Assembly: GCA_026390815.1 (NCBI GenBank)
Contig: JAPLFH010000018.1
Location: 1 to 64,000 of the forward strand
Reading direction: 5' to 3'
Origin: Ignavibacteriales bacterium
Lineage (GTDB): Bacteria > Bacteroidota > Ignavibacteria > Ignavibacteriales > SURF-24
Length of the DNA stretch: 64,000 nucleotides
Both the position numbers and the translations under genes were made by a program. The first letter of the stretch is position 1, and each line of letters starts with the position of its first letter. The notes beneath the pieces are model-generated. The model had not been told where the DNA came from. It ran no database searches and saw only the letters and a list, made by a program, of their open reading frames with translations. This document shows, piece by piece, positions 1 through 64,000 of the stretch.

Positions 1-1
1 T

Positions 2-109
2 GAAACAATATATCAGTTAGATTTTATTTTACCGGAATCAAAGCAAAAACTATCTATAAAAATAAACTTAACGGAAGAACAAAAACTACTATATCTGATT
101 TGTAATTAA
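2..109 (+). CDS. C-terminal end of a protein cut by the window edge
   Basis: An open frame enters at base 2 and ends at TAA 107-109, giving 35 residues (ETIYQLDF... ending LLYLICN). The start lies outside the window. The composition is ordinary for a cytosolic protein and no motif can be recognised. It could be a chance frame, because only about 100 bases are visible. Confidence 0.35.
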   Translation, partial: ETIYQLDFILPESKQKLSIKINLTEEQKLLYLICN

Positions 110-215
110 CTCTCAGGGTGTCCCAATGCGGAAAACAGGAAGAATCTCTGTACTAATAATCGAACTAATTCTAAAACAAACACGCAAGGCAGGCCTATCT
201 GCCGACAAAGGCAGG

Positions 216-476
216 CCTGTCTGCCCTGCCTACCGCACATAGGCGTCAACTTAAGGTAAAATATTTAGTTTATGATGAAAATAGCCCCGACTTTTCAAGT
301 CGGGGAAAGAATATTCTCCAAGAATTTAGGGCTTTAGCCCAACATTAGGATTGTATTGGACTAAAGTCCAGGATTTTTTGAGGATTCCGATACTCCGGCA
401 TAAATGCCGGAGCTATTCAAGTACAAAATTTCCTTAGGTTGACGCCTATGTGCCTGCGGTAGGCAGGGCAGACAGG
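216..476. repeat. Long imperfect inverted repeat enclosing palindromes
   Basis: The left arm at 216-256 and the right arm at 432-476 are reverse complements over about 41 bases, apart from a 4-base insertion in the right arm and one mismatch. The arms are GC-rich (CCTGTCTGCCCTGCC at the outer end) in an AT-rich context. The left arm is preceded by a related partial copy at 189-215. The enclosed 175 bases carry four short palindromes. This looks like a non-autonomous mobile or REP/BIME-like element. No transposase is present. Confidence 0.7.
285..412. repeat. Cluster of four short perfect palindromes
   Basis: Four consecutive hairpins are visible: CCCCGACTT/AAGTCGGGG at 285-305, GGGCT/AGCCC at 329-340, TGGACT/AGTCCA at 357-370 and CTCCGGCA/TGCCGGAG at 393-412. 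Spacing is fairly regular. REP-type palindromes associated with Y1/RAYT transposases look like this, but that assignment is inferred. The only other similar cluster I see is near 29.7 kb. Confidence 0.65.
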
Positions 477-566
477 GTTGCGAACGAAGAATCTAACACC
501 CCGATAAGAGTAAGTCCCATCATTAGTATAGAGATTCTTCACTCCATTCAGAATGCAAATTTTGTG
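477..566. repeat. MITE-like repeat fragment
   Basis: GAAGAATCT at 486-494 and AGATTCTTC at 532-540 form an inverted pair. The following bases (CATTCAGAATG) resemble the end of the element at 6718-6802, where GGATTCTTCATTCC is followed by CAGAATGACAATT. The two are probably diverged members of one short dispersed repeat family. The rest of the gap from 567 to 851 is AT-rich and shows nothing recognisable. Confidence 0.45.
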
Positions 567-851
567 TAAGGTGATTTGGTAATTTATTTTGAATGGTGTT
601 TGATTAGAAACCATAATGAATTTTACGAACTGTAAATCATTAAAAGGAGAATGATAAAGTCCTACATTTTCTTGCCAATTTGTTAATATTTCGTTGCTTT
701 TATAAGATTAAATTTATAACTTCGTACAAAGTAAATTCGCATTAACCGATGTATAATCCCCAGATTAATTGTTTAAGTTTTTTTTCTTTGTTGATTCAAC
801 CTTATCACTTTAAATTATGGGAAGAACTGTGAATTATAAATAAGAGGAACA

Positions 852-3827
852 ATGAAAAAAAAACCAATTCCTAAACGATCTCCGATCATTAAAAAGAATG
901 TTACTCATGAAATATCGTACATAGATAATTCTTTTTATGTAGTTGGCATTGGAGCATCTGCAGGTGGTTTAGATGCACTTGAAAGATTTTTTGGAAGTAT
1001 GACTGAGAATTCTGGTATGGCTTTTATCGTCGTATCGCATTTAGATCCCAATCATATAAGCATTATGCCGGAGCTAATTCAAAAATCTACCAAGATGAAG
1101 TTATTTCAAGCTGAAGACGGAATGGAAGTTAAACCTAACCATGTATATGTTACACCGGCTAATCGGGATTTAGCAATACTCCACGGAACAATCCAATTAA
1201 TTGAACCACTTGAGGCGCATGGGTTCAGGCTTCCAATTGATTTTTTCTTCAAATCCCTTTCAGCAGATTTAGGTGAAAAAGCTATTTGTATTATTCTTTC
1301 TGGAATGGCTTCTGATGGCACAACAGGATTGAAAGCAGTAAAAAGTGAATTAGGAATGGTGATGGTACAGGATCCTAAATCAGCAAAATTTGATGGGATG
1401 CCAACCAGTGCAATTAAAACCGGATTAGTAGATTACATTCTTCCACCCGAAGAAATGCCTGAACAATTATTAAAATATACTTCCCAAAAAGTTAAAGGTG
1501 TTTTATTAGATAAAGCAATTACGGATGGTAAAATCCCTGATTCAATTCAAAAAATATTCATACTTCTCAGAACCCATACTGGTCACGATTTTTCCCATTA
1601 TAAACAGAACACAATCTTTCGGCGAGTTGAACGAAGAATGAATATTTCTCAGTTGGATGGTCTTCCAGATTATATTCGTTTGCTTCAGGAAAATCCTTCT
1701 GAAATAGAAAACTTGTTTAAGGAATTTTTAATTGGTGTAACAAATTTTTTCAGAGATCCCGAATCATTCGAGAAATTGAAAAAGATATTATTAGAGTTAG
1801 TAAAAAGTAAACCGGAACACGGTCAAATAAGAATTTGGGTGCCAGGTTGTTCTACCGGTGAAGAAGCATACTCGGTTGCAATTTTATTAAAAGAATGCAT
1901 GAATGAAGCAAAGAAAAATTTTAGCGTGCAAATATTTGCCACAGATATTGATAGTAACGCAATTGAAAAAGCGCGTATAGGTTCATTTACAGGAATTGAA
2001 TCCGATGTTGGCAAAGAACGTTTGAACCATTTCTTTACTTCCGAAGGAAATCTTTTTCATATTCGAAAAGAAATTAGAGAAATGTTAGTCTTTGCACCTC
2101 AAAGCATTATTAAAGATCCTCCATTTACCAAACTGGACCTAATCACCTGCCGAAATCTTTTAATTTATTTTAATACCGAATTACAGAAAAAAATTGTTCC
2201 TTTGTTTCATTATAGTCTTTTACCTAAGGGAGTACTTTTTCTTGGTTCATCGGAAACAATTGGCGAGTTTGTTGATTTGTTTTCAATGTTAGATAGTAAA
2301 TGGAAAATTTACAAAAGAAGGGATTCAATTTTTTCGGTGCAACCTTTTATAGAATTCCCGGTACAACGGTCAATTGGAAAAACTAATGAAACTATTATGA
2401 TAAAAAATGAAGTAAAAAATATTACCCAATTAGCAGAAAAAGTAATCCTGCAAAGTTACTCTCCAGATTGTGTAATCATAACCGGAAATGGAGATATAGT
2501 TTATATCCATGGCAGAACAGGTAAATACTTAGAGCTAATTCATGGCGAAGCGAAAATGAACATCTTTGAAATGGCACGCCCGGGATTAAAGCAAGAACTT
2601 CCAACTTTAATTAGAAGAGTTTTATTAAGTAAGAAATCTGTAACCGCCGAAGGAGTAAGAATAAAATCTAATGGTAATAGCCAATTGGTAAATCTTATTA
2701 TTAAACCAATCAAAGAACCGGCAGCAATGATCGGTTCCTTATTGATAATATTTGAAGAAATAATACCACAAAAAAAAGTATCGCCTTCAAAAAAAATCCA
2801 TTATGAACAGAAAGCAGAAAAAAATATTAAAGAACTTGAACACGAATTAAAAGCTGCTAAAGAAAATTTAAGGGCAACCATTGAAGAATTAGAAACTTCA
2901 AATGAAGAACTTAAATCTACCAATGAAGAAATGCAATCTACCAATGAGGAAATGCAAAGTTCAAATGAAGAATTGGAAACTTCTAAAGAAGAATTACAAT
3001 CATTAAATGAAGAATTGATTACAGTAAACACCGAGATGCAAAATAAGAATGATGCTTTATCAATTATAAATAATGATATGAAAAACCTGTTGGATAGCAT
3101 TGATATACCAACCATCTTTTTAGACAATAATCTGCTTATTAAAAGATTTACATTTCATGCAACAAAGGTTGTTAACCTTATTTCTTCGGATATTGGAAGA
3201 CCAATAAATCATATAGCTACAAATCTTAGGTATGAAAAATTTATTGAGGATGCAAAGGAAGTTTTAAGAACCTTGGTTTTTAAAGAAATTGAGTTACAAA
3301 CAAATGATGGTACCTGGTATCAAATGAGAATTTTACCGTACCGGACTTTAAGCAACATAATTGATGGTGTTGTTATTACGTTTTCAAATATCAACAAAAT
3401 AAAAATTGCTTCTAGTGAGATAACTAAGTTAAACCAGGAAATCCAAATTGCGCGGGATTTTTCAAACAATATTGTTGAGACGCTTAGGGATTCACTTCTT
3501 ATTCTTGATGATAAATTAAAAGTACTTTCTGCTAACAGGGCTTTTTATAAAGTGTTTGATACCATTAGCGAAAAAACTGTTGGTAAATTTATTTATGAAC
3601 TTGAAGATAATAATTGGGATATACCAAAACTGAGGAAATTGCTTCAGGAAATAATTCCTAAAGCCACGTTTTTTGAAGACTTTGAAGTTGAATACAATTT
3701 TAAAAAAGGTGGTAGAAAAAAACTATTATTAAATGCCCGCGAGGTATTTCAGGGAGATAAAGAATCTAAACTCATCCTGCTTGCAATCCAGAGCCAGGAC
3801 ATAAAAGAGAAAGGTGGCAAAAAATGA
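852..3827 (+). CDS. CheB/CheR fusion protein with S-helix and two PAS domains
   Basis: This 991-residue protein fuses a chemotaxis methylesterase to a methyltransferase. The CheB part (about 28-215) has the catalytic triad S36 (GASAGG), H63 and D155. The CheR part (about 225-490) has the SAM-binding motif PGCSTGEEAYS around 332-338. Residues about 650-730 form a heptad-repeated signalling helix rich in NEEL/NEEM units. A PAS10-like domain (about 735-850) and a second PAS (about 865-985) follow. The second PAS is of the same subtype as the seven repeats in the kinase at 45680. There is no kinase domain, but the next gene overlaps the stop by 4 bases and encodes one, so the two probably signal together. 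No MCP or chemotaxis genes lie nearby, so a non-chemotactic sensory role is likely. Confidence 0.93.
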   Translation: MKKKPIPKRSPIIKKNVTHEISYIDNSFYVVGIGASAGGLDALERFFGSMTENSGMAFIVVSHLDPNHISIMPELIQKSTKMKLFQAEDGMEVKPNHVYVTPANRDLAILHGTIQLIEPLEAHGFRLPIDFFFKSLSADLGEKAICIILSGMASDGTTGLKAVKSELGMVMVQDPKSAKFDGMPTSAIKTGLVDYILPPEEMPEQLLKYTSQKVKGVLLDKAITDGKIPDSIQKIFILLRTHTGHDFSHYKQNTIFRRVERRMNISQLDGLPDYIRLLQENPSEIENLFKEFLIGVTNFFRDPESFEKLKKILLELVKSKPEHGQIRIWVPGCSTGEEAYSVAILLKECMNEAKKNFSVQIFATDIDSNAIEKARIGSFTGIESDVGKERLNHFFTSEGNLFHIRKEIREMLVFAPQSIIKDPPFTKLDLITCRNLLIYFNTELQKKIVPLFHYSLLPKGVLFLGSSETIGEFVDLFSMLDSKWKIYKRRDSIFSVQPFIEFPVQRSIGKTNETIMIKNEVKNITQLAEKVILQSYSPDCVIITGNGDIVYIHGRTGKYLELIHGEAKMNIFEMARPGLKQELPTLIRRVLLSKKSVTAEGVRIKSNGNSQLVNLIIKPIKEPAAMIGSLLIIFEEIIPQKKVSPSKKIHYEQKAEKNIKELEHELKAAKENLRATIEELETSNEELKSTNEEMQSTNEEMQSSNEELETSKEELQSLNEELITVNTEMQNKNDALSIINNDMKNLLDSIDIPTIFLDNNLLIKRFTFHATKVVNLISSDIGRPINHIATNLRYEKFIEDAKEVLRTLVFKEIELQTNDGTWYQMRILPYRTLSNIIDGVVITFSNINKIKIASSEITKLNQEIQIARDFSNNIVETLRDSLLILDDKLKVLSANRAFYKVFDTISEKTVGKFIYELEDNNWDIPKLRKLLQEIIPKATFFEDFEVEYNFKKGGRKKLLLNAREVFQGDKESKLILLAIQSQDIKEKGGKK

Positions 3828-5110
3828 AACGTTCCAAAAAACAACCAGAATTAACTAATATTGAACAAGTGATAAATAAAATTGAACTAAAAAACAAAAA
3901 AACGGCGGTTGAAAATATTGAAGACGTTCAAAAACTTGTGCATTTAGTTTACGTTCATCAAATTGAATTGGAACACCAAAACCAGGAACTTAGAATTACG
4001 CAGGAAGAACTGGAAGTATCCAGGCATAAATATGTAAACCTTTTTGATTTTTCACCAATACCTTACTTTACTTTGAACATTGATGGAATAATTAAGGAAG
4101 TAAATTTAAGCGCCGGTAAAATGTTTGGCGTTGAAAGAAAAAAATTAGTTGGTAATCGTTTTATTTCTTACGTCCAGTTAAATGAACGGGATATTTTTAA
4201 TTCCTTTATTAAAACTGTTTTTAATTCACCAGAAAAACACTCCAGTCAAATAAAATTGGTAAACAAAGGAAAACAAATATTGCATGTTTTAATGGAAGGA
4301 TTAAAGTTTGATGAATCTTCGGAAACAGATCAAAAATGCCAGGTTGCTATAATAGATTTGACTGAATACAAAAAGATTGAAGATTCGTTAAATAAAACCA
4401 ACGAAGAACTTAAAACAATTAATGATACCAAAGATAAATTCTTCTCAATCATTGCACACGATTTAAGGAGCCCTTTACAATCTTTGCTGAGTTCTTCCGA
4501 ATTGTTAGCAAAAGAAATTGAAAGCTTATCTGGAGAAGAAATACAATTTTTTAGCAAAGGATTAAATGAAAATTTGAATAACCTTTATACACTTCTGGAA
4601 AATTTACTCAATTGGTCAATGATGCAAAGAGATAAGATAGAGTATAACCCGGTAAATCTTAACCTCAATGGAATAGTAAATAATGTAATTGGAATTTCAA
4701 ATCCGACCGCTTTGAAGAAAAATATTTTTATATCTAACAGTGTTGAACCCGGAATATTTGTTTATGCGGATTCTAATATGCTTCGCTCAGTAGTTCAGAA
4801 CCTTATTACAAATGCAGTTAAATTTACCCGGGCTTTAGGAAGAATAATTATTACATCTGTTAAGAATGGCGATTTTATAGAAGTTTCTATCCAGGACAAC
4901 GGAATAGGAATCGAATCGGAAAAAATTGCTAAACTCTTCAACTTTAACACACTAAATACATCTAGCGGCACAGCCAGTGAGAGCGGAACCGGACTTGGTT
5001 TATTACTTAGTAAAGAATTTATTGAAAGAAACGGTGGTAAAATTTGGGTGGAAAGTGAATTGGGAAAAGGATCAAAGTTTAATTTCACTTTACGCAAAGC
5101 AATTTCATGA
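3824..5110 (+). CDS. PAS-domain histidine kinase
   Basis: A 428-residue cytosolic sensor kinase. The N-terminus (1-65) is a predicted coiled coil, followed by one PAS domain (about 68-185). The HisKA dimerisation domain carries the phospho-accepting H212 (IIAHDLRSP). The HATPase domain has the N box (NLITNAVKF), G1 box (DNGIGIE) and G2 box (GTGLGL). The ATG overlaps the stop of the CheB/CheR/PAS gene (ATGA-type overlap), so translation is probably coupled. The NarL-type regulator 130 bases downstream is the likely partner. No membrane segment is seen, so the signal must be cytosolic or relayed by the fusion protein. Confidence 0.92.
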   Translation: MKRSKKQPELTNIEQVINKIELKNKKTAVENIEDVQKLVHLVYVHQIELEHQNQELRITQEELEVSRHKYVNLFDFSPIPYFTLNIDGIIKEVNLSAGKMFGVERKKLVGNRFISYVQLNERDIFNSFIKTVFNSPEKHSSQIKLVNKGKQILHVLMEGLKFDESSETDQKCQVAIIDLTEYKKIEDSLNKTNEELKTINDTKDKFFSIIAHDLRSPLQSLLSSSELLAKEIESLSGEEIQFFSKGLNENLNNLYTLLENLLNWSMMQRDKIEYNPVNLNLNGIVNNVIGISNPTALKKNIFISNSVEPGIFVYADSNMLRSVVQNLITNAVKFTRALGRIIITSVKNGDFIEVSIQDNGIGIESEKIAKLFNFNTLNTSSGTASESGTGLGLLLSKEFIERNGGKIWVESELGKGSKFNFTLRKAIS

Positions 5111-5241
5111 TAAATTATCAAGTTGTACTACATAAAATTTATTTTTCATTAATCCAGAATTCAATTGGATTGTAATATGATTATAGGATTGCTAAAGTCA
5201 ATACCAAATTTTGGTTTTCTTTTAGAACAATCGGAAGCAAT

Positions 5242-5934
5242 ATGAAAAAAATTAAGATATTGCTTATTGAAGATAATAAGCTTTTGCGCGATGGAATAAC
5301 ATCAGTGCTAAAAAAACAACCAGATATGAAAGTTGTTGCCACAGATGGTATTGCTGAAAATATTTTGGAGATAATAGGCAAACTAAAATTAAACATTGTG
5401 CTTCTCGATCTTGGTTTACGAAGTAATAATAGTTTGCAAGTTGTAAAATTAATTAAAAAGCATTTTCAGGAAACCAAAATAATAGGGATGGATCTTATAC
5501 CACTTCAATCAGATGTTTTTGACTTTGTACAAGCAGGAGTTTCAGGATTTATACTTAAAGATGCAAATGTTAATGAATTTTTAAAAACTATCCGATCAGT
5601 TTATCAGGATGCACAGGTTTTACCACCAAACTTAACCGGTTCACTTTTTAGTCAGATAGTAAAACATGCAATTAATGAATTCAAACCTTCCATAATTGCG
5701 GAAGCGGTTAGCATGACAAAACGCGAGCGGCAAGTGATCGAATTGGTTGCGGATGGTTTTGCCAATAAAGAGATTGCACAAAAACTTCATCTCTCTACCT
5801 TCACTGTAAAAAGTCATGTTCATAACATACTGGAAAAATTGTCGCTTCATACACGTGTGCAGGTTGCAAAATATGCTCATATTAATGAAACATATAAAAC
5901 TGCAATTGATTCAACTTCATTAATAAGCGAGTAA
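5242..5934 (+). CDS. NarL/LuxR-family response regulator (paralogue 1)
   Basis: 230 residues. The receiver domain (1-125) has acidic residues E10/D11, phospho-acceptor D56 in VLLDLGLRS and the conserved K near 109 (FILKDA). A LuxR-type helix-turn-helix follows (about 165-225), with TKRERQVIELVADGFANKE and the recognition helix STFTVKSHVHNILEKL. It is strongly similar to the regulator at 11874 and less so to the one at 44834. All three share the same unusual C-terminal tail (KTAIDSTSLISE type). It sits directly after the kinase and is presumably phosphorylated by it. Confidence 0.93.
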   Translation: MKKIKILLIEDNKLLRDGITSVLKKQPDMKVVATDGIAENILEIIGKLKLNIVLLDLGLRSNNSLQVVKLIKKHFQETKIIGMDLIPLQSDVFDFVQAGVSGFILKDANVNEFLKTIRSVYQDAQVLPPNLTGSLFSQIVKHAINEFKPSIIAEAVSMTKRERQVIELVADGFANKEIAQKLHLSTFTVKSHVHNILEKLSLHTRVQVAKYAHINETYKTAIDSTSLISE

Positions 5935-5950
5935 TTGCCAGCAGCATTCT

Positions 5951-5992
5951 GCCCAAATGATGTAGTTCTTTTTTCATCCCATTGCCTTATTG
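5951..5992 (+). promoter_or_regulatory. Conserved 45-bp hairpin element, copy 1
   Basis: The centre TAGTTCTTTTTT differs from consensus at one base. The arms CAAATGATG and CATCCCATTG both depart from consensus in a way that keeps a T-A pair in the outer stem. TTATT follows 17 bases after GTTCT. The start codon of the Lys-rich protein lies 115 bases downstream. The element begins 17 bases after the preceding regulator's stop. Confidence 0.75.
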
Positions 5993-6106
5993 TGTACTTC
6001 AATTATTCTACGTATAATGTTCAAGAAGAATTTAATTATAATGATGCAATTAAAAATTATTTTATTCTTCATTAGATCTTAATCTTAAATTATAAGGGAA
6101 AAAATC

Positions 6107-6232
6107 ATGAGCAAAGGTCAGAACACCAAAAAGGGTTCAAAGAAAGAACCTGCTAAAACTATGAAGGAAAAAAAGACTGCTAAAAGAGATAAGAAAAATG
6201 ATAAGACGAGTCACGGGCTGCTGAATAAATAG
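6107..6232 (+). CDS. Small lysine-rich protein, 41 residues
   Basis: The frame starts at ATG 6107 with AAGGGA 8 bases upstream and encodes a very basic peptide (MSKGQNTKKGSKKEPAKTMK, ending SHGLLNK). It has no hydrophobic stretch and is probably disordered and nucleic-acid-binding, although no domain is recognisable. Small Lys-rich proteins beginning MSKGQNTKK occur in Bacteroidetes-type genomes, to my knowledge without an assigned function. It lies downstream of copy 1 of the conserved element and was too short for ordinary ORF calling. Confidence 0.6.
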   Translation: MSKGQNTKKGSKKEPAKTMKEKKTAKRDKKNDKTSHGLLNK

Positions 6233-6463
6233 TGTCCGGTAAGTCGTCAGTAATTTTTTTAAAATCATTTTTTAGTAATGTTTTTTTTTAGATTCTTCAA
6301 CATAATCTTAAAAATAAACTGCACAAAAAAAATCAACTCCATTTCATCTTTGAAAAACCTGGTGTATTTGCAGGAAAGTAATCCTTGCGTATCTGCATAA
6401 CCATTGCAAAACTGAAATAGCTGCCGCTTCTTTAGTAAGCACATAAATTTCTACGGATTTTAT

Positions 6464-6507
6464 ATCCAAAGGATGTAGTTCCTTTTTCATCCTTTTGGGT
6501 GATTGTT
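6464..6507 (+). promoter_or_regulatory. Conserved 45-bp hairpin element, copy 2
   Basis: The arms CCAAAGGATG and CATCCTTTTGG pair along their whole length apart from one bulged T, the most stable form in the window. The centre TAGTTCCTTTTT is identical to consensus. TGATT follows at the constant 17-base distance. The next start is the truncated regulator at 6625, 118 bases on. The rest of 6233-6463 shows nothing recognisable. Confidence 0.8.
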
Positions 6508-6624
6508 GTACTTTTAATTTTTTGTAATATTTGACGAAATAAAAAATTAATACTTTATAGTTTTGATTAAGAAATACAATCAAGCGACAGAGAATTCTGG
6601 AGACTTATTTGGATAGGCAAAAAT

Positions 6625-6765
6625 ATGAGCAATATCCTTTTAGTTGATGAACAAATATTTGCAAGTAAAATTTTGTTAATACAGATATTAATAAGGTCAC
6701 CATACGAAAGAAATTGTAATTGTCATTATGAGGGAACGAAATATCTCAAACCAGTTGGAAATTGA
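6625..6765 (+). pseudogene. Response-regulator fragment interrupted by a MITE-like repeat
   Basis: The frame starts MSNILLVDEQIFASKILLIQ, which resembles the first strand and helix of a receiver domain (normally ILLVDD). It loses similarity after about 31 codons, where the repeat at 6718-6802 begins, and ends at TGA inside the repeat. No receiver aspartate is left. It is probably the stump of a regulator gene broken by repeat insertion. A chance frame cannot be excluded. Confidence 0.4.
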
Positions 6766-6802
6766 GGTGTGTGGATTCTTCATTCCGTACAGAATGACAA
6801 TT
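6718..6802. repeat. 85-bp MITE-like element with 10-bp terminal inverted repeats
   Basis: AATTGTCATT at 6718-6727 and AATGACAATT at 6793-6802 are perfect inverted termini. Internal bases include GGATTCTTCATTCC. Short dispersed repeats of this kind are common in Bacteroidetes/Chlorobi genomes and encode nothing. It lies within the regulator fragment and about 70 bases before the KaiC-like gene, so it may also affect that gene's leader. Confidence 0.6.
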
Positions 6803-6874
6803 TTGTGAAAAATAATTTAATAAGCATAGAAAATAAAATAAGTAAGAACGATAACAATTCTGGAGATAACTATT

Positions 6875-8590
6875 ATGAAAAAAAATATTTTGAAATTTCA
6901 ACGAAAGATCCTTCCTAAATCGCCTACCAGCATTCAAGGGCTGGACGAAATAACCGGTGGTGGATTACCAAAAGGAAGACCTACGCTTGTGTGCGGAGGT
7001 GCGGGTTGTGGAAAAACTCTCTTTGCGATGGAGTTTCTTGTGCGTGGTGCTACTATTTACAATGAACCTGGTGTATTTATTTCATTTGAGGAAACTGAAA
7101 AAGAACTAACAGCAAACGTTGCTTCGTTAGGTTTCGATTTGGAAAGCCTTGTTGCGCAAAAAAAGATTTGGCTTGAACACATTCATATTGAGCGGGGTGA
7201 AATTGAACAGAGTGGGGAATATGACTTGAAAGGTTTGTTTGTTCGTATCCACAATGCTATTGAAAGTATTAGTGCAAAGCGTGTTGTGCTGGATACTATT
7301 GAATCTCTCTTTTCAGCATTACCCAACGCAACTGTTGTACGCACAGAGCTTAGGAGGTTGTTCGGCTGGCTAAAAAAGAAAGGTGTTACAACAATAGTAA
7401 CTGGAGAGCGTGGCAATGGTACATTAACACGCCAGGGTTTGGAAGAGTACGTTTCTGACTGTGTTATACTTCTTGACCATCGGGTAAACGATCAATCCTC
7501 AATAAGGAGATTGCGAATTGTTAAATATCGCGGCTCAACACACGGTACTAACGAATATCCTTTTTTAATTGATGAAGATGGTTTTTCTGTTCTACCTGTT
7601 ACTTCGCTGGGATTAAATCACACTACATCCATCGAAAGAATTTCCACAGGAATTCCGCGTCTTGATACTATGCTATCTGGCAAAGGGTTCTTCCGCGGCA
7701 GCACGGTGCTTGTTTCTGGTACCGCAGGTACCGGCAAGACAAGCGTTGCAGCGCAATTTGTTGAAGCAGCATGCAAGCGCGGTGAGCGCGTTCTTTATTT
7801 CGCTTTTGAAGAATCACCACGCCAGTTTATGCGCAATATGTCTTCTATCGGAATAAATTTAGAACCCTTGGTAAAAAAAGGATTGCTCCATTTTCATGCA
7901 ACTCGCCCAACACTTTTTGGATTGGAACATCATCTAACAACAACTATAAAATTGATTAATAAAGTTGAACCGCAAATAGTTGTATTGGACCCCATTGATG
8001 CTTTTGTAATGGGAGGGAACCAGGCTGAAGTAAAAATAATGCTTTTACGACTCGTAGATTTTTTAAAGATGAAAAATATCACTGCATTCTTTACGACCCT
8101 TACTAATTCTAGTGATGACCAGGAGCTAACAGATATGTCAATATCTTCCTTAATAGATACTTGGTTACTTTTACGGGATATTGAAATTGGCGGTGAGCGT
8201 AACAGGGGATTGTATATTCTTAAATCACGCGGTATGGCACATTCCAATCAGATTCGTGAATTTATACTTACCGACCGTGGAATTGAATTACTTGATGTGT
8301 ATGTTGGTCCTGAGGGCGTACTGACTGGTTCAGCTCGGTTATCGCAAGAAGCTAAAAACGATGAAGAACAATTCCTACGTCAACAAGAAATTGAACGTAA
8401 ACAATTTGGATTAAAACTAAGACGTGCCGCAACAGATGCTCATATCGTAGTTCTGCAGTCTGAATTTAAAGCTGAAGAATCAGAAACAATCAAAATTATT
8501 GAAATGGAAAAAGCTAAAACCGAAAGATTCGTGAAAGATCAGAAAAAAATGGCTGAGAGTAGAAAAGCAGATACATCCACAAAAAAATAA
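6875..8590 (+). CDS. KaiC-like double-domain RecA-type ATPase
   Basis: 571 residues with two KaiC domains. Walker A motifs are GGAGCGKT at 41-48 and GTAGTGKT at 282-289. Walker B strands are RVVLDTIESL and IVVLDPIDAF, with catalytic glutamates after the first Walker A (FEETEKE) and second (FEESPRQ). By alignment with cyanobacterial KaiC (S431/T432 in HISTITDT) the C-terminal domain has S424 and S425 (SISSLIDT), so both phospho-sites keep a hydroxyl. The C-terminal 85 residues are charged coiled coil. No kaiA or kaiB is present. Non-cyanobacterial KaiC proteins often pair with PAS kinases and act in stress signalling, and a hybrid kinase follows 68 bases downstream. Confidence 0.92.
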   Translation: MKKNILKFQRKILPKSPTSIQGLDEITGGGLPKGRPTLVCGGAGCGKTLFAMEFLVRGATIYNEPGVFISFEETEKELTANVASLGFDLESLVAQKKIWLEHIHIERGEIEQSGEYDLKGLFVRIHNAIESISAKRVVLDTIESLFSALPNATVVRTELRRLFGWLKKKGVTTIVTGERGNGTLTRQGLEEYVSDCVILLDHRVNDQSSIRRLRIVKYRGSTHGTNEYPFLIDEDGFSVLPVTSLGLNHTTSIERISTGIPRLDTMLSGKGFFRGSTVLVSGTAGTGKTSVAAQFVEAACKRGERVLYFAFEESPRQFMRNMSSIGINLEPLVKKGLLHFHATRPTLFGLEHHLTTTIKLINKVEPQIVVLDPIDAFVMGGNQAEVKIMLLRLVDFLKMKNITAFFTTLTNSSDDQELTDMSISSLIDTWLLLRDIEIGGERNRGLYILKSRGMAHSNQIREFILTDRGIELLDVYVGPEGVLTGSARLSQEAKNDEEQFLRQQEIERKQFGLKLRRAATDAHIVVLQSEFKAEESETIKIIEMEKAKTERFVKDQKKMAESRKADTSTKK

Positions 8591-8658
8591 TTATTGCCAA
8601 AAGGAAAGGTTATAAATTTTTTATAAAGCTGTTTGGATTCTAACTTAATGTTGTAATT

Positions 8659-11520
8659 ATGATAATTATTGGGTTATTACAAAATTTATCGATTTTAGTT
8701 GCACTCAGTGTACTTTCAGGATTCATTGATCTAAAATTTAAAAGGACAAAACTTAAGGGGAAAATATTCCAAGGATTGCTTTTTGGTACAACTGCAATAA
8801 TTGGAATGCTTTCTTCTTTTGTTTTAAGTGAAGGAATTATTTTTGATGGAAGATCAATTGTAATTAGTTTGTGCACTTTATTTTTTGGACCAATCTCAGG
8901 CACAATAGCAGCAGTTTTATCGGTAACATACAGGCTGTACATTGGAGGGAGCGGCACTTTAATGGGTGCACTTGTAATTCTATCATCTTTTCTTATCGGA
9001 CTATTATTCTTTTACTGGAAAAATAAATCATTCGAAAATAAAATCACTAAATCCCAACTGTACGTTCTTGGGCTTTTAGTGCACATCATTATGCTGTTGT
9101 TAATTTTTGTCTTACCCTTCAAAGATATTATTGTAGTCTTTAAAGCAATTTCTCTAACGGTAATAGTAGTCTATCCTTTTTTTACAGTTCTAATTGGAAA
9201 AATTCTACTTGATCACTATGAGAACCAAATCTTTGTTAAAAAATTAAAAGAAAGTGAAATAAAGTTCAGACGATTTTTTGAAGCAACAAATGATGGTATT
9301 ATAATAATTAGTGCGGAATCCGGTAAGGTAATGGACGTTAATCCATTTCTTGCTGATTTAGCCGGGTATGCAAAAGAAGAATTGATTGGCAAATACCTGT
9401 GGGAAATTGGTTTTACGAATAATAAAATTTCCAACAAAGAAATTTTATTAGAGTTACAAGAAAATGAAAATATGCGCTATACAGATCTTAAGCTTAAAAA
9501 GAAAGATGGTTCATTAGTGAATATTGAATTTATTGCGAATGGTTATACAGTAGATAATGCCAAAGTTATACAGTGTAATATCCATGATATAACTATCAGG
9601 AAAATTGCAGAAGAAGCTCTGCTCGAAAGTGAAGAGAAATTTCGTTCATTAGTTACACAAAGCCCCGATGGGATATTTATTGTTGACTTAGAAGGCAAAT
9701 TTCTTTCTGTAAACAAAGTAATGTGTGAAATGCTTAAATACAGTGAAGATGAATTTAATTCAATGAAAATCTGGAATATTATACCTAAAGAATTTTTCGA
9801 TCAACATAAAAAAAGATTTGAAAAGATATTGTTAGGAGAGAGTCAAAATGATGCTATCGAATACGTGGCAGTTGGAAAAGATGGGAAAAAATTCTGGATT
9901 GAAGTGCGCTCTGCACCTTATTTAAAAGAAAATAAGGTTTCTGGCTTTCTTGGGATTGCGCGAAATGTTACCGAACGCAAACAATCCGAAAAAGAAATAA
10001 AAATGTTAGCACATTCTATTAAAAGTATAAGCGAATGCATTTCTATTACAGATGAAAAAAATAAAATTATTTTCGTTAATGAGGCTTTTCTTAAAACATA
10101 CGATTATACTGAGAAAGAATTAATTGGGGAAAATATAAGTATTGTTCGCCCACGGGATACAAAGATTGAAATTCCTGCTGACATTTTGTCCGGAACTTTG
10201 AAAGGCGGTTGGAGAGGGGAAGTTGTTAACCGAAGGAAAGATGGAACTGAGTTTCCGGTTCACTTATCTACATCTGTAATTAAAGATGATAACGATAAAC
10301 CAATAGCTCTAATAGGTGTTGCTACCGATATTACAAATACAAAAAAAACCATGGTGGAATTAATCCAGGCAAAAGAAAAAGCGGAGGAAATGAATAGAAT
10401 AAAATCTAACTTCCTGGCTAATATGAGTCATGAGCTCCGTACTCCAATGGTTGGCATACTTGGGTTTACAGATATATTGAATGACGAACTTGTAGATCCC
10501 GAACATCGATTAATGGTTCAAACTATTCGTACAAACAGCGTAAGATTGATGCGAACATTAAATCTTTTATTAGATCTTTCCCGAATAGAATCAAATCGGG
10601 AAGAAATCAAATTTGAAAATGTAAATGTTTCAACATACGTTCAAATAATAATTGATAGTTTTGATTCTGTTGCCAAAAATAAAAACTTAAAACTAATTGC
10701 CGAAATAAAGAATATGAATGTAATCGCCCAATTAGATGAAAGAATTTTTGATCAAGTACTTAACAATCTTGTAAATAATGCTCTTAAATTTACTGAACAT
10801 GGCAGTGTTACAATTCAAGTGGATATAGAAACTATTAATGGAAAGCTTTGTGCGGTAGTTAAAGTAATAGATACCGGAATTGGTATAGCCAAAGAAAATC
10901 TTGAAATAATATTTAAAGAGTTCCGACAGGTAAGTGAAGGATTCAGCCGTTCTTATGAAGGTACCGGGCTTGGGCTTACTATTACAAAAAGATCTGTTGA
11001 AATAATGAATGGTACCATAACTGTAGAAAGTACTGAAGGAGTTGGATCTACTTTTATAATTAGTTTTCCAGCTCTGGAAATGAATGATAATTTATCCGAA
11101 ACTTTCAACGTAAAAGAAGTAGCTATTGCAGAAAACAATATTGAAAATTTTTTTGGTAAAATTTTAATTGTAGAAAATGATAAAATCTGTCTTGAATTTT
11201 TTCAACACACGCTTAAAAGTTTCATCTCAATTGACATTGCGGTAGATGGAACCAGTGCAATTAATCTGGCTGTTCAAAATAATTACTCTCTTATTTTTAT
11301 GGAGATAAATCTGGGAATTGGAATAAATGGAATTAAGACAACAGCCGAAATAAGAAAGTTACCTGGTTATGAAAAAACACCTATTATTGCGTTAACTGGT
11401 TATGCAATGTACGGAGATAAGGAACACTTTTTATTGCAGGGCTTCACACGTTATCTTTCCAAACCATACACCAGGAAAGAAATATTAAACCTTATTAGTG
11501 AAGTATTAGCAAACAAATAA
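8659..11520 (+). CDS. Hybrid histidine kinase: 5TM sensor, three PAS, degenerate receiver
   Basis: 953 residues. The N-terminal 190 residues hold about six hydrophobic helices with the LytS-type 5TMR signature (FDGRSIVISLCTLFFGP). Three PAS domains follow (about 200-318, 325-440, 450-565). HisKA has H591 (MSHELRTP), and HATPase has NLVNNALKF, DTGIGIA and GTGLGLT. The C-terminal receiver (about 830-950) has Glu882 where the phospho-acceptor Asp belongs (LIFMEINLG, usually LILMDINLG). It therefore probably cannot accept phosphate and may mimic the phosphorylated state. It is likely co-transcribed with the KaiC-like gene and followed by a NarL-type regulator. Confidence 0.92.
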   Translation: MIIIGLLQNLSILVALSVLSGFIDLKFKRTKLKGKIFQGLLFGTTAIIGMLSSFVLSEGIIFDGRSIVISLCTLFFGPISGTIAAVLSVTYRLYIGGSGTLMGALVILSSFLIGLLFFYWKNKSFENKITKSQLYVLGLLVHIIMLLLIFVLPFKDIIVVFKAISLTVIVVYPFFTVLIGKILLDHYENQIFVKKLKESEIKFRRFFEATNDGIIIISAESGKVMDVNPFLADLAGYAKEELIGKYLWEIGFTNNKISNKEILLELQENENMRYTDLKLKKKDGSLVNIEFIANGYTVDNAKVIQCNIHDITIRKIAEEALLESEEKFRSLVTQSPDGIFIVDLEGKFLSVNKVMCEMLKYSEDEFNSMKIWNIIPKEFFDQHKKRFEKILLGESQNDAIEYVAVGKDGKKFWIEVRSAPYLKENKVSGFLGIARNVTERKQSEKEIKMLAHSIKSISECISITDEKNKIIFVNEAFLKTYDYTEKELIGENISIVRPRDTKIEIPADILSGTLKGGWRGEVVNRRKDGTEFPVHLSTSVIKDDNDKPIALIGVATDITNTKKTMVELIQAKEKAEEMNRIKSNFLANMSHELRTPMVGILGFTDILNDELVDPEHRLMVQTIRTNSVRLMRTLNLLLDLSRIESNREEIKFENVNVSTYVQIIIDSFDSVAKNKNLKLIAEIKNMNVIAQLDERIFDQVLNNLVNNALKFTEHGSVTIQVDIETINGKLCAVVKVIDTGIGIAKENLEIIFKEFRQVSEGFSRSYEGTGLGLTITKRSVEIMNGTITVESTEGVGSTFIISFPALEMNDNLSETFNVKEVAIAENNIENFFGKILIVENDKICLEFFQHTLKSFISIDIAVDGTSAINLAVQNNYSLIFMEINLGIGINGIKTTAEIRKLPGYEKTPIIALTGYAMYGDKEHFLLQGFTRYLSKPYTRKEILNLISEVLANK

Positions 11521-11873
11521 ACAATGCCGTCTCCCGGTTACTTATGACAATTACAACCAATTATTCATGCTAAAAGATCAACTGTGTCAAAGATCTCTAG
11601 TTAGTTTTTAATAAATATGCTGATGCATCAAATAAAATTGAATTCGATCTGAGGGCGTTTATGATTAAGAAGTATTCCTTTTTCCTAAAGGACTTTTAAT
11701 AGAGAGAATCGCTGAATATTGAAAAAAACAAAAAAAGTAATGAATTGTTACAGCATTCCTAAAACATTCAACTTCAATTATACTTATTGAAATATTTTTA
11801 TTATTTTTGCTTTGGCTGTGGTTAATTATTACTAATCTGTTTTCTATTTTTATTTAACGTTTATGGAACTATA
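11521..11873. other. Intergenic region without recognised features
   Basis: 353 AT-rich bases between the hybrid kinase and the next regulator. No open frame of note, no copy of the conserved element and no convincing hairpin were seen. It presumably carries the promoter of the regulator gene at 11874. Confidence 0.5.
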
Positions 11874-12566
11874 TTGAAAAAAATCCAGATTTTACTTATC
11901 GAAGATAATCGCCTTCTACGCGAAGGTATTGCAGCAATGCTCAGAAAACAATCTGACATGCAAGTTGTTGCCAAAGTTGGTAATGGTGAAAACTTATTGC
12001 TGATGACTGCCAAACTCAAACCAAATATAATACTCCTTGATCTCGGTTTACGAAGTCAAAACAGTTTAAATATTGTAAAATTAATTAAGAAAGATTTTAA
12101 TGAAACCAAAATAATAGTGATGGATCTTATTCCTTTACAAGCAGATGTTTTTGAATTTGTACAAGCTGGAGTTTCAGGATTTATTCTTAAGGATGCAAAC
12201 ACGGCTGAATTTTTTAAAACTATTCGATCAGTTTATCAGGGCGCCCAGGTATTACCACCTCATTTAACTGGATCACTTTTCAGTCAGATAGTTGAACACG
12301 CAATAATTGAATCTAAACCATCTTTAATTAAAGAATCGTTTCGAATGACAAAACGTGAACGCCAGGTGATCGAACTGATTTCAGATGGTTTTACTAACAA
12401 AGAGATCGCACATAAACTTCATTTATCAACTTACACGGTAAAAAGCCACGTTCATAATATTCTTGAAAAATTATCGCTTCATACACGTGTCCAGGTTGCA
12501 AATTATGCTCATTTTTCTGATTCATATAAAACTGCAATTGATACCACTTCTTTAATCACCGAATAA
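11874..12566 (+). CDS. NarL/LuxR-family response regulator (paralogue 2), TTG start
   Basis: 230 residues, close paralogue of the regulator at 5242 with the same receiver D56 (ILLDLGLRS) and LuxR helix-turn-helix (TKRERQVIELISDGFTNKE). No ATG is possible: the nearby ATG at 11863 runs into TGA after four codons. The TTG at 11874 aligns exactly with the ATG of the paralogues. GGAA lies 6-9 bases upstream. The duplicate follows a second kinase, suggesting that kinase-plus-regulator units were copied and specialised. Confidence 0.92.
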   Translation: MKKIQILLIEDNRLLREGIAAMLRKQSDMQVVAKVGNGENLLLMTAKLKPNIILLDLGLRSQNSLNIVKLIKKDFNETKIIVMDLIPLQADVFEFVQAGVSGFILKDANTAEFFKTIRSVYQGAQVLPPHLTGSLFSQIVEHAIIESKPSLIKESFRMTKRERQVIELISDGFTNKEIAHKLHLSTYTVKSHVHNILEKLSLHTRVQVANYAHFSDSYKTAIDTTSLITE

Positions 12567-12580
12567 ATTCCTATAATCTT

Positions 12581-12626
12581 TCACTCAAAAGGTGTAGTTC
12601 CTTTTTCATCCTTTGGACTGATTGAT
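12581..12626 (+). promoter_or_regulatory. Conserved 45-bp hairpin element, copy 3
   Basis: The arms CAAAAGGTG and CATCCTTTG keep pairing through a G-T wobble at the GATG-to-GGTG change. The centre TAGTTCCTTTTT is invariant. TGATT lies 17 bases after GTTCC. It begins 15 bases after the regulator stop and ends 70 bases before the lmo0937-type gene. Confidence 0.8.
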
Positions 12627-12695
12627 TTACTATATTTCTAAACATAGCTTAGTATAGTATTAATCACTAAAATTAAAACAGGAAGGATACTTACT

Positions 12696-12845
12696 ATGTT
12701 ATATACCATTGCTGTCATCTTAATAATATTGTGGCTACTCGGTTTCCTAACTTCATACACTATGGGTGGTGTTATCCACATTCTGCTGGTAATTGCAATT
12801 ATTATGGTCTTAGTTAGAATTATAAGCGGGCGCCGCGCGCTCTAA
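12696..12845 (+). CDS. lmo0937/DUF5670-type small membrane protein
   Basis: 49 residues starting MLYTIAVILIILWLLGFL and ending GRRAL. It has two short hydrophobic helices separated by a small polar turn (SYTMGG) and a basic C-terminus. Length and sequence fit the lmo0937 family membrane proteins, whose function is unknown but which recur among stress-induced genes. A strong AGGAAGG lies 8-14 bases upstream of the ATG. A full second copy sits at 15229 and a frameshifted third at 33275. Confidence 0.8.
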   Translation: MLYTIAVILIILWLLGFLTSYTMGGVIHILLVIAIIMVLVRIISGRRAL

Positions 12846-13201
12846 ATGTATGTTTAATACCAGAATATTTTTAACATGCGCTAATCAAAATTTAAAATGA
12901 CTTTTTAAATTAACAGATGAAACACTTTAAAAAAGAAACCCAATATTCTTAATTATGATTTTGCTTGGATCTCTTTTGGATGCACCTTAAGTGTGAGCAA
13001 TTGGATTACTGCAATTAAGAATAAAGAAAATAACTCTTGAATTGACTCTATGAAATAGCTACATAAAATATTGTTAAAATTATGTCTTGATTGGTTTGAA
13101 ATATTTTTATCAAAAATAAAAACGATTCAATTGAAGTAAATTTTATATTGTTTAATGTTCAGTGTTTTAATAAACCGTCCAAAAATAAAAGGAAAACTTA
13201 A
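12846..13201. other. Intergenic region without recognised features
   Basis: 356 bases of very AT-rich sequence with stops in all frames. No conserved element, hairpin or gene remnant is recognised. The last 20 bases carry the AAAGGAAAACTTA leader of the next small gene. Confidence 0.5.
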
Positions 13202-13387
13202 ATGTCTAATTTGGTAATTTATTTAATAGGAACTGCTTTAGTAGCTGGTGGATTAGCTTGGGCTGCAAATAAACTTGGTGCTCCACCAATTTGGATTATA
13301 ATTGGTATTATTATCACAATTGGTTTAGGAATTATGGCAGCTGTTTCAAAAACTCGTCAGAAAGAAAAATCAGATACTAATAATTGA
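13202..13387 (+). CDS. Small two-helix membrane protein, unknown function
   Basis: 61 residues with two hydrophobic helices (about 4-22 and 30-49) separated by NKLGAPP, and a charged Lys/Asp tail (RQKEKSDTNN). An AAAGGAAAA leader precedes the ATG. No family was recognised. The size and location among lmo0937, CsbD and YtxH genes suggest another stress-associated membrane peptide, which is inference from context only. Confidence 0.65.
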   Translation: MSNLVIYLIGTALVAGGLAWAANKLGAPPIWIIIGIIITIGLGIMAAVSKTRQKEKSDTNN

Positions 13388-13602
13388 CAAATGAATTCGG
13401 AAGTTTGGTGCATAGTTCACATTTTTCATAACGCACTTCAGTATTCATTTTTTTGCGACGAAGGAGAAAATGGAAAAGATTTTATTTACACGGAAAAATT
13501 TATCAAATAACATTTCATTCAAAAAAATAAATGTTCTTTAGGTTATGAGAGCTTTGTAAAAGAATATTCAAATATATATTCAGGTTGTATTTCTTTTCAC
13601 TT

Positions 13603-13649
13603 CTCACCCAAAAGGTTTAGTTCCTTTTTCATCCCTTCGCTCGATTGAT
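13603..13649 (+). promoter_or_regulatory. Conserved 45-bp hairpin element, copy 4
   Basis: The centre TAGTTCCTTTTT is identical to consensus. The left arm (CAAAAGGTT) pairs less well with CATCCCTTCG than other copies do. CGATTGA follows at 17 bases. It lies 99 bases before the ATG chosen for the DUF6600 gene (66 before the alternative ATG). The rest of 13388-13602 holds only a chance 23-codon frame. Confidence 0.75.
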
Positions 13650-13747
13650 GCGCTCTAATTATGTGCATATATTTCAAACAAAAATGATGTGAATCATCTA
13701 CACGAATTGAATTAATGAAAAGCATTTTAAATAAAATAGGAAAAATT

Positions 13748-15121
13748 ATGAATCAACTAATTAAAACTTTTATACTGGTGATTTCATTAAGTATAGTGCT
13801 TGCAATATTTCCAAAACAAATATTAGCACAGCATAATTATCAGGTGTTTTATAATGATTTAAGCCCCTATGGTCAGTGGATTGAAAACCCTGATTATGGA
13901 TATGTATGGATCCCAGCAGTAGGTCCAGACTTTTCACCATATTCATCAAATGGTTACTGGGTAATGACTGATTATGGTTGGACGTGGGTATCAGACTATG
14001 ATTGGGGATGGGCAACTTTTCATTATGGGCGTTGGGATTATAATGATTACTATGGTTGGTATTGGGTTCCAGACAATGAATGGGGTCCTTCTTGGGTTAC
14101 ATGGCGAAGATCAGAAGGTTATTATGGATGGACACCGATGAGACCGGGTATTTCTATAAGCATTTCTTTTGGTGGTAATTATGAAGTACCTAATGATCGA
14201 TGGATATTTGTAAGAGACAGGGATATTGAAAGACATGACATTAGTCGAAATTATATAGACCGGAGCAACAATATAACAATCATCAATAATTCAACTGTAA
14301 TTAATAAAACTTACTATGATAATAAAAGGCAAACAACGTACGTCTCTGGACCAGACAGAATGGATGTTCAAAAAATTATTGGTAGAACAATCAAACCAAT
14401 ACAAGTTCAAGAAAGAAATAAACCGGGACAGAATTTAAACAACGACCGATTACAAATATATAGACCTCAAGTACAGAAAAATAAACCCGGGCAGAAAATA
14501 GTCCCATCGGAAATAACAAATATAAAAGATGTAAAACGGATATCGGAAAGAGAAACCAAAAAACAACCACGGGATTTACAACAAGTGGAAAGCAAAACGG
14601 TAAAAGAACAACAACCCGTAGTAAATCCGGTAAATAAAATAAATAAGAAAGAGATTCCTTCTCAGAAGCGTAATGTAAATTCACCAAAGAATAATGTGAA
14701 TAAAGAACAACAACCTGTCGTTAATCCGACTAATAGAATCAATACAAAAGAGATACCTTCTCAGAAGCGAAATATAAATCCACCCAAGAACAATGTGAAC
14801 AAGGAACAACAACCTGTTGTTAATCCGACTAATAGAATCAATACAAAAGAAATTCCTTCTCAAAGGCGGAATACAACTCCACCAAATAATAGTATTAATA
14901 AAAATAATCCAACTCAACAACAAAAGCTGGATTCTCCAAGGAAAGAAAACAAGACTGTTAAACCATTACCACCTCAGAAAATAAATACACCAAAAAACAA
15001 TAATGTTTCGGATAAACCGCAGAAAGAAAGAACCATAACTCCGCAAAAGAACAAGAGTGTGGATCAACCATCCAAATCAAATCCGAATGAAAATAAAAAG
15101 GAAAATAGGAAACCAAAATGA
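13748..15121 (+). CDS. Secreted DUF6600 (YXWGXW-type) protein with Pro/Asn/Lys-rich repeats
   Basis: About 457 residues from ATG 13748, which gives a clean signal peptide ending near ILAQ. An ATG 33 bases upstream would add a basic N-terminus. The domain (about 20-150) is dense in Trp, Tyr and Gly (YGWTWVSDYDWGWATFHYG), typical of DUF6600. The C-terminal half is low complexity and basic, with about three copies of a 33-residue unit containing KEQQPVVNP, INTKEIPSQ and PPKNN. The 99-bp DNA repeats could vary in number. It is probably periplasmic or surface-associated. Copy 4 of the conserved element precedes it. Confidence 0.8.
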   Translation: MNQLIKTFILVISLSIVLAIFPKQILAQHNYQVFYNDLSPYGQWIENPDYGYVWIPAVGPDFSPYSSNGYWVMTDYGWTWVSDYDWGWATFHYGRWDYNDYYGWYWVPDNEWGPSWVTWRRSEGYYGWTPMRPGISISISFGGNYEVPNDRWIFVRDRDIERHDISRNYIDRSNNITIINNSTVINKTYYDNKRQTTYVSGPDRMDVQKIIGRTIKPIQVQERNKPGQNLNNDRLQIYRPQVQKNKPGQKIVPSEITNIKDVKRISERETKKQPRDLQQVESKTVKEQQPVVNPVNKINKKEIPSQKRNVNSPKNNVNKEQQPVVNPTNRINTKEIPSQKRNINPPKNNVNKEQQPVVNPTNRINTKEIPSQRRNTTPPNNSINKNNPTQQQKLDSPRKENKTVKPLPPQKINTPKNNNVSDKPQKERTITPQKNKSVDQPSKSNPNENKKENRKPK

Positions 15122-15228
15122 TTACTAAGTGTTGAGATTGATGCATTTGATTAATAATGCATAAGTTGATTGCTCTTATTGTAGAACATTAAAAAAAATA
15201 TTACTCACTCAATAGAAAGGCTAATTAT

Positions 15229-15378
15229 ATGTTATATACTATCGCTGTAGTTTTAATTGTATTGTGGTTACTTGGATTCTTCGCTTTCCCCGTCACGGGT
15301 AGTCTAATTCACTTTCTTTTGGTAATAGCAATCATAATTATCTTAGTTAATTTCATTCGCGGACGTCGCACGCTCTGA
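15229..15378 (+). CDS. lmo0937/DUF5670-type small membrane protein, second copy
   Basis: 49 residues, MLYTIAVVLIVLWLLGFF to GRRTL, same length as the copy at 12696 with conserved ends and a changed central turn (AFPVTGS). AGAAAGG precedes the ATG. Unlike the other two family members in the window it has no conserved hairpin element upstream, so it may be read through from the DUF6600 gene or use another promoter. Confidence 0.78.
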   Translation: MLYTIAVVLIVLWLLGFFAFPVTGSLIHFLLVIAIIIILVNFIRGRRTL

Positions 15379-15552
15379 TTATCATTAATAAAGAGGAAGT
15401 ATTAAGGATAGGTAAAATAAATTTATGGGCACAAAGCAGAAAAGCAGAGTGCCTGTGAATTTTGAAAATCCATATTAGACATTTTATATCATTCATTAAA
15501 GATTATTGAAGACAAAGTTTACATTCTAAATTACTTAATAGGAAATATTAGT

Positions 15553-16065
15553 ATGTTATTTAAACAACTCCGTACTCTTCGCTTGCCAGACCTGCTTACA
15601 CTGCTTGGACTTTTGTGTGTTTCCTTTACAGTTTATTTTTCTTTCAAAGGATTTTTAATTATTGCATACGTTCTTATACTAATGCAATTCCTGTTAGATT
15701 ATTTTGATGGAAAGTTAGCCAGAGCAATTGGTGGAGGAGCACTTGGTATTTACCTGGATAGTTTTACGGATTTTATGGCTGTTTCCTCTTCAGTTGTTTT
15801 CGGATGGTTTGTTGGGATAGATGGAATTGTAATGCTTATTGCAGGATTTTTAAATATTGGTGCAGCTTCTATAAGATTGGCATATTTTACGGCATATAAA
15901 CAAAAGGGCTTCACTGGTATTCCAACAGTATTAGCAGCTTCAGCAGTTTCTACTATAGCTTTTCTTGGATATTTATTTGCGAAAGAATATCTCGCCTGGT
16001 TTGTGATTTTTTATTTTGTATCTGCAGTTGCGATGATTTCTGATTTAAAACTAAAAAAAATATGA
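15553..16065 (+). CDS. CDP-alcohol phosphatidyltransferase family membrane protein
   Basis: 170 residues with about five membrane helices. The family motif is present as DYFDGKLAR followed by GIYLDSFTD, giving the four metal-binding aspartates. The spacing between AR and the glycine is one residue shorter than the usual eight. Such enzymes transfer a phosphatidyl group from CDP-diacylglycerol to an alcohol (serine, glycerol phosphate or inositol). Substrate cannot be read from the sequence. It precedes the AsmA-like gene by about 110 bases, which fits a small envelope-lipid group. Confidence 0.85.
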   Translation: MLFKQLRTLRLPDLLTLLGLLCVSFTVYFSFKGFLIIAYVLILMQFLLDYFDGKLARAIGGGALGIYLDSFTDFMAVSSSVVFGWFVGIDGIVMLIAGFLNIGAASIRLAYFTAYKQKGFTGIPTVLAASAVSTIAFLGYLFAKEYLAWFVIFYFVSAVAMISDLKLKKI

Positions 16066-16173
16066 TCTTATAATTTTATAACAGAGTAAAGTAATTCTTT
16101 ATGTAATACTTTATAGTTCGTATCAGAAAAGTTAGATGAATTTTCTATCCAAATTCTAATAAGAAAAAGAGAA

Positions 16174-17580
16174 ATGATAAATACGCCACAAATTAAAAAT
16201 ATTTCGCAGGGTTGGAAAAATTCATTACTTCTAAAAGTTGTGAAGTATGTAAGCATTATTGTTGGTGCCGGTATACTCATTTGTATATTGACATTAATTT
16301 TCTTTACAGATCCTTTAATCAACAAATTCTTAAAAGACAAAATTACGAACACCTTTAAGGAAGCTTATCCGGCTTACACAATACAGCTTGGTTATATACA
16401 TTACGATATCTGGAAGAATCGTTTAGGGTGTGATTCTTTAATACTTCTAAGTAGCGACTCTTCGTTTACATGCCGTGTTGCTTCATTCTCAGCAAGTGGA
16501 ATCGGTTGGATTAAAATTCTACGGGAAGGAGGTTTTACTCCTAATAATCTTGTTAGGTCAGTAATAGATGCACAAAAAATTGTCCTTAATTTTAATAAAT
16601 CGCAGAATGAACTTCGTGTTGATTTGCTTCATATATCGGTACCTGATTCTGAAATGGTAACGGATTCGATAAAGTATTCTTCTTTAATTGATGATGAACG
16701 ATTCTTCGCCAAAAGTAAATTCAGGCAAACCAGGTTTCGTTTTGATGCTCCTCAAATTAAAATAATTGGTTTGGATTGCCTCTCATTGTTGCATGGAAAT
16801 ATTTATAAAGCAAGAAGCATTAATATAAATGATGCGTTTGCCGATATTTTTGTAAACATGGATAAGCTATATGACAATAGCTCACCTAATCCACAGATGC
16901 CAAACGAAGTTCTCTCATCAATGAATGAAATAATAAAAGTAGATAGTATAAAAGTTATAAATAGTAGTTTCAAATATCGCGAGCGGTTTGCTGTAAGAGC
17001 AAAGCCAGGAGTGATCTCATTTAATAAAGTCAATATTTCAATAAGTGGAATTGCTAATCACACAGTTTTTCCTGACACTACAATTATTATTGGAGAAGGA
17101 CTTTTTATGAATTCTGGCACAATGAAACTGTTTATGGCAATTCCTTTAATGTCAAAAGATTTTTCTTTACGATATTCAGGTTCGGTAAGCCTGATGGATG
17201 TAACCAATTTAAATAAATTTATTGAAGCAGGTGAACACAGACGTATTAAATCCGGAATTATTCAGTCTGCAAAGTTTAATATCAAAGTTAAATCGGGACA
17301 AGCAACCGGTACTTTGCGTGTCGCTTACAAAGATCTATCCATCGCAGTTCTAAACAAAGATACTGGAAGTGAAAATGGAATTTTTGATCGGATCAGCTCT
17401 ATCTTTGGCAAAATATTTATTATTCGTGGAACCAACTTGCCAGACGAAAAAGGTTTAATGAAGATTGGAAGTACAAATTACACAAGATACCCGCAAGATT
17501 ATTTTCTCCAGGTTTTGTGGTTTGCACTTCGCAACGGCGTTGCAGATGTTGCGGGATTTCCCCCACCTCCAAGAAGATGA
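16174..17580 (+). CDS. AsmA-like membrane-anchored periplasmic protein
   Basis: 468 residues. A cytosolic N-terminus is followed by one membrane helix (about 25-47) and a long periplasmic part. The start of that part (FLKDKITNTFKEAY... IQLGYIHYDIW) resembles the beginning of AsmA/DUF748 proteins, which anchor in the inner membrane and have lipid-transport-like grooves. The assignment rests on this general pattern. No lipobox and no enzymatic motif are seen. The C-terminus ends in a Pro-rich FPPPPRR tail. Confidence 0.6.
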   Translation: MINTPQIKNISQGWKNSLLLKVVKYVSIIVGAGILICILTLIFFTDPLINKFLKDKITNTFKEAYPAYTIQLGYIHYDIWKNRLGCDSLILLSSDSSFTCRVASFSASGIGWIKILREGGFTPNNLVRSVIDAQKIVLNFNKSQNELRVDLLHISVPDSEMVTDSIKYSSLIDDERFFAKSKFRQTRFRFDAPQIKIIGLDCLSLLHGNIYKARSININDAFADIFVNMDKLYDNSSPNPQMPNEVLSSMNEIIKVDSIKVINSSFKYRERFAVRAKPGVISFNKVNISISGIANHTVFPDTTIIIGEGLFMNSGTMKLFMAIPLMSKDFSLRYSGSVSLMDVTNLNKFIEAGEHRRIKSGIIQSAKFNIKVKSGQATGTLRVAYKDLSIAVLNKDTGSENGIFDRISSIFGKIFIIRGTNLPDEKGLMKIGSTNYTRYPQDYFLQVLWFALRNGVADVAGFPPPPRR

Positions 17581-17683
17581 ATTCCAGATAAATAATTAAA
17601 ATATACATTCATTTTTTGTAGTGAATAACAGAATTTATTTTTTGCATAGAATTTAACACCAGGTAAGAATACATTTATCAACT

Positions 17684-17730
17684 CTAACATAAAGATGTAG
17701 TTCCTTTTTCATCCTTATGGACGATTGTTG
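17684..17730 (+). promoter_or_regulatory. Conserved 45-bp hairpin element, copy 5 (covarying)
   Basis: The arms CATAAAGATG and CATCCTTATG differ from consensus on both sides, yet pair in nine of ten positions. This is the clearest compensating change in the set. The centre TAGTTCCTTTTT is invariant and CGATTG follows at 17 bases. The next start is at 17914, 183 bases on. The remainder of 17581-17913 shows nothing else. Confidence 0.82.
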
Positions 17731-17913
17731 CGAGCTTCATTCCTTATTACATTATCCATCAAAATTATATCCAATAAAGAGATTAGGGAAAGTAGTTTGA
17801 TTATTATTTTTGCGTATATCTAATTGTTCATTCACTTAACTCGTCTTCTTTATCAATCCAAAGGAAAAAAATTAAATCTCAAAAAGAAATTTATTTAGGA
17901 AACAATAACCGAT

Positions 17914-18588
17914 ATGAAAACCAATTCAATTTATATAATTCCAATACTTGTTTTATTTGCTGTTTTTAGTTTCGCATCAAAAGCTAAAGAGAGAATCATC
18001 ATAATTCCAAATTCATACTTTCCAGTTAATAATAGTATAACATTGGTTTATAAATCATCATTTGGTGAAAGTATTACAAAATACTATCAGGATGGAGATT
18101 TTACCATCTGTTCGAGTGAAGGCGACAAATTTAAGTATAGACAGACTTTACTAATAAAAGAAGAGGGTGTTTATACAAAAGAAACCTATCAGTATTTAAA
18201 AATATTTTTATTTATAAACAAAGAAGTAACATTCACGTATGGAAAACCTTTATTGCGATTTCCACTTCCTTTAACACCAGGAATGATGTGGCAATGGGAA
18301 GGAGATGAATATTCAGATGGTGGTAAGAATAATGTTAAAGTTACTGGAAAAGCATTTGATAAGGAATTTGTTAAAACAAAAGCCGGGCGCTTTGAAGCGA
18401 TAAAATTAGAATCTGTTGTTGAAGGTTCATCTAATTCCAAAAATAGAGTAACCGAATGGTATGCAGAAGGTATAGGATTAATAAAAGCCAAAATAATAAT
18501 TGAAGGTGGCGGACTAATGGGATTTTTAAGAGACATTCTAGGATATGGAACCATTGAATTTGAATTGCAAGAAATTAGGAAACAATAA
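17914..18588 (+). CDS. Exported protein, possibly TapB/DUF3108-like
   Basis: 224 residues with an N-terminal signal segment (about 5-22, cleavage near ASKA). The remainder is beta-rich. The stretch FPLPLTPGMMWQWEG and the later VTEWYAEGIGLIKAK resemble TapB/DUF3108-type periplasmic proteins, which carry a similar WYxxGVGxVK segment. That similarity is weak. Function is unknown. It follows copy 5 of the conserved element and is followed by copy 6. Confidence 0.65.
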   Translation: MKTNSIYIIPILVLFAVFSFASKAKERIIIIPNSYFPVNNSITLVYKSSFGESITKYYQDGDFTICSSEGDKFKYRQTLLIKEEGVYTKETYQYLKIFLFINKEVTFTYGKPLLRFPLPLTPGMMWQWEGDEYSDGGKNNVKVTGKAFDKEFVKTKAGRFEAIKLESVVEGSSNSKNRVTEWYAEGIGLIKAKIIIEGGGLMGFLRDILGYGTIEFELQEIRKQ

Positions 18589-18627
18589 TTGAACAATCCT
18601 TTAGTACTTAGACTGATGCGAAGTAGA

Positions 18628-18673
18628 CTCACCCAAAAGATGTAGTTCCTTTTTCATCCCTTTGTCCGATTTA
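18628..18673 (+). promoter_or_regulatory. Conserved 45-bp hairpin element, copy 6
   Basis: Consensus form: arms CAAAAGATG and CATCCCTTTG, centre TAGTTCCTTTTT, preceded by CTCAC. CGATTTAC follows at 17 bases. It is 228 bases before the OmpA-family start at 18901, with the degenerate copy between them. Confidence 0.82.
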
Positions 18674-18767
18674 CACAATCACAACATCTACATAACTTTT
18701 TAATGGTAAATAACTAAAACTAATTTAATTAAAGGGATCAAATTATTTTATGCAAAATCCAACACTT

Positions 18768-18800
18768 TTACTGGATGTAGTTTATCCCTTTGTATCGTGT
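18768..18800 (+). promoter_or_regulatory. Degenerate copy of the conserved element
   Basis: TGGATGTAGTT is joined directly to TATCCCTTTG, so about seven bases of the central T-rich segment are missing, and no KATT box is clear. It sits 101 bases before the OmpA start. The bases from about 18800 to the start are similar to those upstream of the OmpA gene at 58599, so this may be a relic that came with the duplicated leader. Confidence 0.5.
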
Positions 18801-18900
18801 AGACTCGACTGTTTGGAGAATAGACCGGAAATAAATTTAATAGTATTGAGTTAAACCATAATTCAATAATTCAAAAAAATAATATAAAAGGAGTTATGAA

Positions 18901-20292
18901 ATGAAAATTTTAACAAAAATAATTATTGTAAGTTTCTTTTTTACATTTTCAATTGTTCAAGTGTTTAGTACAATAAATGCACAAGAGACTAAATTCTGCT
19001 ACCAGGCTTGGAGTACTGGTTCGATTGAGGGATTGAATTATAATTCTTCAACTCTCGGACGGCAACAGTTACCTCAAAATATTACCACGGATTTCAGGCA
19101 GTCTGTTGAAGAAAAAATTACTGAGACTCCTCCCGAAAAGAAAGTTTCCGTTGTTATGCCCGCTAACAATACTATAGCAACAAAAAGTATTAAAGGTTAT
19201 TTCCCGATACATCCCTATGTGTTTTTTGATGAAGGAAATAAGGAAATTCCTCTAAGATATATTATGCTTTCAAAGGCTGCTGCACAGGATTTCAAAGAAT
19301 CTGACCTTGGAAATTTTATTGTAGGCGATTTAACCGTAAAAGAAACTAATATCAATCAAGTAATGATAGCCTACTATGATGTTATAAATGTTTATGCCGA
19401 TAGAATGAGAAAGAATCCGAATGAACTGCTTACATTACGAGGCTCTGACCCGGTAGAAAAAGATGGAGAAACTTATGCGAATAATGTAAAGAGTTATTTA
19501 GTAAATAATTTTGGGATTGATGCCAAAAGAATAAAAACTATAGTGGAACCACCGCGGAAACCGTCCGGAAGTATTTCTACAGATTCGACATTTATAGCTC
19601 TACTTGACGACGAAAACCGTAGAGTTGTCTTTATTTTTAGTAATCAGGACATGTTGAGACCGATATCTTATACTATCAGGGATGAATCTTTAATGGATAA
19701 TGATATGGTTTTCTCCATAAGTAAGGATGTTAAGTTCAAAAGCTGGGATATTTCAATCACAGGTGAAAATAATACAATGAATTTTGGTCCCTTTAAAAAT
19801 AATAAGCAAAGGATCAATCCGGCACCGCTTATGAGAGGACTTGCTGAGGGCAAATTTAATGCAAAAGTTGTGATATCAATGCAAGATGGAAAACAAGTCA
19901 CTGAAGACATCGATTTCAAGCTGTTGAAGGAAAGAGAATTAAGGAATGCTTCCAGATATCTTATGATTTTCGATTACAATAAATCCGAATCAGTTTTGTC
20001 TTATGAAACAAAAATTAGAAAAGAAATTACTCCAGGATTGAATGTCGGTAATACTGTAATAATTCACGGTCATACAGACATAATTGGAAATGAAGAAGAA
20101 AATCAAAAGCTTTCGCAGGAAAGAGCAGATCAAGTAAAAGGTATTATAGAGGATGAACTTAGTAAAGAAAACAAAAAAGTTAATGTACAGGCTATCGGAA
20201 TCGGTCAAACTAATATGCAGTATACGTTTTCAAATAGATATCCTGAAGGAAGAATGTATAATCGGAATGTATTTGTCGAGATCATTAAATAA
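18901..20292 (+). CDS. OmpA-family outer-membrane protein
   Basis: 463 residues with a signal peptide (cleavage near TINAQ). The middle region has no recognised domain. The C-terminal 115 residues form an OmpA peptidoglycan-binding domain with IIHGHTDIIGNEEENQKLSQERA and the terminal NRNVFVEI strand. The AAAGGAGTTATGAAATG leader gives a clear start. The leader is shared with the gene at 58599 although the coding sequences differ outside the OmpA domain, suggesting replacement of the coding part after duplication. Confidence 0.88.
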   Translation: MKILTKIIIVSFFFTFSIVQVFSTINAQETKFCYQAWSTGSIEGLNYNSSTLGRQQLPQNITTDFRQSVEEKITETPPEKKVSVVMPANNTIATKSIKGYFPIHPYVFFDEGNKEIPLRYIMLSKAAAQDFKESDLGNFIVGDLTVKETNINQVMIAYYDVINVYADRMRKNPNELLTLRGSDPVEKDGETYANNVKSYLVNNFGIDAKRIKTIVEPPRKPSGSISTDSTFIALLDDENRRVVFIFSNQDMLRPISYTIRDESLMDNDMVFSISKDVKFKSWDISITGENNTMNFGPFKNNKQRINPAPLMRGLAEGKFNAKVVISMQDGKQVTEDIDFKLLKERELRNASRYLMIFDYNKSESVLSYETKIRKEITPGLNVGNTVIIHGHTDIIGNEEENQKLSQERADQVKGIIEDELSKENKKVNVQAIGIGQTNMQYTFSNRYPEGRMYNRNVFVEIIK

Positions 20293-20314
20293 TTTAATAC
20301 AATATTTTACGTTC

Positions 20315-20344
20315 AAATCCATCGCTGATAACAGCGATGGATTT
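20315..20344 (+). terminator. Strong hairpin after the OmpA-family gene
   Basis: AAATCCATCGCTG at 20315-20327 and its exact complement at 20332-20344 form a 13-bp stem with an ATAA loop, 23 bases after the stop codon. No T-run follows, so it is a hairpin-type terminator or mRNA-stabilising structure rather than a textbook intrinsic terminator. Confidence 0.6.
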
Positions 20345-20374
20345 AGCCCAAAATATAAAAGAAGACCTGAATTG

Positions 20375-20578
20375 ATGAATTTTTTTATTACGATTGTATT
20401 GATGTTAACCTGTGGAGTTTCTCAAGTACAAACAGTTTAAGCTTGCCTTGTTTCTAAAAATAAAACTGAAAGCAGACTTACAACTATCGGTTACAGAAAA
20501 AGAAATCCAATTGCAGATAACAAGACAGAAGATGGCAGAGAATTGGACAAATGAATTGTGTTTAGAATTTTTAAATAA
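20375..20578 (+). pseudogene. OmpA-gene remnant with a large internal deletion
   Basis: The frame starts MNFFITIVLMLTCGVSQVQT and matches the signal peptide of the OmpA protein at 58599 (VGVSQAQT). It stops, then continues in similarity with that gene's last 45 codons (SKNKTESRLTTIGYRKRNP, NPIADNKTEDGREL, IVFRIFK), interrupted by a TGA. About 900 bases of the middle are gone. Sequence after the stop also matches the region after 59711. This is the decayed counterpart of the 58599 gene in a duplicated block. Confidence 0.8.
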
Positions 20579-20734
20579 CTAAGTTTTCAATCAATGTATC
20601 AATTTCCCCTAACTTAAAGTTACAGAGACTTTGATGGAAATTTTGATTCAATCCGGATGGAGTTATCTATGTTCTAAATAATTTGTTCTGACATAGTAGT
20701 TGCAATTTAAATAAACAATAAGGAGAAGTTAAAA

Positions 20735-21301
20735 ATGCGAAGAATCTATTTTACCATTTTAATTGCGGGAATTTTAATTGTTCTTGCAGCACCTATAAAA
20801 GCGCAGGTAAGTTTTAGTCTCGGCTTTAATTTAGGTATCCAGCCAGCTTGGGGACCCACCGGTTATGATTATGTTGAATATTATTATTTGCCTGATATAG
20901 ATATCTACTACAATGTTCCTACACATCGTTATTACTATAATACAAAAGGGCGTTGGATAAGTAGTTCATATTTGCCTTCAAGCTATCGCAATTATGATTT
21001 ATATAATTCTTATAAAGTAGTAGTGAATGAGAAGCGGCCGTGGCGTAATCATGAAACTTACAGAGAAAAATATTCCTCATATAAAGGTCGTCACGATCAA
21101 CAGCCAATCCGCGATAGCCGTGAATCAAAATATTTTGTGAACAAATATCATCCCGAACATAATAATTGGATTAAGCAGCAAAAGCAGGATAATGGTAACC
21201 GCAAAGTTTTGAATAAAGGGAATAATGGCAATGGTAACAACAAGGCTATGAAACAAAATAATAATCAGGGCAAGCAAGATAAAGGCAAGAAGAAAAAATA
21301 A
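20735..21301 (+). CDS. Secreted Tyr-rich basic protein, unknown function (copy A)
   Basis: 188 residues. The signal peptide ends near IKAQ. The mature part has a Tyr-rich region (YDYVEYYYLPDIDIYYN, HRYYYN) and a basic Asn/Lys/Gly-rich tail (GNGNNKAMKQNNNQGKQDKG). A nearly identical protein is at 59882, and both follow OmpA genes or remnants. No known family was recognised. The AAGGAGAA leader supports the start. It is probably a periplasmic or surface structural or binding protein. Confidence 0.75.
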   Translation: MRRIYFTILIAGILIVLAAPIKAQVSFSLGFNLGIQPAWGPTGYDYVEYYYLPDIDIYYNVPTHRYYYNTKGRWISSSYLPSSYRNYDLYNSYKVVVNEKRPWRNHETYREKYSSYKGRHDQQPIRDSRESKYFVNKYHPEHNNWIKQQKQDNGNRKVLNKGNNGNGNNKAMKQNNNQGKQDKGKKKK

Positions 21302-21327
21302 CCGGGATGAATATTTACAAAAATTAT

Positions 21328-21370
21328 AACCGGTTTTGATTTAAATGGTAATTGCATTTCGAAACCGGTT
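21328..21370 (+). terminator. Inverted repeat after the Tyr-rich protein gene
   Basis: AACCGGTTT at 21328-21336 and AAACCGGTT at 21362-21370 are perfect complements around a 25-base loop, 26 bases past the stop. There is no T-run after it. It may act as a terminator or be an operator. The gap from 21371 to 21613 shows nothing else. Confidence 0.4.
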
Positions 21371-21613
21371 GTATAACCAGAACGAGTGATGAAATTCTTA
21401 AGTTAAAAATTAATTATTTTAGTCTGTTTTTAATTCTCAATCTTTTTAACGCATCCATTCTTTACCTTGCTTTTTAAAATCTAATTAAAATCCAATAAGA
21501 GATACCTATGATAAATAAAAAGTATACTTGCAATATTTTCTATTTGTGGAATCCGAATATTTCAACTCTATTTACGATTTAGTAAAAGTATCATTATTCT
21601 GAATAAGTAGTTT

Positions 21614-21660
21614 CTCACCCAAAGGATGTAGTTCCTTTTTCATCCTTTTGTACGATTGAA
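21614..21660 (+). promoter_or_regulatory. Conserved 45-bp hairpin element, copy 7
   Basis: Arms CAAAGGATG and CATCCTTTTG pair with a continuous 8-bp GGATG/AAA stem. The centre TAGTTCCTTTTT is invariant and CGATTGA follows at 17 bases. It ends 89 bases before the CsbD start. Confidence 0.82.
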
Positions 21661-21748
21661 CAATCCTTATTTCCTCCATATCATAATATTGTAATTAAGA
21701 AATTATTACACGAAATATTTATCAATTTAATTTTAAAGGAATTATAAA

Positions 21749-21934
21749 ATGAATTCAATGATAATTAAAGGAAATTGGAAAGAAGTTGCAGGTAAACTTA
21801 AACAGCAATTCGCAAACCTAACCGATGATGATTTACTTTACCAGGAAGGGAAGGAAGAAGAACTATTAGGAAAATTGCAGAATAAACTTGGAAAGACTAA
21901 GGAAGAACTACACAAAATAATTTCTAAATTTTAA
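21749..21934 (+). CDS. CsbD-family stress protein
   Basis: 61 residues, IIKGNWKEVAGKLKQQFANL at the N-terminus followed by YQEGKEEELLGKLQNKLGKTKEE, the two helix-like segments of CsbD/YjbJ proteins. Members are small soluble proteins strongly induced under general or osmotic stress, molecular role unknown. AAAGGAATTATAAA precedes the ATG. It probably heads an operon with the lipoprotein at 22033 and the DUF3943 gene. Confidence 0.9.
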   Translation: MNSMIIKGNWKEVAGKLKQQFANLTDDDLLYQEGKEEELLGKLQNKLGKTKEELHKIISKF

Positions 21935-22032
21935 TGTTTAGTTTGTCGGGCTATTTTATGCGCAGCAATTGTTTCAGGTTCAATTATTAAAAAAGCATTT
22001 GAATATTTCTAATCAACAAAACAAGGAGAGTT

Positions 22033-22473
22033 ATGAAAACAAAATATTTTTTATTAACAGCAATAGTGTTAATTGGTGGATCAATATTAACCGGTTGTAA
22101 TGTCAATCGAGAAAAAAAAGTAGAAGATGCTAAAGAAAATGTAAAAGAAGCAAAGCAAGATTTGAAAGATGCTCAGGCTGAATACGAGAAAGAATGGCAG
22201 CAATTTAAGAGCGATGCTGAATTAAAAATTAATGCTAACCAAAAAAGTATTGATGATTTCAAAGTGGAGATGAAAACAGCGAGTAAAAAATTCAAAGCTA
22301 AATATGATAAAGAAGTAGTGGTGTTAGAAAAAAAAAATGTTGAGCTAAAGAAAAAGATAAGTGAATATAAATATGAAGGAAAAGATAAATGGGAAGAATT
22401 CAAACAAGAATTTAATCGCGATATGGATGTTGTTGGAAAAACAATAAAGGATTTATTCACAAAAAAAGATTAA
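22033..22473 (+). CDS. Coiled-coil lipoprotein
   Basis: 146 residues with a lipoprotein signal and lipobox LTGC (Cys22). The mature protein is almost wholly charged helix with an Ala/Lys/Glu heptad pattern (EDAKENVKEAKQDLKDAQAE). Such proteins resemble Lpp- or YtxH-like periplasmic coiled coils but no family was assigned. AAGGAGAG lies before the ATG. It follows the CsbD gene by about 100 bases and precedes the DUF3943 gene by 35. Confidence 0.78.
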   Translation: MKTKYFLLTAIVLIGGSILTGCNVNREKKVEDAKENVKEAKQDLKDAQAEYEKEWQQFKSDAELKINANQKSIDDFKVEMKTASKKFKAKYDKEVVVLEKKNVELKKKISEYKYEGKDKWEEFKQEFNRDMDVVGKTIKDLFTKKD

Positions 22474-22508
22474 TCGGAAATAGTTTTTTTAGGATAAGGA
22501 AAATTAAA

Positions 22509-24086
22509 ATGAAAATTATTTGGTCTTTAGTTTTTTTAGTTTCGTTTTCAACAATATATCAGGCGCAGTTTAAACCTGCGTTTGATAAAAAGATACCTCA
22601 AAATCAAAATATGTGGTTAAGTCAGTACTTGCCAATTAATAGGAGTAATCATTTTTCCGATTCAGTTGTTAACATGGATAAAAACAAATCGCTTCCCGAC
22701 ACTACTAAAACGGCATTAACGGATACAATTAATACTTCTTTAACAGATACACTGAAATACAATATGTATGGTGATTTGCTGAATGACAATCCTGAGTATA
22801 ATAAAAAATCATCTTTGGGGATGGTTGCTCTTAGAGTTACGCTGGCAAACCTTTCCACTTTTTTAATTGATAGGTATATCTTTAACTATAATTTTTCACG
22901 GGTTGGATTTAATTCCTGGAAAAATAATTTAAAAACCGGGTGGGAATGGGATAAAGATAGATTTGGTATGAATTATTTTTTCCATCCTTTTTCCGGAGGA
23001 ATGTATTTTAATGCAGCTCGTGCAAACGGTTATTCGTTCTTCGAATCTGCACCGTTTGCAGTATTAGGTAGTTTAGAATGGGAGTACTTTGGAGAAAACA
23101 CATTACCTTCTTATAACGATCTCATCAATACACCTGTTAATGGTATTTTCCTTGGGGAAATATTTTACCGGTTGGGTTCAAATATTCTTGATGATCAAAC
23201 AACCGGTGCCGATAGATTTTTCCGTGAATTAGCTGTAGCCGTTATTACACCTACAAGATTCTTAAGCAGGTTTTTGGAAGGAAAATTAACCAGGTCAACA
23301 ACAGCAGATGTATATCAGAAAGAACCGCTTAACATAACATTGTCTGGTGGGTTTCATAGGGTCAATGAAGGAATATCATACCAGAAAGGAAATAATAGTA
23401 TTAATTTCACTCTACAACTCGATTATGGAAATCCGTTTGAAAAAAGATCACGTAAACCTTTTGATTATTTCAAACTCCGTACTGATTTAGATTTTGGAGT
23501 CGGAAGGAAAATTATTTCTCTTGTAACTGGAAATGGAATATTATACGCAAAGAATATTCAAACAGGTAATCTGGAAATGTTAACCGGACTATATCAGCAC
23601 ATGGACTTTTATGACAATAAAACTTTTGAATTAGGTACCATAGCTTTTGGTCCTGGAATAATTTCTAAACTTCCAATGACCAAGAGTACTAGCCTTTATA
23701 CTAATATTCATTTAGATATTATACCTTTTGGGGCACTTAGCAAACGGTTTGGACCTGATACTTCACAGGTTAGAGATTATGATTATGCCGGTGGAGCGCA
23801 AGCAACACTTGAAAGCACATTCAATATTGGAGGATGGGTGGGTGTTTCATTTAAAGGTTATTATTGGTGGTTTAGTACTTTTGTTGGAATTGCTGGTAAT
23901 AGTTATATTGGATTAATCAAACCAAGTATTGCCTTCAGAATTTTTAACAATGTAAGTATTGGTATTGAACATTTGATTTATTACAGTGATAGATACCCTC
24001 GCGATTTTCCAAGTGTTCATTCCGTAAGAACTGAACAGAAAATATTCCTTCAAATATTTTTAGAAGAGTTCAAGTTCAAAAGATAA
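22509..24086 (+). CDS. DUF3943-type outer-membrane protein
   Basis: 525 residues with a signal peptide (cleavage near YQAQ). The DUF3943 core runs from about 130 to 250 (GWEWDKDRFGMNYFFHPFSG, YFNAARANGYSF, ESAPFAVLGSLEWEYFGE). The remaining part is rich in alternating aromatic/polar strands consistent with a beta barrel. The C-terminal tail LQIFLEEFKFKR is basic and not a T9SS domain. Function is unknown. In other genomes DUF3943 genes occur near PAP2 phosphatase genes, and here two follow directly, which suggests a shared envelope-lipid role. Confidence 0.82.
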   Translation: MKIIWSLVFLVSFSTIYQAQFKPAFDKKIPQNQNMWLSQYLPINRSNHFSDSVVNMDKNKSLPDTTKTALTDTINTSLTDTLKYNMYGDLLNDNPEYNKKSSLGMVALRVTLANLSTFLIDRYIFNYNFSRVGFNSWKNNLKTGWEWDKDRFGMNYFFHPFSGGMYFNAARANGYSFFESAPFAVLGSLEWEYFGENTLPSYNDLINTPVNGIFLGEIFYRLGSNILDDQTTGADRFFRELAVAVITPTRFLSRFLEGKLTRSTTADVYQKEPLNITLSGGFHRVNEGISYQKGNNSINFTLQLDYGNPFEKRSRKPFDYFKLRTDLDFGVGRKIISLVTGNGILYAKNIQTGNLEMLTGLYQHMDFYDNKTFELGTIAFGPGIISKLPMTKSTSLYTNIHLDIIPFGALSKRFGPDTSQVRDYDYAGGAQATLESTFNIGGWVGVSFKGYYWWFSTFVGIAGNSYIGLIKPSIAFRIFNNVSIGIEHLIYYSDRYPRDFPSVHSVRTEQKIFLQIFLEEFKFKR

Positions 24087-24127
24087 GACGTTTGTTTCTG
24101 ATTTTTTTTAAAATGTAAAAGTATAAA

Positions 24128-25009
24128 ATGGAAACCACAATGAAGAAAGTTTTTATAATCATCCTCCTTACAGTTCTGTGTGAGTCTTCTCTATTTGCAC
24201 AAAATCCTGTTTTACCGGATTCTGTAGAGCAAAATAAATATAATTTTTCCCAGTTTGGTAACGAAACCTGGAATTTCATCAAGCAACCAACGAAATGGGA
24301 TGGATACGATTGGCTCAGGTTAGGAATATTAAGTGCCGGAACATTTTTAGTTATGCAAGCCGATAACCCAATCCGAAATTTTGTAAATAGTGATAAAGAA
24401 TACGGACTTAATAAAAAATACGCCAAGAGCTATCCAATTGAATTCGGAAATATGTGGGGTGAATTATATTTTACTGAAGCGCTCTTTGCTGGTTTTACTG
24501 TGTATGCATTATATGCCGGTGATAAGACAGCCCATAAAATCGCTTTTGAAATTACACAAGCAGCATTCTATACTTTTTTAGTTAATGGCAGTCTAAAATA
24601 TTTAATTGGAAGATCAAGACCCTATTTGGAACAAGGGAATCAAACTTATGTTCCATTCTCCAAATATGATAATCCAGATCATCAATCACTTCCCGGAGGA
24701 CATACCGGCATTACCATGGCTCTTACAACTGTTCTTTCAAGAAATGCTAAACCGTTGTGGTTAAAAATATTAGCATACGTACCGGCAGCACTCAGTATAA
24801 TAAGCCGGGTTTATCTGGATAGACACTGGAGTTCTGATATTTTTTTGGGAGGCGCAGTCGGTTACCTTTCTGCAACGTGGGTAGTTGATCAGCATGAGAA
24901 AGCGGTTGAAATTAATAAAAAAGAATCTCAAGTTGGAATACGAGTTATTAATATTCAACCGTTTATTTCCGGTAATTCATATGGTTTTGGATTAACACTT
25001 CAATTATAA
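24128..25009 (+). CDS. PAP2-family lipid phosphatase (copy 1)
   Basis: 293 residues with a signal-like first helix (cut near LFAQ) and several membrane helices. The three phosphatase motifs are KYLIGRSRP, PGGHTG and SRVYLDRHWSSD. These enzymes remove phosphate from lipid phosphates such as undecaprenyl pyrophosphate or phosphatidic acid on the outer face of the inner membrane. Starts at 24128 or 24140 are both possible; the second gives a more usual signal peptide. It is a paralogue of the gene 20 bases downstream. Confidence 0.88.
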   Translation: METTMKKVFIIILLTVLCESSLFAQNPVLPDSVEQNKYNFSQFGNETWNFIKQPTKWDGYDWLRLGILSAGTFLVMQADNPIRNFVNSDKEYGLNKKYAKSYPIEFGNMWGELYFTEALFAGFTVYALYAGDKTAHKIAFEITQAAFYTFLVNGSLKYLIGRSRPYLEQGNQTYVPFSKYDNPDHQSLPGGHTGITMALTTVLSRNAKPLWLKILAYVPAALSIISRVYLDRHWSSDIFLGGAVGYLSATWVVDQHEKAVEINKKESQVGIRVINIQPFISGNSYGFGLTLQL

Positions 25010-25028
25010 ATGTAGAAAGGTTTGCGAA

Positions 25029-25808
25029 ATGAAGAACAAAATTTATTTATCAATACTATTAATCATCATATGTGAATCTTCTCTTTTCGGACAATTAAAA
25101 TATACTTTTACCCAGTTCGGAAATGAGACTTGGGATTTCGTAAAACAACCAGGTAAATGGGATGGCAACGATATACTCACAATGGGTTTGTTAAGCGCGG
25201 GAACATTTTTACTTATGGAAACAGCTGATCAACCTGTTCGCAGTGCAGTTTTAAAAGATCAAAAATATTTCAAGAGTGTTCCAATTGAATTCGGTAGGAT
25301 TTATGGTGAACTATACTCTCCCGTTATTCTCTTTGGCGGTTTTGCTATTCATTCATTGATAGCGGATGACATTGGAACTAGGAAAATAGCTTATGAGATT
25401 GGGCAGGCTTCTCTATATGCCGGTGCAATTGATTATATATTAAAGGTGGCAATTGGCAGGGCAAGACCTTATTACAACGAAGGTCCTAACTCATTTCACC
25501 CGTTTTCTGCTTTTTTTACTCAGGAGTATCATTCAATTCCTGGTGGGCATAGTGCTGCCGCCTTCGTATTATCGACTGTTCTTTCAAGAAATGCTAAACC
25601 GGTTTGGTTAAAAGTATTAGCTTATTTACCAGCCGTACTAACGTTTGTATCTCGTGTTTATCAAGACCAACATTGGACATCAGACGATTTTTTGGGTGCA
25701 GCGCTCGGTTACTTTGTTGCAACCTGGGTTGTAGATCAGCATGAGAATAATAAATCTCTGATAGAAATTTCTTCGCCATATCCATTATCCATAAGGATTG
25801 CGCTTTGA
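25029..25808 (+). CDS. PAP2-family lipid phosphatase (copy 2)
   Basis: 259 residues, close paralogue of the preceding gene, beginning with a signal peptide (LFGQ). Motifs are KVAIGRARP, PGGHSAAA and SRVYQDQHWTSDD. All catalytic residues (K, R, H of PGGH, R, H and D) are retained in both copies, so both should be active. Tandem duplication with divergence suggests different substrates or dosage. AGAAAGG precedes the ATG. Confidence 0.88.
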   Translation: MKNKIYLSILLIIICESSLFGQLKYTFTQFGNETWDFVKQPGKWDGNDILTMGLLSAGTFLLMETADQPVRSAVLKDQKYFKSVPIEFGRIYGELYSPVILFGGFAIHSLIADDIGTRKIAYEIGQASLYAGAIDYILKVAIGRARPYYNEGPNSFHPFSAFFTQEYHSIPGGHSAAAFVLSTVLSRNAKPVWLKVLAYLPAVLTFVSRVYQDQHWTSDDFLGAALGYFVATWVVDQHENNKSLIEISSPYPLSIRIAL

Positions 25809-26126
25809 ACTAATTCCCAAAAATCAATTAATAAAATAAATAAAATCAATTATTACAATAGAAATTAATTACGTGAGCATAAAAATAATTCAATATTGAT
25901 CATTGTGATAGCCATTAGCGTAGTATTTATACTTGTTCAATTGGTCGCTGGTTGATAGCATAATAAAAGGGAAGTTTAAACTAAATAATTTGCAGGGCAG
26001 TAATAACTCTGGATAGATCTTCCCATTATTCACATTTGGTTTTGGTGTCTTGGTTGGTTGGTTACTTTTAGAAAGAAGAATTAATAAAGTCGAATTTTTT
26101 TATAACATTTTTAATGGAGTAAAAAT
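25809..26126. other. Intergenic region, possible decayed small membrane protein
   Basis: The 318 bases hold two hydrophobic open segments in different frames (IVIAISVVFILVQLVAG near 25900, and FGFGVLVGWLLLERRINK near 26040). They could be remnants of one two-helix membrane peptide broken by stops. No start or leader ties them together. The final 25 bases carry the ATGGAGTAAAA leader for bacterioferritin. Confidence 0.35.
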
Positions 26127-26606
26127 ATGAAAGGCAATGAAAAATTAATCATTGTCTTGAATTCACTTTTGGCAGATGAACTTACAGCCATTAACCAGTA
26201 CATAGTGCATTCTGAAATGTGCAAAAACTGGGGTTACAGTAAACTTCATATGGCAATTAAAAAACAAGCAATGGATGAAATGCATCACGCGGAATGGCTT
26301 ATCGAGCGAATCCTTTTTTTTGATAGTTCACCAGTGGTATCCAATCTAAACAAAATAAAGATTGGTAAGACAGTTTCAGAAATGATCAGTAACGATGATA
26401 ACGATGAACTTGATGCTGTTAGCGCTTATAATGAATCAATCAAACTTGCCTGTGAAATTTATGATCAAGGAACTGTTGATCTGCTAACCATGATTCTTAA
26501 AATGGAAGAAGGTCATGTCGATTGGGCAGAAATACAACGTGCACAGATTGATCAAGTTGGTATTGAGAACTATCTGGCTCATCAAACAGTATGTACGACA
26601 GGTTGA
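26127..26606 (+). CDS. bfr: Bacterioferritin
   Basis: 159 residues, co-linear with E. coli Bfr. Ferroxidase ligands are E18, E51, H54 and the later glutamates and His in KMEEGHVDW. The haem-ligand Met52 (DEMHHAEW) and Y25 are kept. Twenty-four subunits normally form a haem-containing shell that oxidises Fe(II) and stores iron, limiting Fenton damage. TGGAGTAAAA precedes the start. No Bfd-type ferredoxin is adjacent. Its placement among stress-type genes fits oxidative or starvation stress. No conserved hairpin element lies directly upstream. Confidence 0.95.
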   Translation: MKGNEKLIIVLNSLLADELTAINQYIVHSEMCKNWGYSKLHMAIKKQAMDEMHHAEWLIERILFFDSSPVVSNLNKIKIGKTVSEMISNDDNDELDAVSAYNESIKLACEIYDQGTVDLLTMILKMEEGHVDWAEIQRAQIDQVGIENYLAHQTVCTTG

Positions 26607-26673
26607 TAGTCGTCATTTAATAGAAACAATTTACAAAGGTTCTACCTTTGGATAAACAATATGAGGACAAACA

Positions 26674-27147
26674 ATGAGTAAACTAAAATTAGTTGTTGCA
26701 TTAATTATCTTTGGATTCCTTGGATTTCAATTCACCTTTATTATACAAGGACAAAAACCTCCAAATGATCAATTGAAAAAGGATATAACAATCAATAGAT
26801 CTAAAAACCAGACAGTTATGTATACACCCAATAAATTCGAATTTCAACCATTACCTTATCCAAGTGATGCTGCTGTACCTTTCATTGATAACCTTCCAGG
26901 AGAAATTCATATAGGTAAACGTACTATAGCAGTCAGAAATAATATTGGTGATTATTCTAATTACGTAGTTTATTGGGAAAATATGTTAGCTCTTGAAGGT
27001 GGATTGCCAACCGTTAAATTATCAGGCACGGATAAAACCATATTTGGTAGTGGCTTGGCATGGCTTTCCCACGATGTAAAAGGCAACCTGTTCATTTGTT
27101 CTGTACCATATAAGGATAATCCATTAGATATATCTGAAAAAAAGTGA
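26674..27147 (+). CDS. Exported protein of unknown function
   Basis: 157 residues with an N-terminal hydrophobic helix (about 4-26) that may be a signal or anchor. The mature part contains LPYPSDAAVPFIDNLPGEIH and GLAWLSHDVKGNLFICSVPY. I do not recognise the family. The AGGACAAACAATG leader supports the start. It follows bfr by 67 bases and may be co-transcribed. Confidence 0.6.
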   Translation: MSKLKLVVALIIFGFLGFQFTFIIQGQKPPNDQLKKDITINRSKNQTVMYTPNKFEFQPLPYPSDAAVPFIDNLPGEIHIGKRTIAVRNNIGDYSNYVVYWENMLALEGGLPTVKLSGTDKTIFGSGLAWLSHDVKGNLFICSVPYKDNPLDISEKK

Positions 27148-27299
27148 ATGCCTCTACATACAAATTGATTATGGGAACATACATATTATTTGAAATATTT
27201 CAATAAAAGTTAGGATTTTATAATCGCATTTTTAAATCTAGTAAACTTGGAAGAAGAAGCAATAAGATATGAAGAAGTTTTAAAGTCTGACGGAAGTAA

Positions 27300-27449
27300 A
27301 TGAAACAACATCTTTTAAAAATAAAATCTATTAAGAAAATCACCTACGCTGTGCTGCAAAATGTTACTGAAAATCCTCAGCAGTTTACTTTCAACTGCGC
27401 GCAAACAACAGAAGTTTCCATAAACAAGCTATTATTGTATTATGAATAA
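27300..27449 (+). pseudogene. Truncated flavodoxin-reductase-like fragment
   Basis: A 49-codon frame reads LKIKSIKKITYAVLQNVTEN, then PQQFTFNCAQTTEVSINK. This resembles the FAD-binding entry of ferredoxin/flavodoxin reductases, where F.PGQ.TEVSI is typical (here NCAQ replaces PGQ). The frame ends 20 bases before the PRC-barrel start. No NAD-binding half follows, so it is probably a gene stump. The rest of 27148-27299 shows nothing clear. Confidence 0.4.
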
Positions 27450-27469
27450 TTATTAAAAAGGGAGTTCGT

Positions 27470-28189
27470 ATGCAACGTAGTGTAAATAATTTAATTGGTT
27501 ATACCATTAGTGCAAAGGATGGTGAATTGGGAAAAGTGAGTGAGTTCTACTTCGATGATCTTACCTGGTCCATCCGTTACTTAGTTGTAGAAACAGGTAA
27601 TTGGTTGTCTGAACGGAAGGTTCTTATTCCACACTTGGCACTTGGGATAACTGATTGGGAGTCACGGACATTTCAGGTGAACCTAACTAAAGAACAGGTA
27701 CGCAACAGCCCTGATATTGAAACTGAAAAAACCGTAACTCGCCAACACGAATTAGAATTGTTTAACCATTATGGATTTCCAGTTTATTGGGAGAATGTAT
27801 TTTATGATGGACCCGTTGGAATGTTTCCTTATGTACCTATTAGCGAAAATAAAACAGTGAAAGAAAGCGATGATTCTGTACGAAAACTTCATGGCAATCC
27901 GCACTTGCGCAGCACAAATAATGTCGAGGGATATTACATTCATGCTATTGACGGTGACATTGGACATGTGGAAGATTATATAGTTGACGATGAAAAGTGG
28001 AATCTTTGCTTCCTGATTGTTGATACACACAACTGGCTTCAGGGGCGAAAGGTTCTTATATCACCACAATGGATTAATCTTATCGATTGGAGTGAATCAA
28101 AAGTCTATGTCAATCTTTCGCAGGAATCGATAAAAAATAGTCCTGAATTTGACTCTTCTCAACTAATAGGCAAGGACTATGAAAATTAA
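27470..28189 (+). CDS. Double PRC-barrel domain protein
   Basis: 239 residues with two PRC-barrel domains (about 1-75 and 140-225). Each contains the pattern IxAKDGELGKVSEFYFDD and SIRYLVVETGNWLSERKVLI (second copy: DGDIGHVEDYIVDD, LCFLIVDTHNWLQGRKVLI). The linker is Pro/Tyr-rich. PRC barrels occur in photosynthetic reaction-centre H subunits, RimM and many stress-associated proteins of unknown role. GGGAG precedes the ATG. No membrane segment is seen. Confidence 0.9.
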   Translation: MQRSVNNLIGYTISAKDGELGKVSEFYFDDLTWSIRYLVVETGNWLSERKVLIPHLALGITDWESRTFQVNLTKEQVRNSPDIETEKTVTRQHELELFNHYGFPVYWENVFYDGPVGMFPYVPISENKTVKESDDSVRKLHGNPHLRSTNNVEGYYIHAIDGDIGHVEDYIVDDEKWNLCFLIVDTHNWLQGRKVLISPQWINLIDWSESKVYVNLSQESIKNSPEFDSSQLIGKDYEN

Positions 28190-28303
28190 CTCCTACATTA
28201 TTATGAATAGATATCAGGACAATAATAGAATGAGGCTGAAAAAGGAAGAAGCTAATGCCGGTAGCTAACTGGTGAAAAAATAAATTGTAAAAGGAGATAA
28301 ACT

Positions 28304-28495
28304 ATGTCATTGGTTGAATTAGTGATCGTTTTGGTTGTAGTTGGGGTAATCCTATGGCTGATTAATAGCTACATTCCTATGCAATCTACCATTAAGAAAA
28401 TTTTAAATGCGGTAGTTATTATTGTAGTGATTCTCTGGTTATTAAGTGCTTTCGGACTAATAGAAGGACTAAAGTCGATTCGTATCGGACGGTAA
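28304..28495 (+). CDS. Thivi_2564-family small membrane protein (twin 1)
   Basis: 63 residues, MSLVELVIVLVVVGVILWLI followed by a NSYIPMQSTIKK hinge, a second hydrophobic helix and the tail EGLKSIRIGR. Length and sequence match Thivi_2564-type membrane peptides, function unknown. AAAGGAGATAAACT precedes the ATG. The gene at 29958 differs by a single residue (Ser to Thr near the C-terminus). Confidence 0.82.
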   Translation: MSLVELVIVLVVVGVILWLINSYIPMQSTIKKILNAVVIIVVILWLLSAFGLIEGLKSIRIGR

Positions 28496-28670
28496 TCTTA
28501 TTTTGTTAGATGTCATTGGGAGTAGAAGAGTGACTCTTACTATCACTGTTGGTGTAGGTTACATAAATACGCAGTTCAAGTACAAGATCAAGTAAGCAAT
28601 TTATTCACTGGTAGTTGGTGCTATATTTTTATGTTAATTAATTTTAATAAATCAATACAAAAACAAAATC

Positions 28671-29534
28671 ATGAAAATTTATCGGTGTAAATTAATTATC
28701 CTTGTTTTTTTAGGTATTTTTTTAGTTAAACAGATGTATTCTCAATCTTCTGTAGGCGATTCTTCATATCATCCTTATTATGTTAATTACTGGGTAACAG
28801 GTAGTATCATAATCGGAGGAACGGTGATAGAAAAAATTGGGATACACTTGGTAACGTCCAAATCTGGAATATCAATTGCAGAATTACAGAATTTAAACAG
28901 AAATGATATTTCTCCAATTGACCGTTGGGCTTTGAATTTTGATCCAACTAAAAGAGACTACTACGAGAGGCTTTCAAGTCAGTTGGCAGTAATTGGAGTC
29001 CTCCTTCCTGTTCTCACTGTGCTGGATCACAATATTAGGCGAGACTGGTTAGATGTGCTGCTGATATATTTGGAAACCCAAGCAATTACAAACAATCTTT
29101 ATCTTTTAAGCCCAATCGGACCAACTTTTCAAAATAGATTCCGTCCTGTCGTCTATTATGATGCAGTTCCCAATGAGGAAAGAAGCAGGCCCTTCAACCG
29201 GAGTTCGCTTTATAGTGGGCATACTGCATCTATTGCAGAGACTTCTTTTTTAACCGCAAAGGTTTATTGTGATTACCATCCGGAACTGGGATGGAATAAA
29301 TATCTTGTTTATGTAGCAGCAGCAATACCGCCTCTTCTCATGGCATATTTTAGATTGAAAGCACTAAGACATTTTACGACTGATGTAATGACTGGTTTTG
29401 GAGTAGGAGCATTATGTGGAATATTAATCCCTGAATTACATCGTATACAAGACAAGAACTTCTCGGTTGGATTTTATTCTTCATCTGAAGCCACCGGATT
29501 AGCTGTAAAATGGCAGCCGAATTTTTTGAAATAG
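28671..29534 (+). CDS. PAP2-family protein with modified first motif (copy 3)
   Basis: 287 residues with a signal peptide (MYSQ) and membrane helices. YSGHTASIA and LRHFTTDVMTGFG match the second and third PAP2 motifs. The first is reduced to NRFRPVVYYD without the usual lysine six residues before RP. It is distant from the two tandem PAP2 proteins. Activity is uncertain because of the missing lysine. Confidence 0.78.
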   Translation: MKIYRCKLIILVFLGIFLVKQMYSQSSVGDSSYHPYYVNYWVTGSIIIGGTVIEKIGIHLVTSKSGISIAELQNLNRNDISPIDRWALNFDPTKRDYYERLSSQLAVIGVLLPVLTVLDHNIRRDWLDVLLIYLETQAITNNLYLLSPIGPTFQNRFRPVVYYDAVPNEERSRPFNRSSLYSGHTASIAETSFLTAKVYCDYHPELGWNKYLVYVAAAIPPLLMAYFRLKALRHFTTDVMTGFGVGALCGILIPELHRIQDKNFSVGFYSSSEATGLAVKWQPNFLK

Positions 29535-29680
29535 TAGTATCTGGTTTATTTAACTTATTGTGTCTTTTACAATGTTATGATAAGATTATTGAGTCCATAA
29601 TAATTTGATGAATAATTTTATAGAAGGAAATGTAAATTGAAAAACACTATAGTATTGACATTTAAGTTTTTGTTTTTTAT

Positions 29681-29805
29681 GCCTGCTTGCTTCGGGCAAG
29701 TCAAGATATTTTAAATGATTTTTACATCACCCACCTGCTTTTGCCGGCAGGCAGGTCAAACATCAATCCTGCTAGCGGGATCAATCATTGCGGCTTGCCG
29801 CTCTA
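29681..29805. repeat. Cluster of short palindromes
   Basis: Four hairpins follow one another: CTTGC/GGCAAG around TTCG near 29685-29700, ACCTGC/GCAGGT arms around 29733-29756, ATCC/GGAT around 29766-29781, and GCGGC/GCCGC around 29790-29801. GC-rich like the cluster at 285-412. It probably belongs to the same REP-like class. The rest of 29535-29957 shows the leader of the next gene only. Confidence 0.5.
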
Positions 29806-29957
29806 TGCTATTAGACACCTATTGACTAGATAGCATTGAACTGAAATAAGGATACAAACCGTTTTAATGGTTTATAACAAATAAGGAGGCGATAGAAAAG
29901 CAGAAAACCAAGCCGGCGGAATCCGGTGAATAAACAAATTATAGAAGGAGAAAGACT

Positions 29958-30149
29958 ATGTCATTGGTTGAATTAGTGATCGTTTTGGTTGTAGTTGGAG
30001 TGATCCTATGGCTGATTAACAGCTACATCCCAATGCAATCTACCATAAAGAAAATCTTGAATGCCGTAGTGATTATTGTAGTGATTCTCTGGTTATTGAG
30101 TGCCTTCGGACTAATAGAAGGACTAAAGACGATTCGTATCGGACGGTAA
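29958..30149 (+). CDS. Thivi_2564-family small membrane protein (twin 2)
   Basis: 63 residues, identical to the gene at 28304 except for one conservative change (EGLKTIRIGR). DNA similarity continues for about 60 bases past the stop (CTTATTTTGTTAGATGTCATT) and partly into the leader, so a segment of about 300 bases was duplicated. AGAAGGAGAAAGACT precedes the ATG. Confidence 0.82.
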   Translation: MSLVELVIVLVVVGVILWLINSYIPMQSTIKKILNAVVIIVVILWLLSAFGLIEGLKTIRIGR

Positions 30150-30454
30150 TCTTATTTTGTTAGATGTCATTGGGAGTAGAAGCGTGACTCTTGCTATCAT
30201 TGCTGCAAAGGGATTTCGGAAGAGTGGAAGGATTAACATTTAATCAATTGAAATGTTGTGTCTGAAAGTAGCATCTATCCTATCTTTACTTTCAAGGTAC
30301 AACAGACAAACGGAAAGTGAATTACTTGTAAACTTATTATTGTGTTAGCTACTAAGTAAATAATTTACTAATTGTGATAAAGCGATAAATATAAAATGAC
30401 CACAGATTTATTAATTTTAAATTTTAATTACAGATTAATTAGGAAGGTAATATT
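30150..30454. other. Intergenic region: tail of the duplicated segment
   Basis: The first 60 bases repeat the sequence after 28495. The rest is AT-rich with no recognised gene, hairpin or conserved element. An AGGAAGG leader for the next gene lies at its end. Confidence 0.5.
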
Positions 30455-30994
30455 ATGAAAACAAAATATGTAATTCTCCCAATGATATTGATGATCGTTA
30501 TGGCACTAACTATGTTTGGACAGACTACACGTAATGTGAAGACAAAGACTGTCATAAAGAAAAATGACATATCGAATGCGATGGGTAAGCCAGTTTTTGA
30601 ATCAACTGTTGATAGTCTTAGAACCAAAGTGTGGATCCTAAGCCAGAAAGAATATAAGGGAATAATGAAGACAAATATGGGTACCGCGATGAGTAAAATG
30701 AAAGATAAAAAAACAAAGATGGATAAGGCAACGAAGGAAGCGATGTTTGATAGCTCGCATTACTTTATTTTAGACATAACAAATATTAATAATGGAAAAG
30801 AATTCGCCGATACAAGTGCCAAGGTAGAAATTGTTTCAGCATCTAAGAAAGTCTTATCTTTACGCCTCCAACCTATGATGAACCATTTTGGCAGCGGGGT
30901 ATCGTTCAATGAAAGAGGGGATTATTTGTTTACTATTAATCTGAATGTAGGTTCCGGTTATAAAACTATGCAATTCAAATACAAAGTAAGGTAA
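30455..30994 (+). CDS. Exported protein of unknown function
   Basis: 179 residues with a signal peptide (cleavage near MFGQ). The mature part is Lys/Met-rich (GIMKTNMGTAMSKMKDKKTK) and ends with beta-like segments (DYLFTINLNVGSGYKTMQFK). No family was recognised. AGGAAGG precedes the ATG. The Met-rich stretch could bind soft metals but nothing in the sequence proves this. Confidence 0.6.
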   Translation: MKTKYVILPMILMIVMALTMFGQTTRNVKTKTVIKKNDISNAMGKPVFESTVDSLRTKVWILSQKEYKGIMKTNMGTAMSKMKDKKTKMDKATKEAMFDSSHYFILDITNINNGKEFADTSAKVEIVSASKKVLSLRLQPMMNHFGSGVSFNERGDYLFTINLNVGSGYKTMQFKYKVR

Positions 30995-31053
30995 ATATTT
31001 TGTATGTTGAACTCATGATTTTTACACAAATATCATGATTGAAAGTTGATAAC

Positions 31054-31665
31054 ATGGTACTTACTATTTTTCTTAAAGGAATCTTGATTGGTTTTGCTAT
31101 GGCAATCCCTATTGGACCCATAGGAATTATGTGTATCCGCAAGACACTAACAGAAGGACGGGTACGTGGACTAATTATTGGTCTTGGTGCTGCTACTGCC
31201 GATTTACTTTACGGTTGTGTTGCGGCATTTGGGCTTACGGTTATTTCAACAGCACTTATTAGTCAACGAATCTGGATCCGATTAGTAGGAGGAGCGCTTC
31301 TACTTTTTCTTGGATTAAGAACATTTCGGACTCTGCCTGCTGATCCTAAAATACCTATTAAGAGTAATGGAATTTTAAGATCCTATCTAACCACTGTTTT
31401 TCTAACTCTTACAAATCCTATGACCATCTTTGCTTTTATTGCTGTGTTTGCTGCACTTGGTTTAGGAAATGGACTCGGATATTTTTCTGCAGCGGCTCTT
31501 GTAGTAGGCGTATTTATAGGTTCAGGTTTATGGTTTGTATTACTTAGTTCCAGTGTTACACTTTTTAGAAATAAGCTGGATTTGATTGGACTACGATGGG
31601 TAAACAGAATTGCAGGTGTGCTGATAATTATCTCCGGTTTAATTGCCATTGTTAGTTTGTTATAA
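31054..31665 (+). CDS. LysE-family exporter (copy 1)
   Basis: About 203 residues and six membrane helices. The N-terminal signature FLKGILIGFAMAIPIGPIG and the TNPMTIFAF segment are typical of LysE/RhtB amino-acid exporters. ATG 31054 aligns with the start of the copy at 40821; an upstream in-frame TTG at 31039 would add five residues. The two genes are almost identical in DNA over about 600 bases. Substrate unknown. Confidence 0.9.
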   Translation: MVLTIFLKGILIGFAMAIPIGPIGIMCIRKTLTEGRVRGLIIGLGAATADLLYGCVAAFGLTVISTALISQRIWIRLVGGALLLFLGLRTFRTLPADPKIPIKSNGILRSYLTTVFLTLTNPMTIFAFIAVFAALGLGNGLGYFSAAALVVGVFIGSGLWFVLLSSSVTLFRNKLDLIGLRWVNRIAGVLIIISGLIAIVSLL

Positions 31666-31798
31666 TCTTTTTTTGGTAAAGTTTAAATGTGTTCGTCAAT
31701 TAGAAAAAGCTAGTTAATTCCTATTACATTGTTTATCATTCAACGCTCGAAGGAATTTTTATGAAAGGTATAATTGGTTTCTTCATTATATAACGATA

Positions 31799-33064
31799 AT
31801 GAAAATATCTACAATACTTTCAGCACGAATTAAAAAATACTGGCACATACTTGGTCCAGGACTTATTACAGGCGCGAGCGATGATGATCCTTCGGGAATT
31901 GCAACCTATTCACAGGCAGGTGCCGGTTTTGGTTTTGCAACTCTTTGGACTGCAATTATCACTTTTCCTCTAATGGCTGCTGTGCAGGAGATGTGCGCGC
32001 GAATCGGTATGGTAACTCAAGAGGGATTGACAGGAACACTAAAAAAGAAATACCCGAAAAGTATTTTATATTTAATGGCGGTATTTAGTTTCCCCGCTAT
32101 TACACTCAATATAGGCGCAGACATCCAGGGAATGGGAGCCGTTGCCAATTTACTTATACCTCAAATTCCCTCTTTTACCTTCAGCATAATTTTTACGGTT
32201 TTACTTATTTTCTTCATTATCAAATTTCCATATCAAAAACTTGCTGCTGTATTAAAATGGCTTTGTGTTACATTATTATTGTATGTCTTAGTCCCTTTCT
32301 TGGTGCAAGCAAATTGGGCAGATGTAATGAAAAGTACTTTTATTCCAACTATTCATTTCAACAAGGGTTTCTTTGGGATACTTGTTGCCATTCTTGGCAC
32401 CACTATTTCTCCTTACCTGTTTTTTTGGCAAGCCACTATGGAAGCGGAAGACATTTCACATAACCATAAAAGAATTATTATCAATAAACGAATTTTGAAC
32501 AACATGAAAATGGATATTGATTTCGGAATGTTGTTTTCAAACCTTGTTATGTTTTTCATCATCCTTACAACGGGCGCTGTATTGTATAAAGCTGGTATCA
32601 CTCAAATTGATACAGTTGGACAAGCTGCAAAAGCATTAGAACCATTAACAGGTAAACTTACTTATTTACTCTTTGCTGTCAGTGTAATCGGTACAGGATT
32701 TTTAGCAATTCCTGTTTTGGCTGGCTCACTTTCCTACATTTTAGCTGAGACTTTTAATTGGAAGGAAGGATTAGATAAAAAATTTCATGAAGCCAAAGGG
32801 TTTTACATCACACTTATCGTGTCACTTATTGTTGGATTGTCTTTGGAATTTCTCGGCATAAGTCCAATACATGCGCTTATTTACACTGCTGTTTTGTATG
32901 GTTTAACAGCGCCGGTAATGATTGCAATTATAATGCACATTTGTAACAACAAAAAAGTAATGGGGAAATTTACCAACAAAAGATGGTCAAATGTTCTTGG
33001 AACAATAACGCTAATATTGATGAGCGTTGCCGGTGTTGCATTGATTTATTTTCAGTTCAAATAG
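31799..33064 (+). CDS. Nramp-like divalent-metal transporter with altered metal site
   Basis: 421 residues and about 11 membrane helices. The opening GPGLITGASDDDPSGIATYS corresponds to TM1 of Nramp proteins, but the canonical DPGN is DPSG, so the metal-binding Asn is replaced. The TM6 segment reads TTISPYLFFWQ where Mn/Fe transporters have a Met-Pro-His. The Asp is kept. Ion preference is therefore uncertain and may differ from Mn(II)/Fe(II), as in Nramp-related Mg transporters. The start follows directly on TATAACGATA without a clear ribosome site. Confidence 0.85.
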   Translation: MKISTILSARIKKYWHILGPGLITGASDDDPSGIATYSQAGAGFGFATLWTAIITFPLMAAVQEMCARIGMVTQEGLTGTLKKKYPKSILYLMAVFSFPAITLNIGADIQGMGAVANLLIPQIPSFTFSIIFTVLLIFFIIKFPYQKLAAVLKWLCVTLLLYVLVPFLVQANWADVMKSTFIPTIHFNKGFFGILVAILGTTISPYLFFWQATMEAEDISHNHKRIIINKRILNNMKMDIDFGMLFSNLVMFFIILTTGAVLYKAGITQIDTVGQAAKALEPLTGKLTYLLFAVSVIGTGFLAIPVLAGSLSYILAETFNWKEGLDKKFHEAKGFYITLIVSLIVGLSLEFLGISPIHALIYTAVLYGLTAPVMIAIIMHICNNKKVMGKFTNKRWSNVLGTITLILMSVAGVALIYFQFK

Positions 33065-33163
33065 AATAACTTAATTCCACTTTTCAATTTACTATTTCGA
33101 ATACTCCTACATATTCTTTTGTTAACAATCGACCTTCTCTGTAATCAGATATCGGTATGGTTC

Positions 33164-33207
33164 GACTAAAAGATGTAGTTCCTTTTTCATCCCTTTGACC
33201 GATTGAA
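33164..33207 (+). promoter_or_regulatory. Conserved 45-bp hairpin element, copy 8
   Basis: Arms CTAAAAGATG and CATCCCTTTG, invariant centre TAGTTCCTTTTT, CGATTGA at 17 bases. It lies 68 bases before the frameshifted lmo0937-type gene and is the nearest such element to the YtxH gene. Confidence 0.8.
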
Positions 33208-33274
33208 TTACTATAATTCTCTTCATAGCTTCATAAAGAATTTTAATAAAATTTTAACGAAAAGGAGACTTACT

Positions 33275-33422
33275 ATGTTATACACTATCGCGGTTGTTCT
33301 AATAGTTGTGGCTTCTAGGGCTACTCACCACCTATACTTTGGGCGGTGTTATTCACGTTCTGCTTGTAATTGCAGTTATAATGATCTTAGTAAACGTCAT
33401 TCGTGGCAGGCGTGCGCTTTGA
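33275..33422 (+). pseudogene. lmo0937/DUF5670-type gene with a 2-base frameshift
   Basis: The first ten codons read MLYTIAVVLI. The next bases (ATAGTTGTGG) lack two bases relative to the intact copies (pattern ATTGTATTGTGG). The expected protein then resumes in another frame as LWLLGLLTTYTLGGVIHV and VNVIRGRRAL, ending at TGA 33420-33422. Total length is 148 instead of 150 bases. The AAAAGGAGAC leader is intact. Either a recent inactivation or a sequence error. Confidence 0.75.
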
Positions 33423-33471
33423 ATGCATGTTTGTACATTACAGGAAAATAAAAAACAAATGGAGGATCATT

Positions 33472-33747
33472 ATGCAAAATGAAGGAAACGGAATGGGTAA
33501 AGGATTATTTATCGGTATGTTAACCGGCGTAGCAGTCGGATCAATAATCGCGTTTTTTTACGCTCCCAAATCCGGTAAAGAATTACGAGAAGATATTAAA
33601 ACCAAATCACAAGATTTTATTGAAGATGCTGATCAATATGTAGTGAACGCAAAAGATAAAGCCTTGCATCTCTTAAATGATGGTAAAAAAAAATCAAAAA
33701 GATGGTTGCAGAGACTAAAGAAAAAGTTGACACTCTTTCTTAAGTGA
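33472..33747 (+). CDS. YtxH-domain protein, C-terminus probably frameshifted
   Basis: From ATG 33472 (GGAGG 9 bases upstream) the frame encodes 91 residues. A Gly-rich membrane helix (GLFIGMLTGVAVGSIIAFFY) is followed by APKSGKELREDIKTK, the YtxH signature. After an A9 tract at 33684-33692 the coding signal moves to another frame (KKMVAETKEKVDTLS) and then to a third (EAERFLNEAKDKAGN up to TGA at 33856). The intact ancestor was thus about 125 residues. YtxH proteins are general-stress membrane proteins. It lies downstream of copy 8 of the conserved element. Confidence 0.78.
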   Translation: MQNEGNGMGKGLFIGMLTGVAVGSIIAFFYAPKSGKELREDIKTKSQDFIEDADQYVVNAKDKALHLLNDGKKKSKRWLQRLKKKLTLFLK

Positions 33748-34012
33748 GGCAGAAAGGTTCCTTAATGAAGCAAAGGATAAAGCCGGGAACGTAGCTCATC
33801 AAGACAAAGAAAAAATTGAAGAAGGTATGTTCGTAAATGCTTTTGATAAAGGATGAAGTTGTTTGCAAAAACAAGAAGCCATTAGCTTATGAATAATCAA
33901 TAGTGTTGTCTGTAAGACCGAAGTCAGAAATGTGAAATAAATAAATCCCAAGTTGAACCGTTTTTCTTGACTTTCTTTTCTATAGACAATACCATTAAGT
34001 ATCGGAGTTTTT

Positions 34013-34486
34013 ATGAAAAAATATTTTGTTGTTGTTCTGTATGGGATGTTGTTAATTATAAGTTGTAAAGAATCATCAAATAAAGGAGTTGCTATGAAAG
34101 GTTATGTGCAAAACATCGAGAGTATTGCAGTCAAAAATGAAGAATTTCGCAGAGTGATTTATACGGCTAAGAACTGTCAGCTTGTTGTAATGGCGTTGAA
34201 GCCCAAGGAGGAAATCGGGGCGGAAGTGCATAAACTCGATCAGTTCTTTCGCGTGGAGGAAGGTACGGGCGAGGCTGTCCTTAATGGCGTTCACACGAAG
34301 ATCAGCGCGGGATTTGCCGTGCTCGTTCCTGCTGGAATGAATCACAATATTATCAATACCGACAGCGTTCCAATGAAGCTTTATACGATCTATTCACCGC
34401 CGAATCATCGGGACGGCGTTGTCCACCATACCCGTGCAGATGCGGAGAAGGACAATGAACACTTCGATGGTAAAACGACAGAATAA
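34013..34486 (+). CDS. Cupin protein with optional lipoprotein leader
   Basis: The cupin core (MKGYVQNIESIAVKNEEFRR to the C-terminus) has EEIGAEVHKLDQFFRVEEG and VPAGMNHNIIN, the two metal-ligand motifs of small cupins. Two starts are possible. ATG 34013 adds a lipoprotein signal with lipobox LIISC (Cys18). ATG 34094 gives the normal cytosolic cupin length and has AAAGGAG 8 bases upstream. The core is clearly richer in G+C (33 of 60 bases in 34201-34260) than its surroundings, so it may be a recent acquisition placed behind a resident signal sequence. Confidence 0.82.
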   Translation: MKKYFVVVLYGMLLIISCKESSNKGVAMKGYVQNIESIAVKNEEFRRVIYTAKNCQLVVMALKPKEEIGAEVHKLDQFFRVEEGTGEAVLNGVHTKISAGFAVLVPAGMNHNIINTDSVPMKLYTIYSPPNHRDGVVHHTRADAEKDNEHFDGKTTE

Positions 34487-34517
34487 AAATATGGAATGGA
34501 TGCAGGAGTGATTATCA

Positions 34518-35108
34518 ATGAAATCTAAGAGTAATGCAAAAAACTTTCCTGTCGTTTGCGTGGGCGGTTCTGCCGGTGGTCTGGATGCCTATACCAGATT
34601 ACTTAAGCATTTACCAAGTGATATGGGTGTTGCAATCGTAATTGTAAATCATCTGCGAACCGTCGCTACTATGCTTCATGAGATTCTTCCGCGTTACACA
34701 AAGATGCCTGTTGAACTTATAACGGAAAAATTACTTATAGAACCGAATCATGTTTTCATCATCCCGGAACAGCGTGACTTGCATGTTCTTGATGGAGAGT
34801 TCCGGCTAAAGCCGATATCAAAGCCAAGGGGATGGCCAGATGTGATTACCGTTTTTCTCCGTTCCTTTACACAGAACTGGGATGGGAAACTTATCGCTGT
34901 TATTGTCTCTGGTTATGATGGTGATGGGGCAGCAGCGTTGAGCGGTATAAAAGAAGTAGGAGGCATTACCATAGCACAGAAACCCGAAACAGCTACACAG
35001 CCTGATATGCCTGAAAGCGCAATAGCAAGCGGGTGTATAGATTTTGTTCTTTCGCCTGAGGAGATTGCTCAAGAAATAGTACGAATTACGAACGCTGCAA
35101 GAATATAA
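34518..35108 (+). CDS. Stand-alone CheB-type methylesterase domain
   Basis: 196 residues consisting only of the CheB catalytic domain, with triad S18 (GGSAGG), H45 (VNHL) and D136 (SGYDGDG). No receiver domain precedes it, unlike classical CheB. Stand-alone CheB proteins usually pair with separate CheR or fused sensory proteins; the only CheR in this window is in the fusion at 852. It starts 32 bases after the cupin stop and shares its raised GC, so the two probably arrived together. Confidence 0.88.
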   Translation: MKSKSNAKNFPVVCVGGSAGGLDAYTRLLKHLPSDMGVAIVIVNHLRTVATMLHEILPRYTKMPVELITEKLLIEPNHVFIIPEQRDLHVLDGEFRLKPISKPRGWPDVITVFLRSFTQNWDGKLIAVIVSGYDGDGAAALSGIKEVGGITIAQKPETATQPDMPESAIASGCIDFVLSPEEIAQEIVRITNAARI

Positions 35109-35332
35109 ATCGATTAATGTAGCGGCAGCATTATGCCCCTTGTAACCAGATAGAAAAACTGTGCATTTAATTGCCCAAGTTCTAATGGAACCAGAGGTAT
35201 ACAGATTTCCGTCTGCCCATGTCTACAAAATTCAATTCATATAAACCTTTGACACAAAAGTAAAATAACAGTAATTTGATTCCCAGCAATCTCCTTTAGA
35301 ATATTTTGCTGAATAAAATTTATATAAAAATA

Positions 35333-36616
35333 ATGGCTCATTTAACTACACGCTCCGCATATAAGAATTTGGTAGATAGAATTAATCAATTACCACAAGG
35401 AGCCCCACCTTCAGAATTACTTTATAAAATTTTAGAAATGTTATTTACTGAGAAAGATGCTGGGTTTGTAGCATCACTACCAATAAAACCATTTACTGCA
35501 AAGGTAGCAGCATACTTAACTAAAAAATTTATTAGTGAAACTCAAAAAATACTAGATGAACTTTCATCGAAGGGAATCTTATTGGATGTTGAACAAAATG
35601 GACAACCGATTTACTCACTTCCGCCGCCAATGGCAGGCTTCTTCGAATTTTCGATGATGAGAATCCGTACCGATATTGATCAAAAAGTTTTGGCAGAACT
35701 TTTCTATCAATATCTTAATGTGGAAGAAGATTTTATTAAACAGCTTTTCACTGGAGGAATCACTCAACCGGGAAGAACATTTGTGAATGAAAAGACTTTG
35801 AGCGAAGCGCACAAATTGGAAGTTCTTGATTATGAAAAAGCAAGCGAAGTAATTAAAACAGCAAGCCATAGAGCCGTTGGAATGTGCTATTGCCGGCATA
35901 AGATGGAACATCTCGGTAAAGCATGTGATGCACCTATGGAGATTTGCTTAACATTCAATAATGTTGCCGCCTCTTTAATAAAACATAACATTGCCAAAGA
36001 AATTGATTTACAAGAAGGGATGGATTTACTTCAATCTGCCTATGATAACAATCTTGTTCAGTTCGGAGAAAATGTTAGAGAGCAAGTTAGTTTTATATGC
36101 AATTGTTGTGGCTGTTGTTGCGAAGCGATGCTCGCCGCAAAAAGATTCGCAATGCTGAATCCGGTACACACTACAAATTATCTCCCGGTCGTAACAACTG
36201 AAGTTTGTAACGGATGCGGAAAGTGTGTGAATGTCTGTCCTGTTGAAGCCTTGAGTCTTGTGTCTGCTAATGATCCTCTGAAGAAAAAAAGAAAGAAAGC
36301 TGTTTTGAATGAAGATATTTGTCTTGGATGCGGATTGTGTGTTCGGTCTTGTACTGTTGGGAAGATTCATCAGATAGAACGAGAGCAAAGGGTGATTACT
36401 CCTCTCAACAGTGCGCACAGAGTTGTAGTGATGGCAATTGAGCGTGGGAAATTTCAAAATCTAATCTTCGATCAACAAGCTTTGTGGAATCACCGAGCAA
36501 TGGCAGCAATACTTGGTGTGATTGTAAAACTTCCTCCGGTTAAACAAGTGCTTGCAAGTAATCAATTGAAATCGCGTTACTTGGAATATCTTTTATCAAA
36601 TTATAATAAGAATTAA
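35333..36616 (+). CDS. 4Fe-4S ferredoxin-domain protein
   Basis: About 427 residues from ATG 35333; an in-frame TTG at 35306 would extend it. The N-terminal 180 residues lack cysteine and look helical, possibly winged-helix. Then come a cysteine group MCYCRHKMEHLG, the dense CNCCGCCCEA and two ferredoxin motifs, CNGCGKCVNVCPVEA and CLGCGLCVRSCTVGK, that should each hold a 4Fe-4S cluster. No membrane segment, signal peptide or catalytic partner was seen. It may pass electrons to an unlinked oxidoreductase. Confidence 0.82.
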   Translation: MAHLTTRSAYKNLVDRINQLPQGAPPSELLYKILEMLFTEKDAGFVASLPIKPFTAKVAAYLTKKFISETQKILDELSSKGILLDVEQNGQPIYSLPPPMAGFFEFSMMRIRTDIDQKVLAELFYQYLNVEEDFIKQLFTGGITQPGRTFVNEKTLSEAHKLEVLDYEKASEVIKTASHRAVGMCYCRHKMEHLGKACDAPMEICLTFNNVAASLIKHNIAKEIDLQEGMDLLQSAYDNNLVQFGENVREQVSFICNCCGCCCEAMLAAKRFAMLNPVHTTNYLPVVTTEVCNGCGKCVNVCPVEALSLVSANDPLKKKRKKAVLNEDICLGCGLCVRSCTVGKIHQIEREQRVITPLNSAHRVVVMAIERGKFQNLIFDQQALWNHRAMAAILGVIVKLPPVKQVLASNQLKSRYLEYLLSNYNKN

Positions 36617-36803
36617 AAACTTGTTCCTCTTCAATACTCTTAAAAAAACTCATCAGTATAATCTAAGACAATAATATTTTGATGGTTTCTTTTAATAATA
36701 AAAAATTATGCATGCAGATTGTATAAAACTATAATCTCTTTAATAAGTACTTAATTGCAGCAGAAACAACTCCATTAATTGGCGAGTAATTTCCTTTAAT
36801 TTC

Positions 36804-36849
36804 ATTACCAAAAGATGTAGTTCCTTTTTCATCCTTTAGAACGATTGAT
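36804..36849 (+). promoter_or_regulatory. Conserved 45-bp hairpin element, copy 9
   Basis: Arms CAAAAGATG and CATCCTTTAG, invariant centre, CGATTGA at 17 bases. The next well-supported start is the FN3-like lipoprotein at 37052, 203 bases away. The rest of 36617-37051 contains only a 26-codon frame at 36960 that is probably chance. Confidence 0.8.
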
Positions 36850-37051
36850 TCGCTTTAGATCCGTATGTAATTTACAAATGGATTTTAGTAGAAATTCCAT
36901 TAATAAGTCATTTACAGTTGGCATTTTTTTTTAGACTCAACAAATAATTCAGAAAATTTATGGCGAGTAAAATTTTAATTATATCAACAAACCGCCGTTC
37001 ACTTTATGTGACAAGTCTATTTTATAAATTTAAATATTAGGAGCAAATACT

Positions 37052-37897
37052 ATGAATAGATTATTAATACTTGCATTTGTTTTAATTTTTATTTTTAACT
37101 CTTGTAGTAATAACAGCGATAGTCCTGTAGTTGCTGATACTATTCCCTCCGTACCTACATTATTAAACCCGGCTGATGCAACAACGCATGTAGCAATTCC
37201 GACTGAATTTGGATGGAAAACAAGCACCGGAGCAGTAAGTTACACATTACAGGTGTCGACTAACAGTTCATTTACAAGTTTCATATATAATCAAAGTGGA
37301 TTAACAAGTTTAACCCAACAAGTAAGCGGTCTGAATCCGTTATCAATTTATTATTGGAGAGTAAGTGCAACAAATAAAGCGGGTACATCTGACTGGTCAA
37401 CAGTATGGAGCTTTACTGCAACAGGTCCCTCGCCAATGGTGCCGGTTTTATCTAACCCGATAGATGATGCAATAACCTATTCAGCACCGTTAACGTTAAG
37501 TTGGCTCGCAACCAGCGGAGCGGAAAGTTATACATTACAGGTCTCTGTTAATAGTTCATTTACAAGTTTTGTATATAATCAAAGCGGATTAACTTCTTCG
37601 ACTCAACAGGTAACGGGACTGACTGCTTCAACATACTATTGGCGTGTAAATGCAGCAGGCAATAACGGAACATCCGGATGGTCAACTGTATGGAGTGTTA
37701 CAACAGCGGTACCAATTGCACCGGATTTATCATCTCCGGTAAATGGAGCAACAAATATATCTGTTTCCCCGATGTTAAACTGGAGCGCAAGCGGTGGAGC
37801 TACGAGTTATACATTGCAGGTATCTGTAAATAGTTCTTTTACAATTTTTTTATATAATCAAAGCGGATTAACATCTTTGATTCAACAAGTGACGTGA
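37052..37897 (+). CDS. FN3-like repeat lipoprotein truncated by a nonsense codon
   Basis: The readable protein is 281 residues with a lipobox (FNSC, Cys18) and three fibronectin-III-like repeats of about 90 residues. Each repeat contains SYTLQVSxNSSFT, NQSGLTS and YYWRV. The third is cut at TGA 37895-37897, where repeats 1 and 2 have GGT and GGA. Reading through the TGA gives 31 more residues completing the repeat (LTAPNLYYWRVSSTNGYGTS, ending SFSVL) before TAA 37991-37993. A single G-to-T change explains it. It is probably a surface-exposed adhesin-like lipoprotein. Confidence 0.82.
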   Translation: MNRLLILAFVLIFIFNSCSNNSDSPVVADTIPSVPTLLNPADATTHVAIPTEFGWKTSTGAVSYTLQVSTNSSFTSFIYNQSGLTSLTQQVSGLNPLSIYYWRVSATNKAGTSDWSTVWSFTATGPSPMVPVLSNPIDDAITYSAPLTLSWLATSGAESYTLQVSVNSSFTSFVYNQSGLTSSTQQVTGLTASTYYWRVNAAGNNGTSGWSTVWSVTTAVPIAPDLSSPVNGATNISVSPMLNWSASGGATSYTLQVSVNSSFTIFLYNQSGLTSLIQQVT

Positions 37898-38102
37898 TTA
37901 ACGGCGCCAAATCTATACTATTGGCGTGTTAGCTCAACAAATGGTTATGGGACATCAGGATGGTCATATACTTGGAGTTTTTCAGTCTTATAAGCCGGTT
38001 GAATCAGAGTTGATATTTTCATAACGATATAAAATAGAATTCATAATTCGGTTATTGAACTATACTAAATTGATAAATGATTTTATAAATGGAAATATAA
38101 AA

Positions 38103-39191
38103 ATGAAAAACACTAAACTAATGAGTTCTTATAAAATGGGAAACATTGAACTTAAAAACAGAATCGTTATGGCTCCCATGACGCGAGCTCGTGCAATTGG
38201 AAATATCCCGAATCAATTAATGGTAGAATATTATGAACAACGTGCTGCTGCCGGACTTATCATTACTGAAGGGACTTCGCCTTCACCAAATGGGCTTGGT
38301 TATAGCCGTATCCCCGGAATTTATAGTGAAGCCCAAGTAGAAGGTTGGAAGAAAATTACAAATGCCGTGCATTCCAAAGATGGAAAGATATTTGTTCAGC
38401 TTATGCATACTGGACGTATCAGCCATCGTGAGAACATGCCGGAAGATGCTGTAATTCTTGCGCCCTCGGCTGTTAAACCAAATGGACAAATGTGGACAGA
38501 TGTTTATGGACTACAGGATTTTCCAATCCCAAAAGAAATGAATATTGTTGAAATAAAACACACCAAACAAGAATACATTACCGCAGCAGCTAATGCTATA
38601 AAAGCTGGGTTTGATGGCATAGAACTGCATGGCGCTAATGGTTATCTGTTAGAACAATTTTTGTCTCCAGTTAGTAATATAAGAAAAGATAATTACGGCG
38701 CCAGCATTGAAAACCGTTGCCGTTTTCTGTTGGAAGTACTAGAGGGTGCAGTTGATGCAATTGGAAAGGAAAGGATCGGTTTACGTTTATCTCCTTATGG
38801 TGTCGCGAGCGATATGCCTTACTATCCTGAGATTGATGACACGTATAAATATCTTACTGAAAAGCTGAATAGTATAGGAATACTTTATATCCATTTAGTA
38901 GATCATAGCAGTATGGGTGCGCCCGAAGTACCACTCGAAATTAAAAATGTTTTACGCAAAAGATTTGAGCACACACTTATTTTAAGTGGTGGATATACCA
39001 TTGAACGCGCTGAAAGCGAATTAGAAAGAGGACTTGCGGACCTTATTGCATTCGGCAAACCATTTATTAATAACCCTGATCTAGTTGTACGCTTTGCTAA
39101 CGGTTGGCAGCTATCAAAAGAACTCGAGATGAACACATTTTATTCTCCAGGTGAAAAAGGATATACCGACTATCCCATATCCGCTAATTGA
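38103..39191 (+). CDS. Old-yellow-enzyme family alkene reductase
   Basis: 362 residues from ATG 38103. The FMN-binding beginning is LKNRIVMAPMTRARA. The substrate-site pair lies in GIELHGANGYLLEQFLSP and the phosphate-binding C-terminal part in LILSGGYT and LIAFGKPFINNPD. Such enzymes reduce activated C=C bonds or nitro esters with NAD(P)H and FMN and often respond to electrophile stress. An in-frame TTG at 38055 is less likely because residues before MKNTKLM do not match the family. The GrpE gene follows after 32 bases. Confidence 0.92.
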   Translation: MKNTKLMSSYKMGNIELKNRIVMAPMTRARAIGNIPNQLMVEYYEQRAAAGLIITEGTSPSPNGLGYSRIPGIYSEAQVEGWKKITNAVHSKDGKIFVQLMHTGRISHRENMPEDAVILAPSAVKPNGQMWTDVYGLQDFPIPKEMNIVEIKHTKQEYITAAANAIKAGFDGIELHGANGYLLEQFLSPVSNIRKDNYGASIENRCRFLLEVLEGAVDAIGKERIGLRLSPYGVASDMPYYPEIDDTYKYLTEKLNSIGILYIHLVDHSSMGAPEVPLEIKNVLRKRFEHTLILSGGYTIERAESELERGLADLIAFGKPFINNPDLVVRFANGWQLSKELEMNTFYSPGEKGYTDYPISAN

Positions 39192-39223
39192 TCTAATCAA
39201 ACAATCAAAAAAAGAGGTTTATA

Positions 39224-39721
39224 ATGGATCTTTACATAGACGAGAATGAACAAAGTCTTTTACCACCAGCTGATTTGGCAGCAGAAATTCAGAGATTGCA
39301 AGAAGAACTAATAAATGAGCGTGACCGGAATCTCAGCACTCTTGCAGACTTTAAGAATTATCGTCGTCGTATTGAGCGTGATGGTAATAAAATTGCTGAG
39401 GAAGGTAAACGGGAGATCATAATTCCGCTATTAGATATTATTGACGATATGGAGAAAGCCCTGCAATGGGCAAGTAATGAAAATCAACCCTCTGTGGAAG
39501 GAATGGAAATCATCCATCAGAAACTTCTTACGCTGATGGAAAAGCATGGAGTTCTCCCTTTCGGAAGTGTTGGTACGCCATTCGACCATAATCTTCATGA
39601 TGCAGTGGCGGTGGCGAAACATAAAGGCAGTAAACCAGGAACCGTAGTTGATGAACTGTGTCGCGGTTATCTCTGGAATAATCAATTACTGCGACCTGCG
39701 CAAGTACGGGTTGCTGGATGA
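39224..39721 (+). CDS. grpE: GrpE nucleotide exchange factor
   Basis: 165 residues. A short acidic N-terminus leads to a long coiled coil (EIQRLQEELINERDRNLSTL, then FKNYRRRIERD) and the C-terminal beta domain (GTPFDHNLHDAVAV, GYLWNNQLLRPAQVRV). GrpE releases ADP from DnaK. AAAGAGGT precedes the ATG. A decayed dnaJ-type gene follows. No dnaK is present in the window, so this may be a secondary grpE. Confidence 0.92.
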   Translation: MDLYIDENEQSLLPPADLAAEIQRLQEELINERDRNLSTLADFKNYRRRIERDGNKIAEEGKREIIIPLLDIIDDMEKALQWASNENQPSVEGMEIIHQKLLTLMEKHGVLPFGSVGTPFDHNLHDAVAVAKHKGSKPGTVVDELCRGYLWNNQLLRPAQVRVAG

Positions 39722-39772
39722 TAAATATTATGTATGAAAGCGTCTGCGGTATGAGCACAAAACGGTTAGACT

Positions 39773-40699
39773 ATGATCTACAAAGATTACTTTAAAGATT
39801 TGGGTGTAGGAAAGACAGCAACACCTGTAGAGATCAAAAAAGGCATTTCGAACGCTTGCTAAAAAATATCATCCAGCAAGACCAAGGGAGATAAAGCGGC
39901 TGAAGAAAAATTCAAGGAAATCAACGAGGCAAACGAAGACCTTAGCGATCCATAAAAACGAAAAAAGTACGATCAGTTTGGTGCGGAATGGAAACACTAT
40001 GAAGAAGCCAGAGCGCAGCCGGGAGGATTTGATTGGTCGAAATATGCAAGCGGTCGCGGCGGACAATCGTACCAGGCAACCACTAACGAATCCGGTTCAT
40101 TGTTTAACGATGAGGGTGTTAATGATCTTTTTGAGATGCTGTTTGGACAACGCAGCGGTCAAAGCCAAGGGAGATGGAGTGTTACCGTTAAGGGTGAGGA
40201 TCTTGAAACAGAAACAACACTCTCGCTTGAAGAAGCGTATCACTATACTACACGCCTCATCCGACTAAATGGTCAAACAATTAAGGTAACGATCAAGCCA
40301 GGCGTTGCAGACAGGCAAATGCTAAGAATTCCGGGCAAAGGTGGAGTGGGATTAAACGGCGGTCCAAACGGTAACCTATATCTTACTGTCAAGATTGCAC
40401 CGCATCCGGAACTTCAACGGATTGGAAACGATCTCCACAGTAATCTCCCATTAGAATTGTACACTGCACTCCTTGGCGGAAAGACTCAAATCAAAACATT
40501 AAAAGGCAAAGTTACGATCAACATTCCAAAGGGAATGCCTAATGGCAAAGAACTCAGACTTCGTGGACTTGGAATGCCGATCTATGCAAAGAAGAATGAG
40601 TTTGGAAATCTGCTAGTGAGAGTTGACATCGTGCTTCCGGAGAATCTCAGTGAACAGGAAATGGGTATGTTCAGGGAATTGGCAGTATTAAGGAAATGA
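39773..40699 (+). pseudogene. DnaJ/CbpA-type co-chaperone gene with several lesions
   Basis: Starts MIYKDYFKDLGVGKTATPVE, a J-domain beginning. An extra G after ATCAAAAAA shifts the frame before AFRTLAKKYHP, a second shift follows at CCAGCAAGACC, and TAA replaces the expected Glu codon in LSDP-EKRKKYDQFG. After the stop the frame is open to 40699 with FEMLFGQRS and the C-terminal substrate-binding domain (IKPGVADRQMLRIPGKGG, LYTALLGGKTQIKTLKGKV). The HPD tripeptide is HPA here. The last 600 bases could still be translated from TTG 40100. Confidence 0.82.
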
Positions 40700-40820
40700 C
40701 TCTGTAATCAGGAGCATAATGATCGTCCAACGTAAACGTGAAAGTGATAAATGAAAAATGAAGCTTTAACACTTCACCTTAAAGAAGGTGAAAAAAGATG
40801 TTCTACTGAAAGATTATAAT

Positions 40821-41432
40821 ATGGAGTTTACTTTTTTTCTCAAAGGAATCTTAATTGGTTTTGCTATGGCAATCCCTATTGGACCCATAGGAATTATGTG
40901 TATCCGCAAGACACTAACAGAAGGACGGGTACGTGGACTAATTATTGGTCTTGGTGCTGCTACTGCCGATTTACTTTACGGTTGTGTTGCAGCATTTGGG
41001 CTTACGGTTATTTCGACAGCACTTATTAGTCAACGAATCTGGATCCGATTAGTAGGAGGAGCGCTTCTACTTTTTCTTGGATTAAGAACATTTCGGACTT
41101 TGCCAGTTGATCCTAAAATACTTATTAAGAGTAATGGAATTTTAAGATCCTATCTAACCACGGTTTTTCTAACTCTTACAAATCCAATGACCATCTTTGC
41201 TTTTATTGCTGCGTTTGCTGCACTTGGTTTAGGAAATGGACTCGGATATTTTTCTGCAGCGGCTCTTGTAGTAGGCGTATTTATAGGTTCAGGTTTATGG
41301 TTTGTATTACTTAGTTCCAGTGTTACACTTTTTAGAAATAAGCTGGACTTAATGGGACTGCGATGGGTAAACAGAATCGCCGGTGTGCTGATAATAATCT
41401 CTGGTATTATTGCAATAATAAGTTTGTTATAA
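40821..41432 (+). CDS. LysE-family exporter (copy 2)
   Basis: 203 residues from ATG 40821, differing from the gene at 31054 in only a few residues (MEFTFFLKG start, V for A and L for P near residue 100, A for V at FIAAFAAL, M for I near the end, IIAIIS tail). DNA identity is very high from the FLKG codons almost to the stop. Flanks differ. The TNPMTIFAF and GPIGIMCIRKT segments of the family are intact. Confidence 0.9.
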   Translation: MEFTFFLKGILIGFAMAIPIGPIGIMCIRKTLTEGRVRGLIIGLGAATADLLYGCVAAFGLTVISTALISQRIWIRLVGGALLLFLGLRTFRTLPVDPKILIKSNGILRSYLTTVFLTLTNPMTIFAFIAAFAALGLGNGLGYFSAAALVVGVFIGSGLWFVLLSSSVTLFRNKLDLMGLRWVNRIAGVLIIISGIIAIISLL

Positions 41433-41703
41433 ATTTTTATTTAGTTTTTCAGGTAAGCTTAATTATGTTCATCCAAAATGGAAAGGGAATTTGATTACAA
41501 TTCTTTCTATCATAAACCCGCGCAGTACTACAATTATTCTACTACGTATTAGTTGTTGTCCTGGTAATGAAAATTGCTATCGTAAAATTATTAAAACTTG
41601 CTTTCGTGTACGGTGCCTATGTTGTCTTTCGATTGCATAGTAATTTTTTTTGATTGCAAAACTTATAGAACATAAACAAAATACAATTCTTTAATTTTTT
41701 TTT

Positions 41704-41750
41704 ACTCACCCTAAAGATGTAGTTCCTTTTTCATCCCTTTGCCTTATTTA
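41704..41750 (+). promoter_or_regulatory. Conserved 45-bp hairpin element, copy 10
   Basis: Arms CTAAAGATG and CATCCCTTTG, invariant centre TAGTTCCTTTTT, TTATTTAC at 17 bases. It lies 136 bases before the DUF3494 start. The rest of 41433-41703 holds no clear gene; a short frame at 41569 (MKIAIVKLLKLAFVYGAYVV) is unsupported. Confidence 0.8.
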
Positions 41751-41885
41751 CACCTACCTGATAACTATGTAAGTTACTTACACCTAAATATCAAAAACGA
41801 ATTTTTAAAGCGCAATTAAATCAAGAACAATTTAAAATATAATTATTCGAACACTTGCACTTACACGAACTATATGGAACTAATT

Positions 41886-42974
41886 ATGAAAACAAAAGTA
41901 AATAACCCACCTGCTTTTTTAAGCAAGTGTATTCAATTCATTGTAGCAATTCTTACCTTGGGTTTAATAGTGCCTGCAGTAGTAATGTCACAATCATCGC
42001 CAGCAACTGTAAACCTTGGAACATCAGGCAATTTTGTGATTCTTGCAAAATCGGGAATCTCAGTTACTGGTGTTACTCAAATCACCGGTGATTTAGGGGT
42101 AAGTCCAATTGCGGCAACAGCCATTACTGGATTTGGATTAATAATGGATCCTTCAGGTACATTTGCAACCTCATCTTTAGTTACCGGAAAGGTTTATGCT
42201 GCTAACTATACTGACCCATCCCCATCTAAATTAACTACTGCTATTGGAGACATGGCAACTGCTTATACTGATGCTGCTGGAAGAACATTACCAGATTATA
42301 GTGAGCTATATGCCGGAGACCTTACCGGGCAGACACTTACTCGGGGTATTTATAAGTGGGGTACCGGAATTATAGTATCTGCTGCTGGTTTAACAATTTC
42401 AGGCAATGCAACTGACGTCTTTATCTTTCAGATAGCTCAGAATCTAAATGTGGGTAATGGTGCAATTGTTACACTAAGTGGTGGTGCACAAGCATCCAAC
42501 ATTTTCTGGCAGGTTGCCGGCAAAGTTACACTTGGAACAACAGCTGCTATGAAAGGAATAATTTTATGTAAAACAGAAATTGTTATAAGTACTGGTGCAA
42601 CGCTTAACGGCAAGGCATTAGCGCAAACAGCTGTTACTTTAGACGCCAACACAGTTGCAAATCCGTTGGTGACCGCTGTTGAGAATGGATTAGTACCAAG
42701 AGAATTAGTACTCTATCAGAACTACCCAAATCCATTTAATCCTTCAACTAAAATTCAATTTAGTTTAGATAAACCTGGACAGGTTACACTTAAGGTCTAT
42801 AATTTACTTGGACTTGAAGTTGCCACACTGGTAAATGATATACGTGCAGCCGGTACTTACAGCGTTAATTTCAATACTAACCAGGGAACTCTCAGTCTCT
42901 CATCTGGTGTGTATTTTTATCGATTAGAATCCGGATCCTTCGTCTCGATAAAGAAATTTGTAATACTTAGGTAG
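41886..42974 (+). CDS. DUF3494 (ice-binding-like) protein with T9SS sorting domain
   Basis: 362 residues from ATG 41886 (an ATG at 41874 is possible). The signal peptide ends near VVMSQS. The DUF3494 beta-helix fold region (about 40-255) has LGTSGNFVILAKSGIS, ITGDLGVSP, LTRGIYKWGTG and GGAQASNIFWQVAG. The C-terminal 85 residues form a type A sorting domain (NYPNPFNPSTKIQFSL, ending FYRLESGSFVSIKKFVILR), so the protein should be exported by type IX secretion. DUF3494 includes ice-binding proteins but many members are adhesins. A close paralogue is at 60759. Confidence 0.92.
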   Translation: MKTKVNNPPAFLSKCIQFIVAILTLGLIVPAVVMSQSSPATVNLGTSGNFVILAKSGISVTGVTQITGDLGVSPIAATAITGFGLIMDPSGTFATSSLVTGKVYAANYTDPSPSKLTTAIGDMATAYTDAAGRTLPDYSELYAGDLTGQTLTRGIYKWGTGIIVSAAGLTISGNATDVFIFQIAQNLNVGNGAIVTLSGGAQASNIFWQVAGKVTLGTTAAMKGIILCKTEIVISTGATLNGKALAQTAVTLDANTVANPLVTAVENGLVPRELVLYQNYPNPFNPSTKIQFSLDKPGQVTLKVYNLLGLEVATLVNDIRAAGTYSVNFNTNQGTLSLSSGVYFYRLESGSFVSIKKFVILR

Positions 42975-43121
42975 TTCTATTTAATAAATAAAGATGGTAA
43001 CGCTTAAGTGCGGAATTGTTTCGTTGTAGTAAGTTAGGCATATCTGTCCGGGCAGGGGAAAAGAAATTTCTCTGAATTAGAGAAAATAATTGTACTAAAT
43101 TTTTTAAATAAGGAGATCGAA

Positions 43122-44633
43122 ATGAAAATAGTTTACTTACTTATACTAATGCTTTTTGGTGTTGCTCAGTCTGATATGATGGCGCAACAAAAGCCAAACA
43201 ACGCTATGTCAAACGTAATTGGTGTTACCGCTGAAGGTGGTGTAACATCAGCATTTACCGATTACAAAACTAACAAACTTAATTTCACTGCTAAAGGCTC
43301 CCTGGAATATTATATTCCTTCCAGAGGAATGGGAAATATTGGGTTAAGAATTTTCTATCAGCAAGCTTTAATTTCGGGGCAAGATGGTCCAACAGATTTA
43401 CTAAACGGCCAAAAACCAAATCCAACACATAAATTTACTACAAAAATGGATATGTACGGCGGTGGAATATTTTATACTCTTTCTATTAACGATGTTGTTT
43501 ATCCATTTGTGGATTTTGGCATTCACCAACTTTGGTTTTATCCTAAGGATGCTAACGAAACTGATTTACCAAATTATACAGATCCAAATGGTTATCGCCA
43601 CCATATGTTGGCTTACCATGGAGATGTAGGAGCACGAATTATGGTTTCGAAGGGTATGAGTTTTAATGTATCCGCTGGGTTAATAACAGGTGCCAAAGAT
43701 TATTTGGATGATATACAACATGGTTCCAGTAATGATATGTTAATCACTGCTACTGCGGGTCTATCTTATTACTTCGGTAGGACTAGCGATTCAGACGGTG
43801 ATGGTGTTCTCGATTCCAGAGATATGTGCCCAAAGACACCAGAAGGTGTTAAAGTAGATGAATTCGGCTGCCCGCTTGATTCAGATGGCGATGGTGTTCC
43901 CGATTATCTTGATAAATGCGCTAACACGCCTACCGGAGTTAAAGTAGATGCAGATGGCTGCCCGCTTGATTTCGATAGAGATGGTGTTCCTGATTACCTT
44001 GATAAATGCTCTAATACGCCTGCCGGAGTTAAGGTAGATGAGAATGGCTGCCCACTTGATTCCGATAAAGACGGTATTCCCGATTATCTTGATAGATGCC
44101 CTAACACACCTGCCGGTTTTAAGGTAGATCAAGACGGCTGTCCGCTTGATTCCGATGGTGATGGTGTTCCGGACAATCTTGATAAATGCCCTAATACACC
44201 AAAGGGTGTTCAGGTAGATTCTGAAGGATGTCCTATTAAGAATGAAAAAGATACTGTAGTTATAATAGAGCCAGGTGAAATAGAATCTTTAGTTCTTAGC
44301 GGCGACACAAATTTTGAATTTAATAAGTCAAAACTACTGCCTAATGCGTATGATGCTCTTAAAGGTCTTGTAGTTACCATTGATAAGCATCCGAAATACA
44401 AATGGGAAGTTGGTGGATATACTGATAAAGTCGGTTCAGCATCTTATAATAAAAAGCTTTCAAAAGAAAGAGCTAAAGCAATTGTAGACTATCTTGTAAG
44501 CCAAGGCGCTAATAGAAATAATCTGAAAATAGTAGGATATGGTAAAGATAAACCAATTGCTACAAACGAAACAGTTGAAGGAAGATCTATGAATAGAAGA
44601 GTTGAGATAAAATTGCTCACAAAGGTCAACTAA
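43122..44633 (+). CDS. OmpA protein with thrombospondin type 3 calcium repeats
   Basis: 503 residues. Signal peptide ends near MMAQ. Residues about 25-225 form a beta-barrel-like region (GDVGARIMVSKGMSFNVSAG). Residues about 225-375 hold five TSP3 repeats of about 30 residues (DSDGDGVPDYLDKC, NTPxGVKVDxxGCPL), each with two cysteines and a calcium-binding Asp cluster. The OmpA peptidoglycan-binding domain is at about 385-500 (VGGYTDKVGSASYNKKLSKERA). It ties the outer membrane to the cell wall. AAGGAGATCGAA precedes the start. Confidence 0.93.
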   Translation: MKIVYLLILMLFGVAQSDMMAQQKPNNAMSNVIGVTAEGGVTSAFTDYKTNKLNFTAKGSLEYYIPSRGMGNIGLRIFYQQALISGQDGPTDLLNGQKPNPTHKFTTKMDMYGGGIFYTLSINDVVYPFVDFGIHQLWFYPKDANETDLPNYTDPNGYRHHMLAYHGDVGARIMVSKGMSFNVSAGLITGAKDYLDDIQHGSSNDMLITATAGLSYYFGRTSDSDGDGVLDSRDMCPKTPEGVKVDEFGCPLDSDGDGVPDYLDKCANTPTGVKVDADGCPLDFDRDGVPDYLDKCSNTPAGVKVDENGCPLDSDKDGIPDYLDRCPNTPAGFKVDQDGCPLDSDGDGVPDNLDKCPNTPKGVQVDSEGCPIKNEKDTVVIIEPGEIESLVLSGDTNFEFNKSKLLPNAYDALKGLVVTIDKHPKYKWEVGGYTDKVGSASYNKKLSKERAKAIVDYLVSQGANRNNLKIVGYGKDKPIATNETVEGRSMNRRVEIKLLTKVN

Positions 44634-44662
44634 TAGATAGTATAAAGTTAAAAAATAATTTC

Positions 44663-44695
44663 TATAGAAGCGGTATTGGTAAAGCCGCTTCTATA
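44663..44695 (+). terminator. Hairpin after the OmpA-TSP3 gene
   Basis: TATAGAAGCGG at 44663-44673 and CCGCTTCTATA at 44685-44695 form an 11-bp perfect stem around an 11-base loop, 30 bases past the stop. AAATAATAG follows instead of a T-run, so it is a probable but not classical terminator. Confidence 0.55.
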
Positions 44696-44833
44696 AATAA
44701 TAGCTACTTCTTGTTTTGTAATAAATAAAGCACTACTCAGCAAGAGTATCTACATATGTTTCAATAGCGGCATTGGAAATAATCAATGTTGCCGGTACAA
44801 AATATTTGAATTACAATTTATTGAGATTATTCC

Positions 44834-45523
44834 ATGAAAAAAATCAGACTGCTACTCATCGAAGATAACCGTCTTTTGCGGAATGGAATCCTTACGATTC
44901 TTAAACTTCATAAGGATATAAGTGTAATTGCGGCATCCGGAGATGGAAAGAGTACTCTTGTAAAAATCAAGCAGCTAAAACCGAATGTGGTTCTTTTGGA
45001 TCTTGGATTACGAAGTCAAAATAGTTTACGTGTTGTAGAAATAGTGAAGAAAGATTTTCCGGAAGCAAAAATTATTGTTATGGACCTTGCGCCTGTACAG
45101 GCAGATATTTTACAGTATGTAAAAGCCGGTGCCAACGGCTTCATCCTTAAAGACGCATCGCTTAATGAATTTTTAATCACGATACGAACAGTAGTTGAAG
45201 GAGCAACTGTATTACCTCCTATCCTGGTTGATTCACTCTTTTCTCAAATTATTGATAATGCAGTAAGAGAAGGCAAATCCAAACTGAAAGAAGCAGTTCA
45301 GATGACAACGAGAGAACGGGAAGTAATTTTGCTTCTAGGCGAAGGTATGAGCAATAAGGAGATCGGTCAAAGAATACGCATATCCACTTATACCGTTAAA
45401 AGTCATATTCATAATATCATGGAGAAACTTGCATTACATACACGCCTGGAAATTGCAAACTATTCTTACTCAGATGAAACACTTAGAACAACTTCCAAGA
45501 GTATTTCGATGTTAAATAATTAG
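44834..45523 (+). CDS. NarL/LuxR-family response regulator (paralogue 3)
   Basis: 229 residues with the same layout as the regulators at 5242 and 11874: receiver with phospho-acceptor in VVLLDLGLRSQNS (D56), LuxR-type helix-turn-helix TTREREVILLLGEGMSNKEI, recognition helix STYTVKSHIHNIMEKLALHT. It is the most divergent of the three in both domains. It precedes the seven-PAS kinase by about 155 bases and is likely its output partner. Confidence 0.93.
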   Translation: MKKIRLLLIEDNRLLRNGILTILKLHKDISVIAASGDGKSTLVKIKQLKPNVVLLDLGLRSQNSLRVVEIVKKDFPEAKIIVMDLAPVQADILQYVKAGANGFILKDASLNEFLITIRTVVEGATVLPPILVDSLFSQIIDNAVREGKSKLKEAVQMTTREREVILLLGEGMSNKEIGQRIRISTYTVKSHIHNIMEKLALHTRLEIANYSYSDETLRTTSKSISMLNN

Positions 45524-45679
45524 CGGTAAAACGGTACTTGTTGTTTTTACAATAGACCAAGTTTGAAGTGAATAATTTCTGTGAATGAACGATTTAAGTC
45601 GGAAATGAGTTCGTACCCCGAACAACAATACATATTAAGAAAAATAAATTCTGACCATTGTTAGACATAAGGTGGTTTT

Positions 45680-48600
45680 ATGGTAAAGAACGATTTACAA
45701 GAGAAAATAAAATCAGTTAATTATCCACCTCTTTCAAAAATCAAATTAAAATCCGCAGAGGAAGTAAGAGAATTTGCCGAAAACATAATCAATACTGTGC
45801 GGGAACCTTTACTCTTATTGGATAAAGAGTTAAGAGTAGTAAAAGCAAGCCATTCATTCTATGATTTCTTCAAGGTAAGCACCGATGAAACAATTGGAAA
45901 GCTTATATATGATCTGGGAAATCACCAATGGAATATACCTAAACTGAGAGAACTGCTGGAGACAATCCTTCCCGAGAAAACAACATTCGACAACTATGAA
46001 GTTGAACACGACTTTTCTACAATCGGTAAGCGCATCATGCTTTTGAATGCCCGGAAAATTCAAAAAGGATCGGGAAAAGAACAGATAATTCTTCTTGCCA
46101 TTGAGGATATCACCGAACGTAAGCAGATAGAAGCCGGACTGGAAAAAACCCGCAAAGAACTTGCGGTTATTAAAATATCGGCAGATGAAGCAAGTGAATT
46201 CTCTGAGAACGTCATTAACACCGTGCGGGAACCTTTACTTTCTTTGGATCAAGATCTCAGGGTGGTCGCGGTCAGCCGTTCCTTCTATGAATTTTTTAAG
46301 GTGAAGCCTGAAGAAACTGTGGGACAGCTTATCTATGATCTGGGAAATAAACAGTGGAATATCCCCAAGCTGCGGGAATTACTGGAAACCATCCTTCCTC
46401 AGAAGGCATCCTTTGAGAATTATGAAGTTGAACACGATTTTGCTACCATTGGCAAGCGCATCATGCTTTTAAATGCCAGGCAAATTGAAAGAACATCCAA
46501 AACAAAAGAACGGATCATCCTTTTGGCTATAGAGGATATAACCGAACGTAAGGAGATAGAAGCCGGTCTGGAAAAAACCCGTAAGGAACTTGCGGTTATT
46601 AAAATATCGGCTGATGAAGTGAGTGAATTCGCTGAGAACTTAATCAACACTGTGCGGGAACCTTTAATGGCACTGGATCAAGAGTTAAGAGTAGTAAAAG
46701 CCAGCCGTTCATTCTATGAATTCTTTAAAGTAAGTTCCGATGAAACGATTGGAACGCTTATTTATGAACTGGGAAATAACCAGTGGAATATACCTAAACT
46801 AAGAGAACTGCTGGAGACAATTCTTCCCGAAAAAACTACATTCGATAACTATGAAGTTGAACACGACTTTTCTACAATCGGCAAACGCATCATGCTTTTG
46901 AATGCCAGGCAAATAGAAAGAGCCCTTGGAAAAGAGAAAATAATTCTTCTTGCTATAGAGGACATTACCGAACGCAAGAAGATAGAAGCCGGTCTGGAAA
47001 AAACCCGTAAAGAACTTGCGGTCATTAAAAAATCCGCAGATGAAGTAAGTGAATTTGCAGAAAACATAATCAACACTGTGCGGGAACCTTTACTTTTGTT
47101 GGATAAAGAGTTAAGAGTAGTAAAAGCCAGCCGTTCATTCTATGATTTCTTTGAGGTAAACTCTGATGAAACAATTGGGAAGCTTATTTATGATCTGGGA
47201 AATCAACAATGGAATATACCTAAACTAAGAGAGCTTCTGGAGACAATCCTTCCCGAAGAAACTACATTCAATAACTATGAAGTTGAACACGACTTTTCCA
47301 CAATCGGTAAACGGATCATGCTTTTAAATTCCAGGCAAATTGAAAGAGCCCTTGGAAAAGAGAAGATAATTCTTCTCGCTATTGAGGACATTACCGAACG
47401 AAAGGAGGTTGAAGCCGGTCTGGAAAAAACCCGAAAAGAACTGGCAGTCATTAAAAAATCCGCAGATGAAGTAAGTGAATTCGCAGAAAACATAATCAAC
47501 ACTGTGCGGGAACCTTTGCTTTTATTGGATAAAGAGCTTAGAGTAGTTAAAGCCAGCCGTTCATTCTATGATTTCTTCGAGGTAAACTCTGATGAAACAA
47601 TTGGGAAGCTTATATATGATTTGGGAAATAACCAATGGAATATACCTAAACTGAGAGAACTGCTTGAGACAATCCTTCCTGAGAGAACAACATTCGATAA
47701 CTATGAAGTTGAACACGACTTTTCTACAATTGGTAAACGTATAATGCTTTTGAATGCCCGGCAAATAGAAAGAGCCCTTGGAAAAAAGAAGATAATTCTT
47801 CTTGCTATTGAGGATATCACCGAACGTAAGGAGATAGAAGTTGGACTGGAAAAAACCCGCAAAGAACTTGCGGTGATTAAAAAATCCGCAGATGAAGTAA
47901 GTGAATTCGCAGAAAATATAATCAATACTGTGCGGGAGCCTTTACTTATATTGGATAAAGAACTAAGAGTAGTTAAAGCAAGCCGTTCATTCTATGATTT
48001 CTTCGAGGTAAATTCCGATGAAACAATTGGAAAACTTATATATGATCTTGGAAATCATCAATGGGATATACCAAAACTGAGAGAGCTTCTGGAAACAATC
48101 CTTCCTGAAAAAACAACCTTCGATAACTATGAAGTTGAACACGACTTTTCTACAATCGGTAAACGCATCATGCTTTTAAATGCCCGGAAAATTCAAAGAG
48201 GATCGGGAAAAGAACAGATAATTCTTCTTGCCATTGAGGACATCACCGAACGTAAGGAGATAGAAGCCGGACTGGAAAAAACCCGCAAAGAACTTGTTGT
48301 GATTAAAAAATCCGCAGATGAAGCAAGTGAATTTGCAGAGAGTGTTATCAACACTGTGCGTGAACCTTTAATTGCACTTGATCAAGATTTAAGAGTAGTT
48401 AAACCCAACCGTTCCTTCTATGAGTTCTTTAAGGTAAGCCCTGAGGAAACAGTGGGAAAGCTAATATATGATCTGGGAAATCACCAATGGGATATTCCTA
48501 AACTAAGAGAGTTGTTGGAAACCATCCTTCCTCAAAAGACAACATTTGATAACTATGAGGTTGAACACGATTTTTCTACAATTGGCAAGCGCATTATGCT

Positions 48601-49933
48601 TTTGAATGCCCGGCAAATTCGAAGAGGAATTGGAGGCAAAGAACGGATAATTCTTCTTGCAATTGAAGACATTACAGAACGTAAAAAAAATGAGAACGAA
48701 CTTTCAAAAGCAAAAGCAGAAGCCGAACGGGCAAATGTTGCAAAGAGTGAATTCCTTTCCCGTATGAGTCACGAACTTAGAACACCAATGAATTCAATTC
48801 TCGGCTTTGCACAATTAATGGATATGGGAGAACTGAATCCGGCTCACAAAAAAGGTGTGAATCAAATCTTGAAAAGCGGAAAGCATCTTTTAAATTTAAT
48901 AAATGAAGTGCTCGATATGTCAAAGATTGAAGCTGGACGGCTGACTGTTTCACCGGAGCCAGTTGAGATTTTTGGTATTATTTTGGAAACGATTGATATT
49001 GTTCGTCATCTCGCTGATGAGAATCAAATCAAGCTCGAAGCAGATGCTTCAACTATTGAAAGACTCTTCATAAAAGCAGATCATCAGCGTTTGAAACAAG
49101 TTCTTCTGAATTTAATTACTAATGCAGTTAAGTATAATCGGCAAGGCGGTTCGGTTAAGGTTAAATGTAAAATACGGAAATCAGTATGTAATCCCACAGA
49201 AGCGGAATCTTCGCTTCGCTACAATATGGAGAATGGGGAAGTGAAAAAGGAGAATGTAATTAGGATTAGTGTGATTGATACTGGAAAAGGTATTGCAAAG
49301 GAATACATTGAAAAACTTTTTAATCCATTCGAACGCATTGGTGCTGAACGAACAGAAACCGAAGGTACCGGACTCGGATTAGCCATCTCTAAAAAATTGA
49401 TGGAAGCAATGGATGGAAAAATTGGTGTTGAGAGTATAGCCGGCAAAGGAAGCACTTTCTGGATTGAACTGCCGCAGACGGAAAGTCAAAAGAATCGCTA
49501 CGAACGAATAAATGAATTCTCAAAACCGGAAGATGAAATAATACAGAAAAGCAGAACTATTTTGTATATAGAAGATAATCTTTCGAACATACAGTTAGTT
49601 GAACAGATTTTAGTAATGCATCGTCCGTCGATTAATTTGATAACAAATATATATGGTAAAAATGCAGTTCAATTTGCAATTGATTACAAACCGGATTTAA
49701 TTATGCTTGATCTAGATCTGCCAGACATGCATGGTAGTAAAGTGATAAAGCTGTTACAGGCAGAACCGAGAACAGCGGAAATACCGGTTATTATTCTCAG
49801 CGCGGATGCAATGACAAAACAGATCGAGCAATTAATGGAAAGCGGGGCTAAAGATTATCTCATAAAACCGATTGATGTTGTGCAATTTTTGAAAGTAGTA
49901 GATGAGTGGATGAGGGAAAGCAGTAAGGTGTAG
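45680..49933 (+). CDS. Hybrid histidine kinase with seven near-identical PAS repeats
   Basis: 1417 residues, no membrane segment. Residues about 25-1010 are seven tandem PAS domains of 142 residues (one is 143). Each contains NTVREPLL, NxQWNIPKLRELLETILP, VEHDFSTIGKRIMLLNAR and LLAIEDITERK, and is joined by an EAGLEKTRKELAVIKKSAD helix. HisKA has H1031 (MSHELRTP), HATPase has NLITNAVKYN, DTGKGIA and GTGLGLA, and the receiver has D1344 (LIMLDLDLP). The exact repetition at DNA level points to recent amplification. The same PAS subtype ends the CheB/CheR fusion at 852. Confidence 0.94.
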   Translation: MVKNDLQEKIKSVNYPPLSKIKLKSAEEVREFAENIINTVREPLLLLDKELRVVKASHSFYDFFKVSTDETIGKLIYDLGNHQWNIPKLRELLETILPEKTTFDNYEVEHDFSTIGKRIMLLNARKIQKGSGKEQIILLAIEDITERKQIEAGLEKTRKELAVIKISADEASEFSENVINTVREPLLSLDQDLRVVAVSRSFYEFFKVKPEETVGQLIYDLGNKQWNIPKLRELLETILPQKASFENYEVEHDFATIGKRIMLLNARQIERTSKTKERIILLAIEDITERKEIEAGLEKTRKELAVIKISADEVSEFAENLINTVREPLMALDQELRVVKASRSFYEFFKVSSDETIGTLIYELGNNQWNIPKLRELLETILPEKTTFDNYEVEHDFSTIGKRIMLLNARQIERALGKEKIILLAIEDITERKKIEAGLEKTRKELAVIKKSADEVSEFAENIINTVREPLLLLDKELRVVKASRSFYDFFEVNSDETIGKLIYDLGNQQWNIPKLRELLETILPEETTFNNYEVEHDFSTIGKRIMLLNSRQIERALGKEKIILLAIEDITERKEVEAGLEKTRKELAVIKKSADEVSEFAENIINTVREPLLLLDKELRVVKASRSFYDFFEVNSDETIGKLIYDLGNNQWNIPKLRELLETILPERTTFDNYEVEHDFSTIGKRIMLLNARQIERALGKKKIILLAIEDITERKEIEVGLEKTRKELAVIKKSADEVSEFAENIINTVREPLLILDKELRVVKASRSFYDFFEVNSDETIGKLIYDLGNHQWDIPKLRELLETILPEKTTFDNYEVEHDFSTIGKRIMLLNARKIQRGSGKEQIILLAIEDITERKEIEAGLEKTRKELVVIKKSADEASEFAESVINTVREPLIALDQDLRVVKPNRSFYEFFKVSPEETVGKLIYDLGNHQWDIPKLRELLETILPQKTTFDNYEVEHDFSTIGKRIMLLNARQIRRGIGGKERIILLAIEDITERKKNENELSKAKAEAERANVAKSEFLSRMSHELRTPMNSILGFAQLMDMGELNPAHKKGVNQILKSGKHLLNLINEVLDMSKIEAGRLTVSPEPVEIFGIILETIDIVRHLADENQIKLEADASTIERLFIKADHQRLKQVLLNLITNAVKYNRQGGSVKVKCKIRKSVCNPTEAESSLRYNMENGEVKKENVIRISVIDTGKGIAKEYIEKLFNPFERIGAERTETEGTGLGLAISKKLMEAMDGKIGVESIAGKGSTFWIELPQTESQKNRYERINEFSKPEDEIIQKSRTILYIEDNLSNIQLVEQILVMHRPSINLITNIYGKNAVQFAIDYKPDLIMLDLDLPDMHGSKVIKLLQAEPRTAEIPVIILSADAMTKQIEQLMESGAKDYLIKPIDVVQFLKVVDEWMRESSKV
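45755..48700 (+). repeat. Seven tandem 426-bp coding repeats
   Basis: The Asn codon opening the NTVREP segment (or its equivalent) recurs at 45782, 46208, 46637, 47063, 47489, 47915 and 48341. The steps are 426, 429, 426, 426, 426 and 426 bases. Repeats 4, 5 and 6 are the most alike. Such long direct repeats are prone to copy-number change by recombination and to misassembly. Confidence 0.9.
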
Positions 49934-49945
49934 AGAAAAGTGAGT

Positions 49946-50319
49946 ATGGAGAAAAGAGTTTATAAAGGATTTAGGGATTTGATTGTTTATCAGGTGGCTT
50001 TCAAATTGGCTTTGGAAGTTTTCGAAATATCTAAATCATTTCCGAAATAAGAAAAATATACTCCCATAGATCAGATTCGGAAATCATCAACAGCTGTTTC
50101 TGCAATAATTGGAGAAGCATGGGTTTATACAAGATATCCTAAATCTTTTATTAGCAAACTTATTGATTAAAAAGGAAAAGCTGCTGAAGTTTGGATTGAT
50201 TTTGAACAGCTCATAATTATTCGAATGCATAAAAACAAAAATATTTTTTAGATAAATATGATGAAGTTGGAAGAATGTAAAAAAGTATAATTACTCAACC
50301 GGAAAAATTTTGCAAATGA
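49946..50319 (+). pseudogene. Decayed four-helix-bundle (23S rRNA intervening-sequence type) protein gene
   Basis: Starts MEKRVYKGFRDLIVYQVAFK, continues DQIRKSSTAVSAIIGEAW and RYPKSFISKLID, then KYDEVGRM and ITQPEKFC, matching S23 four-helix-bundle proteins (usual pattern DQIRRSSRSVxANIAEA). It has at least four in-frame stops (after FPK, LID, IF and GRM). Such proteins are often encoded in intervening sequences or scattered in genomes. It covers most of the gap between the two kinase genes. Confidence 0.75.
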
Positions 50320-50406
50320 AAAACTCGATACTCTTTACGCAGTTCTCACAACTTAACAGAAAAGAGAGTTTAAAATGCTAATTGATAATTTAACTGGAAA
50401 GAAACA

Positions 50407-51609
50407 ATGATAGATTCATCACTAAAAAATGCAAACATACTAATTGTAGATGATCAACAGGCTAACCTGGATGTTCTTACCGGGTTGCTTGATGTAAAAG
50501 GTTTTACAAACTATACAACAATTAAAGATTCTCGGCAAGTTATGAGTTTGTTCGAAGAGTTCCATCCGGATTTAATTCTGCTTGATCTGAACATGCCGCA
50601 CTTAAACGGTTTTCAAGTAATGATGCAATTGAAAGTTCATATTCCAGCCAATACATACTTCCCCATATTAGTACTCACTGCCGATATAACTCATGAATCT
50701 AAACAAAAAGCGCTTGCCGGAGGCGCAAGTGATTTTCTTGCAAAACCGTTTGATTTGATAGAAGTTGACCTTAGAATAAAAAACCTTCTTAATGCCCGAT
50801 ATCTTCACCAACAATTAGAAAATCAAAATCTGATTTTAGAAGAAAAGGTGAAGGAAAGAACCAAAGAACTTGAAAGGAGAAACATAGAATTACTGGCAGC
50901 AAAAGAGCAAGCCGAAGAGTCGGATAAACTGAAATCTGAATTCCTTAATCAGATGTCGCACGAAATAAGATCTCCATTGAATGATGTTTTGAGTTTTACA
51001 AATTTATTAAGAGAAGAATTCGTAGAAAAACTAACACCGGATTTTTTAGACTATTTTGGTATTGATTCTGCCGGTCATAGACTGATTAGAACTGTTGATT
51101 TAATTTTGAATGTATCTGAAATGCAAGTGAGTACATATGAACCATCTTTTAGAGAATTTGATTTACTAAAAGAAATTATTGGAAAAATTATAAATGAGAA
51201 TAAGGAAATAATAGAAGATAAGGGACTTAAATTTAATTTCTTCTCAGTTCTTTCAGAAGCGGTGATAGTCGGTGATCTATACAGTATCTACCAAATATTC
51301 GTGAATTTAATAGACAATTCTATTAAGTATACAAAGAAAGGATACATTTCGGTTAACGTTTCAAAAAATGAACAAGGAATAACTGTCAGTATCGATGATA
51401 CCGGAATAGGTATATCAGAAGAATTTTTGAAAATAATGTACCACCCGTTTATGCAAGAGGAGAGAGGAAACTCTGAAAGATATAATGGAAACGGCTTAGG
51501 TTTTTCACTCGTAAAAAAATATTGCGATTTGAACAAAATAGCTCTTATGGTAGAATCAAAGAAAGAGGTAGGAACTAAGTTTACTCTGTTTTTTACTTGT
51601 CCAAAATAA
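50407..51609 (+). CDS. Receiver-histidine kinase protein (tandem copy 1)
   Basis: 400 residues in reversed order: N-terminal receiver (1-125) with D60 (LILLDLNMPHLNG) and K in FLAKPFD, coiled coil (about 135-175), HisKA with H185 (MSHEIRSP), and HATPase with NLIDNSIKY, DTGIGIS and the GNGLGFS loop. No PAS or membrane segment, so the input is phosphorylation of its own receiver by another kinase, for example the seven-PAS kinase upstream. It is duplicated at 51908. Confidence 0.9.
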   Translation: MIDSSLKNANILIVDDQQANLDVLTGLLDVKGFTNYTTIKDSRQVMSLFEEFHPDLILLDLNMPHLNGFQVMMQLKVHIPANTYFPILVLTADITHESKQKALAGGASDFLAKPFDLIEVDLRIKNLLNARYLHQQLENQNLILEEKVKERTKELERRNIELLAAKEQAEESDKLKSEFLNQMSHEIRSPLNDVLSFTNLLREEFVEKLTPDFLDYFGIDSAGHRLIRTVDLILNVSEMQVSTYEPSFREFDLLKEIIGKIINENKEIIEDKGLKFNFFSVLSEAVIVGDLYSIYQIFVNLIDNSIKYTKKGYISVNVSKNEQGITVSIDDTGIGISEEFLKIMYHPFMQEERGNSERYNGNGLGFSLVKKYCDLNKIALMVESKKEVGTKFTLFFTCPK

Positions 51610-51907
51610 TTAAATAAATTGAGAACCTATTATTACACTCTGGTAACTAAAATGAAATGAAAAATTTCTTTTGATTAAATGAAAAATGCAACCACTAACA
51701 AATTGCTCAACAAAGACGTCGTTTTTCAATACGGAGTTGTTTTAATTATTACGTTGTGACTATAAACTAAGTTGCTCTTTAATATTTGAGCTTTACCCAA
51801 ATGGTAGATACAGAAAAAAAGTATTAGATTATTTATATGGAGTTGCTCATGAAATTTAGAAGAAGACAATCTAAAATGTTAGGTGATAATTTAACTGGAA
51901 AGAAACC

Positions 51908-53113
51908 ATGATAGATTTAACACTTAAAAATGCAAACATACTTATTGTAGATGATCAGCAGGCTAACCTGGATGTTCTAACTGGGCTGCTTGATGCTAAA
52001 GGTTTTACAAACTATACAACAACTAAAGATCCTACGCAGGTTATTTGTTTGTTTGAAGAGTTCAATCCGGATTTAATTTTGCTTGATCTGAACATGCCAC
52101 ACTTAACCGGTTTTGAGGTGATGATGCAATTGAAAGTTCTTATTCCAGCCAATACTTACTTCCCCATATTAGTACTCACTGCCGATATAACACCGGAATC
52201 TAGACAAAAAGCGCTTGCCGGAGGCGCAAGTGATTTTCTTACAAAACCATTTGATTTGATAGAAGTTGACCTTCGAATAAAAAATCTGCTTAATGCCCGC
52301 TATCTTCATCAGCAATTAGAAAATCAGAATCTGATTTTAGATGAAAAGGTGAAGGAAAGAACCAAAGAACTTAAAAAGACAAACATAGAATTAATAGCTG
52401 CTAAAGAAAAAGCCGAGCAGTCAGATAAACTGAAATCCGAATTCCTCAATCAGATGTCGCACGAAATAAGATCTCCAATGAATGTCGTCTTGAGTTTTTC
52501 AAATTTATTAAGAGAAGAGATGTTAGAACAAATAACACCGGATTTTTTAGGATATTTTGATGGAATTGATTCTGCCGGTCATAGACTGATTAGAACTGTT
52601 GATTTGATTTTGAATGTTTCTGAAATGCAAGTGGGTACATATGAACCATCTTTCAGCGAATTTGATTTATTAAAAGAAATTATCGGAAAAATTATAAATG
52701 AGAATATGAAAATAATAGAAGATAAGGGACTTAAATTTAATTTCCACTCAAACCTAACAGAAGCCGTGGTATTTGGTGACCATTACAGCATCTTTCAAAT
52801 ATTTGTGAATTTAATAGACAATTCTATTAAGTACACAAAGAAAGGATACATTTCGATTAACGTTTCAAAAAATGAACAAGGCATTAATGTTAGCATAGAG
52901 GATACCGGTATAGGTATATCTGATGAATTTATGAAAATGATGTACAATCCTTTTATGCAAGAGGAGAGAGGAAGCTCTAGAAGATATGATGGGAACGGTT
53001 TAGGTCTTTCACTCGTAAAAAAATATTGCGATTTGAATGGAATAAATATTACGGTGGAATCAGAAAAAGGTGCAGGAACTAAGTTTACTTTGGTTTTTAC
53101 CCGTACAAATTAA
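51908..53113 (+). CDS. Receiver-histidine kinase protein (tandem copy 2)
   Basis: 401 residues, about four fifths identical to the preceding gene, with D60, H185 and the same ATP-binding boxes (NLIDNSIKY, DTGIGIS, GNGLGLS). The leader GATAATTTAACTGGAAAGAAA just before the ATG is also shared. It is followed after 39 bases by a single-domain receiver gene, giving a phosphorelay-like set. The gap 51610-51907 shows nothing else recognisable. Confidence 0.9.
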   Translation: MIDLTLKNANILIVDDQQANLDVLTGLLDAKGFTNYTTTKDPTQVICLFEEFNPDLILLDLNMPHLTGFEVMMQLKVLIPANTYFPILVLTADITPESRQKALAGGASDFLTKPFDLIEVDLRIKNLLNARYLHQQLENQNLILDEKVKERTKELKKTNIELIAAKEKAEQSDKLKSEFLNQMSHEIRSPMNVVLSFSNLLREEMLEQITPDFLGYFDGIDSAGHRLIRTVDLILNVSEMQVGTYEPSFSEFDLLKEIIGKIINENMKIIEDKGLKFNFHSNLTEAVVFGDHYSIFQIFVNLIDNSIKYTKKGYISINVSKNEQGINVSIEDTGIGISDEFMKMMYNPFMQEERGSSRRYDGNGLGLSLVKKYCDLNGINITVESEKGAGTKFTLVFTRTN

Positions 53114-53152
53114 TTATATCAACGTAGTAATAATTTACCCGGAAGCAGCGTG

Positions 53153-53524
53153 ATGAAAAGAAAAAATAAATTGCTAATCGTAGAAGATGATGGATTAAAT
53201 CAAAAGGTCTATAAAGCTACTCTACCAAATTATTATGAGTTAAAAATCTGCGGTAATGATGAAGAATTTTATGCTGCGCTAAAAGAAAATGAGTACGACT
53301 TATTCATAATCGATTTAGCGCTGAACTGCGGAAAAAACGGAATTGATTTGGTAAGGGAGCTAAGGAAAATGGAAAAATACAAAGACACACCAATTATAGT
53401 TATTACTGCATTCGCGTTTAGAAAAGACAAAGATATTTCTATGTCTGCGGGTGCAACAAAGTTTATTAGTAAACCCTTCAATAAAGAAACTTTGTTAACG
53501 GAGATAAAAAAATATTTTAATTAG
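53153..53524 (+). CDS. Single-domain response regulator
   Basis: 123 residues from ATG 53153 (a GTG directly before it is in frame). Receiver fold only: acidic pair in LIVEDDG, phospho-acceptor in DLFIIDLALNCGKNGIDL, Thr in VITAF and Lys in FISKPF. Without an output domain it probably acts in a phosphorelay or by protein contact. GGAAGCAGCG precedes the start. Confidence 0.88.
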   Translation: MKRKNKLLIVEDDGLNQKVYKATLPNYYELKICGNDEEFYAALKENEYDLFIIDLALNCGKNGIDLVRELRKMEKYKDTPIIVITAFAFRKDKDISMSAGATKFISKPFNKETLLTEIKKYFN

Positions 53525-53562
53525 TTAGCAATATTTAGAACCATGTTCGTAATTAATTTTCA

Positions 53563-53721
53563 AATATCACAAGCGATTTATCAAAGATTACAAACAATAT
53601 ACAATCAGGAAAAGGAACAATAGGAAGGCTGTTAATGGATCATTCGGTGGTTCAAAATTTCGATTCTACTTTAGTTAATTTGACAGAAGGTTCATCTGGG
53701 TTTAGAATACTTATGGATTAG
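53563..53721 (+). pseudogene. C-terminal remnant of an Mce/MlaD-type gene
   Basis: The frame reads NITSDLSKITNNIQSGKGTI, then GRLLMDHSVVQNFDSTLVNL. The segment INSGKGTLGKL is typical near the C-terminus of MlaD/Mce lipid-transport proteins. Nothing upstream encodes the MCE domain. No start codon is available, so this is a leftover. Confidence 0.6.
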
Positions 53722-54319
53722 GCAAAAAAAGTTAGCTGTTGTGGGGTTTTCAAAATTTGAAAATTTAAAATAGAGTTTGATAATTTTTTGTAAAGTTAGA
53801 AAGAATATCCTGTTCAATAATAAATTGGTAAAAAACCTAATAGAATTAGGGAAATGAATATTCGAAAATTAGAAACGTAAAATTATAGTTTAAAATATTT
53901 ACTCAACAATAATTCCTTTCATTAAATCCGATAACGTCAGGGATTGACTCATCCAAAGGATGTAGTCCTATTTTCATCCTTTTGCTCTATTGATATACCT
54001 TTTCACTATTCACAAATTATACTATTAAAAAATCCGATTGTTTTTAATTGAAAAAACGTCTGCAACGTATTGGGATTATTGTGGTTTTTGGAAACAGTGT
54101 GAATTTAGTTGTCAAAAGGCAGTAACCGAAAAAGAACATAATTCTTTTACACAATTAAAGGCGATGTTCATTACATAAAGGAGAGACTCAAGCCGCAAAC
54201 ACGCCTGTGGGAACCCACCACTATGTGGGCGGTTTCTAACTATAATAACAATGACAAGAATCTCAAAAACAACCTATTAGTATTTCGGTAGCTAACAAAT
54301 AATTTAATTAGGAGAACGC
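53722..54319. other. Intergenic region with element copy 11 and a small palindrome
   Basis: 598 bases. Besides the conserved element at 53948-53994, there is a GC-rich palindromic stretch near 54190-54240 (GTGGG/CCCAC pairs repeated twice) resembling the REP-like clusters. No gene was recognised. AGGAGAACGC is the leader of the next gene. Confidence 0.5.
53948..53994 (+). promoter_or_regulatory. Conserved 45-bp hairpin element, copy 11
   Basis: The arms CAAAGGATG and CATCCTTTTG pair perfectly over eight bases. The centre is TAGTCCTATTTT, the most diverged of all full copies (two changes), and CTATTGA follows at 17 bases. It is unusually far (326 bases) from the next start at 54320, so it may be inactive or serve an unseen short gene. 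Confidence 0.68.
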
Positions 54320-54646
54320 ATGAAAAACATATTTATCGGTATTCTTAGTATAGTATTCTTTGTTTTCATCAATGGTTGTTCCCGTAATACAGACCCTCAG
54401 GTCCGCATCCGGAACGAACAGTTGAACAAAGTCAAAGTGAATATACAGACATCAGGAAGCAACAAATTCAGCATTGACGATATCGAACCCGGGCAAACAA
54501 CGGAATATCAAACCGCTCCTGAAGGAAATATTACTGCGACTGCTGTTTTCCAGAATGAGTCGGTATCGTTCCTTGCCGCAAAGAATACTCATTACACAAT
54601 TGTCATTAGTACAGGCAAACCACCTTTACTTCGTATCGATCAATAA
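54320..54646 (+). CDS. Small lipoprotein of unknown function
   Basis: 108 residues with lipobox INGC (Cys20). The mature part (VRIRNEQLNKVKVNIQTSGS, PGQTTEYQTAPEGNITATAV) looks like one small beta sandwich, reminiscent of DUF4397-like lipoproteins, though this is weak. TAGGAGAACGC precedes the ATG. G+C is somewhat higher than in the neighbours. Confidence 0.72.
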   Translation: MKNIFIGILSIVFFVFINGCSRNTDPQVRIRNEQLNKVKVNIQTSGSNKFSIDDIEPGQTTEYQTAPEGNITATAVFQNESVSFLAAKNTHYTIVISTGKPPLLRIDQ

Positions 54647-54807
54647 TTGTGTGAATATATAAGGATAAACTTGTAAATGCATATGAGCTTGGAAGTAGCT
54701 GATTATTCTTTTTTGAAGGAACTCCGCAAAGGATTGTTAAATGTATTCTAAATGAATAAAGTACAATTAATTTTCGCGATGGAATCTTGACATCATAGGA
54801 AGGTTAT

Positions 54808-54853
54808 ATCACCCAAAAGATGTAGTTCCTTTTTCATCCCCTTGCCCTATTTA
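54808..54853 (+). promoter_or_regulatory. Conserved 45-bp hairpin element, copy 12
   Basis: Arms CAAAAGATG and CATCCCCTTG (one extra C in the right arm weakens the outer stem), invariant centre, CTATTTAC at 17 bases. It ends 73 bases before the Ig-repeat adhesin start. The sequence after it (ACGTAACTTTTTAACAGTAAATAACG) parallels that after copy 6. Confidence 0.8.
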
Positions 54854-54926
54854 CAAGCGCAAAACACATACGTAACTTTTTAACAGTAAATAACGAAAAC
54901 TAATTTATCTGAGGAGTTAATTTATT

Positions 54927-57900
54927 ATGAACAAAATGAAAAACTATTTTAAGGTTTGGTTAATACCACTGCTACTAGTGATAATTATGGCTAGTTGCGA
55001 CAACAGAGATGGAATCACTTTTCCCCCGGTTGTCACTACACCAACAGTGAGTTCAACAAATCCTATTAATGCCGCAACAGATGTGGCTTTCAATAATAAA
55101 ATCACTGCAACTTTTAGTGAAGCGATGGACTCTTTAACAATTACCACCGCATCATTTACATTGATGCAAGGTACATCGTTTGTATCTGGTACTGTGTCTT
55201 ATACAGGCACCACAGCCACTTTTGCACCGTCAAGTAATCTTGCGCCAAATACCATATATATAGCAACGATTACAACAACGGCTAAGAATCTTGGAGGCAG
55301 CGCGTTGGCAAAAAACTATGTTTGGAACTTTACAACAGGTGCAGCAGCTGTCGTCACGCCACCTACTGTAAATTCTACAGATCCGGTTAATGCTGCCACA
55401 GGTGTGCCTATCAACCAGAAAATTGCCGCAACTTTTAGTGTGGCTATGGATGCAACAACTATTACAGCATCGACATTTACCTTGTTACAAGGTACAACGC
55501 CAGTTTCCGGCTTTGTATCCTACACAGGTACAACGACAATTTTTGCACCGGCAAGCAATCTCGCACCAAATACCGCTTATACAGTCACGATTACAACCGG
55601 GGCTAAGGATCTTGCTGGCATTGCTCTGGTAAATAATTATGTATGGAGCTTCACAACGGGCGCAACAGTAGTCATCACTCCACCAACTATAAGTTTTACA
55701 GACCCTGCTAATGCCGCAACAGGTGTGGCTTTCAACCAGAAAATTGCAGCAACTTTTAGTAAAACAATGGATGCCTCAACTATTACCAATGCAGTATTTA
55801 CTCTAATGCAAGGTACAACACCAGTTTCAGGCTTTGTGTCCTACTCCGGTACAACTGCAATTCTTGCTCCGGCAAGTAACCTCTTACCAAATACTGAATA
55901 TACAGTCACGATTACAACCGGGGCTAAGGATCTTGCAGGCATTGCTCTGGCAAATAACTATATTTGGAAATTTACAACTGGCGCAGCAGCAGTTATCACG
56001 CCACCCACAGTAAGTTTTACAGATCCAGCTAATGTTGCAACTGGTGTGCCTTTTAACCAGAAAGTAGCTGCAACTTTTAGTAAGACAATGGATGCTTCAA
56101 CTATTACAACTGCAACATTTACCTTAATGCAGGGTACTACATTTGTATCTGGTACCGTAAGCTATATTGGTATTACAGCGACTTATATACCATCTACCAA
56201 TCTTGCACCAAACACAACATACACAGCCACGATTACAACCGGGGCTAAGGATCTTGCAGGTAATGCTTTGGTAAATAATTATGTATGGAGCTTTACAACA
56301 GGCGCGGGAGCGGTAATCACTCCACCAACTGTAAGTTTTACAGATCCTGCTAATGCTGCCACTGGTGTACCTTTGAACCAGAAAATTGCCGCAACATTTA
56401 GTAAGACAATGGATGCTTCAACTATTCAAACATCGACATACAGCTTAATGCAAGGTACAACTCCAGTTTCAGGCTTTGTGTCCTACACTGGCACAACTGC
56501 CACTTTTGCACCTGCAAGCAACCTCTTACCAAATACTGAATATACAGCCACGATTACAACCGGGGCAAAGGATTTGGCAGGCACTCCTCTTGTAAATAAC
56601 TATGTTTGGAAATTCACAACAGGTGCAGCAGTGGTCATCACTCCACCTACAGTAAGTTCTACGGATCCTGTTAATGCTGCCATAAGCGTACCTTTGAACC
56701 AGAAAATTGCCGCAACTTTTAGTAAAACAATGGATGCCTCAACTATTAGTACAGCAACATTTACCTTAATGCAAGGTACAACACCAGTTTCCGGCTTTGT
56801 GTCCTACTCCGGCATAACTGCCACTTTTGCACCGGCAAGTAACCTCTTGCCAAGTACTATATATACAGCCACAATTACAACCGGGGCTAAGGACTTGGCA
56901 GGCACAGCTCTGGTAAATAACTATGTATGGAGCTTTACAACAGGAGCAGGAGTGGTCATTACTCCACCTACAGTAAGTTCTACAGACCCGGTTAATGCTG
57001 CCACAGGTGTAGGCTTAAACAAACAAATAGCCGCAACTTTTAGTAAGACAATGGATGCCTCAACTATTAGTACAGCAACATTTACCTTAATGCAAGGTAC
57101 AACACCAGTTTCCGGCTTTGTGTCCTACTCCGGTATAACTGCCACTTTTGCACCGGCAAGCAACCTATTACCAAATACTATATATACAGCCACAATTACA
57201 ACCGGGGCTAAGGACTTGGCAGGCACAGCTCTGGTAAATAACTATGTATGGAGCTTTACAACCGTTATCCCATATTCAATAACGTTATCATCAAATCCAT
57301 CGGAAGGCGGAACTACAAATGGAGGTGGTACATATAATCCAGGCTCTTCAGTAACAGTAACCGCAACACCAAATCCAGGATACACATTTACTAACTGGAC
57401 AGAGAACGGAATGGAAGTATCTACAAATGCAAATTATCAGTTTAATATAAGTGGAAACAGAACATTAATAGCAAACTTTAGTGCTATACTGTTACAGTAT
57501 ACAGTAACGCTATCATCAAATCCATCAGCAGGCGGAACTACGAATGGAGGAGGTACATTTAATTCAGGCTCTTTAGTAACAGTAAATGCAACACCAAATC
57601 CAGGATACACATTTACTAACTGGACAGAGAACGGAATGGAAGTATCTACAAATGCAAATTATCAGTTTAATATAAGTGGAAACAGAACATTAATAGCAAA
57701 CTTTACTGCAGGAGGACCAACGATAGATCTTGGAGCGGCAGAAACTTTTGGAGGTTTTGGAGGCACTGCTGGATTAACCAATCAAGGAATCTTTACGGTT
57801 GTTAATGGAGATATTGGAAGCACTGCTGCTTCTACTTTGATAACCGGATTCCACGATACCGGCGGGAATGTGTTTACTGAAACACCACTTAATATCGGTA

Positions 57901-58436
57901 CAGTAAATGGAACAATAAACTGTGCACCACCAGCTCCGGGCACTGCTGAAAAATTTGCAATAGCTCAGCAGGCTTTGGCTGATGCCACATCAACATTCAA
58001 TTACCTCGCCGGTCTTCCGGGAGGTCCTGATCCAGGTGCGGGTGAACTAGGTGGATTAGTTTTAGCCCCGGGTACCTATACTGCTGCTGCAGGAACATTT
58101 AAAATAACTTCCGGCGACCTCACTCTCGATGCTCAAGGTAACCCGAATGCCGTATGGGTCTTTCAGATGGCAGCATCACTAACAGTAGGTCAAGCCGGAC
58201 AAGCCCGTAGCATTATTCTTGTTGGCGGCGCTCAAGCTAAAAATATTTATTGGCAGGTAGGCAGTGCAGCCACTATTAATGGAGCCGGGGGTGGCACCAT
58301 GGAAGGTACTATAATATCATATTCAGGAGTTACCTTCTCTACTGCAGGTAACGTTATATTAACAACGTTGAATGGCAGAGCATTGAGTCTTATTGGTTCA
58401 GTTACAATGGTGAACACTATCATTAATATTCCTTAA
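54927..58436 (+). CDS. Large surface lipoprotein: Ig-like repeats, InlB-type repeats, DUF3494
   Basis: 1169 residues with lipobox MASC (Cys24). Seven SbsA/Big_5-like Ig repeats of about 104 residues (VSSTDPVNAATGV, KIAATFSKTMDASTI, NYVWSFTTGA) occupy about 35-785. Two nearly identical 72-residue repeats follow (SSNPSAGGTTNGGGTF, NPGYTFTNWTENGMEV), of the divergent InlB B-repeat type. The C-terminal 230 residues are a DUF3494 domain (LGAAETFGGFGGTAGLTNQG, VWVFQMAASLTVG). No T9SS sorting domain is present. It probably projects the DUF3494 head on an Ig stalk. Confidence 0.92.
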   Translation: MNKMKNYFKVWLIPLLLVIIMASCDNRDGITFPPVVTTPTVSSTNPINAATDVAFNNKITATFSEAMDSLTITTASFTLMQGTSFVSGTVSYTGTTATFAPSSNLAPNTIYIATITTTAKNLGGSALAKNYVWNFTTGAAAVVTPPTVNSTDPVNAATGVPINQKIAATFSVAMDATTITASTFTLLQGTTPVSGFVSYTGTTTIFAPASNLAPNTAYTVTITTGAKDLAGIALVNNYVWSFTTGATVVITPPTISFTDPANAATGVAFNQKIAATFSKTMDASTITNAVFTLMQGTTPVSGFVSYSGTTAILAPASNLLPNTEYTVTITTGAKDLAGIALANNYIWKFTTGAAAVITPPTVSFTDPANVATGVPFNQKVAATFSKTMDASTITTATFTLMQGTTFVSGTVSYIGITATYIPSTNLAPNTTYTATITTGAKDLAGNALVNNYVWSFTTGAGAVITPPTVSFTDPANAATGVPLNQKIAATFSKTMDASTIQTSTYSLMQGTTPVSGFVSYTGTTATFAPASNLLPNTEYTATITTGAKDLAGTPLVNNYVWKFTTGAAVVITPPTVSSTDPVNAAISVPLNQKIAATFSKTMDASTISTATFTLMQGTTPVSGFVSYSGITATFAPASNLLPSTIYTATITTGAKDLAGTALVNNYVWSFTTGAGVVITPPTVSSTDPVNAATGVGLNKQIAATFSKTMDASTISTATFTLMQGTTPVSGFVSYSGITATFAPASNLLPNTIYTATITTGAKDLAGTALVNNYVWSFTTVIPYSITLSSNPSEGGTTNGGGTYNPGSSVTVTATPNPGYTFTNWTENGMEVSTNANYQFNISGNRTLIANFSAILLQYTVTLSSNPSAGGTTNGGGTFNSGSLVTVNATPNPGYTFTNWTENGMEVSTNANYQFNISGNRTLIANFTAGGPTIDLGAAETFGGFGGTAGLTNQGIFTVVNGDIGSTAASTLITGFHDTGGNVFTETPLNIGTVNGTINCAPPAPGTAEKFAIAQQALADATSTFNYLAGLPGGPDPGAGELGGLVLAPGTYTAAAGTFKITSGDLTLDAQGNPNAVWVFQMAASLTVGQAGQARSIILVGGAQAKNIYWQVGSAATINGAGGGTMEGTIISYSGVTFSTAGNVILTTLNGRALSLIGSVTMVNTIINIP
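55040..57715 (+). repeat. Tandem coding repeats in the Ig-stalk adhesin
   Basis: Seven units of about 312-315 bases (Ig-like) run from about 55040 to 57265, and two units of about 216 bases (InlB-like) from about 57280 to 57715. The last two Ig units and the two InlB units are nearly identical over long stretches, so stalk length is likely to vary among strains. Confidence 0.85.
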
Positions 58437-58449
58437 TCATGAATGGTTT

Positions 58450-58482
58450 AGGTGAGGAGGTACTATCTCCTCACCTTATATT
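58450..58482 (+). terminator. Intrinsic terminator after the adhesin gene
   Basis: AGGTGAGGAG at 58450-58459 pairs with CTCCTCACCT at 58467-58476 (10 bp, 7-base loop), followed by TATATTTTT. It lies 13 bases past the stop codon. Confidence 0.8.
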
Positions 58483-58598
58483 TTTAAAATGAGCGCAATA
58501 TATAGGCTCCACTGCTTGGAGAATAGATCGGAAATTGATTTAATAGTATTGAGTTAAACAGAAATTCAATATTTCAAAAATAATAAAGGAGTCATGAA

Positions 58599-59711
58599 AT
58601 GAAAAATATTTTAATAACGCTTGCTTTTATATTAACTATTGGCGTTGGCGTTTCTCAAGCACAGACAGCAACCGATAGTTGGGCATTCGGTTTTGGTTTA
58701 AGTTATCCGAGATTATACTCGGTAAACGTAACCTCAATAAACTCTAATTTCGGAGCGTATCTTTCAATCCAACGAAATTTTTCTGAGCATGTTGGATTAA
58801 GGTTGAAAGGTGGTTATTCTTACATGGAAGGACAATGGATCGATGCATCTTCTCAATTAATTAAAGGAAGAACAAACCTTTTAACAGGCGATCTTGATTT
58901 GCTATATTATTTTTCTCCATGCGAATCGGTTTCACCTTATCTTTTTGCTGGAATGGGCGGTAATTATAAAAAAATAAATAACGCACAAACACCATTTCCG
59001 GATGATAACAAATTTGGGACACAATTAAATGTAGGTGCCGGCGGGGAATTTAAGCTATTTCCAAATTGGAGTTTAGTAACAGAGTTTGGTTATCATGTTA
59101 CAAACAATTCAGAACTTGACGGCACTATTGCCCCGACTGAGTTAAATGGACGCGATTCATATATAGTTCTTAGCGCAGGCTTAAATTTCTATTTTGATAA
59201 AGGCAAACCATCAAAGCAGTGCGAGCCTTGTCAGGGAATGACCATGGAAATGAAAGACATGACAGATTATAATAAAATTGAAGATATGATTGTGAAGCAT
59301 ATACCTAAAGAAGTTATAAAAGAAGTTATTAAAGAAGTTCTTGTTGATAAATATATTGTAGCAATTTCAGATGACAGATTGGTACTGGTTGGTGTAAATT
59401 TCGCGTTCGATAAATCTGATCTTTTACCGGAGTCATACCCTGTGCTTGATAAGGGCGTGAAGTTATTAAACGATAAACCCAATGTTAATGTTGAAATCGA
59501 AGGCTATTGTGATTATATAGGCTCCGATGCTTATAACCAAACACTTTCAGTAGAAAGAGCTCAAACAGTTAAAGCTTATCTTGTTTCTAAAGGTATAGCT
59601 GAAAACAGACTTACAACTGTTGGTTACGGAAAAACCAATCCAATTGCAGATAACGAGACAGAAGAAGGCAGAGCATTGAACAGAAGAATTGTGTTTAGAA
59701 TTATTAAGTAA
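58599..59711 (+). CDS. OmpA-type porin
   Basis: 370 residues. Signal peptide ends near VSQAQ. Residues about 25-205 form an eight-strand beta-barrel pattern (FGFGLSYPRLYSVNV, YLFAGMGGNYKKIN, FYFDKG). A linker with repeated KEVIKEV leads to the OmpA domain (about 265-370: VGVNFAFDKSDLLPESYPVL, IEGYCDYIGSDAYNQ, LNRRIVFRIIK). AAAGGAGTCATGAAATG precedes the start. Its leader and 3' end are duplicated around 18.8 kb and 20.4-20.6 kb. Confidence 0.92.
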   Translation: MKNILITLAFILTIGVGVSQAQTATDSWAFGFGLSYPRLYSVNVTSINSNFGAYLSIQRNFSEHVGLRLKGGYSYMEGQWIDASSQLIKGRTNLLTGDLDLLYYFSPCESVSPYLFAGMGGNYKKINNAQTPFPDDNKFGTQLNVGAGGEFKLFPNWSLVTEFGYHVTNNSELDGTIAPTELNGRDSYIVLSAGLNFYFDKGKPSKQCEPCQGMTMEMKDMTDYNKIEDMIVKHIPKEVIKEVIKEVLVDKYIVAISDDRLVLVGVNFAFDKSDLLPESYPVLDKGVKLLNDKPNVNVEIEGYCDYIGSDAYNQTLSVERAQTVKAYLVSKGIAENRLTTVGYGKTNPIADNETEEGRALNRRIVFRIIK

Positions 59712-59881
59712 CTAAGTTTTTTTAGCAATGTATTAATATTCCTGTAACTTAATGTTAAAAGGACTCTAATGGGAATTTTGATTCAATCTAGATAAACCAA
59801 CTGAAACTATCTAAGGTATAAATAATTTGTCATGGCTTAGCCATTACTACATAACTAACTACTATAAAGGAGAATCTAAAA

Positions 59882-60448
59882 ATGCGAAGAATCTGTTTTG
59901 CCATTTTAATTTTGGGAATTTTAATTGTTTTTGCGGTTCCTCTAAAAGCGCAAGTAAGTTTTAATCTCGGCTTTAATTTAGGTATCCAGCCAGCATGGGG
60001 ACCCACTGGTTATGATTATGTTGAATATTATTACTTGCCGGATATTGAAGTCTATTACAATGTTCCTCAACATCGTTATTATTATAATGATGGAGGACGC
60101 TGGATTAACAGATCATCCTTACCTTCACGTTTTCGTAGTTATGATTATTATAATTCTTATAAAGTAGTTGTGAATGAACGTGAACCTTGGCGAAATCATG
60201 ATAACTACCGGGAAAAATATTCCTCTTTTAAAGGTAGACACGACCAGCAGCCAATCCGTGATAGTCGGGATTCAAAATATTTTGCGAACAAAAACCATCC
60301 TGAACATAATCAGTGGGTTAAGCAGCAAAAGCATGATAATGGTAATCGCGATGGGTGGAATAAAGGGAATAATGACAACGAAAGAAATAAAGCTAACAAA
60401 CAAAATAATAAGCGTGATAGAAAAGAAAACGGCAAGAAAAAAAGATAA
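59882..60448 (+). CDS. Secreted Tyr-rich basic protein, unknown function (copy B)
   Basis: 188 residues, same length and about 80% identical to the protein at 20735. Signal peptide ends near LKAQ. The conserved parts are NLGIQPAWGPTGYDYVEYYY and KGRHDQQPIRDSR; the tail is basic and Asn-rich. It follows the OmpA gene by 170 bases. The gap to 60758 holds element copy 13. Confidence 0.75.
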   Translation: MRRICFAILILGILIVFAVPLKAQVSFNLGFNLGIQPAWGPTGYDYVEYYYLPDIEVYYNVPQHRYYYNDGGRWINRSSLPSRFRSYDYYNSYKVVVNEREPWRNHDNYREKYSSFKGRHDQQPIRDSRDSKYFANKNHPEHNQWVKQQKHDNGNRDGWNKGNNDNERNKANKQNNKRDRKENGKKKR

Positions 60449-60610
60449 AAGGATTGCAGAATCAAATAAATTGAAATCCGGTTTTGAATTAGCTGTGTTA
60501 TTACGATGACATAACTGATAAGTAATTTAGAATGAACAATGAATTTCTCAATCAGGGAATTAATTATTTTTTGTTTGTTTTTAATTTTTAACTTTTTAAA
60601 CAAGCAACTC

Positions 60611-60657
60611 CTAACCCAAAAGATGTAGTTCCTTTTTCATTCCTTTGCTCTATTTAC
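60611..60657 (+). promoter_or_regulatory. Conserved 45-bp hairpin element, copy 13
   Basis: Arms CAAAAGATG and CATTCCTTTG (C-to-T opens one stem position), invariant centre TAGTTCCTTTTT, CTATTTAC at 17 bases. It ends about 100 bases before the DUF3494-T9SS gene. Confidence 0.8.
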
Positions 60658-60758
60658 TCGTCTTTCATTTCTTTCTATCATTGGTGTAGTAAATATTGGA
60701 ACAATACAGGTCTTAAGTGTTTACCATAACTAAATTATAAACTATAAAAGAGGTTTTT

Positions 60759-62111
60759 ATGAAAATCTATACAAATGATCCGATAACTGCACTAAACAGA
60801 TGGGCGCACTTACTTGAAGCTATACTATTTATTGCTTTTATGGTGCCTGCAGTTACCATGTCCCAATCTACTCCATCACCAGTGAATCTTGGTACATCTG
60901 GAGATTTTGTGATTCTGGCAAAAACAGGAATCTCAGCCACGGGTGTAACACAAATTACTGGTGATATTGGAGTCAGTCCAATTGCGGCAACAGGAATAAC
61001 CGGATTTGGATTAATAATGGACCCCTCCGGTACATTTTCTACATCATCTTTAGTCATTGGAAAAGTATATGCCGCCGACTATACTGACCCAACGCCCACT
61101 AAAATGACTACCGCTGTAAGCGATATGGAAACCGCGTATACCGACGCCGCTGGACGAACATTACCTAATTATACTGAATTGTACGCCGGAGATCTTACTG
61201 GGCAGAACCTCACTCCCGGACTTTATAAATGGAATAGTGGGATTCTAATCTCTGCTGGTGGTGTAACTATTTCAGGCGCTACAAGTGATGTATGGATCTT
61301 TCAAATTGCACAGAATCTAACCTTGGCTAACGGAGCCATTGTTACTTTAAGTGGTGGCGCACAGGCTTCCAACATTTTCTGGCAGGTAGCTGGCCAGGTT
61401 AATCTTGGAACCACAGCGGCAATGAAAGGAATTATATTGTGCCAAACACAGATTGTTATGAGTACGGGTTCCACACTGAATGGTAGAGCGCTCGCACAGT
61501 CTGCAGTTACTTTAGACGCCAATACCGTCACAATTAATTATGCTAATATTCCGATTGAGCTGACTTCATTCTCAGCCACAGCAGATAAGAATGATGTTAT
61601 TCTTTCCTGGAGTACAACCACAGAGACAAATAATCAGGGATTTGAAATACAAAGAAGGAATACAAATAACAATGAATTTGAAAGAGTTGGTTTTGTAAAA
61701 GGTAATGGTACTACAACAGCAGTTAAAATTTATACGTTTAGTGATAAAGATATTTTAGCCGGCAATTATGGCTACCGGCTGAAGCAGGTTGATTATGATG
61801 GCAGGTTTGAATATTCTGATGAGATTGAGATCAATATAACTCGCCCATTAGAATATGTAATTACTCAAAATTATCCGAATCCATTCAACCCCACATCTGC
61901 AATTAGGTATGCTATACCAAAAATAGATTTTGTAAAAATAAGTATTTATGATATGCTTGGGAAAGAGATTAAAGTGTTAGTAAATGAGGAGAAAACTCCT
62001 GGAAATTATGAGATAATCTTCGATGCAAAAGAATTGGCAAGCGGAATATATTTCTATAAAATCAATGCAGGAGAATTTTCCCAAATCAAGAAAATGATTT
62101 TGATGAAATAA
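60759..62111 (+). CDS. DUF3494 protein with FN3-like linker and T9SS sorting domain
   Basis: 450 residues, signal peptide ending near VTMSQS. DUF3494 region at about 42-265 (LGTSGDFVILAKTGIS, ITGDIGVSP, TPGLYKWNSG, NIFWQVAG), closely similar to the protein at 41886. An additional 95-residue segment (PIELTSFSATADKNDVILSW, EFERVGFVKGNG) precedes the type A sorting domain (NYPNPFNPTSAIRYAIP to KKMILMK). Export by type IX secretion is expected. AAAGAGGTTTTT precedes the ATG. Confidence 0.92.
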   Translation: MKIYTNDPITALNRWAHLLEAILFIAFMVPAVTMSQSTPSPVNLGTSGDFVILAKTGISATGVTQITGDIGVSPIAATGITGFGLIMDPSGTFSTSSLVIGKVYAADYTDPTPTKMTTAVSDMETAYTDAAGRTLPNYTELYAGDLTGQNLTPGLYKWNSGILISAGGVTISGATSDVWIFQIAQNLTLANGAIVTLSGGAQASNIFWQVAGQVNLGTTAAMKGIILCQTQIVMSTGSTLNGRALAQSAVTLDANTVTINYANIPIELTSFSATADKNDVILSWSTTTETNNQGFEIQRRNTNNNEFERVGFVKGNGTTTAVKIYTFSDKDILAGNYGYRLKQVDYDGRFEYSDEIEINITRPLEYVITQNYPNPFNPTSAIRYAIPKIDFVKISIYDMLGKEIKVLVNEEKTPGNYEIIFDAKELASGIYFYKINAGEFSQIKKMILMK

Positions 62112-62130
62112 AAATCAAAAATATTTTTAA

Positions 62131-62163
62131 TAAAAAGCCGGAGTGGATAGCCCTGGCTTTTTA
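62131..62163 (+). terminator. Intrinsic terminator after the DUF3494-T9SS gene
   Basis: AAAAAGCC at 62132-62139 pairs with GGCTTTTT at 62155-62162, so the pairing arm itself supplies the T-run. It starts 20 bases past the stop codon. Confidence 0.78.
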
Positions 62164-62228
62164 CTTCTCAATTGGATTAATCATTTACAATACTGCCATC
62201 CCTTAATTGCTGAATAAGCATCGAGTAA

Positions 62229-62276
62229 ACTCACCCAAAAGATGTAGTTCCTTTTTCATCCCTTTGACCGATTGAA
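62229..62276 (+). promoter_or_regulatory. Conserved 45-bp hairpin element, copy 14
   Basis: The full consensus with the CTCACCC prefix: arms CAAAAGATG and CATCCCTTTG, centre TAGTTCCTTTTT, CGATTGA at 17 bases. It ends 64 bases before the small gene at 62340. Confidence 0.85.
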
Positions 62277-62339
62277 AACTTTCCAATTTCTAATGATAAT
62301 GTAACTGGAAAAAATCCATTATTCTTTTAAGGTGGAAAA

Positions 62340-62603
62340 ATGATAAGAGTAAGTATTTCTTCTTCGGAAGAAAAATACGTTATACAGTTAAGACACAAAA
62401 TTGATTATGTAATTGAAAAGAAATTCAAAAGATCAAAATCTTTAAATAAAAGAACAGTCTATGTTTTTGTACAATTATTCTTATCAATAACAAAACTGAT
62501 TTTTTTAGAACTTTTTGCAGTTGCTTTGCTGCCTAAAACTTGGTATAGCAAACTAATTGATATGAAGGCAAATCAATCGATAAATAAAAATATCCTTTTG
62601 TAA
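62340..62603 (+). CDS. Small protein with one membrane helix, unknown
   Basis: 87 residues. A basic soluble beginning (IRVSISSSEEKYVIQLRH) is followed by a hydrophobic stretch (about 45-66, VQLFLSITKLIFLELFAVAL) and a polar tail. No family is recognised. AAGGTGGAAAA precedes the ATG. It lies just downstream of copy 14 of the conserved element and just before the glycosyltransferase, with which it may form an operon. Confidence 0.6.
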   Translation: MIRVSISSSEEKYVIQLRHKIDYVIEKKFKRSKSLNKRTVYVFVQLFLSITKLIFLELFAVALLPKTWYSKLIDMKANQSINKNILL

Positions 62604-62660
62604 AAATAATTTAACTACATAAAAAAGAAATACTTTTTTAAATGGAAATGGATATTAACC

Positions 62661-64000
62661 TTGGAACAAATTATTAAAAATTCAACTCTCAACCGGATTG
62701 CCTTCATTGGAAATTATTTACCACGGCAATGTGGAATTGCTACATTTACAACTGATCTGTGCGAAGCCATCGCCGAAAAATACAGTAGTACAACATGCAT
62801 TGCGCTGCCCGTAAACGATGTGTTAACTGGTTATGCTTATCCAAAAAGAGTTCGATTTGAACTTACAGAAAAAGACATAGATTCTTACTTAAGAGCCTCG
62901 GATTTTTTAAATATAAATAATGTTGACCTGGTGTGCCTGCAATTCGAGTATGGAATTTTCGGTGGAAAAACAGGAAGCCACATCCTGGCGCTCTTGCGTG
63001 GATTACGCATGCCAATCGTAACAACTTTGCACACTATACTAAAAGACCCAAACTCTGAGCAGAGGCGAGTATTGGAAGAAGTCGCAGCATTATCAGATCG
63101 TTTAGTGGTGATGAGCGAACTCGGTGCTGAATTTCTGAATGATATTTATCATGTGGCTTTGGATAAAGTCGATATGATTCATCATGGAATACCGGATGTA
63201 CCATTTGTAGATCCAAGTTTTAATAAAGATTTATTTGGAGTTGAGGGTAAAATAGTTTTATTAAGTTTTGGTTTGCTCTCATCAAGCAAAGGAATCGAAA
63301 CAGTTATATCTGCACTACCAGAGATTGTTGCCCGTTATCCCAACGTTGTTTATATCGTAGTTGGCGCAACACATCCACATGTTATTCAACAAGAAGGTGA
63401 AACCTACCGCTTGTCTTTGCAATGGCTGGCTAAACAGAAGGGAGTAGAAGGTAATGTTATTTTTTACAACCGTTTTGTTAATTTGGAAGAACTTGTTGAG
63501 TTCATTAGTGCTGCAGATATTTATATTACTCCCTATCTAAATGAGGCACAGATAACTTCCGGAACTTTGGCTTATACATTGGGAGCCGGTAAGGCAGTCA
63601 TATCTACACCATATTGGTATGCGCAAGAAATTCTTTCAGAAGGAAGGGGAGTGTTGGTTCCATTCCGCGATCATAACGCTATGGCGGAGCAGGTTATTAA
63701 CTTGTTGGACAACGAATCGGACCGGCATGCAATGCGCAAGCGTGCTTATAAGTTTGGGCGGGCGATGATTTGGTCCGAAGTGGCGCAACGGTATATGGAA
63801 AGCTTTGAACGTGCACGAACTGAACGTCGTCATTATATTCCACCAGGATTTATAGCGAAGGCACTCGATAAATATCCGGGTGAATTACCTCCGCTAAAAT
63901 TGGATCACTTACAAAATATGACTGATGAAACCGGTATGTTGCAGCATGCTCTTTTTACCGTTCCAAATTATTCTCATGGATATACAACCGATGATAATGC
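62661..64000 (+). CDS. Glycosyltransferase (GT4-like), runs off the window end
   Basis: An open frame from TTG 62661 to the last base, at least 446 residues. It starts NRIAFIGNYLPRQCGIATFT, has a glycosyltransferase fold with LLSFGLLSSSKGIETVISAL (Rossmann C-domain) and EAQITSGTLAYTLGAGKAVI (nucleotide-sugar site). After about residue 385 a new region begins (LQNMTDETGMLQHALFTVPN) that often continues as a glycosidase-like domain in such proteins. No ATG fits the family start; TTG follows GGAAATGGA. Donor sugar unknown. Confidence 0.85.
   Translation, partial: MEQIIKNSTLNRIAFIGNYLPRQCGIATFTTDLCEAIAEKYSSTTCIALPVNDVLTGYAYPKRVRFELTEKDIDSYLRASDFLNINNVDLVCLQFEYGIFGGKTGSHILALLRGLRMPIVTTLHTILKDPNSEQRRVLEEVAALSDRLVVMSELGAEFLNDIYHVALDKVDMIHHGIPDVPFVDPSFNKDLFGVEGKIVLLSFGLLSSSKGIETVISALPEIVARYPNVVYIVVGATHPHVIQQEGETYRLSLQWLAKQKGVEGNVIFYNRFVNLEELVEFISAADIYITPYLNEAQITSGTLAYTLGAGKAVISTPYWYAQEILSEGRGVLVPFRDHNAMAEQVINLLDNESDRHAMRKRAYKFGRAMIWSEVAQRYMESFERARTERRHYIPPGFIAKALDKYPGELPPLKLDHLQNMTDETGMLQHALFTVPNYSHGYTTDDN

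Follow-up and report, generated by a model that had tools for sequence, protein, structure and literature searches.

Our analysis points to an element of about 40 bp that probably serves as a control site in double-stranded DNA and forms one unit with the sigma-70-type core promoter behind it. The proposed activator is a response regulator of the NarL/VraR/DevR type, here called RR-A, and the proposed targets are stress-type genes. The unit would consist, in order, of the element, TTGA (-35), a 17-bp spacer, TAnnnT (-10) and a purine start. RR-A, encoded at 5242-5934 and 11874-12566, would bind the element, presumably in dimeric or larger form against the -35 region, and once bound would bring RNA polymerase to these stress-type genes. 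It would act as an activator, not a repressor, with the adjacent PAS histidine kinase as its likely partner and general stress as the likely trigger.

The window, by which we mean the whole stretch of DNA that was analysed, comprises bases 1-64000 of the 72,571-bp contig C18 from a genome of 4.52 Mb. When up to 3 mismatches were allowed, the core GTAGTTCCTTTTTCATCC occurred 14 times in the window, always on the + strand, compared to an expectation of 0.14 and a maximum of 1 per shuffle in 100 shuffles. The first-pass annotation had singled out the sequence at 17684-17730 (copy 5). It is present there with the letters given, and the “loop” described for it, TAGTTCCTTTTT, is indeed almost without variation among the aligned copies. 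With a sequence-only profile (R1), 19 good copies and 1 weaker copy were found in the source genome: 15 on C18, 2 on C7, 2 on C9 and the weaker one on C32. Copy 5 matched this profile with 48 bits, and the top match was copy 14 (62231..62270).

Carriers of the exact motif were mostly Ignavibacteria, Ignavibacteriales or Melioribacter, while a few were labelled just Bacteroidetes, Bacteroidota or Bacteroidia. Across a phylum sample of 395 genomes, 16/16 element hits fell within the same class, Ignavibacteria. A weak 15-base match recurs within bases 57-84 of contigs C27, C33, C35, C38, C47 and C48 of genome G000; its nearly constant position close to the contig starts hints at a repeat that these contigs have in common where the assembly breaks. 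In the window, nested inverted repeats at 139-540 (arms 139-172/507-540, 211-237/455-481 and 235-259/429-453) flank a G+C-richer stretch before the first gene and are possibly a small dispersed element.

Conservation of the aligned copies ended at one edge of the element and continued past the other. The upstream flank held at most 0.09 bits per column across the 29 columns before the element edge; downstream, the conserved columns were A41 T42 T43 G44 A45, then T65, A66, T70 and a purine at 77. In this column scheme the element occupies columns 1-40, the -35 hexamer is columns 42-47 and the -10 begins at column 65, and the -35-type TTGA and -10-type TAnnnT are separated by a 17-base spacer. 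TAnnnT began at column 65 in 102/145 copies (70%), leaving about 30% without it at exactly that column, compared to roughly 2-4% at most other offsets. In two hold-out sets, neither of which had been used in discovering this position, the frequencies were 74% of 74 copies and 75% of 51 copies.

As read from the sequence, this downstream geometry is that of a main-sigma (sigma-70-type) promoter. It would place the element at about -76 to -37, which is where an activator site would sit, and transcription would start near column 77, some 37 bp past its downstream edge. The next gene was co-directional with the element in 143/148 cases, and the median distance from the predicted start to that gene was 97 bp.

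For copy 5 (17684..17723, + strand, located by profile match), the aligned columns 42-47 give a -35 of TTGTTG (17725..17730) and column 65 gives a -10 of TACATT (17748..17753). The predicted start is near 17760, ahead of a + strand gene for a DUF3108-like protein of 224 aa (17914..18588, Pfam PF21347). Every other copy in the window is also on the + strand. Copy 1 (5949..5988) has the -35 TTGTGT (5990-5995) and the -10 TATAAT (6013-6018), copy 2 (6462..6501) has the -35 TTGTTG (6503-6508) with AATATT (6526-6531) at the -10 position, and copy 14 has the -35 TTGAAA (62272-62277) with GATAAT (62295-62300) at the -10 position. Copy 3 (12581..12620; -10 TAGCTT, 12645-12650) precedes a DUF5670 gene (12696-12845), copy 4 (13604..13643; TATATT, 13668-13673) a DUF6600 gene (13715-15121), copy 6 (18629..18668; TAACTT, 18693-18698) an OmpA-family gene (18901-20292) and copy 7 (21615..21654; TATCAT, 21679-21684) a CsbD gene (21749-21934). 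Copy 9 (36804..36843; TAATTT, 36868-36873) lies before the gene 37052-37897, and copies 10 (41706..41745; TAAGTT, 41770-41775) and 13 (60612..60651; TATCAT, 60676-60681) lie before ice-binding-like genes (41874-42974 and 60759-62111, respectively). Copy 11 (53949..53988), with CAAATT (54013-54018) at the -10 position, is before the gene 54320-54646, and copy 12 (54809..54848; TAACTT, 54873-54878) is before the gene 54927-58436. Copy 8 (33162..33201; TAGCTT, 33226-33231) precedes a broken-looking DUF5670-like frame and a YtxH gene (33403-33747). This frame (33275-33451) starts with MLYTIAV like the DUF5670 protein at 12696, then diverges and has no Pfam match; a frameshift in this copy or an error in sequencing is the probable cause.

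It could be argued that the element is instead recognized by an alternative or ECF sigma factor, for example the product of the gene behind the C9 copy (L140:6676-7257), given that this gene is directly downstream of an element, as is the case for autoregulated sigma factors. We consider this extremely improbable. The core promoter already has main-sigma spacing, and relatives of the factor, the one ECF family covered by this test, were found in 14/21 element genomes compared to 27/38 other genomes (Fisher p 0.77). At the same locus (G000 contig C9, L140:5164-7257, - strand), the ECF gene is followed by L140:5164-6645, which resembles a family whose gene immediately follows an element in five other cases.

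The copy 5 sequence had originally been interpreted as a hairpin whose arms change together and which is therefore itself under selection. This claim failed on both alignments to which it was put, including the larger one that the first-pass annotation had called for: the arms do not change together, and the element is very probably not a selected RNA hairpin. For the 19 copies of the source genome, the covariation score was matched by 132/500 shuffles and just 2 cells showed a two-sided change. Across the proposed 10-pair stem, 74.7% of the cells were paired as against 74.0% after shuffling, and RNAalifold predicted no pair with a two-sided change in these copies. The larger alignment of 145 gap-free copies from 21 Ignavibacteria genomes gave no significant stem pair, as every pair was at about the level of shuffled partner columns (lowest P 0.128). 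Among 74 hold-out copies of the same order, no pair had a P below 0.042. The 51 copies from other orders kept the inner pairs 13-28 and 14-27 in only 41% and 43% of cases, respectively, and one outer pair (columns 8-33) was paired above the shuffled level with P 0.002; this value is one among about 30 tests, and the sequences are related.

The individual copies that had been offered as examples fared unevenly. In copy 5, 9/10 positions of the arms CATAAAGATG/CATCCTTATG are pairable, as stated, and its double change (T-A for A-T) is an isolated case. In copy 1, for which a T-A replacing A-T had been described, the arms are unpaired in the common register (T-C, A-C, A-A). The GG/CC of copies 2, 7 and 11 is a one-sided change because the G faces a C that is found in 143/145 copies, and the G-T pairing of copy 3 is likewise one-sided. 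We note that double changes picked out by eye in a dozen related repeats can mimic covariation.

One possibility that would still give the hairpin a role is a structured RNA, either a leader or a protein-binding hairpin transcribed before each gene. The nearly invariant loop and the association of the outer pair 8-33 in the copies from other orders fit this idea, and some copies do fold well (z -2.96 for 6462, -1.90 for 53949 and -1.73 for 21615). Most of the 8 window copies folded no better than shuffles, however, with z ranging from +0.26 to -2.96 and -0.46 for copy 5 itself; a scan of the whole window at Rfam gathering scores gave no match, and the inner pairs are poorly kept outside the order. 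The position of the promoter argues against it as well. A start downstream of the element would leave the “hairpin” outside the transcript of the following gene, with read-through from the upstream gene possible, and a promoter at this fixed distance predicts transcripts that begin downstream of the stem, an outcome that the first-pass annotation had itself counted against its claim. With no covariation in either 19 or 145 copies, a structured RNA is unsupported and we regard it as very unlikely. An intrinsic terminator was also considered and rejected, as the T run is inside the loop and not after the stem.

The inverted-repeat operator that had been proposed beside the RNA was right in kind, in that the element is best read as an operator; the symmetry was not significant and covariation is not its support. 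The inverted symmetry of the profile (3.9, compared to a 95% point of 4.6) was inside the column-shuffle null, no 10- or 11-bp direct-repeat architecture exceeded that null, and clear dimer half-sites were not found in the profile. The operator reading is based instead on the promoter geometry, the orientation and a co-occurring regulator.

That regulator, RR-A, emerged as the most widely shared gene of the islands of elements; it is a response regulator whose helix-turn-helix is of the LuxR type. Its sequence relatives include VraR, NarL, DesR and DevR, and its best relative of solved structure is VraR (5hev, E 3.6e-26). In the window, a CheB-CheR-PAS fusion (852..3827, by Pfam) is upstream of a PAS histidine kinase (3824..5110; HisKA, HATPase_c), the candidate partner of RR-A on the grounds of adjacency. 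RR-A itself is a NarL/FixJ-type response regulator (5242..5934; Response_reg, GerE), the candidate cognate activator by co-occurrence. The window also holds a second RR-A gene (11874..12566) and a gene for a related response regulator, RR-B (44834..45523). All of these genes are on the + strand. The receiver domains of 5242-5934, 11874-12566 and 44834-45523 show no variation at the acceptor Asp56 or at Lys106. The same three receivers carry Asp84 (motif IIxMDL) at the switch position, where NarL has Ser and VraR has Thr, and this may reflect an unusual activation mode.

Within the order, the RR-A branch profile was found in 19/21 genomes with the element compared to 2/38 others, and within the class close RR-A relatives were found in 61/68 element genomes compared to 22/323 others; the Fisher tests of regulator against element treat genomes without correction for relatedness. 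These counts include 7 element genomes of the class without a close RR-A and 22 genomes with the regulator and no strong element. Presence and absence of RR-A and element agree within genera g3, g11, g13 and g28. Genus g15 disagrees: in its genome G017, elements occur in the absence of a close RR-A. Weak elements were found beside RR-A in G016, G019 and G307, genomes that had previously seemed element-free.

RR-A and the element are also close neighbors. The element starts 50 bp or less past the RR-A stop codon in 24/30 of the best RR-A loci, often at 14-15 bp and in other families too; some of these loci were chosen because RR-A or an element was there, while the distance itself was unselected. 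In the window, copy 1 is 14 bp past the stop of RR-A 5242-5934. On the basis of adjacency and co-occurrence, RR-A is the best candidate factor for the element and its predicted binder.

Another possibility is that the same DNA operator is used by another factor, either RR-B or a regulator outside the islands, and that RR-A is a co-inherited member. Indeed, RR-A may belong to the regulon without being its master. Binding of the element by RR-A is a prediction, and in several families the element lies between RR-A and RR-B. RR-B, whose recognition helix is very similar to that of RR-A, is often encoded directly downstream of an element. Moreover, a close RR-A is missing from G001 and G017, both of which have elements. 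On the other hand, RR-A is upstream of the element in most loci, at a stereotyped distance and not under element control, and G013, G043 and G053 have the element and RR-A without a second close relative. We therefore judge another factor to be unlikely and retain RR-A as the proposed activator.

Among 136 cases, the first genes behind the element were ice-binding-like (13), response regulators (9), CsbD (8), DUF6600 (6), DUF5670 (6), KaiC (5) and DUF3108-like (5); these picks followed a simple start-codon rule and may include errors. Other genes in the window island encode YtxH, ferritin-like, GrpE, cupin, PAP2, LysE, Nramp, PRC-barrel and OmpA-family proteins. From the roles of such families in other systems, we take the downstream genes to be a stress-type regulon. 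Two LysE-type transporter genes in the window (31039-31665 and 40788-41432), about 10 kb apart, show 96% identity across a compared stretch of 300 bp. Two genes contain tandem repeats: 7 copies of about 426 bp (45748-48606, gene 45680-49933) and 7 copies of 321 bp (55028-57387, gene 54927-58436).

All predicted genes in the window run in the direction of the element, as do nearly all island genes elsewhere. The promoter modules at 18629-18727, 41706-41804 and 54809-54907 are 76-86% alike over about 100 bp, a stretch that covers the element, the core promoter and the start of the leader, while the genes downstream are unrelated. This suggests that promoter modules of about 100 bp have been copied to new genes. 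It could be speculated that the element is a dispersed mobile repeat, or a site at which the cassettes of an array recombine, in keeping with these modules before different genes and with the single direction of the island copies. We give this reading almost no weight, as the conserved unit continues into a working-looking promoter at a fixed distance, single copies also occur outside islands, preceding genes, and viral contigs scanned for the exact core pattern gave 0 matches. The 145-copy consensus, read by eye, also lacks the GTTRRRY / RYYYAAC core of an integron attC site, which had been considered as a candidate in its own right.

The proposed system has several relatives among known regulons. 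The DevR (DosR) regulon of mycobacteria likewise joins a NarL-subfamily response regulator related to RR-A to many dispersed promoters. At DevR promoters, the NarL-type sites lie close together, and the -35 element is overlapped by the site nearest to it (PMC3029386). In contrast, the site sequence here is different, a single 40-bp unit with hardly any variation adjoins the -35 without overlap, the promoters are clustered in one-directional islands and binding by RR-A is predicted. By analogy, the arrangement would work like DevR promoters in mechanism; as the site differs, we do not assign it as a DevR or VraR regulon. The envelope-stress regulators VraR, LiaR and DesR also have stress-type targets, and VraR is the best match to RR-A among relatives with a solved structure, but the gene set of the element is much larger and different, and RR-A has Asp in place of the switch Thr of VraR. 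Sigma-B general stress regulons overlap in the kinds of genes, which include CsbD, YtxH, DUF5670 (lmo0937-type) and ferritin-like proteins. Here, however, the core promoter is main-sigma-like and a response regulator, not a sigma factor, tracks the element.

A literature search, with subscription papers mostly outside it, returned nothing on the motif or on response regulator regulons in Ignavibacteria. In the parts consulted of a CRP/FNR study that included Ignavibacteria, a Bacteroides MalR matrix was used and no comparable site was named (PMC8510549). Most likely this is a system of an ordinary kind for which we found no description, the unusual feature being the clustering of its promoters.

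These data are consistent with a class-wide stress-type regulon of known kind that would be clustered in one-directional islands. More tentatively, it is possible that in much of Ignavibacteria the general stress response relies on a single NarL-type response regulator acting with main-sigma promoters, rather than on an alternative sigma factor, and that the promoters concerned have come together in one-directional islands of at least 60 kb, partly because modules of about 100 bp were copied to new genes. Ignavibacteria are known chiefly through metagenome assemblies, and for this class the analysis gives a testable regulatory code: a site, a promoter geometry and a candidate regulator.
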